From positions 1 through 32,599 of the forward strand of contig JAFGSS010000163.1 of assembly GCA_016934555.1 (NCBI GenBank): a DNA stretch of 32,599 nucleotides, given 5' to 3'. The stretch's first letter is position 1; every line of letters begins with the position of its first letter. Shown one piece after another: positions 1-32,599 of this stretch. This DNA comes from Acidobacteriota bacterium (GTDB lineage: Bacteria; Acidobacteriota; UBA6911). The notes beneath the pieces were generated by a model that made no database searches, was not told the DNA's origin, and was given only the letters and a program-made list of their open reading frames with translations. The position numbers and the translations under genes are program-made.

Positions 1-2940
1 CCAGCTCCCCACGAAGCGGTGCGGAACGTCCTGGGAGGAAAGGCTGCGGGTGATCCTGGGGTCCACGATATCCAGGTTGTCCCTGGAGTTGTCGGCGTCC
101 GAGATCGACTTCGAGAAGGTATAGGCGAGCTGGAACGTGATCCCCCCGCCGTAGGTCTTCTGCAGCTGGGCTTCGAAGGCGTTGTAGTTGGAGTACCCGA
201 TCGAGGCGAACTCGTCCAGGCCCAGCAGGATGTCGGTGTTGACCCGCCGGGCGTTGGTGTTGGAGCTGCTGGTGGTCGGGGTGGGGATATCGAGCCCTTC
301 AGGCGCCGGGATGAAGGTGCCGTAGGCGTAGTTGATCTGCCGCTCGGCGTAGAGCTTCACCCCCCGGTTCCCCACGTAGCTCAGGCTCATGAGGTAGTTG
401 TCCCAGAGCTTGCGCTCGATCGTGAAGTTGTACTGGTAGGTGTAGGGAGTCCGGATCTTCGGGTCGATCGGCCGCGCGAGCTGCGTGAGCGGCGCGGAGA
501 CCTCGACCGGCCCGGTCATGTTGGCGAACGGGTTCGGCAGGGCCGGAAGATCGGGCTCCTCGACGTAGTAGCCGGAACCGTATTCCGGGTAGGGATCGGG
601 CGCGAACGGGTCGGCCAACGTCCCGCTCGACGGCTCGTAGTAGGCTTCCGACTTGCTGTAGCCGGTGGCTGTCAACTGCTGCAGAGCGGTGTCGCCGATG
701 ATGGCGCCGTAGTAAATGCCGAAGCCGGTCCGGATGACGGTCTTCTCATCCCCGAACAGGCGTCCCAGCAGACCTCCGCTCGCTTTCGGCGTGTAGGCCA
801 GGCCGAAGCGGGGGGCCCAGTTGTTCATGTCGCGGTTGACGCCGCTGCGCGGCACCGTCCCGCCCAGCACCGGGTCGGGGTCGCCGATGTACACGAGGCC
901 GTTCGGCGCCGTCCCCCCTTCCGGGAGGACGATGGGGGTGCCGTCCATCTGGGTCAGCTCTCCCGAAGCCAGCAGCTCCGAGGTCACCCCGGGCCTGTAG
1001 AAGGTCATCCGGTCGTACTTGTCGGTGATGGGGGAGCTGTACTCGTAGCGCAGGCCGAGGTTCATCGTCAGCCCGCGGGCCACCTTCCAGGTATCCTGGG
1101 CGAAGAACGAGACGATGTGCTGGCGGAAATCGCGCAGCCCGTTCGACCCGTACTGCTGCCACGCCGTGGAGGTGCCGATCATGAAGTCGGCAAGGTCGTC
1201 GCCGGTCGAGTTTCCGCCCCACTCGCTCGAGAAGGCCAGGATCCCCTGGTTGATGAACATGAAGAGCTGATCGCCCCGGTACTTGGTCCCGTCGAACCCG
1301 AATTTGAAGCGGTGGTTCCCCTTCGTCCAGCTGAGTCCCTCCTGGATCTGGAAGTTCTCGGTCACGCGGGTCTGGGGCCCCTGGATGGAGTTGCCCAGGA
1401 AGAGGTTTCTTTCATAGAGCCAGATGTACGGGGGACCGGCCAGAGACGGGTCGACCACGAAATCGGCCTCGAAACCGATGTCGGCCGGGGAATCAGTGTT
1501 CACTGGCGCCACCCCGGGCTGGTTGTTCCGGGCATAGGCCAGCAGGAGAGAGTTGGCCACGTTGGCGTTGAAAAAATGGGTGTCGCGCACGATGTAATTG
1601 GTCGTACGGCGCTTGTCCGCCGCCGGGAACCCGGGCACGTCGGCCCCGCCGAAGGCGAAGGGGGATTCCACGCTGGAATCATAGATGTTCGAGCTGAAGC
1701 TCAGCATGTTCTTGTTGGAGATCTGGTGATCGATCCGGAAGGTCACGTAGGTATTGTCCGTAATCTCATCGGCGCCCACGCTGGTGCTCCCGGTTTCGTC
1801 CCCGACGGGGAAAAAGTCCAGGTAGTACTGCGCGATGGGGGAAATGCGGTTGGATGGGATCACGTTCCCGGGAAAGGGCTCTCCCGTGGCCGGGTCGATC
1901 AGGTCGTAGCCCAGCCCGCTGAAATCGCCCTGCCGCTCCGCCTGGTTGGGGAGCCCGGTCACGACCCGCGTGTCGCCGATCAACTGGCGCCGCATCTCGT
2001 AATCGACGAAGAAGAAGGTGCGGTTATTCCCGTTGTAGATGCCGGGGAGCCAGACGGGGCCGCCGAAATTGCCCCCGATATCCTTGCGCTCGAACCTGCG
2101 GCGTTCCTCGTCGAAGTATCTCTTGGACGACAGGACCGTGGGACGCCAGAAGGCGCGAGCGTTCCCGTGGTACTCGTTGGTCCCGCTCTTGGTCACCACG
2201 TTGATGATGGAGCCGGAGTTGCGGCCGAACTCGGCCTCGAAGTTGGAGGAGAGGATGCGGAACTCCTGCAGGGCGTCGGGGCGCGGCTGGGCCCCGGTCG
2301 ATCCGCCCACGGCGATTTCGTTGTTGTTCGACCCGTCGAGCATGACGTTGTTTTCCACGCCCCGGCCGCCGTTGACGCTCATCCCCAGCCCCTGCCCGAA
2401 GGTGCTGAGGTTGGGGTTGTTCGCAGGAGCCACCCCGGGCTGGAGGTAAGCCAGGTCGAGCACGTTGCGGCCGTCGAGCGGCAACCCCTCGAGGCGGGTG
2501 TTTTCCACCGTCGTGCCCAGGGTGGCGCTTTCGGTCTCGATCAGGATCTGGGCGCCGCTGACGGTGATCACCTGCGACATGCCGGCGACACTGAGCTTGA
2601 TGGGGATCACCAGGGAGCGGTTGGGCTCGAGCTTCACGTTGCGCATCCGGGTCTCGGAAAACCCGGGAGCCACCGCGATGATCTCGTATACGGACGGCTC
2701 GACCTCGAGGAACCGATAGTCCCCGTTATCGTTCGAGATCACGGTCTGAACCGTCATGGCCTTGTCGCGGTCGATCAGCTGGATCGTCGCGTTCGGGACC
2801 ACGGCCTCCGTCTGGTCGTGCACCGAGCCTCCGATCGTCCCGCGGGTCCCCTGTGCGCACAATACCCCGAGCGACAGGACGGCGCACAGAAAGAGCGCCA
2901 CGCTGCTTCTAAGACATACGCGAACCATTCGATTGGTCAT
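1..2940 (-). CDS. TonB-dependent receptor, Oar-like (C-terminus beyond left edge)
   Basis: The frame is open from ATG 2940 to base 1 (980 codons) and runs off the left edge. The start has a good ribosome site (GGAGG just upstream) and begins a signal peptide, with probable cleavage near LCA-QG at residue 29. Residues ~30-115 form a carboxypeptidase-regulatory-like beta-sandwich (GSVHDQTEAVVPNATI). A TonB plug follows at ~120-260 with EFGRNSGSIINVVTKSG, then barrel strands rich in Tyr/Asn/Phe. This architecture is the Oar/CarboxypepD_reg-TonB family, which is abundant in Acidobacteriota and usually around 1100 aa, so roughly the last 100-200 residues are missing. It should sit in the outer membrane and import or bind a large ligand, but the substrate cannot be inferred. 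The opposite strand is also open for almost the whole length, which I treat as a codon-bias shadow. Confidence 0.9.
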   Translation of the reverse strand, partial: MTNRMVRVCLRSSVALFLCAVLSLGVLCAQGTRGTIGGSVHDQTEAVVPNATIQLIDRDKAMTVQTVISNDNGDYRFLEVEPSVYEIIAVAPGFSETRMRNVKLEPNRSLVIPIKLSVAGMSQVITVSGAQILIETESATLGTTVENTRLEGLPLDGRNVLDLAYLQPGVAPANNPNLSTFGQGLGMSVNGGRGVENNVMLDGSNNNEIAVGGSTGAQPRPDALQEFRILSSNFEAEFGRNSGSIINVVTKSGTNEYHGNARAFWRPTVLSSKRYFDEERRRFERKDIGGNFGGPVWLPGIYNGNNRTFFFVDYEMRRQLIGDTRVVTGLPNQAERQGDFSGLGYDLIDPATGEPFPGNVIPSNRISPIAQYYLDFFPVGDETGSTSVGADEITDNTYVTFRIDHQISNKNMLSFSSNIYDSSVESPFAFGGADVPGFPAADKRRTTNYIVRDTHFFNANVANSLLLAYARNNQPGVAPVNTDSPADIGFEADFVVDPSLAGPPYIWLYERNLFLGNSIQGPQTRVTENFQIQEGLSWTKGNHRFKFGFDGTKYRGDQLFMFINQGILAFSSEWGGNSTGDDLADFMIGTSTAWQQYGSNGLRDFRQHIVSFFAQDTWKVARGLTMNLGLRYEYSSPITDKYDRMTFYRPGVTSELLASGELTQMDGTPIVLPEGGTAPNGLVYIGDPDPVLGGTVPRSGVNRDMNNWAPRFGLAYTPKASGGLLGRLFGDEKTVIRTGFGIYYGAIIGDTALQQLTATGYSKSEAYYEPSSGTLADPFAPDPYPEYGSGYYVEEPDLPALPNPFANMTGPVEVSAPLTQLARPIDPKIRTPYTYQYNFTIERKLWDNYLMSLSYVGNRGVKLYAERQINYAYGTFIPAPEGLDIPTPTTSSSNTNARRVNTDILLGLDEFASIGYSNYNAFEAQLQKTYGGGITFQLAYTFSKSISDADNSRDNLDIVDPRITRSLSSQDVPHRFVGSW

Positions 2941-3031
2941 ACACACCCTCCTCGCAGTTCATCTGTGCGTACCGGCCGAACGCGGGGGTCCGGTCCGGGG
3001 TGATCCATCCTCAAAAACCCAGTTTGGCTGC

Positions 3032-3061
3032 ATTGTAATCCCGCTTTGGCACCCTTGGCAA
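3032..3061 (-). promoter_or_regulatory. Sigma70-type promoter for the TonB receptor
   Basis: On the minus strand, TTGCCA (3061-3056, 5/6 match to the -35 consensus) is followed by an 18-nt spacer and TACAAT (3037-3032, 5/6 match to the -10). Transcription would start near 3025 and give a leader of about 85 nt before the ATG at 2940. The -10 and -35 regions each overlap a copy of an 11-nt near-repeat, gcattgtaatc at 3030 and gcaatgtaatc at 3058. Confidence 0.6.
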
Positions 3062-3105
3062 TGTAATCGTGCGCCCGGGCCGGCCCACCCTGACTTATCG
3101 ACCGA

Positions 3106-3134
3106 TTGCGGCGGCGCCTTCTCGGATTTACAAT
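3106..3134 (+). promoter_or_regulatory. Sigma70-type promoter, apparently leaderless, for the DUF523/DUF1722 gene
   Basis: TTGCGG (3106-3111), a 17-nt spacer and TACAAT (3129-3134) stand directly before the gene. Only six bases separate the -10 hexamer from the ATG at 3141, so the predicted +1 is at or next to the A of the start codon. AGGGG lies just before the ATG and could be read as a very close ribosome site, but it would not be transcribed if +1 is at 3141. Confidence 0.5.
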
Positions 3135-3140
3135 AGGGGC

Positions 3141-4085
3141 ATGAAAATCAAAATCGGGATCAGTTCCTGCCTGCTGGGAAACCAGGTCCGCTACGACGGG
3201 GGGCACAAGCTGGACCGCTTCCTCACCGAAACGCTGGGCCAATACGTCGACTATATCCCCGTCTGCCCCGAGGTCGAGTGCGGCATGCCCGTGCCGCGGG
3301 AGTCGATGCGGCTCGAGGGGGAGATCGAAGCCCCGCGCCTCGTCACCCACCGCACCCGGGAAGACAAGACCGGGCAGATGCTGGCCTGGGCCGACCGGCG
3401 GGTGGCGGAGCTCGAAAAGGAGGAGCTGATGGGCTTCATCTTCAAGAGCGACTCCCCCAGCAGCGGGATGGAACGGGTCAAGGTCTATGACGACAAGGGG
3501 ATGTCGGTGCGCAAGGGGGTCGGGCTCTTCGCCCGCCGCTTCATGGAGCACTTCCCCCTCCTGCCGGTCGAGGAGGAGGGGAGGCTGCACGACCCGGGGC
3601 TGCGCGAGAATTTCATCGAGCGCCTCTTCGCCCTGGCCCGCTGGCGCGCCTTCGTCGGGTCGAAACCCGACCGGGGCGGGCTGGTGGAGTTTCACGCGCG
3701 GCACAAGCTGCTGATCCTGGCCCACAGCACGCGCCACTACCAGGAAATGGGGCGCCGGGTCGCGGGCGCGAAGGGGGTCCCTTTCCCGGAGCTCCTGGCC
3801 GACTACCAGCGGCTGCTGATGGAGGCGCTGAAACTGCGGGCCACCCCGAAAAAGAACACCAACGTGCTGATGCACATGGCCGGGTATTTCAAAAAGAGGC
3901 TGACGCCGGATGAAAAGGCGGAACTCGGGGAGATCCTCGACCTCTACCGCAGGGAGCAGATCCCGCTCGTGGTCCCGGTCACCCTGATCCGGCATTACGT
4001 GCGCAAATACGACGAGGCCTATCTCCGGGACCAGGTGTACCTGAACCCGCACCCGGCAGAACTGCGGCTGCGCAACCACGTGTAA
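3141..4085 (+). CDS. DUF523-DUF1722 (YbgA-like) protein
   Basis: This 314-aa protein joins an N-terminal DUF523 domain (residues ~5-150) to a C-terminal DUF1722 domain (~190-305), the arrangement of E. coli YbgA. DUF523 includes the thiouracil desulfurase TudS, which holds a 4Fe-4S cluster through three cysteines. Visible here are C10 in SSCLLG and C42/C47 in PVCPEVECG. The later motif, which I expect as SPSCG, reads SPSSG (S107-S108-G109), so the third candidate ligand is absent. DUF1722 carries the conserved THTNVLMH-like segment as KNTNVLMHMAGYF. The start at 3141 is favoured over an upstream in-frame codon at 3069 because homology begins at MKIKIGISSCLLG and a promoter lies between them. 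The cellular role is unknown; sulfur removal from modified nucleobases is possible only by analogy. Confidence 0.85.
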   Translation: MKIKIGISSCLLGNQVRYDGGHKLDRFLTETLGQYVDYIPVCPEVECGMPVPRESMRLEGEIEAPRLVTHRTREDKTGQMLAWADRRVAELEKEELMGFIFKSDSPSSGMERVKVYDDKGMSVRKGVGLFARRFMEHFPLLPVEEEGRLHDPGLRENFIERLFALARWRAFVGSKPDRGGLVEFHARHKLLILAHSTRHYQEMGRRVAGAKGVPFPELLADYQRLLMEALKLRATPKKNTNVLMHMAGYFKKRLTPDEKAELGEILDLYRREQIPLVVPVTLIRHYVRKYDEAYLRDQVYLNPHPAELRLRNHV

Positions 4086-4123
4086 GGGATTCCGGGGGCG
4101 GACGCGTGCCCGAAAGGGAACCG

Positions 4124-5398
4124 ATGTCGGAAAGAGCGGGGAGGATGAAGAGCCGGCGGTGGACCGTCCCCCTCGGCAATTCCTTCGGGATCGCCGCCCG
4201 CACGCTCTGGGCGCACAAGCTCCGGTCGGCGCTCACGATCTTCGGCATCGTCATCGGGATCGCCGCCGTCGTCCTGATCGGCGCGACCCTCGCGGTCATC
4301 CGCGACATCGCCGCCAGGAGCACGGCCCAGGCCATCGGCGCGGACGCCTACACCATTTCCCGCGTCGCCGCCTCCGGCCGGCTGAGCCGCAGGGAGCTGG
4401 CCGACAAGCTGCGGCGGAACCCGGAGCTCTACCGGCGCGAGGCCGAGGCGCTGGTGCGGCGGGCGAGGGAAGACGCCCGCGCGGCCCCGGGGCTGGGGGC
4501 CGTCGCCGACGTCAGGGCGGGCAACCGGACCTTCCTCTCCGCCTCCATCAACGGGTCCACCCCCGAAATCCAGTCGATCCGCAACATCGAACTCGGCTCG
4601 GGACGGTTCTTCACCGAGGCGGAAAGCCGGCGCTCGGCCCCCGTCATCGTCATCGGGCAGGACCTGGTCGACGAACTCTTCCCCACCCGCGACCCGATCG
4701 GCAGGAGCCTCCGGATCCGGGGGCGTGCGCTCGAGGTCATCGGAGTCCAGAAAAAGCAGGGGGCCAGTTTCGGCTCCTCCCTCGACCGGGTCGCCTACAT
4801 GCCGATCGGGGCCTTCGAGAAGATATGGGGGAGCCGGCGCTCGGTCACCGTCTACCTGCAGCCCCGCGACCCGGCCGCCCTCGAAGAGTCGCTCGAGCGG
4901 TCGCGCGTGGCCCTGCGCCTCATGCGGCGCCTGCGGCCGGGGGAGCCCGACGATTTCGACATCCTGGTTCCCGAGGCCGACCGCGACTTCCTCCTCCGCA
5001 TCATCGGCATCGTCGGGGTCGCCGTCATCCCCATCAGTTCGCTCGCGCTCCTGGTGGCCGGCATCGTCGTCATGAACATGATGCTGGTGAGCGTGACCGA
5101 GCGGACGCGCGAGATCGGGGTGCGCAAGTCCCTGGGGGCGCGCAACCGCGACATCTTCGCCGAGATCCTGTTCGAATCGGCCATCCTCACCGCCCTCGGC
5201 GGCGCCGCGGGGCTCGCCCTCGCCCTCGTCGGGGCGCTCGGGCTGGCGCGGGCGTTCGGCGAGAGCGTGAGCGTCTCCGGCGCCTACGCGGCGCTGGCGA
5301 TCGGGATCTCCGTCCTGATCGGGTGCGGCGCCGGTTTCTTCCCCGCCTGGATCGCGTCCCGGATGACGCCGGTGGAGGCGCTGCGCCATGAGAACTGA
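4124..5398 (+). CDS. MacB/FtsX-type ABC transporter permease (first of pair)
   Basis: This is a 424-aa inner-membrane protein. One N-terminal membrane helix lies at ~35-60 (LTIFGIVIGIAAVVLIGA), followed by a large periplasmic MacB_PCD domain. Three C-terminal helices form the FtsX domain, with the family signature TERTREIGVRKSLGARNRDI near residue 325. The fold belongs to mechanotransmission ABC systems such as MacB and LolCE, which act on lipoproteins, toxins or peptides from the periplasm. I chose ATG 4124 because AAGGGAA lies five bases upstream; GTG 4106 and ATG 4145 are in-frame alternatives. The stop overlaps the next permease by 11 nt, so the two are translationally coupled and probably form a heterodimer. 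No ATP-binding subunit gene is adjacent. Confidence 0.88.
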   Translation: MSERAGRMKSRRWTVPLGNSFGIAARTLWAHKLRSALTIFGIVIGIAAVVLIGATLAVIRDIAARSTAQAIGADAYTISRVAASGRLSRRELADKLRRNPELYRREAEALVRRAREDARAAPGLGAVADVRAGNRTFLSASINGSTPEIQSIRNIELGSGRFFTEAESRRSAPVIVIGQDLVDELFPTRDPIGRSLRIRGRALEVIGVQKKQGASFGSSLDRVAYMPIGAFEKIWGSRRSVTVYLQPRDPAALEESLERSRVALRLMRRLRPGEPDDFDILVPEADRDFLLRIIGIVGVAVIPISSLALLVAGIVVMNMMLVSVTERTREIGVRKSLGARNRDIFAEILFESAILTALGGAAGLALALVGALGLARAFGESVSVSGAYAALAIGISVLIGCGAGFFPAWIASRMTPVEALRHEN

Positions 5399-6659
5399 CC
5401 CGCGCCCCGCCCGGTTCAACCGCGAAAACCTCGACTTCGCTCTCGCGAACATCCTGGCGTTCAAATTCCGCTCCCTGCTGACCATCCTCGGCATCATCGT
5501 CGGGATCGTCACCGTGGTCCTGGTCGCATCGGTCCTGGTGGGGGTGCGGCGCAACATCGCGTTGCTGTTCCAGGAATTCGGCCCGGACAACATCTTCGCC
5601 TACCACCTCAACGGAGACCCTGGCAATCCCACCATCAAGCCGGAGGAGCTGACGCGCAAACCCCTCCGGACGGAGTTTGCGCGCCTGCTTCCGGAGGCCT
5701 GCCCCTCACTCGAGGACGCCGCGGCCCAGGTCCTGGTGCCGAACCTGGTCGGCGGCCGGGCCGTCACGGCGCGGTACCGCGGAATCGAAAACACCAATAT
5801 CCAGCTGCAGGGAGCCACCTGGAACTTCGCCCGGGTCACCAACGCGGAGCTGGAGTCGGGCCGCGCCTACACCCGGGAGGAGGAGAGGCGGCGCGCGAAG
5901 GTGTGCCTCCTGGGGGCCAACGTCGCCGTCTCCCTCTTCCCCGGCGGCGACGCCTTGGGGAAAAGCATCCGGGTCGATGGCGTCCTCTACACCGTGACCG
6001 GCGTGTTCCCGAAGCGCAAGGGGGGGTTTTTGGGGGAGAACCGTCAGGACAACGTGGTCATGGTCCCGCTCAAAATCGTGGAGATGCGCTACCCCGACCT
6101 CGAAACGGTGGTCCTCTACTGCCAGGCCCGGCCCGGGGCGCGCGCCGCCGCCTTCGACGAGGTGGAGGGGGAACTTCGCCGGCTGCGCGGACTGGGCGCC
6201 GACGAGGAATCGGACTTCACCCTCAGCACCGCCGATTCGATCATCGGGCAGATCGACCGGATCACGCTGCTGGTGCAGACCGGCACGCTGGCGATCTCCG
6301 GGCTGGGGCTCCTGGTCGGGGGGGTCGGGGTCATGAACATCATGCTGATGTCGGTCACCCAGCGGACGCGCGAAATCGGCGTGCGCAAGGCGGTGGGGGC
6401 CCGCCGCCGGGACATCGTCTGGCAGTTTCTGCTCGAGGCGGCGCTGCTTACCACCATCGGGGGGCTGCTGGGGGTCCTCATCGCCGGCCTCCTCGGCCTC
6501 GTCCTGTCCTGGTTCGTCCCCAACCTGCCGGCGGTCCCCCCCGCCTGGGCCGTGGGCTCGGGCCTGGGGGTCTCCACGGGCGTCGGCATCCTCTTCGGCC
6601 TGTGGCCTGCGGTGAAGGCCGCGCGCCTCGACCCCGTGGACGCGCTGCGATACGAGTGA
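5388..6659 (+). CDS. MacB/FtsX-type ABC transporter permease (second of pair)
   Basis: This 423-aa protein has the same architecture as the gene before it: helix 1 at ~27-50 (SLLTILGIIVGIVTVVLVAS), a periplasmic domain of ~220 residues, and three C-terminal helices with TQRTREIGVRKAVGARRRDI and the family ending PVDALRYE. Its ATG lies inside the upstream gene, 11 nt before that gene's stop. The two proteins are paralogues of equal size rather than the ~800-aa fused permeases also common in Acidobacteriota. Together they would make the membrane half of a transporter whose ATPase (LolD/MacB-like) must come from elsewhere. Nothing in the sequence identifies the substrate. Confidence 0.88.
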   Translation: MRTDPRPARFNRENLDFALANILAFKFRSLLTILGIIVGIVTVVLVASVLVGVRRNIALLFQEFGPDNIFAYHLNGDPGNPTIKPEELTRKPLRTEFARLLPEACPSLEDAAAQVLVPNLVGGRAVTARYRGIENTNIQLQGATWNFARVTNAELESGRAYTREEERRRAKVCLLGANVAVSLFPGGDALGKSIRVDGVLYTVTGVFPKRKGGFLGENRQDNVVMVPLKIVEMRYPDLETVVLYCQARPGARAAAFDEVEGELRRLRGLGADEESDFTLSTADSIIGQIDRITLLVQTGTLAISGLGLLVGGVGVMNIMLMSVTQRTREIGVRKAVGARRRDIVWQFLLEAALLTTIGGLLGVLIAGLLGLVLSWFVPNLPAVPPAWAVGSGLGVSTGVGILFGLWPAVKAARLDPVDALRYE

Positions 6660-6677
6660 CTTCTGCACCGGGGGGTG

Positions 6678-6686
6678 TGATATCCT
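6678..6686 (+). promoter_or_regulatory. Possible extended -10 promoter before the hydroxyacid dehydrogenase
   Basis: TGATATCCT fits an extended -10 (TGn plus TATCCT), with no convincing -35. It would give a leader of about 30 nt before ATG 6722. The gene could equally be read through from the permeases 62 nt upstream. Confidence 0.3.
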
Positions 6687-6721
6687 GCCCGCCCGCCGGC
6701 CGGGCAGAGGAAGGAGTCGCC

Positions 6722-7717
6722 ATGGACGTGGATGTTTTCGTCACCCAACCGATCCCGCAACCGGGCCTGGACCTGCTCGCGCGGGCGCACCCCGGCTTCC
6801 GCATCAACACCGAAGAGCGCGTCCTCGAGCACTCGGAACTGCTCGAGCGGGTCCGGGGGGCGGCGGGGATCCTGGCCCTCTTGACCGACCGGGTCGACGC
6901 CGAAGTGCTCGACGCGGCGGGTCCGCAGCTCCGGATCGTGGCCAACATGGCCGCGGGCTTTGACAACATCGACCTCCGGGAGGCGTCCGCGCGCGGCGTG
7001 ATGGTCACCAACACCCCCGGGGTCCTGACCGACGCCACGGCCGACCTGGCCTGGGCCCTCCTTTTCGCCGTGGCCCGCCGCGTCCCGGAAGCGGAGCGGT
7101 TTCTGCGCGCCGGGCGCTTCCGCTGCTGGGGCCCCCTCCTCTTCCTCGGCGCGGACGTCACCGGCCGCACCCTGGGGGTCGTCGGCGCCGGCCGGATCGG
7201 GAGCGCCGTGGCCCGCCGCGCGCGCGGCTTCGACATGAAGGTACTCTACTGCAACCGCTCCCCGCGCCCGGGGCTCGAGACCGGACTGGGCGTGCGCAAG
7301 GTCCCGCTGGAAGAGCTGCTGGGGGAGGCTGATTTCGTCTCGCTCCACCTCCCGCTGACGCCGGAAACCCGGCACCTCATCGACGCCCGCGCCCTGGCCC
7401 TGATGAAGCCGACGGCGTTTCTCGTCAACACCGGCCGCGGGCCGCTCGTGGACGAAGCGGCGCTCGTCGAGGCGCTCGCGGCGGGACGCCTCGCCGGGGC
7501 GGCGCTCGACGTCTTCGAACGGGAGCCGGAGGTGCACCCGGGCCTTCTCGCCCGGGACGACGTCGTCCTCACCCCCCACATCGGGAGCGCGACCACCTCC
7601 GCCCGCGCGCGGATGGCGGTGATGGCGGCCGGGAACCTCGTCGCCGGCCTCCGGGGGGAAAGGCCCCCCAACCTGCTCGGTGGGGAAACCTGGGAGAAGA
7701 AACGGCCACGGGAGTGA
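6722..7717 (+). CDS. D-2-hydroxyacid dehydrogenase (glyoxylate/hydroxypyruvate reductase type)
   Basis: This 331-aa cytoplasmic enzyme shows the full D-isomer 2-hydroxyacid dehydrogenase pattern. The Rossmann motif is GAGRIG at ~158-163. The catalytic triad is R239 (NTGRGPLVDE), E268 (EREPEV) and H286 (TPHIGSAT). It reduces small 2-oxoacids such as glyoxylate or hydroxypyruvate, or runs the reverse reaction. The second strand of the cofactor fold ends in YCNRSPRP rather than an Asp, which usually indicates NADPH over NADH; this is inference. The start has AGGAAGGAG at good spacing. Only seven bases separate its stop from the convergent stop of the next gene, leaving no room for a terminator between them. 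Confidence 0.9.
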   Translation: MDVDVFVTQPIPQPGLDLLARAHPGFRINTEERVLEHSELLERVRGAAGILALLTDRVDAEVLDAAGPQLRIVANMAAGFDNIDLREASARGVMVTNTPGVLTDATADLAWALLFAVARRVPEAERFLRAGRFRCWGPLLFLGADVTGRTLGVVGAGRIGSAVARRARGFDMKVLYCNRSPRPGLETGLGVRKVPLEELLGEADFVSLHLPLTPETRHLIDARALALMKPTAFLVNTGRGPLVDEAALVEALAAGRLAGAALDVFEREPEVHPGLLARDDVVLTPHIGSATTSARARMAVMAAGNLVAGLRGERPPNLLGGETWEKKRPRE

Positions 7718-7724
7718 GGGGGCT

Positions 7725-8546
7725 TCAGGGATGGGTGTAGAGAACCGCCCGCTCCCCCTTCTCGCGCACCAGCCGGTCGAAGTGCGCCACGATCCTGTCC
7801 CGGCGCGCCATGAGCCCGTCGATTTCGAGGCCGGTGAGCCACTGCCCGGCCCGGGCTTCGACCTCGGCGCGTCGGAGCTCCCGCAGCCTCTCCAGGAGCC
7901 GCCGTTCGCAGCGGACGAGGTTTGCGGGGGTGCGCAGGGTGGTGTAGAGCCGGAAGGCCCGGCTGAAATCGATCATCCAGACGTGCCACTCCTTCGAATA
8001 GAGGATGTTGCCCAGGTTCCGGTCGGTGTCGTAGACCCATTCGGAAAAAACCGCCATCTTGAACATCCGCCGGTTCCAGTCGGCCGGGTCCGGGGGGGGG
8101 ATGCGGTCGCGCCGCCTCTTTTCCTCGTCCATGACCACCGGCAGCCACCAGCTCAACGACCCTACTTTCTGCTTCCACCGGCGCTCGACCGTCACCGGCA
8201 TCATGTCCCCCAGGCCGAGCAGCCGGGCCAGTTCGTAGGCGGCGACGTTGTATTTCCAGGAATCGCGGAAATTCATCTCCGTCTTGCCGTCGTCGAAGCG
8301 CTTGAAGGGCGTGGCCTCGTCGACCGGCTGGAAGGAGGCGTCGTGCTCCCGCCCCCCCTTGCGGAGGGTGAAACGGTAGGGGCTGGTGGTCCCCTTCCCG
8401 GTCTGAATCGCCCGCACCACCTCTCCCGTCAGGAGGAAATCGCGCATCTCCTCCTCGGTGAGTTCCGCGCCGCTTTCCGCGCCGGGCGCGGAGGCGGCGG
8501 GGAGCAGCGCCAGAACCAGCAGCAACAGGCACCGGGTCAGGTCCAT
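7725..8546 (-). CDS. Exported protein with PI3/4-kinase / HipA-like kinase fold
   Basis: This 273-aa protein starts with a clear signal peptide (hydrophobic residues 7-20, cleavage probably near ASA or GAE at 20-24), so it acts outside the cytoplasm. The body resembles PI3/4-kinase- and HipA-like proteins. An N-lobe has VAAYELARLLGLGDMMPVTVERR (residues 101-123, shown for orientation). The catalytic loop is D175-R-N-L-G-N180, and a metal-binding I-D193-F follows 13 residues later. Where relatives keep a Lys in a YKPV-type strand this protein has SFQPV (Q73), and the helix Glu before AAY is also missing, so ATP binding may be altered. The start has GGAGGTGA four bases upstream. It is the last gene of a three-gene minus-strand set, 30 nt after its neighbour. 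The target is unknown and kinase activity is unproven. Confidence 0.6.
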   Translation of the reverse strand: MDLTRCLLLLVLALLPAASAPGAESGAELTEEEMRDFLLTGEVVRAIQTGKGTTSPYRFTLRKGGREHDASFQPVDEATPFKRFDDGKTEMNFRDSWKYNVAAYELARLLGLGDMMPVTVERRWKQKVGSLSWWLPVVMDEEKRRRDRIPPPDPADWNRRMFKMAVFSEWVYDTDRNLGNILYSKEWHVWMIDFSRAFRLYTTLRTPANLVRCERRLLERLRELRRAEVEARAGQWLTGLEIDGLMARRDRIVAHFDRLVREKGERAVLYTHP

Positions 8547-8576
8547 AGGCTCACCTCCGGGGACAGGCCCCGACTC

Positions 8577-9350
8577 TTATGTATAGGGGTTGAACGGCGG
8601 CTCCGCAACCACCGATTCGATCAGCCTCCGGGCCGACGCCTCCTGGCCGTCGTCCCCGGAAACGGCGAGCCACACGGCCCCTTCGGCGCCGCACACCCCG
8701 CCGCCGGCCGCGATTTCGGCCACGCACCCCGTAAGCTGCCCGATCGCATCCAGCTCGGTGAGGATTTCGCCCGGGACCGGAAGGAGGCGCGGCCCCCGCC
8801 CCGCAGGAGGGTTCATTCTCAGGGCCATTGCATCCAGGTCGCCCACAACACGCTTTTCCACCCCCACCGGCAGGATCAGGCGCGCGCGCCCGCCCGCGGC
8901 CGCCCCGAGGGCGGCAAGGATCGTCCCCCCCCGGGGATCGCCGACCAGCACGGCCGCGCGCCGGGCGGCGAGATCGACCGCGTTGGCCCCCTTGAGGATG
9001 ACGTCCCCCGGCTCGAGCCTGTCGGCGATGTCGAAGATCGTTTTCCCCTTCTGCCAGGCTCCCCTGAAGAAAACCACGTCCCCCGGGAACCGGCTCCGGT
9101 CCGGGAGCGGGCCCGAATCCCCCCCCGGCCGCGAGTTCGGCAGGATGATGCCGCGGAAGAAGAGGTTGCGGGCGAACCCTTCGGCCTGCCCGAGCGGCTG
9201 CAGCAGCTCCTCGGCCACGTACCCGTTGGTGGTGCCCGCCACGATCACCACCGTCCCCGACTCGAGCGCCGAGCGGACGGCCTCGTGGGCGGCCACGGCC
9301 CGTGCGATCAGCCGCTTGCCGGCCGCCGGGGTCAGGATGCACTGAAACAT
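8577..9350 (-). CDS. Conserved protein of unknown function, 257 aa
   Basis: I cannot assign a function. The protein has no signal peptide or membrane helix and is rich in Gly-containing turns between short hydrophobic strands: VVIVAGTTNGYVAEEL (~34-49), GDVILKGANAVD (~115-126), AAVLVGDPRGGTI (~132-144), LILPVGVEKRV (~157-167) and a Gly-rich end EIAAGGGVCGAEG (~218-230). This pattern suggests an alpha/beta, Rossmann-like or sugar-phosphate-binding fold in the cytoplasm. I recall similar full-length proteins as conserved hypotheticals in anaerobic bacteria and archaea. The start has GGGAGG about eight bases upstream. It lies 48 nt downstream of the short-chain dehydrogenase and 30 nt upstream of the kinase-fold gene, so the three are probably co-transcribed. 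Confidence 0.7.
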   Translation of the reverse strand: MFQCILTPAAGKRLIARAVAAHEAVRSALESGTVVIVAGTTNGYVAEELLQPLGQAEGFARNLFFRGIILPNSRPGGDSGPLPDRSRFPGDVVFFRGAWQKGKTIFDIADRLEPGDVILKGANAVDLAARRAAVLVGDPRGGTILAALGAAAGGRARLILPVGVEKRVVGDLDAMALRMNPPAGRGPRLLPVPGEILTELDAIGQLTGCVAEIAAGGGVCGAEGAVWLAVSGDDGQEASARRLIESVVAEPPFNPYT

Positions 9351-9398
9351 GGCTGCAACCTCCCGCGAAAAAGACGCCTCGCCCTTGCCGGCCGCCGT

Positions 9399-10229
9399 CT
9401 ACTTCCTCATCCGGTTCATGAGAAAGGCTTCGATGTTGAAGGTGGCGCCGTGGGCCAGGAGCGGCTGCCCGCCCGCGGCGTAGACCACCTGCCCGGTGAC
9501 GTAGTCGCTCAGCCCGGAAGCCAGGAAGAGGGCGGGGCCGGCGATGTCGTCGGGGCGCCCCACCCGCTCGAGCGGGACCTCCTTCTTCGCGATGGCGTCG
9601 AAGAGCGCCTCCCGCTCCGGGCCGGCGGGCACCAGCGCGTCCCAGAAGGTGGTGTCCACCGGGCCGGGGACGATGGCGTTCACGAAGATCCGCTGCGGGG
9701 CCAGCTCGAAGGCCAGGTTGGTCGACAGCCCCAGCACCCCCGCCTTGGCCGTGTGATAATGCAGGACCGAAACGCACGGGCTCACCGCCCCCATGGAGGA
9801 GACGAAGAGAATCTTCCCGTACCCGGATTTCTTCATGTGGGGGAGCACCGACATCGTGACCAGGAAGGGGCCCTTCAGGTTCAGGTCCACGACCCGGTCC
9901 CACTCCGCCTCGGTGATGTTGTCGGAGTTGCCGCGCCCCGCCGTCCCCGGGACGCCGCCGGCGTTGTTGACCAGGATGTCGATCTTCCCGAATTCCCGGA
10001 TGGCGGCCGCCGTCATCGCCTCGATTTCGTCGCCGCGGGTGATGTCGGCTTTGCAGGCGAGCGCCCGGCGCCCCCGCGCCCGGATTTCGCCCGCCACCCG
10101 CTCGCAGGCAGCCTGGTCGAGATCGTTGATGACGAGATCGCACCCCTCGTCGGCGAACCGGTGCGCGATTCCCCTGCCCATCCCGTTGGCGCTCCCCGTG
10201 ACCAGGGCGACCCTGTTCTCCAGAAGCAT
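9399..10229 (-). CDS. Short-chain dehydrogenase/reductase (SDR)
   Basis: This 276-aa classical SDR has the cofactor motif TGSANGMG (residues 11-18), NNAG at 88-91, N117, catalytic S145, Y158 and K162 (YHTAK). D36 at the end of the second strand (INDLD) favours NAD(H). The C-terminal part is slightly extended past the usual VTGQ..YAAGG segment. The enzyme oxidises or reduces an alcohol/carbonyl pair. ATG 10229 is preferred to the upstream in-frame codon at 10289 because GGGAGGG lies just before it and the family begins at this point. It is transcribed divergently from the aldehyde dehydrogenase/GRE operon across a 185-nt gap and may serve the same pathway. Its substrate is unknown. Confidence 0.9.
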   Translation of the reverse strand: MLLENRVALVTGSANGMGRGIAHRFADEGCDLVINDLDQAACERVAGEIRARGRRALACKADITRGDEIEAMTAAAIREFGKIDILVNNAGGVPGTAGRGNSDNITEAEWDRVVDLNLKGPFLVTMSVLPHMKKSGYGKILFVSSMGAVSPCVSVLHYHTAKAGVLGLSTNLAFELAPQRIFVNAIVPGPVDTTFWDALVPAGPEREALFDAIAKKEVPLERVGRPDDIAGPALFLASGLSDYVTGQVVYAAGGQPLLAHGATFNIEAFLMNRMRK

Positions 10230-10309
10230 CTGTACCCTCCCCGATTCAGCGCAAGCCGGGCCGCGGCGGACTCCGCGCCCCCGGATCACTTAGGTGAAGA
10301 CATCATTTT

Positions 10310-10332
10310 GGCACCTGTGATAAGGTGGTGCC
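10310..10332. promoter_or_regulatory. Inverted repeat in the divergent SDR / ALDH-GRE control region
   Basis: GGCACC (10310-10315) and GGTGCC (10327-10332) form a perfect inverted repeat with an 11-nt centre. It lies in the least GC-rich part of the 10230-10414 gap between divergent genes. The position suits an operator controlling both directions, but no regulator gene is nearby and the six-base arms are short. I could not find a convincing -35/-10 pair on either strand. Confidence 0.3.
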
Positions 10333-10414
10333 CGCTCATAGTGCCGGTTGCAGAAGCTCTCATAACATACAACAGAAGCCGCCCCGGGCGCTCGCTCTTT
10401 AAGGAGGAAATCCC

Positions 10415-11851
10415 ATGCAGAACCCTAAAATGTTCATCGGCGGGGAGTGGGTCGACGCCCTTTCGGGCAAGACCTTCACCACCCTGAACCCCTCCACCGG
10501 CGAGGAAATCGGCCGGGTCCCGCTCGCGGACGCGGCGGACGTGGACCGGGCCGTCAAGGCCGCCCGGGCCGCCTTCCCGGCATGGTCCAGAAAAACCCAG
10601 GCGGAGCGCTCGAAGGCCCTGGTCCGGGTCGCCGCCCTCATCCGGGAACACGCCGAGGAACTGGCGCTCATGGAGGGGATGGAGCACGGGACCCCTTACC
10701 GGGACGCGTTCGGGGTGGCGATGGGGGCCGCGGACAAATTCGAGTATTGCGCCGGGACGGCGCCGACGCTGATGGGGCAGCACATCCCGGTCAAGGACGG
10801 GACGCTTTCCTACCTGCAGCGGGAGCCGGCGGGGGTGGTGGGCTTCATCATCCCCTGGAACCTCCCCACGATCATGACGGCCGTCAAGCTCGCGCCCGCC
10901 TTGGCCGTCGGCAACACCTGCGTGCTCAAACCCCCCAGCATCAACTCGATGATCGGGCTGAAGTTCGCCGAGATCTTCGCCCAGTCCGCCCTGCCGCCCG
11001 GAGCCGTCAACATCATCACCGGCCCGGGCGGGAGCGCCGGCACGGCCCTGGTCACCCACCCCGGGGTCGACATGATCGGGTTCACCGGCAGCAGCGAATC
11101 GGGCAAGCGGATCCTGGCCGACGCCGCCGGGACCTGCAAGAAGTGCGTGATGGAGCTCGGGGGGAACAACCCCGTCATCATCATGGAGGACGCCGACCTC
11201 GACGCCTCGCTCAAGGTCCTCGGCTGGCGGCAGTTCAACAACAGCGGGCAGCACTGCTCGGGACCAGGCCGGTACTACGTCCACGAGAAGGTGTACGACG
11301 CCTTCATCGAGAAATATGTCGCCTACGCCGGGGCCGTCGCGGTCGGCAACCCCGCCGACCGGAGCGTCACCATGGGCCCCCTCGTCAGCCGGGAGCACCA
11401 GGCCAAGGTGGAAGGCTACATCCGCAAGGGGGTGGAGGAGGGGGCGCGCCTCGTCTTCGGGGCGGACAAGCCGGCGGCGCTCGCCGGAGGGTTCTTCGTA
11501 ATGCCCACAATCCTCGCCGACTGCACCCACGACATGACCGTCGCCCGGGAGGAGATCTTCGGTCCCGTGGCCGTCCTCCTGAAATACACCGACCGGGACG
11601 ACATCGTGGCGCTGGCCAACGACTCCCCCTTCGGCCTGTGCGCCCACGTCTGGACGGGCGACATCGCCCGGGGAATGAAGCTGGTCAACGACCTGCACGT
11701 CGGGTCGGTCTTCATCAACTGCCAGATGCTGACCAACGAACAGCCCTGGGGGACCAGCATCAAGGAGAGCGGGATCGGCAAGGAGGGGAGCCTGCACGGC
11801 ATGGCCGAGTTCACCGACCTCAAGCTGGTCTGCATTAATTACGATGTCTGA
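10415..11851 (+). CDS. Aldehyde dehydrogenase (first of tandem pair)
   Basis: This 478-aa NAD(P)-dependent aldehyde dehydrogenase begins the GRE operon. The active-site Cys is C281 (NSGQHCSGPGR) and the general base Glu is E247 (VMELGGNNP). The cofactor-binding segments IIPWNLP (~147) and GFTGSSESG (~224-232) and the C-terminal EEIFGPV motif are intact. It converts an aldehyde to its acid; the substrate cannot be inferred. A strong ribosome site, AAGGAGG, lies seven bases before the ATG. The next gene is a second aldehyde dehydrogenase 27 nt downstream. The two are clearly diverged, so this is not a recent duplication. An aldehyde made by the downstream glycyl radical enzyme or alcohol dehydrogenase is a reasonable substrate (inference). 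Confidence 0.93.
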   Translation: MQNPKMFIGGEWVDALSGKTFTTLNPSTGEEIGRVPLADAADVDRAVKAARAAFPAWSRKTQAERSKALVRVAALIREHAEELALMEGMEHGTPYRDAFGVAMGAADKFEYCAGTAPTLMGQHIPVKDGTLSYLQREPAGVVGFIIPWNLPTIMTAVKLAPALAVGNTCVLKPPSINSMIGLKFAEIFAQSALPPGAVNIITGPGGSAGTALVTHPGVDMIGFTGSSESGKRILADAAGTCKKCVMELGGNNPVIIMEDADLDASLKVLGWRQFNNSGQHCSGPGRYYVHEKVYDAFIEKYVAYAGAVAVGNPADRSVTMGPLVSREHQAKVEGYIRKGVEEGARLVFGADKPAALAGGFFVMPTILADCTHDMTVAREEIFGPVAVLLKYTDRDDIVALANDSPFGLCAHVWTGDIARGMKLVNDLHVGSVFINCQMLTNEQPWGTSIKESGIGKEGSLHGMAEFTDLKLVCINYDV

Positions 11852-11878
11852 ACCGGCAACAGCACGACAGGAGGGCCC

Positions 11879-13366
11879 ATGGCACACGATTACAGGATTC
11901 TGATCGACGGGAAACTGGTCAAGCCGGTCCGGGGCGGGACCATGGAGATCATCAACCCGGCAGACAACACCGTCGTCGCCGTCGTCCCCAAATGCAGCGA
12001 GGAGGACGTCGAACTGGCGGTCGCGGCCGCCCGGAGGGCGCAACCGGGGTGGAAGGGCACCTATATCGGAGCCCGGAGCGAACTCCTCATCCGGCTCGCG
12101 GCCATCCTGCGCGAACACCAGGACGAACTGGTGCCGCTCGAGACGATGCAGTACGGCGGCCCGATCAGCAAGACCAGCCGCTTCGACATCCCCTTCGCCC
12201 CGGCGGAGCTGGAGTACATGGCCGGACTCGGCCGGAGCATGACGGGGCACACCATCAGCGCCGACCCGGACGCCCGGGTCATGACCGTGCGTGAGCCGAT
12301 CGGGGTGGTGGGGCTGATCACCCCCTGGAACTTCCCCCTGGTCACCGCCGTCTCCAAGCTGGCGCCCGCCCTGATCTGTGGCAACACGGTGCTTTTGAAG
12401 CCCCCCTCCTGCGCCCCGCTGACGGTCCTGAAGCTGGGGGAATACGCCGTCGAGGCGGGCTTCCCCCCCGGCGTCGTCAACATCCTGGCCGGGCCCGGCT
12501 CCACCGTGGGGGAGGCGATCGTACGCCACCCCGGCGTGGACAAGATCAATTTCACCGGGGATTCCTTCGTGGGCAAGCGCATCCTCGAACTGGCCAGCCA
12601 GAAGGTCATGCCGGTCGGGGCCGAACTCGGGGGGAAGAACCCGATGATCGTGCTCGACGACGCCAACCTGGACGGGGCGGTGGAAGGCGCCGCCTACGCC
12701 GCCTTCTTCAACTCCGGGCAGAACTGCGGCTCCCCCAGCCGGTTCTACGTCGAGGCGGGGATCTACGACCGGTTCGTCGAGAAATTCGTGGCGGCGGCGG
12801 GCCGGATCACCGTCGGCAACCCGATGGACCCGGACACCATGATGGGCCCGCTCGCCTACAACGCCTGCCGCGACAACGCCGAGCGGCACATCGCGCGGGC
12901 GAAGGAGCAGGGGGCCAGAATCCTCCTCGGGGGGGAGCGCCCGAACACCCCCCAGACGAAGGACGGCGCCTTCGTCATGCCCACCATCTTCGAGGTCTAC
13001 GATAATTCGATCGACCTGATGCAGGAGGAGATCTTCGCCCCCGTGGTCGGCGTCATGAAGGTCGGGAGCGCCGACGAGGCGGTCGAGCGCGCCAACGACA
13101 GCCGCTACGGCCTCTGCGCCTCGATCTGGACGAACGATTACCGGAAAGGGATGCTGCTCGTCGACCGGCTGAAGGTGGGGACCGCCTGGATCAACCAGCA
13201 CCTGGCCATCGTCAGCGAAACCCCCTGGGGGGGGCAGAAGGAATCGGGCTGGACCAAGGAGAACTCCATCCTGGTGCTCGACGAATACACCTACCAGAAG
13301 CACGTGTGGATCCACCTGTCGGAAACGCCCAATACCTTCTGGAAAGAACAGATAGCCCTGGACTGA
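11879..13366 (+). CDS. Aldehyde dehydrogenase (second of tandem pair)
   Basis: This 495-aa aldehyde dehydrogenase family protein has catalytic C283 (NSGQNCGSPSR) and E249 (GAELGGKNP). The Rossmann segment ITPWNFPL and the motif EEIFAPV are present. The C-terminus is longer than in the first copy, ending with aromatic-rich sequence around WIHLSETPNTFWKEQ. The start has AGGAGG five bases upstream. Two non-identical paralogues side by side could form a heteromeric enzyme, or handle two aldehydes of one pathway. Its place between the first copy and the iron alcohol dehydrogenase supports a shared alcohol-aldehyde-acid sequence. Confidence 0.93.
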   Translation: MAHDYRILIDGKLVKPVRGGTMEIINPADNTVVAVVPKCSEEDVELAVAAARRAQPGWKGTYIGARSELLIRLAAILREHQDELVPLETMQYGGPISKTSRFDIPFAPAELEYMAGLGRSMTGHTISADPDARVMTVREPIGVVGLITPWNFPLVTAVSKLAPALICGNTVLLKPPSCAPLTVLKLGEYAVEAGFPPGVVNILAGPGSTVGEAIVRHPGVDKINFTGDSFVGKRILELASQKVMPVGAELGGKNPMIVLDDANLDGAVEGAAYAAFFNSGQNCGSPSRFYVEAGIYDRFVEKFVAAAGRITVGNPMDPDTMMGPLAYNACRDNAERHIARAKEQGARILLGGERPNTPQTKDGAFVMPTIFEVYDNSIDLMQEEIFAPVVGVMKVGSADEAVERANDSRYGLCASIWTNDYRKGMLLVDRLKVGTAWINQHLAIVSETPWGGQKESGWTKENSILVLDEYTYQKHVWIHLSETPNTFWKEQIALD

Positions 13367-13426
13367 CACTCCCTGCATTGAAAGGGGAGGTCGCGCGCGA
13401 TACCATCACTGGAGGGAGGCGACCGA

Positions 13427-14611
13427 ATGCAAAGCGTATTTTCCAGCCCCAACCCCATTCTTTTCGGCCCCGGTTCGGCCGAGCTGACGGGAGAAAAACT
13501 CAAGGGCCTCGGCTGCACGAAGGTCCTGGTGGTCTACGACCCGGGAATCCGGGATGCCGGGATCGCCGATAAAATCGTCGGCATCATCGAAGCCGCGGGA
13601 ATCGAGGTCGTCCGCTTCGATCGCGTCGAAGCCGACCCCCCGGACTGGATGGTGGAGGAGGCCGGGGCCCTCGGCGTGCGGGAGCAGGTCGACGGCGTGG
13701 TCGGTTTGGGAGGGGGAAGCTCGCTCGACACGGCGAAAGGGGCAAAGCTCCTCCTGACCAACCCCCCGCCCATCAGCCAGTATTTCGGGCGCGAAGGGGT
13801 CGTCACCCGGCCCAGCAAGCCGCTGGTCGTCATCCCCACCACGGCGGGGACGGGGAGCGAAACGACCCCCGGGGGGGTGATCACCGATACGAAGAAGGGG
13901 ATCAAGACCAACATCGCGGGGGTGGGGTGCCGGATCGACCTCGGCATCGTGGACCCCGAACTGACCGTCGGCCTCCCCCCGGCCGTCACCGCCGCGACCG
14001 GTATGGACGCCCTCTGCCACGCGGTCGAGTCGTACACCTCGGCGCTGTCGAACAGCTTCGCCGAGATCACCGCGCGGGAAGCGATCCGGCTGGTCGGCAA
14101 ATACCTGGTCCGGGCCTATGAAAACGGATCCGACATGGAGGCGCGCGAGGGGATGATGCTGGCCTCCACCCTGGGGGGGATGTCGATGTCCGGCCCCCTG
14201 TGCCACCTGGCCCACGATATCGGCAAGACCCTGGGGGCGAAATTTCACGTGCCGCACGGCAACGGCTGCGCCTCCTGCCTGCCGCAGGTCCTGGAAGCGG
14301 TCGCCGAGGCCGTGCCCGAAAGGGTCCGCTATGTCGCCGAGTGCCTCGGGGCCGAGATCCCGGCCGGCGCCTCCGCCGGGGAAATCGGGGCGGCGGCGCG
14401 CGCGACGGTCCAGGCCCTCATGAAGCGGATCGAACTCCCGAACCTCAGGTCGTTCGGCCTCAGGAAGGAAGAGATCCTGGCCGTGGTGCCGGAAGGGGTC
14501 GAGATGATGCAGCAGGGGCTCACCCGGCTCTTCGGGCGGGGGACCTCGCCGGTGCCGGCCACACGGGAACGGGTGACGGACATCGTCTCCCGGGCCTACG
14601 ACGAAAACTGA
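13427..14611 (+). CDS. Iron-containing (group III) alcohol dehydrogenase
   Basis: This 394-aa enzyme is of the FucO/AdhB type. GGGSSLDTAK at ~94-103 binds the cofactor, and TTAGTGSE at ~138-145 is conserved. The metal ligands are D194 and H198 (GMDALCHAVE), H263 (LAHDIGK) and H277 (HVPHGNG), at essentially the family's usual numbering. It interconverts an alcohol and an aldehyde or ketone with NAD(P)H. The start follows GGAGGGAGG. A six-base inverted repeat (13389-13394 with 13419-13424) encloses that ribosome site. Only 11 nt separate its stop from the GRE start, so the two are tightly coupled. Confidence 0.93.
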   Translation: MQSVFSSPNPILFGPGSAELTGEKLKGLGCTKVLVVYDPGIRDAGIADKIVGIIEAAGIEVVRFDRVEADPPDWMVEEAGALGVREQVDGVVGLGGGSSLDTAKGAKLLLTNPPPISQYFGREGVVTRPSKPLVVIPTTAGTGSETTPGGVITDTKKGIKTNIAGVGCRIDLGIVDPELTVGLPPAVTAATGMDALCHAVESYTSALSNSFAEITAREAIRLVGKYLVRAYENGSDMEAREGMMLASTLGGMSMSGPLCHLAHDIGKTLGAKFHVPHGNGCASCLPQVLEAVAEAVPERVRYVAECLGAEIPAGASAGEIGAAARATVQALMKRIELPNLRSFGLRKEEILAVVPEGVEMMQQGLTRLFGRGTSPVPATRERVTDIVSRAYDEN

Positions 14612-14622
14612 AGAGGGGAAAA

Positions 14623-17169
14623 ATGGCAGAAAAGGCGGGATTGGATATGTCCACCAACGAAACCGGGGTCGACCCCGAGGAAATCCGCAAGGTCCAGGTC
14701 CTCACCCCCAGGCTCCAGAAACTTAAGCGGGAGTGGGAGGAGGCCGAACCGCAGGTCTACGTGGACGACACCCTCCTGTTCACCGAGTCGTGGCGGGAGA
14801 CCGAGGGGCTCCCGCTGGACATCCGCTGGGCGAAGGCGCTCGAGAAGCGGCTGCTCGAATGCCCCGTCGTCATCCGGGACGGGGAAATCGTGGTGGGATC
14901 GCTGACCAAGTTCATCCGGGGCAACGGCACCCTCTGCGCCATGAAGCCGCGCGAAATCCTGGAAATGTGCGAGAAGGGGAAATTCGCCCGCAAGACGAGT
15001 GACACCGAGTCGACGAAGATCACGCCCGAGGACCTCGCGGCGCTGCGGGCGGACGCCGAGTACTGGATCGAGCACATCCCCCAGGTCAGCACCGTCAACG
15101 CCGCCCTCGAGTACGACATGGGGCCCGGCGTGTTCGACCTCCTGTTCGACACCGGGTGCGTGTTCGAGGGGCGCGGGGTCCGCTACAAGATGGACCGCGG
15201 CCTGTTCCAGAATTACAGCGCCTACGGCGGGGGGGTGGCCCAGGTCAGCGCCCGATGCATCGAGGTGGGGCTCAACCACGTCATCGACCTGTGCCGGAAG
15301 GAGCGCGAGCGGATGATGCTCGAGGGGGACGAGCGCTCCCACGGCTCGGCCCAGTTTTTGCGTAAGTACTGGCTGCTCGAGGCCTGCATCCTCTCCTGCC
15401 GCGCCTTCATCAGGTACGCCGAGCGGCACGCGTGGCTCGCGCGCTCCGAGGCAGCGAAGGAAACGCGGGGCTGGCGCAAGGCGGAACTGCTGCGCATCGC
15501 CGAGGCGTGCGAACGCTGCCCGGCCGAACCGCCGCGCGACTTCTTCGAGGCGGTCCAGTGCGTGCGCCTCTACCACCTGGTCTGCTGGAAGGAGAGCTCC
15601 GACCGCCCCGAGGTCCCGATCGGGCGGCTCGACCAGATCCTCAACCCCTACTACGTGAAGGACAAGGCCGAGGGGAAGATCACGCCCCAGGGGGCGGCCG
15701 AACTCCTCGGCGCCCTCTGGCTGAAGATCCGCGAGTGCGAGAACCTGGTGACCATCCCCCGCTCCCAGCGGGCGGCCCCCGGCTCGCTCCTCCCCAACAT
15801 CACCCTGTGCGGGGTGGACGCCGAGGGGCGCGACCTCACCAACGAGGTCTCCTGGCTGGTCCTGGAGGCGATGGCGCAAGTCAAGCTCTCCGAGCCCGCC
15901 ATCTACATCCGCTACAACCCCAACATGGACCCGCGCTTCCTCCTGCACGCCCTGCGCTGCAATGTCGAGTTCGGCGGGGGCAACCCCGCCTTCCTCAACG
16001 ACGCGTTGGGGACCCAGCGCTATCTCGACCGGGGGGTCCCGATCACGGACGCCTGCGACTGGAACTCGAGCGGCTGCCTCGGCTACCACCTCGACTGCAT
16101 GGAGCATCTCGGCGGGGGGCACAACATCAACCAGATCAAGCTGCTCGAGCTCGCCCTCAACGACGGCTTCGACCCCCGGACGCAGAAGCAGCTCGGCCCG
16201 AAAACGGGGGACCCGAAAACCTTCGCCAGCTTCGACGACGTCATGGGCGCCTACCTGCGGCAGCTGGAGTATTTCGTCCCGGTGCTGCACCGGATCAAGG
16301 TCCTGACCCTCTGCACCGAGGTCGCCGACGGTCCGATGAGCGGACTGCGGTGCGCCATGCAGTTCGAGGACTCGATCCGAGAAGGGCTCACCCCGAAGGA
16401 GGGGGGCGCGCGCTACCCCGAGGGGAGGACCTCCTGGCTCGGAAGCCGCGGGATGGTCGACATCGCCGACAGCCTCGCGGCGATCAAGAAACTGGTCTTC
16501 GACGAGAAGAAGGTCACTATGGGGGAGCTGCTCGAGGCCTGCGCGCGGAACTGGGAAGGGCACGACGCGCTCCACCAGATGTGTCTCAACGCGCCCAAGT
16601 ACGGCAACGACGACGAATACGTCGACTCCCTCTACGACCGGCTCTCCACGGAGGTCCCGGAGATCATGCAGCGGTGGATCGACCCGATCACGGGCAAGAA
16701 GCCGATCCTCTTCATCGGGGCGGCGGCCGGGCACGTGGCGATCGGCAAGGCCGTCGGCGCCCTCCCCAACGGCCGGCGCGCGGGCACCCCCGTCAACGAC
16801 GCCGCCTGCTCCGTCATGCCCGGCATGGACGTCAACGGTCCGACCGCGGCCATCAACTCCGCGACCAACGGGCCGTACGCGCGGGAATTCTGCGGCTACG
16901 CCATGAACATGAAGTTCTCCAAATCGGTCCTCAACACGGAGGAAAAGCTCGAAAAGCTCTCCTGGCTGGTCAAGGCCTTCATGAAGCGGGGGGGGTGGCA
17001 CATCCAGTTCAACATCCACAGCCGCGAGGAGCTCCTCGACGCGCAGAAGCACCCGGCCGAGCACAGGAACCTGCTGGTCCGGGTCGGCGGCTACAGCGCC
17101 TATTTCATCGACCTGCCGCCGGAGCTGCAGAACGAGATCGTCGAGCGCTCCATGCACGACCGCCTCTGA
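14623..17169 (+). CDS. Glycyl radical enzyme of pyruvate formate-lyase superfamily, unknown substrate
   Basis: This 848-aa protein has the PFL-like barrel over most of its length. A C-terminal glycyl radical motif reads RVGGYSAYF, with the radical on G823, 25 residues from the end. The thiyl Cys is C485 (NSSGCLGYHLD), giving a Cys-to-Gly spacing of 338, normal for the family. Dehydratase, lyase and decarboxylase members usually have a Glu two residues after the Cys (GCVE); here the sequence is C-L-G, with E494 the nearest Glu. It therefore does not fit choline TMA-lyase, diol dehydratase, isethionate lyase or hydroxyphenylacetate decarboxylase signatures. The activase gene follows after 57 nt containing a strong hairpin. 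The enzyme would be cytoplasmic and oxygen-sensitive. The reaction cannot be named from the sequence. Confidence 0.92.
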   Translation: MAEKAGLDMSTNETGVDPEEIRKVQVLTPRLQKLKREWEEAEPQVYVDDTLLFTESWRETEGLPLDIRWAKALEKRLLECPVVIRDGEIVVGSLTKFIRGNGTLCAMKPREILEMCEKGKFARKTSDTESTKITPEDLAALRADAEYWIEHIPQVSTVNAALEYDMGPGVFDLLFDTGCVFEGRGVRYKMDRGLFQNYSAYGGGVAQVSARCIEVGLNHVIDLCRKERERMMLEGDERSHGSAQFLRKYWLLEACILSCRAFIRYAERHAWLARSEAAKETRGWRKAELLRIAEACERCPAEPPRDFFEAVQCVRLYHLVCWKESSDRPEVPIGRLDQILNPYYVKDKAEGKITPQGAAELLGALWLKIRECENLVTIPRSQRAAPGSLLPNITLCGVDAEGRDLTNEVSWLVLEAMAQVKLSEPAIYIRYNPNMDPRFLLHALRCNVEFGGGNPAFLNDALGTQRYLDRGVPITDACDWNSSGCLGYHLDCMEHLGGGHNINQIKLLELALNDGFDPRTQKQLGPKTGDPKTFASFDDVMGAYLRQLEYFVPVLHRIKVLTLCTEVADGPMSGLRCAMQFEDSIREGLTPKEGGARYPEGRTSWLGSRGMVDIADSLAAIKKLVFDEKKVTMGELLEACARNWEGHDALHQMCLNAPKYGNDDEYVDSLYDRLSTEVPEIMQRWIDPITGKKPILFIGAAAGHVAIGKAVGALPNGRRAGTPVNDAACSVMPGMDVNGPTAAINSATNGPYAREFCGYAMNMKFSKSVLNTEEKLEKLSWLVKAFMKRGGWHIQFNIHSREELLDAQKHPAEHRNLLVRVGGYSAYFIDLPPELQNEIVERSMHDRL

Positions 17170-17178
17170 TCGACCCGG

Positions 17179-17204
17179 GGCCGGGGCGCCGCGGCGCCCC
17201 GGCC
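17179..17204. repeat. 26-nt perfect palindrome between GRE and activase genes
   Basis: The 12-base arm at 17179-17190 is the exact reverse complement of 17193-17204, with GC at the centre. It starts 10 nt after the GRE stop and ends 22 nt before the activase start. As RNA it would be a very stable GC-only hairpin. No T-run follows, so a mRNA stabiliser, processing site or attenuating structure is more likely than a terminator. Confidence 0.7.
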
Positions 17205-17226
17205 GATAGCGCGAAAGGCCCGTCCG

Positions 17227-18138
17227 ATGAATGCCGTCGAAGGCATGGTTTTTAATATCCAGCGATACAGCATCGACGACGGCCCCGGCGTCCGCACCAC
17301 CGTCTTCCTCAAGGGGTGCCCCCTCTCCTGCCTCTGGTGCAGCAACCCCGAGTCGCTCGACCCGCTCCCGGAGGTGACCTGGCGCTACACCTCCTGCCGC
17401 CGCTGCGGGACCTGCGTCGCCGCCTGCCCCGAGGGGGCCATCGCCCTCACCGACGACGGCATCCGGATCGACCGGATCAGGTGCAGCCGCTGCGGCAGCT
17501 GCGTCGCGGCCTGCCTGCCGGGGGCGCTCGCGCTCTCGGGCAGAAAAATGACGGTCGATGAAGTCTGGAGCGTCGTCAGGAAGGACCGGGACTACTACGA
17601 GGTCTCGGGGGGGGGCGTCACCTGCTCCGGCGGGGAGGTCCTGGCTCAGCCCGAATTCGTCGCCGCCCTCTTCCGGCGCTGCCGGGCGGAGGGGATCCAC
17701 ACCTGCGCCGACACCTCCGGCTGGGGGAGCCCCGAAGCGATGGAAACGGTGCTCGGGGAATGCGACCTGGTCTACTTCGACCTGAAGCACATGAACCCGG
17801 CCGAGCACCTGAGGCTGTGCGGGCGCTCGAACGAGCCCATCCTCCGAAACCTCGGGCTGACGGTCGCGCGCGGGGTCCCCCTGGTGGTACGCCTGCCGCT
17901 CGTCCCCGGCTGCAACGACACGGCCGAAAACCTCGCCGCCACGGGCGCCGCCGTCGCGCGCCTGGCCGCCGGCGCCGAGGTCCACCTCCTCCCCTATCAC
18001 CATTACGGGGAAAGCAAATACCGGATGCTGGGGAGGGAGTACCCGCTCCCGGAGGTGGAGAGCCCCGCGCCGGAAGCGCTGGAGCGGGCGAAGGCCATCA
18101 TCGAATCGTACGGGTTGAAATGCGACATTAAAAAGTAG
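17227..18138 (+). CDS. Glycyl radical enzyme activase (radical SAM)
   Basis: This 303-aa protein installs the glycyl radical on its partner by reductive cleavage of S-adenosylmethionine. The radical SAM cluster is C31-x3-C35-x2-C38 in the PflA-type segment FLKGCPLSCLWC. An inserted ferredoxin domain holds two further 4Fe-4S clusters: C57, C60, C63, C67 and C86, C89, C92, C96. This is typical of activases for GREs other than PFL itself. The glycine-rich SGGGVTCSGGE segment is also present. The ribosome site is weak (AAAGG about nine bases upstream), and the gene lies behind a strong hairpin, consistent with lower expression than the GRE. It is followed 14 nt later by the B12 mutase. Confidence 0.95.
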   Translation: MNAVEGMVFNIQRYSIDDGPGVRTTVFLKGCPLSCLWCSNPESLDPLPEVTWRYTSCRRCGTCVAACPEGAIALTDDGIRIDRIRCSRCGSCVAACLPGALALSGRKMTVDEVWSVVRKDRDYYEVSGGGVTCSGGEVLAQPEFVAALFRRCRAEGIHTCADTSGWGSPEAMETVLGECDLVYFDLKHMNPAEHLRLCGRSNEPILRNLGLTVARGVPLVVRLPLVPGCNDTAENLAATGAAVARLAAGAEVHLLPYHHYGESKYRMLGREYPLPEVESPAPEALERAKAIIESYGLKCDIKK

Positions 18139-18152
18139 AACGGAGAACGGCC

Positions 18153-20066
18153 ATGATCAGAGTCAGGCAGGAACGGATCGACGACGCGGCTTTCGCCCGC
18201 ATGCGCCGGGAGGTCCTCTCGGCCTGGCCGACGGGGCGGGAGGTCGATCTCGACGAGGCGGCCGAATATCAGCGGAAAATGCCGGAGGGGAAGAACTTCA
18301 CCAAGGTCCTGGCCGGCTACCGGGCCTCGGGCACGATCGGCCTCTTCCCCCGCTCCGGGGTTCCCGTCGTCGAGGAGGAGATCCGGCTCCTCCGGGCCAT
18401 GAACGGCGCCGGTGTCCGGCTCTTCCCCTTCACCACCGATTCCTACACCCGCAACCTGCAGCTCGAGAAGGCGCAGAAGGGGCTCGAGGAGAGCATCCGG
18501 ACCGGGAAAGCCAAGCTGAACGGCTATCCCATCATCAACCACGGCGTCTCCGTCACCCGGCGGGTGGTGGAATCGTGCGACGGCGCCTTCGACCCCCGCA
18601 GTTCGCGCGTCGCCAACAGCTTCGTCGGCGAAATCGCCTTCGCCTCCGGCATGACGGCGATGCCCAACAGCTTCTTCGGGTGGATCGGCGGGTACGACAA
18701 GACGGCGACCCCGGAGGAGTGCATCGAAACCGCCCAGTACCTCGGCCGGCTGATCGGCTGCTACGCCGACCGCGGCGTCGTCATCAGCACCGACACGCAC
18801 GGCTGGCTCCCCAACGGCGTCGTCCCGATGTACGTCAACATGGCGACCCAGATCATCGAGGCGCTCGTGAGCGCCTGCCAGGGGGTCCGGAGCGTCGTCC
18901 CCCTGACCAATTTCCAGGGGAACATCGCCCAGGACATCGCCGACATCCGCGTCTCGGAGCGGCTGTTCCGGAAATACCTGGACCGGTTCGGCTTTCACGA
19001 CACCCTTATCCCCGGCGTGATCGGGAACCAGTCCTCCCTCTTCCCCTTCCCCCAGGACATCGGCAGGGCCTTCGGCTACATCAACTACACCGCCATGGTG
19101 GCCGCCATGACGCCCCTGGCCGCCTGCTCGGTCAAGACGGTCGACGAGGCGCTGGGGGTCCCGAGCATCGAAAGCCACGTCCAGACCTACCGCTCGGCCC
19201 ACTGGATCTTCAACATGATGCGGCAGCAGCAGTTCGAGCCCGATTCGCCCGCGATCCGGCAGGAGGAGCGGATGGCGGAGCTGGCGGTGACGGCCATCCT
19301 CGACCGGGTCATCGAGATGGGGGACGGCGACGTCGCCGTCGGGACGGTCCGCGCCATCGAGGCGGGGGTGCTCGACTCCCCCTTCTCCATCAACATCTAC
19401 CCCAAGGACCAGGTCCTGGGGGCCCGCGACCTCCGGGGGGCGTGCCGCTACATCAAGTACGGGAACCTCCCGATCCCGGAGGAGGTCCGGGAGTACAACG
19501 ACCAGAAGATGCGGGAGCGGGAACTGGCGGAGGGGTCCAGGCTCGACATGAAGACCTCGGTGGCCGATTTCTGGGCCCTGGCCGAGGGCGCCGTGCACGG
19601 CACCGTAAACCGGGCGGAGGCGGAGCCCCAGACTCTCGCCCTGTCGCGCCGACCCGTGGTGGTGACGGGGACCGTCGGCGTCGATTCGCACGTCATCGGC
19701 ACCAAGTTTCTCTCCTGCGTCCTGCGCGAGCACGGCATCCGGGTGATCGCCCTGGGGGCCCAGACCCCGCCCGAGGAGTTCATCCAGGCGGCGGCCAAGA
19801 ACGGCGCCGACGCCATCATGATCACCTCGCTGTACGGGATGGCGCGGATGGACCTGGAGGGCTTCCGGGAGCAGTGCACCGAGGCGGGGATCGGCGGCAT
19901 CCTGCTCTACATCGGCGGCATTCTCGGGATCGGCGCCCGCAATTTCCGGGACGACGAGGCCGCCTTCAGGCGGCTCGGGTTCGACCGGGTCTACCCCCCG
20001 CAGTCGGACCCGGTCCTGTCGGTCCGGGACCTGGTCGCCGACCTCGAGGCAGGGGGCAGGCTGTAA
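18153..20066 (+). CDS. Glutamate-mutase-like B12 enzyme, single-chain E-S fusion
   Basis: This is a 637-aa protein. Residues ~1-485 match the catalytic E (epsilon) subunit of glutamate mutase, and ~498-637 match the cobalamin-binding S (sigma) subunit, with the B12 motif D511-x-H513-x-x-G516. Glutamate mutase normally has separate E and S chains; single-chain 2-methyleneglutarate mutase has a similar total length. Numbered against Clostridium cochlearium GlmE from memory, the carboxylate-binding Arg claw is kept (R67, R100, R149). The amino-group contacts Glu171 and Tyr177 are P171 and W177, while Tyr181 is kept as Y181. The enzyme should rearrange the carbon skeleton of a dicarboxylic acid, probably one without an alpha-amino group. 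No methylaspartate ammonia-lyase or MutL/GlmL-type gene is nearby. A ribosome site (GGAGA) precedes ATG 18153. Confidence 0.88.
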   Translation: MIRVRQERIDDAAFARMRREVLSAWPTGREVDLDEAAEYQRKMPEGKNFTKVLAGYRASGTIGLFPRSGVPVVEEEIRLLRAMNGAGVRLFPFTTDSYTRNLQLEKAQKGLEESIRTGKAKLNGYPIINHGVSVTRRVVESCDGAFDPRSSRVANSFVGEIAFASGMTAMPNSFFGWIGGYDKTATPEECIETAQYLGRLIGCYADRGVVISTDTHGWLPNGVVPMYVNMATQIIEALVSACQGVRSVVPLTNFQGNIAQDIADIRVSERLFRKYLDRFGFHDTLIPGVIGNQSSLFPFPQDIGRAFGYINYTAMVAAMTPLAACSVKTVDEALGVPSIESHVQTYRSAHWIFNMMRQQQFEPDSPAIRQEERMAELAVTAILDRVIEMGDGDVAVGTVRAIEAGVLDSPFSINIYPKDQVLGARDLRGACRYIKYGNLPIPEEVREYNDQKMRERELAEGSRLDMKTSVADFWALAEGAVHGTVNRAEAEPQTLALSRRPVVVTGTVGVDSHVIGTKFLSCVLREHGIRVIALGAQTPPEEFIQAAAKNGADAIMITSLYGMARMDLEGFREQCTEAGIGGILLYIGGILGIGARNFRDDEAAFRRLGFDRVYPPQSDPVLSVRDLVADLEAGGRL

Positions 20067-20082
20067 CCGGCCCGCGGGCCGG
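20067..20082. repeat. 16-nt perfect palindrome after the mutase stop
   Basis: CCGGCCC (20067-20073), GC, then GGGCCGG (20076-20082) begins at the first base after the mutase stop codon and ends 20 nt before the cupin start. There is no T-run, so it may stabilise the upstream mRNA or mark a processing point, like the palindrome at 17179. Confidence 0.6.
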
Positions 20083-20102
20083 GCCATCGGGAGGAGTCAC
20101 CC

Positions 20103-20567
20103 ATGACCGAATCCAAGTACGGCCAATACATCGTCACCGAAGACCTGATGCCCCCGGAACCGGAGGCCTGGGTGAAGTCGATGGAGGACCAGGCGAAGGA
20201 GGGGAAGATTCTCGACCGCACGATGCTGCTGGGCATCATGGACTCCATCGTGCCCGGCTGCTCCCTCTTTGCCGGGTGCGAGATCCTCTGGGGCCTCCCG
20301 GGCGGGAAGCCGGTGGCCATCGAGATCCCGCACAGCCACGATTTCGACGAGGTCATCGGCTTCGCGGGGACCAACCGGAACTACCCGCGCGACCTCTGCG
20401 GGGAGATCGAGTTCCACATCGGGGGGGAGACGCACACCCTCACCAAAACCTGCCTCCTCTTCGTCCCCAAGGGGGTGGAGCACTGCCCCGTGGTCTTCAA
20501 GAGGATCGACACCCCGATCTTCATGTTCGAGGCGGCCAACCACCAGCAGTACGTGAAGAACCTTTGA
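20103..20567 (+). CDS. Cupin-domain protein
   Basis: This 154-aa cytoplasmic protein has a single cupin barrel at ~70-150. The metal site is complete: H77, H79 and E83 in HSHDFDE, and H127 in PKGVEHCP. An N-terminal extension of ~65 residues has no recognisable motif. Cupins with this site bind a divalent metal and may act as isomerases, decarboxylases, lyases or ligand sensors, so the exact role is open. Its position 36 nt after the B12 mutase, with a strong GGAGGAG ribosome site, suggests a step or sensor in the GRE/mutase pathway. It has no DNA-binding domain, so it is not itself a transcription factor. Confidence 0.82.
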   Translation: MTESKYGQYIVTEDLMPPEPEAWVKSMEDQAKEGKILDRTMLLGIMDSIVPGCSLFAGCEILWGLPGGKPVAIEIPHSHDFDEVIGFAGTNRNYPRDLCGEIEFHIGGETHTLTKTCLLFVPKGVEHCPVVFKRIDTPIFMFEAANHQQYVKNL

Positions 20568-20581
20568 GAACGGACTTCGGA

Positions 20582-22843
20582 ATGAACTTTCTCCGCCCAT
20601 CGCTCCCCTTGGCCGCAGGACTCCTGGCGGCCTGTCTGGCCGCGGCCGGCTGCTCCCGCTGGAGCGAGACCGACGCCGGCGCCTTCCGCGTCGTCCATAA
20701 CAGCGGGGGGCGCACCCTGGCCTATGCCCCCGCCTCGGGGGTGAAGCTGGTGACCCGGAACCGCTTCGCCTTCAAGGACCTCAACCGGAGCGGCGCGCTC
20801 GAACCCTACGAGGACTGGCGCCTCCCCGCCCGGGAGCGGGCGCGCGACCTCGCGTCGCGGATGACGATCGAGCAGATCGCCGGCCTGATGCTCTACAGCA
20901 GCCACCAGGCGGTGCCGGAGCCGGGGTTATCCGACGCCCAGGTCCGGTTCCTCCGCGAGGACAACGTGCGCCACGTCCTGGTCACCTCCCTCGCCAGCCC
21001 CGAGACCGCGGCCGCATGGAACAACAACCTCCAGGCGCTGTGCGAGAGCCTCGCCCCGGGCATCCCGGCCAATGTCAGCTCCGATCCGCGCCACCTCCCG
21101 GTCGCCGACGCCGAATACAACGCCGGGGCGGGGGGCCAAATCTCCATGTGGCCCTCATCGCTGGGGATGGCCGCCGCCTTCGACCCCGGCCTGGTCCGGG
21201 AATTCGGCCGCATCGCCGCCCGGGAGTACCGCGCCCTGGGGATCGCCACCGCCCTTTCGCCCCAGGTCGACCTGGCGACCGACCCGCGCTGGAGCCGCGT
21301 CGGCGGCACCTTCGGCGAGCACCCCGGGCTCGCCGCCGACCTGGCACGCGCCTACGTCGACGGTTTCCAGACCTCCGCGGGGGAGGATGAGATCGAGGAG
21401 GGGTGGGGCTACGCGAGCGTCAACACCATGGTCAAGCACTGGCCGGGCGGGGGAACCGGGGAGGGGGGGCGCGACGCCCATTACGCCTTCGGCAAATACG
21501 CCGTCTACCCCGGCGGCAACTTCGCGCAGCACCTCGTCCCCTTCCTCGAGGGGGCCTTCCGGCTCGACGGGCCGACCCGGAGGGCTTCCGCGGTGATGCC
21601 CTACTACACCATCTCGCACGCCATCGACCCCGGCGGGGAAAACGTGGGGAACAGCTACAGCCGCTACATCATCGACCGCCTGCTGCGCACGGAAGCGGGT
21701 TACGACGGGGTGGTCTGCACCGACTGGGGCGTCACCCGCGACGCCCGCGCCGTCGACGGCTTCGGCACCACCCCCTGGGGGGCGGAAGCCCTCACCGTCG
21801 CCCAGAGGCATTATAAAATCGTGATGGCGGGGGTGGACCAGTTCGGGGGGAACAACGAGGCCGGCCCGGTGCTCGAAGCCTGGAGGATGGGCATCGCCGA
21901 GCACGGCGAGGAGTGGATGCGGGCCAGGATGGAGCAATCGGCCGTGCGCCTCCTCACCAACATCTTCCGCGTGGGGCTGTTCGAAAACCCCTACCTCGAC
22001 CCGGGCGAAACCGGCCGCACCGTCGGCAGCCCCGAATTCATGCGGGCGGGCTACGCCGCGCAGCTCCGCTCGGTCGTGATGCTGAAAAACCGCGCCGCGG
22101 CCCTCCCTGCCGCCCGTGGGAAGACGGTCTACCTGCCCATGAAATTCACCCCCGCCCGCCGGAACTTCTTCGGCCGGGAGGAGCCGGCCAGACTCGATTA
22201 CGCCGTCAGCCGCGAGATCGCGGAGAAATATTTCCGGGTCACCGACGATCCCGCCGCGGCCGATTTCGCCCTCGTCGTCGTCGACAGCCCCGAGGGGGGG
22301 ACCGGCTACTCGGCCGAAGACGCTGGGCGGGGGAGGAACGGCTATCGCCCCATCACCCTGCAGTACCGCCCCTACCGGGCGACGGCGGCGCGCGCCCGCA
22401 GCCTCGCCGGGGGGGACCCGCTGGAGCCTTCCGCCGACCGCTCCTACCGGGGCACTACCGCCCGGGCGGCCAACGAGCGCGACCTGGAAACGATCCTGGC
22501 CGCGCGGCGGGCGATCGGGCCGAAACCGGTCGTGGTCGCCGTGCGGGTGTCCAACCCGATGGTGTTCGCCGAATTCGAGCGGGAGGCGGACGCGATCCTC
22601 CTCTGTCTGGGCATCCAGGACCAGGCGCTGATGGAGATCGTTTCGGGCGCGGCGGAACCGTCGGGCCTCCTCCCGATCGGGATGCCGGCGGACATGGCGG
22701 AGGTGGAGCGGCAGAACGAGGACGTCCCCTTCGACATGAAGTGCCATGTGGATACGGAGGGGAACGCCTACGACTTCGGCTTCGGCCTCTCCTGGCACGG
22801 CGTCATAAGGGACGGCCGGGCGGCCCGCTACCCGAAACCCTAG
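20582..22843 (+). CDS. Glycoside hydrolase family 3 lipoprotein
   Basis: This 753-aa exported enzyme has a lipoprotein-type signal. Candidate modified cysteines are C18 (LAAC) and C24 (AAGC). The GH3 N-domain has the nucleophile Asp in VVCTDWG (D381), and substrate-loop motifs include KHWPGGG and a DPRW segment after ATALSPQVD. A C-terminal GH3 domain extends to the FGFGLSW segment. Family members remove beta-linked sugars from oligosaccharides or glycosides. The start lies 14 nt after the cupin gene with only a weak ribosome site, so it is probably the last gene of the GRE operon. An extracytoplasmic glycosidase there could free the aglycone or sugar that feeds the pathway (inference). Its stop overlaps the convergent phosphoesterase stop by 4 nt (CTAG). 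Confidence 0.88.
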   Translation: MNFLRPSLPLAAGLLAACLAAAGCSRWSETDAGAFRVVHNSGGRTLAYAPASGVKLVTRNRFAFKDLNRSGALEPYEDWRLPARERARDLASRMTIEQIAGLMLYSSHQAVPEPGLSDAQVRFLREDNVRHVLVTSLASPETAAAWNNNLQALCESLAPGIPANVSSDPRHLPVADAEYNAGAGGQISMWPSSLGMAAAFDPGLVREFGRIAAREYRALGIATALSPQVDLATDPRWSRVGGTFGEHPGLAADLARAYVDGFQTSAGEDEIEEGWGYASVNTMVKHWPGGGTGEGGRDAHYAFGKYAVYPGGNFAQHLVPFLEGAFRLDGPTRRASAVMPYYTISHAIDPGGENVGNSYSRYIIDRLLRTEAGYDGVVCTDWGVTRDARAVDGFGTTPWGAEALTVAQRHYKIVMAGVDQFGGNNEAGPVLEAWRMGIAEHGEEWMRARMEQSAVRLLTNIFRVGLFENPYLDPGETGRTVGSPEFMRAGYAAQLRSVVMLKNRAAALPAARGKTVYLPMKFTPARRNFFGREEPARLDYAVSREIAEKYFRVTDDPAAADFALVVVDSPEGGTGYSAEDAGRGRNGYRPITLQYRPYRATAARARSLAGGDPLEPSADRSYRGTTARAANERDLETILAARRAIGPKPVVVAVRVSNPMVFAEFEREADAILLCLGIQDQALMEIVSGAAEPSGLLPIGMPADMAEVERQNEDVPFDMKCHVDTEGNAYDFGFGLSWHGVIRDGRAARYPKP

Positions 22844-23550
22844 CGGGGGAGTTTACAGAGGGAGATCCTGCCGGACGCGGGCTTGAAGATCATCATCTGG
22901 AAAATCCCGGGGCCGTCGTAGCGGTTGTTGCGGACCGCGTACGACTCCGCTGCGCCGCCGGTGGCGAAGAGGGGGACGCCGGAGCTTTCCCGCCGGGAGT
23001 AGCCGTGGATGTGCCCGAAAAAGGCGGCCCGGATCTTTTTCCGGTGCCGTTCGAGCAGGGCCAGGAAGCGGTCGGAATAACGGGGCGACAGGGAGTGAAA
23101 CCCCCACCCCTCCACCCGCGGGGGAACGTGGGAAAAGATCAGGGTGTCGGGCCGGAGGTGGCGTTCGAGAAACGCTTCCTCGCTCTTGCGGAAGGTCCGG
23201 TCGGAGGTGTTGAGCCCGACAAAGCGCCAACGGCCCACGTCCAGGACCTTGCGCGTCGGGCCGAAACGGCGCACGAACTCCCCGAGCGGCCGGTCGTGAT
23301 CCCCCGGGACCGCGGCCAGCATCGCCGGGTAGGGGTCGAGGGCGCGGAGGATGGCCCGGTATTCCCCGGGGGTGGCATAGACCGCCAGGTCCCCCGCGAC
23401 CAGGAACAGGTCCGGCCGGTGCAGTCGCCACACATGCTCGACGAGCGGGGGGAAATTCCGCCTCCATTCCGGGCGGCACGCCGGGTCGGCCATGACGGCG
23501 ACGGTCCGCACCCCCTCGATCCCCAGGTACTTTTCCCTGATGATGTCCAT
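22840..23550 (-). CDS. Calcineurin-like metallophosphoesterase with divergent metal site
   Basis: This 236-aa protein keeps the order of metallophosphoesterase motifs, but two are altered. The first motif, normally DxH, is D22-P-A24. GD is present at 53-54 (LVAGDLAVY). The usual GNHD reads GDHD (83-86). FSHVPP and the final GHIHGY are normal. Losing the first His while Asn becomes Asp could change metal use or activity. No signal peptide is visible. The start follows GAGG seven bases upstream; that site lies in a small stem (CAAAC/GTTTG, 23561-23574). The gene is 69 nt downstream of the DUF1667 gene on the same strand and may be read with it. Substrate unknown. Confidence 0.82.
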   Translation of the reverse strand: MDIIREKYLGIEGVRTVAVMADPACRPEWRRNFPPLVEHVWRLHRPDLFLVAGDLAVYATPGEYRAILRALDPYPAMLAAVPGDHDRPLGEFVRRFGPTRKVLDVGRWRFVGLNTSDRTFRKSEEAFLERHLRPDTLIFSHVPPRVEGWGFHSLSPRYSDRFLALLERHRKKIRAAFFGHIHGYSRRESSGVPLFATGGAAESYAVRNNRYDGPGIFQMMIFKPASGRISLCKLPR

Positions 23551-23619
23551 TCCGGATCCTCAAACCGCAGTTTGGGGAGGGCCGGGGCATAAATCAAGTC
23601 CCATGCGGCGTCCCACGCT

Positions 23620-23997
23620 CTATGCCGATTTCCGGACGCTCCGGGTGACGATGATGTCGGTGTCGCAGCCGGCCGGCCGGCTGAGGACCACCGCCCCGAT
23701 CTCCACGGGGGCGTCGATGACGACCCTCTGGATCTCCCCCATGACGTCCATGATCCGGGCCAGCGGTATGGGACGGTCGGTCCGGACGCTCGCCAGGGGG
23801 GCGTCCCCCCCCCGCACCCGCACGCTCGAACTGATCGTGCGCATCGGGTTCAGGATCTCCTGCCGCACCCAATCTTCCCCCTTCGGGCACACGCTCCCCT
23901 CGACCTTGGTGATCACGGGGGTTTCGTCGTCGTCCACGTAGGCCACCAGCGGGCAACCGTTGGGGCAGAGCACGCACGTATACTCTTTCCTGATCAT
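23620..23997 (-). CDS. DUF1667 protein, small redox partner
   Basis: This 125-aa protein begins with a Cys-rich segment, C8-x2-C11-x3-C15 and C37 (SVCPKGE), able to bind an iron-sulfur cluster. A ~70-residue domain follows. DUF1667 proteins are usually encoded with a GlpA-like dehydrogenase and an FAD/NAD oxidoreductase, exactly as here, and probably carry electrons between them. The start overlaps the stop of the upstream oxidoreductase in an ATGA (23994-23997), so the genes are translationally coupled. Confidence 0.88.
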   Translation of the reverse strand: MIRKEYTCVLCPNGCPLVAYVDDDETPVITKVEGSVCPKGEDWVRQEILNPMRTISSSVRVRGGDAPLASVRTDRPIPLARIMDVMGEIQRVVIDAPVEIGAVVLSRPAGCDTDIIVTRSVRKSA

Positions 23998-25259
23998 TCT
24001 ACCGACACCTCCAGGGGGGAGCCGTCCGCGCCGGCCCCCTTCTTGACGGGGATCCGGATCATCTCCGCCGGGTGCAGCCGCATCATCTTCTTCCTCCGGA
24101 TCTCCCTCCCTCCCCCGTCCCGGATCACGACCGTCCTGTCACGCCAGGGAGCGGTCACGCGCAGGGAGAGAATGAAGTCCCGCTCGCCCGAAATGGTCTG
24201 GGGGAGGACGTAGCGCACCCCCTCCCCCGCCCGGACCGGCGTTCGCCGCCGGGGCTCCTCGCGCCGCTCCTGCACGTAGGCGGCGGCGAACCGCCCCGCC
24301 TCTTCCGCCTCCACCGACACCCAGTCGGCCAGGTCGTGCACGTGCAGCACGTTGCCGCAGGCGAAAATGCCGGGGACTCCCGTCATGAACGTGTCGTCCA
24401 CCAGCGCCCCCCCCGTAACCGGGTCCATCGCCACCCCGGCCTGGACCGTCAGCTCGTTTTCCGGGATCAGCCCCACCGACAGGAGGAGGGTGTCGCAGGG
24501 GACGAGGCGTTCGGTCTCCGGGATCGGAACCCGGTCCCCGTCCACCTGCGCCACCCGGATCGCCTCCAGCCGCCCCTTGCCGATGATGTCGGTCACGGTC
24601 GTGTTCAGGAAGAGGGGGATGTTGTAGTCGTTGAGGCACTGCTGGATGTTGCGCGGCAGGCCGCTCGAATAGGGGAGGATCTCGAACACCGCCTCCACGC
24701 GCGCCCCCTCGAGCGTCAGGCGCCGCGCCATGATCAGGCCGATGTCGCCGGAGCCGAGGATGCACGCCCTCCGGCCCACCATGATGTTTTCCAGGTTGAT
24801 GAGGTTCTGGGCCGCGCCGGCGGTGTAGACGCCCGCGGGGCGGTGCCCGGGGATGGAGATCGCCCCCCGGGTCCGTTCGCGGCAACCCATGGCCAGGATC
24901 ACGGCGCCGGCCTCGACGTGCCGGAGCGCGCCGCGGGCGCTCACCTCGAGCACCCGGTCGGAGGAGAGGGAGAGGACGATGGTGTTGTCCATCACCTCGA
25001 CCCCCGCGCCCGGCAGCCTGCGGATGTAGCGGTCGGCGTACTCGGGGCCGGAGAGCGCCTCCTTGAACGCGTGCAGCCCGAAGCCGTCGTGGATGCACTG
25101 GTTCAGGATGCCCCCCAGGATCCGGTCGCGCTCGACGAGGAGCACCTCCTTGCAGCCCGCCTCCCGGGCCGCGATCGCGGCGGCCAGCCCGGCGGGCCCC
25201 CCGCCGATGACCACCACCTCCCTCTGGATCTTTTCGATCGGGGATGCCTTAGAGTTCAT
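23994..25259 (-). CDS. FAD/NAD(P)-binding oxidoreductase of the GlpA-like module
   Basis: This 421-aa flavoprotein has two dinucleotide folds. GGGPAG at 19-24 binds FAD, GSGDIG near 170 binds NAD(P), and GIFACGNVLHVHDLAD near 303 is the C-terminal FAD-contact motif. It resembles the middle subunit of three-part systems with DUF1667 and a GlpA/LhgO-type dehydrogenase. There it would move electrons between the substrate flavin and NAD(P). The C-terminal ~90 residues form an extra beta-rich domain. The ATG lies 11 nt inside the end of the upstream gene. Confidence 0.9.
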   Translation of the reverse strand: MNSKASPIEKIQREVVVIGGGPAGLAAAIAAREAGCKEVLLVERDRILGGILNQCIHDGFGLHAFKEALSGPEYADRYIRRLPGAGVEVMDNTIVLSLSSDRVLEVSARGALRHVEAGAVILAMGCRERTRGAISIPGHRPAGVYTAGAAQNLINLENIMVGRRACILGSGDIGLIMARRLTLEGARVEAVFEILPYSSGLPRNIQQCLNDYNIPLFLNTTVTDIIGKGRLEAIRVAQVDGDRVPIPETERLVPCDTLLLSVGLIPENELTVQAGVAMDPVTGGALVDDTFMTGVPGIFACGNVLHVHDLADWVSVEAEEAGRFAAAYVQERREEPRRRTPVRAGEGVRYVLPQTISGERDFILSLRVTAPWRDRTVVIRDGGGREIRRKKMMRLHPAEMIRIPVKKGAGADGSPLEVSVE

Positions 25260-26739
25260 GGGCCTGCCCTCCTTTGTCCGGGCGCATGTTCCCCACGAAC
25301 ATCGGGGAATCGGCCCCTCGCTTGAGAAAATCTTCCGGATCCCACCCGAATTCGTCCCGCAGGAGGCGCACGATGCGGGGGATGCAGAAACCCCCCTGGC
25401 ACCGGCCCATGGAGGCGCGCGCCCGGTACTTGAGGCTCACCATCGTCCGCGCCCCCAGGGGGTTGCGGATGGCGTCGATCACCTCCCGCTTGGTGATCTT
25501 CTCGCACCGGCAGATGATTTCGCCGTAGTCGGGGTCCTCGGCGATCCGCTCCGCCTTCTCTTCCGGCGGGAGTTCCCAGAAGAAATCGAGCGATCCGGGC
25601 CGCACGGGGTTGAACGCGGGGTCGGGGAGGAGCGCCAGGTGGTTTTTCACCATCCCCACCACCATCTCGGCGATGGCGGGAGAAGAGGTCAGCCCCGGGC
25701 TCTCGATCCCCACCAGGTTGACGAACCCCTTGAGGTCCTTCCGGTCTTCAATGACGAAATCCTTGTTCCCACCGACCTCGGGAGGCGTCTGCTTGGCCCG
25801 GGTGCCGGCGAAATTGCGGATGTAGTCCGACTGCCGGATGGAGGGGAGCAGGCGCTGGCATTCGCGGCGGAGCCGGGCCATGACGTCGGAAGTACAGGCG
25901 AAATCCTCGGGGTCGTCCAGGTACTCGGCCGTGGGGCCGATCAGGATGTTCCCGTCCACGGTCGGGGTCAGGTGCGTGCCCCACCCGGGCGCGTTCTTCT
26001 TGGGCGCGGGGTAGACCAGGGCCGTCAAGGTGCCGTCCAGGCGCCGGTCGAGGACATAATACTCGCCGCGGCAGGGATAGATCTCGTATTCCCGGATGCC
26101 GACCATGCGGCAGACGTCGGCCGCGAACAGGCCCGAGGCGTTGACCAGGACGTCGGCCGTGAAGGTATCCCCGGCCGCGGTGCGCACCTCCCAGCGCGGC
26201 TCCTGCCGCGTGATCGCCGCAACCTTCTGCCCGAGGTGGAAATCCACGCCGTTGGCCAGGGCGTTTTCCGCCAGGGCGATCGTCAGGTTGTAGGGGGAGA
26301 CAATGGCGCTCGTGGGGGAATAGAGCGCCCGGTAACCCTCCACTCCCGCCTGGATCCGCTGCATCCGGTCGCGGTCGATCACCTCGAGCCCCGGGACGCC
26401 GTTGGCGTCCCCCTGCTCCTTGAGGTGGTCGAGCATCGGTTCGTCCTCCTCGTCGAGCGCGACCGTCAGCTTCCCGATCCGCTTCATCTTCACCTTCAGG
26501 TCCCGGCAGAGGTCGTCCATCATGGCGTTGCCCCTGACATCGAGGATGGCCCGCAGCGTCCCCTGGGCGTACTTGAACCCGCAGTGGAGCACGCCGCTGT
26601 TGCGGCAGCTCGCCCCCATCCCCACGTCCGCTTCCTTTTCCAGGAGCGCGGCGCGCACGCGGTAGCGTGACAACTCCCGGGCGATGGCGCATCCGACCAC
26701 CCCGCCGCCGATGATCAACACCTCGTAGCTATGCTTCAC
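25249..26739 (-). CDS. GlpA/LhgO-like FAD-dependent dehydrogenase with BFD-type iron-sulfur domain
   Basis: This 496-aa protein has an N-terminal FAD fold (GGGVVG at 11-16) and the DAO-family segment SCRNSGVLHCGF. A C-terminal [2Fe-2S] BFD-like domain reads ICRCEKIT, then GRCQGGFC. Relatives oxidise glycerol-3-phosphate or L-2-hydroxyglutarate. No glycerol kinase, GlpF or other glycerol gene is nearby, so the substrate stays open. I chose GTG 26739 because AGAGGTG lies six bases upstream and the FAD motif then falls at the usual position; TTG 26757 is an alternative. It is the first gene of an overlapping three-gene unit (11-nt and 4-nt overlaps). A 2-hydroxyacid oxidised here could link to the dicarboxylate mutase, but that is speculation. 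Confidence 0.88.
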   Translation of the reverse strand: MKHSYEVLIIGGGVVGCAIARELSRYRVRAALLEKEADVGMGASCRNSGVLHCGFKYAQGTLRAILDVRGNAMMDDLCRDLKVKMKRIGKLTVALDEEDEPMLDHLKEQGDANGVPGLEVIDRDRMQRIQAGVEGYRALYSPTSAIVSPYNLTIALAENALANGVDFHLGQKVAAITRQEPRWEVRTAAGDTFTADVLVNASGLFAADVCRMVGIREYEIYPCRGEYYVLDRRLDGTLTALVYPAPKKNAPGWGTHLTPTVDGNILIGPTAEYLDDPEDFACTSDVMARLRRECQRLLPSIRQSDYIRNFAGTRAKQTPPEVGGNKDFVIEDRKDLKGFVNLVGIESPGLTSSPAIAEMVVGMVKNHLALLPDPAFNPVRPGSLDFFWELPPEEKAERIAEDPDYGEIICRCEKITKREVIDAIRNPLGARTMVSLKYRARASMGRCQGGFCIPRIVRLLRDEFGWDPEDFLKRGADSPMFVGNMRPDKGGQAHEL

Positions 26740-26890
26740 TGTCGGCACCTCTCGCAATCGTTGTCTGGTCGACCATGGTTATCCAACACTTCAAAGCATG
26801 CCATATCCCGCTAAAAAGACAAAGGGGATTTGGGCCGAAAATTGCGCCCGGATGGTGTACCCTGTCGCCATATCTGCGAGGTTGCGGCCC

Positions 26891-27619
26891 ATGGCGGACG
26901 GATTCGACGGATTTCCACCCGAAGCTCTCAGGTTTCTGCGGCAGCTCAAACGGAACAACAACCGGGAGTGGTTCCTGGCGCACAAGGACGTGTATGAACG
27001 GAGGGTGAAGGCGCCGATGACGGACCTGGTGCTCGCCCTCGGCCGGGCGCTCGAGCCGCTCGCCCCGGAGTTGATCGTGGACCCGAAACGGGTCCTCTAC
27101 CGCATCTACCGCGACCTCCGTTTCAGCCCCGACCAGCGCCCCTATAAAACGCACGTCGCGGCCATATTCGTCCCGCGGGGGGTCCCGAAGAAAACGGGCG
27201 CCTGCCTCTATTTTCACCTCGAGCCGGCCGAAATCGTGATCGCGGGCGGGGTCTACATGCCCGACGCCCCGACGCTGCGGCTCCTGCGCCGGCATATCGC
27301 GGACCACTGGGAAGAGCTCGAGGCCATCACCCGGCGGCGGAACTTCAAGAGCCTGTTCGGGGAGCTTCAGGGGGAGAGCCTGATCCGCCCCCCCGCGGGA
27401 TATCCGGCCGACCACCCGGGCGTAGACCTTCTGCGCCGGAAGCAATGGCATGTCGCCCGCACCGAGCCGCCGGCGCTTGCCGAGGGGCCGGAACTCCTGC
27501 CGCGCCTGCTCACGCTCTTTACGGCCATCCTCCCCCTGGTTCGTTTTCTCAACCAACCGCTGCGAACCGGTCCGATGACGGCCGTGGACAGGGGATGTGC
27601 ACAAGGACCGGTGGGGTAG
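26891..27619 (+). CDS. DUF2461 (TIGR02453) family protein
   Basis: This 242-aa cytoplasmic protein shows the family's hallmarks: FPPEALRFLRQLKRNNNREWFLAHKDVYE at the N-terminus (29 residues at ~7-35, key NNNREWF), RIYRDLRFSPDQRPYKTH in the middle and a GGVYMPD segment. The function of the family is unknown. ATG 26891 is preferred over an upstream in-frame codon at 26798, because homology starts at about residue 7. The ribosome site is only a distant GAGG. The last ~15 residues look non-conserved. It is divergent from the GlpA-like unit across a 151-nt gap with no promoter I can define. Confidence 0.85.
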   Translation: MADGFDGFPPEALRFLRQLKRNNNREWFLAHKDVYERRVKAPMTDLVLALGRALEPLAPELIVDPKRVLYRIYRDLRFSPDQRPYKTHVAAIFVPRGVPKKTGACLYFHLEPAEIVIAGGVYMPDAPTLRLLRRHIADHWEELEAITRRRNFKSLFGELQGESLIRPPAGYPADHPGVDLLRRKQWHVARTEPPALAEGPELLPRLLTLFTAILPLVRFLNQPLRTGPMTAVDRGCAQGPVG

Positions 27620-27673
27620 CCTCCGCCGGAGCGCGAGCCGGCAACCACCGCCGCCTGATACCAGAGGGCCTTG

Positions 27674-27702
27674 TTGCCCAAGACCCATCTGTGGGCTATG
27701 AT
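27674..27702 (+). promoter_or_regulatory. Sigma70-type promoter, apparently leaderless, for the small 88-aa gene
   Basis: TTGCCC (27674-27679), a 17-nt spacer and TATGAT (27697-27702, 5/6 match to the -10) are followed by six bases and then ATG 27709. There is no ribosome site before that ATG. The geometry is the same as at 3106-3141. Confidence 0.5.
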
Positions 27703-27708
27703 GCGATC

Positions 27709-27975
27709 ATGACGGGTGAGAACGTGCCGAACGACACCGACAAGGATACGGAGCGGATCTATCTGAAGATGCTGAGGGAGGCTCCTGCCTGGCGCAAAGC
27801 GGCCATGGTGGATTCGCTCACTCGAGCTTGCGGGGAGTTGGCCGTCGCGGGGATTCGCATGCGGCACCCGGATATATCCGAGAAGGAAATTCGTATGCGC
27901 GTCGCAGCCCTCTGGCTTGATCGGGACCTCATGATGAGCATGTTCCACTGGGATCCGGTACGCGAGGGATACTGA
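27709..27975 (+). CDS. Small protein paired with a nucleotidyltransferase remnant
   Basis: This 88-aa protein is mostly helical and charged, with the pattern ISEKEIRMRVAALWLDRD and the ending FHWDPVREGY. I recall similar small proteins of unknown function encoded just before MNT/AbiEii-like nucleotidyltransferases, where the pair is toxin-antitoxin-like. Here the next start overlaps its stop (TGATG), but that partner is truncated. Codon use differs from the neighbours, with more A/T in third positions (ATT, CTT, CGT, ATA), suggesting acquisition by transfer. The start is defined by the adjacent promoter rather than a ribosome site. An antitoxin role is inference. Confidence 0.65.
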   Translation: MTGENVPNDTDKDTERIYLKMLREAPAWRKAAMVDSLTRACGELAVAGIRMRHPDISEKEIRMRVAALWLDRDLMMSMFHWDPVREGY

Positions 27976-28145
27976 TGCCCGCCGAACCGATTCGCATCCT
28001 TCTTCAGGTTTCCCGGATTCTGGACCATCTCGCGATTCCGTACCTCACCTGCGGTTCCATTGCAAGCTCGATACTCGGCATCCCGCGGGCCACGCAGGAT
28101 ATTGACATGGTCATTGACCTGCCTTCCGCCAAAGCTGCACCATAG
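27975..28145 (+). pseudogene. Truncated MNT/AbiEii-like nucleotidyltransferase
   Basis: The 56-aa reading frame starts at the 1-nt overlap with the preceding stop. It contains only the beginning of a nucleotidyltransferase fold: YLTCGSIASSILGIPRATQDIDMVID, in which G-S and the metal-binding D-x-D (QDIDMV) are visible. It then stops at TAG 28143, where intact relatives continue for 100 or more residues. Neither other frame of 28146-28203 continues the fold, so a deletion, not a simple frameshift, probably removed the rest. The following esterase promoter region seems joined directly to the break. An enzyme this short should be inactive. Confidence 0.65.
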
Positions 28146-28203
28146 TTGGTTCCAAGCGTTCTGGTATGAAATATTTGCCTATGGCCGATCTGGAGGGCTG
28201 AAG

Positions 28204-29823
28204 ATGAAACGTCCCGATCTCCGTGTTCCGCATGCAGTCGCCTGCGCCGCTCTATTCCTGACCCTCGCCGTGGCGGGTTCCATCGCCGGTGTTCGCGCCG
28301 ATGCACAGCCGTCCGGCCCCGTGGTTCAAACAGCCGGCGGGCCCGTGCGCGGGCTCACCGATGCCCAGGGGCTGCTGATCTTCCGCGGCATCCGCTACGG
28401 GGCCCCGCCGACCGGTGAGTTCCGTTTCCGCCCGCCGCGCAAGCCTGCCCCATGGGTGGAAGTGGCCGACGCCACAAAGCTGGGCCACAAGGCGATTCAG
28501 GCCGGAGGGGCGCCCGGCGGCGCCTCCGATGACCCCGGCATGAGTGAAGACTGCCTGTTCCTCAACGTCTGGACCCCGGCGGCCGACGGCAAGAAGAGGC
28601 CCGTCATGGTCTGGCTGCACGGCGGCGGCTTCTCTTCCGGTTCCGGCGGGGACGCGATCAACGACGGCGCCAACCTCGCCCGCATCGGGGACGTGGTCGT
28701 CGTCGCGCTCAACCACCGGCTGAACGTGTTCGGGTTTCTCCAGCTCGGCCCGGAGTGGGGGCCCGACTACAGATCCTCGGGGCAGGCGGGGATGCTCGAC
28801 ATCGTGCTCGGCCTCGAGTGGGTCCGGGACAATGTCGCCGCTTTCGGCGGCGACCCCGGCAACGTGACGATCTTCGGGGAGAGCGGCGGCGGCCGCAAGG
28901 TCGCGATGCTGCTGGCGATGACCAAGGCACGGGGCCTCTTCCACAAGGCCGTCATCCAGAGCGGCTCCGGGCTCGACGCGCCCACCGCCGCCGAAGCCGC
29001 GGCTTACGGCCGGGAGCTGCTCCGGAAACTCGGCATCGCCGAAGGGGACGTCGAGGCCCTGGCCCGGGCCGACGCCACGGCCATCTTCAAGGCCCAGCCC
29101 CCGGCGTCGGCCGCCGCATCCCCTCAGGGGAAGCTGTTCCTGCCGACCGGCGGGTTCGTTCCCTGCGTGGACGGCGTGGCCCTGACGCGCCAGCCCTTCA
29201 TCCCGGACGCTCCCGGGTTTTCCGCCCGGGTGCCGCTCCTGATCGGCTCCAACAAGGATGAGATGACCATCTTCCGCACCCAGGATCCCAAACTCTGGAG
29301 CGCGACCGGCAAGGATTTCGAGGATTTCGTGCGCAAGTCCCTGCCGGGCCAGGCGGACGAGCTGATCCCGGCGCTCGGCGCCGCATTCCCCGGCTATTCC
29401 CCCGCGCACCTGATCACGGCCGCCGAGACGATGAAGGGGTACTGGATCGCGACGGTGGTCCAGGCGGAACGGAAGGCGCGCCAGGCCGCCCCGGTCTACG
29501 CCTACCTTCTCGCGTGGGAAACGCCGGCAAACGAGGGGAAGCTCCGCGCGCACCACGCCCTGGACCTTCCCCTAGTCTTCAACAACGTCGAAAGCAGCCG
29601 CGCCATGGTCGGCCCCGGGCCCGATCCCCAGCGCGTGGCCGACGCGATGAGCGCGGCGTGGATCGCTTTCGCGCGGACGGGCGACCCCAACGCCGAAGGC
29701 CTGCCCCGCTGGCCCCGTTACGACCTGAAGGACCGGTCCACCATGGTGTTCGACGTCACGAGCCGCGTGCAGAAGGACCCTTACGCCGAAATCCGCCGGA
29801 TCCTGATGAAGGCGCTCGAGTAG
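28204..29823 (+). CDS. Exported type-B carboxylesterase
   Basis: This 539-aa alpha/beta hydrolase has an N-terminal signal peptide (hydrophobic ~9-29, cleavage near VRA or ADA at ~31-34), placing it in the periplasm or outside the cell. Type-B motifs are EDCLFLNVWTP (~115) and the oxyanion segment WLHGGGF. The nucleophile is S227 in GESGGG, where the family usually has GESAG. The acid Glu lies in SNKDEMTIF and the His in the HHALDLPLVF region. It hydrolyses carboxylic esters; the substrate is unknown. The start has GGAGG seven bases before it. Confidence 0.9.
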   Translation: MKRPDLRVPHAVACAALFLTLAVAGSIAGVRADAQPSGPVVQTAGGPVRGLTDAQGLLIFRGIRYGAPPTGEFRFRPPRKPAPWVEVADATKLGHKAIQAGGAPGGASDDPGMSEDCLFLNVWTPAADGKKRPVMVWLHGGGFSSGSGGDAINDGANLARIGDVVVVALNHRLNVFGFLQLGPEWGPDYRSSGQAGMLDIVLGLEWVRDNVAAFGGDPGNVTIFGESGGGRKVAMLLAMTKARGLFHKAVIQSGSGLDAPTAAEAAAYGRELLRKLGIAEGDVEALARADATAIFKAQPPASAAASPQGKLFLPTGGFVPCVDGVALTRQPFIPDAPGFSARVPLLIGSNKDEMTIFRTQDPKLWSATGKDFEDFVRKSLPGQADELIPALGAAFPGYSPAHLITAAETMKGYWIATVVQAERKARQAAPVYAYLLAWETPANEGKLRAHHALDLPLVFNNVESSRAMVGPGPDPQRVADAMSAAWIAFARTGDPNAEGLPRWPRYDLKDRSTMVFDVTSRVQKDPYAEIRRILMKALE

Positions 29824-29895
29824 ATTTGCGGGCGACACCGTTTCGGAGGTTGCTTCACCCCGGAGTGCGGCAGCCGCGGCGGGGCTAGAAAACGA

Positions 29896-29924
29896 TTGAT
29901 TTGGGCCGGGGGGGCCGCTACTGT
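29896..29924 (+). promoter_or_regulatory. Possible sigma70 promoter for the DedA-like gene
   Basis: TTGATT (29896-29901), a 17-nt GC-rich spacer and TACTGT (29919-29924) give an acceptable but weak match. The leader to ATG 29984 would be about 50 nt. Confidence 0.35.
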
Positions 29925-29983
29925 TTCGGGGTCCGGCCGGAAGGGGCGCACGCCCCGCGGCGGCCGGCGGAAAAGGGGCTCCC

Positions 29984-30637
29984 ATGCGAGAGACTCCCGG
30001 CCCGGAAGAGGGCGCGGCGGCGGCGAAGGATGCGAAGGCGGCGCGGGTGGTGCCGTGGTGGCACCTGCACCGGCGGCTGTACGACTGGGTGCTCGGCTTC
30101 GCCCACCACAGGCATTCGACCACGGCGCTGTTCGGCCTGAGCTTCGCCGAGAGCAGCGTTTTCCCGGTCCCGCCCGACGTGCTGCTGGGACCGCTGGCGC
30201 TGGGCAACCGGAAAAAGGCGATGGGGTTCGCCACCGTCACCACCGTCGGGAGCGTGCTGGGGGCCTTCCTGGGCTACCTGATCGGCTACTCCCTGATCGA
30301 CCTGGCCCTCCGGATTCCGGGAATCACGCGCGAGGGGGTCGACTGGCTCGCGGGCCAGTTCGAACAGTACGGGATGTGGTACGTCTTCGTCGCCGCCCTG
30401 ACCCCGATCCCCTTCAAGCTCCTGACCATCACGGCGGGCTTCGCCCGGATGGACCTTCTGGTGTTCGCCGCCGCCTGCATCGTCGGCCGGTCGCTCCGCT
30501 TCTACCTGGTCGCGGGGGCGTTCTGGCTCATCGGTCCCCGGGCCCTCCCCTTCATCGACAAATACTTCAACTGGCTCGCCCTGGCATTCGTCGTGCTCCT
30601 CGGCGGCGGCTTCTATCTCGTCAAATACGTGTTCTGA
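29984..30637 (+). CDS. DedA/YqaA-like VTT-domain membrane protein
   Basis: This 217-aa inner-membrane protein starts with ~45 soluble residues. The VTT (SNARE-associated/DedA) domain follows, with FAESSVFPVPPDVLLGPLAL (~55-74), a G-rich helix at ~85-105 and the conserved reentrant segment LTPIPFKLLTITAG (~145-158). A final helix runs to the C-terminus. This version lies closer to the YqaA branch than to classical DedA. DedA superfamily members act in lipid transport across the membrane and in membrane homeostasis. The start has AAGGGG six bases upstream. Confidence 0.87.
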   Translation: MRETPGPEEGAAAAKDAKAARVVPWWHLHRRLYDWVLGFAHHRHSTTALFGLSFAESSVFPVPPDVLLGPLALGNRKKAMGFATVTTVGSVLGAFLGYLIGYSLIDLALRIPGITREGVDWLAGQFEQYGMWYVFVAALTPIPFKLLTITAGFARMDLLVFAAACIVGRSLRFYLVAGAFWLIGPRALPFIDKYFNWLALAFVVLLGGGFYLVKYVF

Positions 30638-30907
30638 ACCGGGACGGTCGCAGCCATTGGGGCTTGCCAGCGGCGGTCCGGACCGGTAGTATTCCGCCGT
30701 TGCATCTTTGGAAACAGGACACGATGGCAGCGGGTTTTCTGTGGATAGGTTCCTAGGTCTGTTCCGCCCTGATGCGCGGGGAACGCACGATTGAGTCCCC
30801 CCGGCAAACACCCATCTTAAATTCCAAAACGGATGATCCTGTACCCGGCGGCGGTCCGCCCGGCGCTCCGCCGCCCTGTTCGCAAACGAAAGAGAGAGGA
30901 ATTGACG
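30638..30907. other. Intergenic stretch without a gene
   Basis: These 270 bases between the DedA-like gene and the barrel protein hold no supported gene. Part of it, around 30808-30835, is relatively A/T-rich and probably carries the barrel gene's promoter. I found no -35/-10 pair with normal spacing and no terminator hairpin with a T-run. Confidence 0.5.
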
Positions 30908-31759
30908 ATGAGAAAAATGATATTGGCAGCGGTGATGATGCTGGCGCTCGCCGGCGTGACGACGGCCCAGGACACCCCGAAATGGGAGGTTTTCGGCGGC
31001 TACTCCCTGATGAAGGGGGACCTGCTCAAGGACAACGGCCTGATGTTCGGCGGGATGTCCCCCTCCCGCTCCCTGGCCTATGACAGCCCCGCCGGGTACG
31101 GCGCCGGCACGAGCGAAGCCGTCATCTCCAACGGCTTCGACCTGGCCCTGACCCGCAACCTCAACTCCTGGGCGGGGATCAAGGCCAACTTCAGCAGCCA
31201 TTACGGCTCGCTCGACATGGACGGCCTGTACGAGAGCTCCTACGATAACGAGTATTACGGCGACTCGAGCACCGATTCGGTCTCCTATTCCGGCAAGGTG
31301 GACTACCGCCGCTACAACGTGCTGTTAGGGCCCCAGTTCAGCTGGAACAACGATTCGGTCGTCCGTCCCTTCGCCCACGCCCTCTTCGGAGTCTCGAAGA
31401 TGACGGCCGACGACCTCAAGGTGGACTACGTCTATTCCTACCTCGAGGAGTACGGCGAGGGGAGTTATTCCGACGAGCAGGGCGGAACCCTCACGGGGAG
31501 CCTCAAGGGCGACACCAACTTCGCCATGGCCCTCGGCGGCGGCCTCGACCTCAAGGCGGGCAAGCACGTCAGCGTGCGCCTGATCCAGGTCGACTACGTC
31601 CCCACCTACAACCGGATTACGACCGACCTCACGATGACGGACCGCAATTACGACGGCGACGAGCTGTATTCGACCCACGTCGACCGCGTCCGCACCACGG
31701 GCGGTTCCGGCCGCTACAACAACCTCAAGCTCTCCTTCGGCGTGGTCTTCAACTTCTAG
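30908..31759 (+). CDS. Outer-membrane beta-barrel protein
   Basis: This 283-aa protein has a signal peptide (MILAAVMMLALAG, cleavage near TTA-QD at ~20). After it come alternating Tyr/Phe/Gly-rich strands of OmpA-like or OmpW-like barrels: WEVFGGYSLMKG at the start, VLLGPQFSW and FAHALFGV in the middle. It ends LKLSFGVVFNF, with the C-terminal Phe recognised by the barrel assembly machinery. Acidic Tyr/Ser/Asp-rich segments (for example ~105-125) are probably extracellular loops. The function is unknown, perhaps a porin-like or adhesion role. ATG 30908 is chosen over an upstream in-frame codon at 30833 because it starts the signal peptide and follows GAGAGGA. Confidence 0.82.
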   Translation: MRKMILAAVMMLALAGVTTAQDTPKWEVFGGYSLMKGDLLKDNGLMFGGMSPSRSLAYDSPAGYGAGTSEAVISNGFDLALTRNLNSWAGIKANFSSHYGSLDMDGLYESSYDNEYYGDSSTDSVSYSGKVDYRRYNVLLGPQFSWNNDSVVRPFAHALFGVSKMTADDLKVDYVYSYLEEYGEGSYSDEQGGTLTGSLKGDTNFAMALGGGLDLKAGKHVSVRLIQVDYVPTYNRITTDLTMTDRNYDGDELYSTHVDRVRTTGGSGRYNNLKLSFGVVFNF

Positions 31760-31784
31760 ACCCCGCGGCGGGATCGCGGCAGCG

Positions 31785-31817
31785 AAAAGGGCGCGTCTCC
31801 GGGCGCGCCCTTTTTTT
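31785..31817 (+). terminator. Strong intrinsic terminator, probably bidirectional
   Basis: AAAAGGGCGCG (31785-31795) pairs with CGCGCCCTTTT (31804-31814) around an 8-nt loop and is followed by a T-run to 31817. It lies 26 nt after the barrel gene. The A-run on the left side lets it also stop minus-strand transcripts from the 118-aa gene, whose stop codon touches its right edge. Confidence 0.9.
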
Positions 31818-32173
31818 CAGCGTGTTCTCCGGGCGCGCACCTCACCCAGGGCCCCGAACAGGGCCTTCTTGAGGGCGGGGGAGTTCGTCCGGCGGAGCAC
31901 GTGGCTCATCGATTCGACCACCCGGTCGAGGTCGAAATCGGAATCCCTCCCGGGGGGACGGCGGGAGACGAGGTGGCCGAGAGCGGCGGCGGCCCGGGCC
32001 CGGGTCGAGACCGGGTGGCCGCCGGAGACCAGCACGTGAAGCACCTCGGCGATCAGGATATCCGAAGCCTTGTCGATCCGAGCCGCGTAGTCCAGCACGG
32101 CCCGGACGAGCTCCTCGAGCACGGCCATCGCCTCGCTTTCGGTGGTCGAAGGATCGAACAGGCTGGGGTGCAT
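31817..32173 (-). CDS. Small protein of unknown function, possibly HEAT-repeat-like
   Basis: This 118-aa cytoplasmic protein is almost entirely helical, with repeated short amphipathic helices such as LVRAVLDYAARI, LIAEVLHVLVSG, ARAAAALGHLVS and LKKALFGALGEV. This is compatible with two or three HEAT-like repeats, but no family is recognised. The start has GGAGAGG close upstream and a promoter candidate behind it. Its stop codon begins at the last base of the shared terminator. It lies downstream of a NarL/LuxR-type regulator on the same strand, 156 nt away. Confidence 0.65.
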   Translation of the reverse strand: MHPSLFDPSTTESEAMAVLEELVRAVLDYAARIDKASDILIAEVLHVLVSGGHPVSTRARAAAALGHLVSRRPPGRDSDFDLDRVVESMSHVLRRTNSPALKKALFGALGEVRARRTR

Positions 32174-32200
32174 GGGGCCTCTCCGGATGAAGACTCCCTC

Positions 32201-32229
32201 ATCATTCCCCGCCGCCGGTGAAAGCGCAA
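32201..32229 (-). promoter_or_regulatory. Sigma70-type promoter for the 118-aa gene
   Basis: On the minus strand, TTGCGC (32229-32224), a 17-nt spacer and AATGAT (32206-32201, 4/6 match to the -10) lie about 27 bases before the ATG at 32173. The -35 resembles those at 3106 and 27674 (TTGC followed by G/C). Confidence 0.4.
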
Positions 32230-32329
32230 TCGGGCGCAGGCTGGAATCGGGAGGGGGGAATCCGCGAACCCCCCGCTCATTTGGACCAGGGCACGCACTC
32301 CAAAGGATGAGGGGAAGAGAGGCGGGATT

Positions 32330-32599
32330 CTACCGGTCGAGGGAGGTCAGCCCCTCGCGGATGGCGAATTTCGTGAGATCGGCGACGCTGCGCATCCCCA
32401 GTTTTTCCAGCAGGCGCCGGCGGTGGGTCTCGACCGTCTTCACGCTCAGGTGGAGGCGCTCGGCGATTTCGCGCGCGCTGTGACCCTCCGAAATCAGCTG
32501 GAGCACCTCCCGCTCCCTCGAGGTGAGCGCCTGGACTGTCGACGGGGGGCGGCGCGACCGCGCGCTCCTGCCCGAAAGCTCGTCGACCACGATCCCGGC
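32330..32599 (-). CDS. NarL/LuxR-family response regulator, C-terminal part (cut by right edge)
   Basis: The frame is open from the right edge to a TAG at 32330 and gives the last 89 residues. It opens with AGIVVDEL, which matches the end of a receiver-domain linker. A complete LuxR helix-turn-helix follows: LTSREREVLQLISEG, then EIAERLHLSVKTVETHRRRLLEKLG. The protein should be a two-component response regulator of ~210 aa; its phosphoacceptor domain and start are outside the window. The GTG at 32590 is probably an internal Val. Confidence 0.88.
   Translation of the reverse strand, partial: AGIVVDELSGRSARSRRPPSTVQALTSREREVLQLISEGHSAREIAERLHLSVKTVETHRRRLLEKLGMRSVADLTKFAIREGLTSLDR

Follow-up and report, generated by a model that had tools for sequence, protein, structure and literature searches.

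The closest described relative of the enzyme treated here is the adenosylcobalamin (AdoCbl)-dependent glutamate mutase GlmES of Clostridium cochlearium (PDB 1cb7, 1i9c and 6h9e). In its E chain, Arg66, Arg100 and Arg149 form a carboxylate-binding claw, Glu171 and Tyr177 contact the amino group of the substrate, and Lys326 and Glu330 bind the adenosyl ribose; no paper stating the substrate-contact residues of GlmE was found in the open-access literature. A second AdoCbl mutase, 2-methyleneglutarate mutase of Eubacterium barkeri, acts on a non-amino C6 dicarboxylate, and we know of no glycyl radical enzyme (GRE) in its pathway. Among the GREs, the eliminases (glycerol and propanediol dehydratases, HypD, IslA and HpsG) are the described enzymes to which the GRE of the locus studied here is compared; in glycerol dehydratase, the residues with known roles include E435, H281, S282 and D447. 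No account of a GRE paired with a glutamate or methylaspartate mutase was found in the open-access literature, and B12 radical enzymes and GREs are usually treated as alternatives that replace each other (PMC8473912). Here, the two appear as a fixed pair.

The DNA analysed is a stretch of 32,599 nucleotides from an Acidobacteriota genome, hereafter the window. Seven genes follow one another on its plus strand with short gaps: two aldehyde dehydrogenases (10415-11851 and 11879-13366), an iron-containing alcohol dehydrogenase (13427-14611), a GRE (14623-17169, start inferred), the radical SAM activase of the GRE (17227-18138; TIGR02494, 339.7 bits, above cut-off), the mutase (18153-20066), 14 bp further on, and a small cupin protein (20103-20567). 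A divergent short-chain dehydrogenase (9399-10289, minus strand) has a 73% orthologue near the cluster in one related locus (L037). In our reading, to which we give roughly two chances in three, the mutase is an AdoCbl-dependent carbon-skeleton mutase that has been redirected to a non-amino dicarboxylate and works in one pathway with the upstream GRE.

Orthologues of the alcohol dehydrogenase occur at 62-75% in seven partner genomes, and the second aldehyde dehydrogenase is found at 57-60% also in genomes of a sister cluster associated with CoA-transferases; both were rejected as obligate partners, because at the thresholds applied roughly half of the partner genomes lack each of them. The cupin, with orthologues at 72-85% in several partner genomes, was likewise set aside as a specific partner: its family is large and is also represented in some genomes without the GRE. 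Elsewhere in the window lie a conserved-looking redox triad on the minus strand (23620-26757), made up of a DUF1667 protein, an FAD/NAD oxidoreductase and an FAD protein resembling GlpA/type 2 glycerol-3-phosphate oxidase; a 2-thiouracil desulfurase domain joined to DUF1722 (3069-4085); and, within 4106-6659, a MacB/FtsX-type permease (5388-6659) preceded by an open reading frame of similar-looking translation (4106-5398).

The mutase reading frame is intact and encodes a fused GlmE-GlmS protein of 637 aa. Pfam recognises Met_asp_mut_E (PF06368) at residues 43-481 (1.3e-132) and a B12-binding domain at residues 502-591; in alignments, the GlmS-type C-terminal domain extends over residues 501-633 (19653-20051, plus strand) and contains DSHVIG, the DxHxxG motif of B12 domains (D511-x-H513-x-x-G516). 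With glutamate mutase (6h9e/1cb7) the protein is collinear over residues 5 to 483 by phmmer (E 7.7e-89), at about 33-34% identity, and the fold matches that of the C. cochlearium enzyme (6h9e_B/1cb7_B) with a TMt of 0.85. Its S domain passes the cut-off of NF002612, the model for methylaspartate mutase S (153.5 vs 110), and its E part misses the equivalog cut-off of TIGR01503 for the E chain (344.2 vs 390.1 bits).

The first-pass annotation had equated R67, R100 and R149 with the claw arginines R66, R100 and R149 of GlmE, and had read Glu171 as replaced by Pro, Tyr177 as replaced by Trp, and Tyr181 as kept. All of these assignments were borne out, as they fall in the same columns in the phmmer alignment and in a 30-sequence MAFFT alignment; because the two alignments agree, no equivalent of Glu171 or Tyr177 is hidden elsewhere by a shift. 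On the plus strand, R67 is encoded at 18351-18353 and R100 at 18450-18452. R149 opens the segment R149-S-S-R152 (18597-18608), which stands in place of R149-H-G-T152 in GlmE, so that the claw arginine is kept, H150 is lost, and a new R152 is found in most members. Residues 171-181 (18663-18695) read PNSFFGWIGGY in place of EGGGISYNVPY.

To place these changes, six glutamate mutases were compared with 19 members of the window mutase clade. P171-N-S-F-F-G-W177 is invariant across the other clade members sampled, in the 30-sequence as well as a 20-sequence alignment. The glutamate mutases have 182 invariant columns; the clade, too, is invariant at 91 of them, and at 28 of these 91 it carries a different residue. 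The tightest cluster of such switched columns is 171-180, with 8 of 9 switched (hypergeometric ~1e-6; none of 60 permutations reached this value). The invariance of the motif and the clustering of the switches mean that the change in the pocket is neither chance nor an oddity of a single genome.

The rewriting extends beyond the residues listed in the first-pass annotation, and includes H150S, G151S, T152R, N178I, P180G, F216H, P218W, T220P, H291Q and W293S, among others. Near-invariant switches include H150S, T152R, N178I, R213T and W293S; position 216 is Phe or Tyr in glutamate mutases vs His throughout the clade; and Glu171, Tyr177, Asn178 and His150 are all lost across the whole clade. The pocket gains four aromatics (F174, F175, W177 and W218) and one arginine (R152). 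Unchanged are Arg66, Arg100, Arg149, Tyr181, Asn123, Lys326 and Glu330. Judged from the alignments, the predicted carboxylate and adenosyl contacts are kept in the clade and the predicted contacts to the ammonium group are lost. With the amino-group site replaced and both the claw arginines and the radical-generating parts retained, the substrate most likely lacks an alpha-amino group. The prediction of a non-amino C5 dicarboxylate is thus supported in its first part, while the limit to C5 or to any one acid is weakened, as the new aromatics, R152 and the changes beyond the amino-group site suggest that the substrate may be larger. AlphaFold models, which cover close relatives only, have pLDDT below 50 at mutase residues 171-183 and are too poor at the active sites of both enzymes for ligand placement.

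In the mechanism that we propose, the protein would be an AdoCbl-dependent carbon-skeleton mutase on the glutamate mutase scaffold, with the radical-generating parts (the DxHxxG B12 domain and Lys326/Glu330) retained and a bulky, uncharged wall where the amino-group site had been. It would rearrange a non-amino dicarboxylate by hydrogen abstraction, fragmentation and recombination. The GRE would share its pathway, one enzyme making or consuming the substrate of the other, with aldehyde and alcohol dehydrogenases flanking the two. Such a switch of substrate within the glutamate mutase fold would make substrate recognition in B12 mutases testable.

The genomic setting of the mutase also departs from that of glutamate mutases. 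Methylaspartate ammonia-lyase adjoins five of the six reference enzymes (5 of 5 comparison plasmid loci; the sixth is C. cochlearium GlmE), whereas no match to it was found in the genome from which the window comes (G000, 96.6% complete) or in its congener G005. In four genomes there were partial matches, barely above the cut-off, that took in only the C-terminal end of the profile, a pattern expected of other members of the enolase superfamily. The route from glutamate through methylaspartate to mesaconate is therefore absent from the source genome. GlmL, the reactivating chaperone, adjoins the mutase in most relatives (named by eye), and no orthologue of it was found in the source genome. 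In sum of likenesses, the window mutase shares with GlmES the fold, the claw, Tyr181, Lys326/Glu330 and the B12 motif; unlike GlmES, the clade has a single fused chain in most members, a replaced amino-group site and surrounding pocket, no ammonia-lyase partner and a constant GRE partner.

The GRE and activase genes directly upstream, which the first-pass annotation left out of account, are the strongest clue to the function of the mutase. The GRE carries all the marks of its class: the fingerprint Cys (codon 16075-16077, plus strand, in SGCLGYHL), the RVxGY glycyl site (radical Gly codon 17089-17091, plus strand, in RVGGY) and a radical SAM activase; the codon of an invariant Arg is at 15604-15606 (plus strand). 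It shares fold, radical sites and activase with the glycyl radical eliminases, at only ~30% identity to solved relatives, and by its sequence it is a new subfamily. Every member has SGCLGYHL; at the corresponding site, paralogues from these loci or genomes read GCVE or GCQE. The Glu two residues past the Cys, a hallmark of dehydratases and eliminases, is thus Gly in all subfamily members, and when the GRE is aligned with glycerol dehydratase, Gly stands opposite both E435 and D447, Arg opposite H281 and Pro opposite S282. Assignment to the classical GRE dehydratases was rejected for want of the catalytic Glu; with the other three positions altered as well, the usual elimination chemistry is unlikely, and the chemistry is probably new. 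A second, different GRE with a cupin gene nearby lies near the cluster in two related loci (L035, 14610-17078; L115, 16455-18929).

The pairing of the two enzymes holds across genomes. All 17 genomes examined that have a mutase of the window clade also carry the window GRE subfamily, which was never seen without the mutase. Whole-genome searches of 15 mutase genomes, picked for having the mutase, returned a GRE orthologue at 60-86% in every one (the G068 gene lies in two parts on separate contigs), with the next GRE at 37% at most; several of these genomes have the GRE although it is unlinked to the mutase. Two further samples were not picked in this way. Among 394 genomes of the order of Sporobacter, which contain Sporobacter and one more of the 15, GRE and mutase are confined to the same two genomes (Fisher 1.3e-5); a third mutase match, at 37%, is of another kind. 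Within the genus of the source genome, both are confined to G000 and G005.

GRE, activase and mutase are contiguous in many loci of Bacillota, Bacteroidota, Spirochaetota and a deltaproteobacterial metagenome-assembled genome (MAG), and in many loci GlmL follows as a fourth consecutive gene. Mutases with 62-81% identity turned up at 34 loci in a scan of genome contigs, in the same groups and in Actinomycetota, and the clade spans five phyla. Genomes with the pair come from termite gut, rumen, digesters and sediments, and include that of the cultured Sporobacter termitidis; the pair thus gives access to an undescribed anaerobic route of carbon and to a GRE with probably new chemistry.

What this route may be is suggested by the one isolate, S. 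termitidis DSM 10068, which carries the GRE-mutase cluster. This organism is reported to use only a narrow set of methoxylated aromatics for growth and to cleave their rings (PMC4585845). Near the module in relatives are BaiCD-like flavoenzymes, short-chain dehydrogenases, cupins, aldehyde:ferredoxin oxidoreductases, MmgE/PrpD and CaiB, several of them named by eye; circumstantially, these neighbours suit a pathway in which a ring is first reduced and opened and dicarboxylates are processed afterwards. It is conceivable, though we hold it only tentatively, that the mutase and the GCLG-type GRE follow directly on one another in a hitherto undescribed anaerobic pathway of at least five phyla, acting in series on a non-amino dicarboxylate in the fermentation of products of reductive cleavage of plant-aromatic (e.g., gallate-type) rings. 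The role in plant-aromatic fermentation, drawn from the physiology of one isolate and from neighbours named by eye, is plausible and the most speculative element of our reading. A paper on the phloroglucinol pathway names neither Sporobacter nor any mutase or GRE. Upstream of the Sporobacter cluster there is also a CaiB-type CoA-transferase (L113, 14179-15453), whose matches to models of formyl-CoA and succinate-glutarate CoA-transferases all fall short of the cut-offs.

Other assignments of the two enzymes were weighed. The mutase might in effect be a 2-methyleneglutarate mutase, interconverting 2-methyleneglutarate and 3-methylitaconate in a pathway other than the nicotinate fermentation of E. 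barkeri. The comparison was made by described function: the E. barkeri enzyme (Mgm) is an AdoCbl mutase of a non-amino dicarboxylate, as the window enzyme would be. The single-chain architecture and the lost amino-group site fit a methylene substrate, and MmgE/PrpD and HpaI-type aldolase genes (named by eye) lie near some relatives; however, nicotinate-pathway genes were not recognised in the neighbourhoods read and the constant GRE partner is left unexplained, so that we regard this identity as improbable. Slightly less probable still is that the GRE adds fumarate in the manner of X-succinate synthases, or runs in reverse, with the mutase turning a 2-substituted succinate into a 3-substituted glutarate as a CoA-free analogue of alkylsuccinate metabolism. 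The missing dehydratase Glu (GCLG vs GCVE) and the three arginines retained for two carboxylates agree with such a scheme, but the GRE scores nearer the eliminases than the benzylsuccinate or methylalkylsuccinate synthases (BssA/MasD) by both sequence and fold, and no small subunits of the Bss/Mas type were noticed beside it. That the mutase still acts on glutamate or another amino acid through an unusual pocket is very unlikely, for although the claw, Tyr181 and an S domain above its cut-off would allow it, the E part falls short of its own, four pocket residues are gone clade-wide and the source genome has no methylaspartate ammonia-lyase.

The reading as a redirected mutase is drawn for a clade that is well separated in the tree (support 100/100, branch length 1.88); the exact branching is less sure, because long branches meet at the split from the sister clade, of which the tree tool gave a warning. 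This sister clade comprises mutases with Ala171 and Ser177, encoded at loci L067-L070 in four genomes of the genus (G009, G008, G007 and G003). They resemble the window mutase in their ~48% identity, in the loss of Glu171 and Tyr177 and in having neighbours like the second aldehyde dehydrogenase and the short-chain dehydrogenase. They differ in that E and S are separate genes, that they lie between CaiB-type CoA-transferase genes with OYE, enoyl-CoA hydratase and MmgE/PrpD alongside, and that the genomes are without the window-type GRE; they probably belong to another undescribed mutase pathway. Fusion of the two chains is also seen in a protein of G040 (L008, 1039-2979), which joins them in S-E order and keeps Glu171 and Tyr177; this suggests that a mutase of the glutamate type underwent fusion independently.
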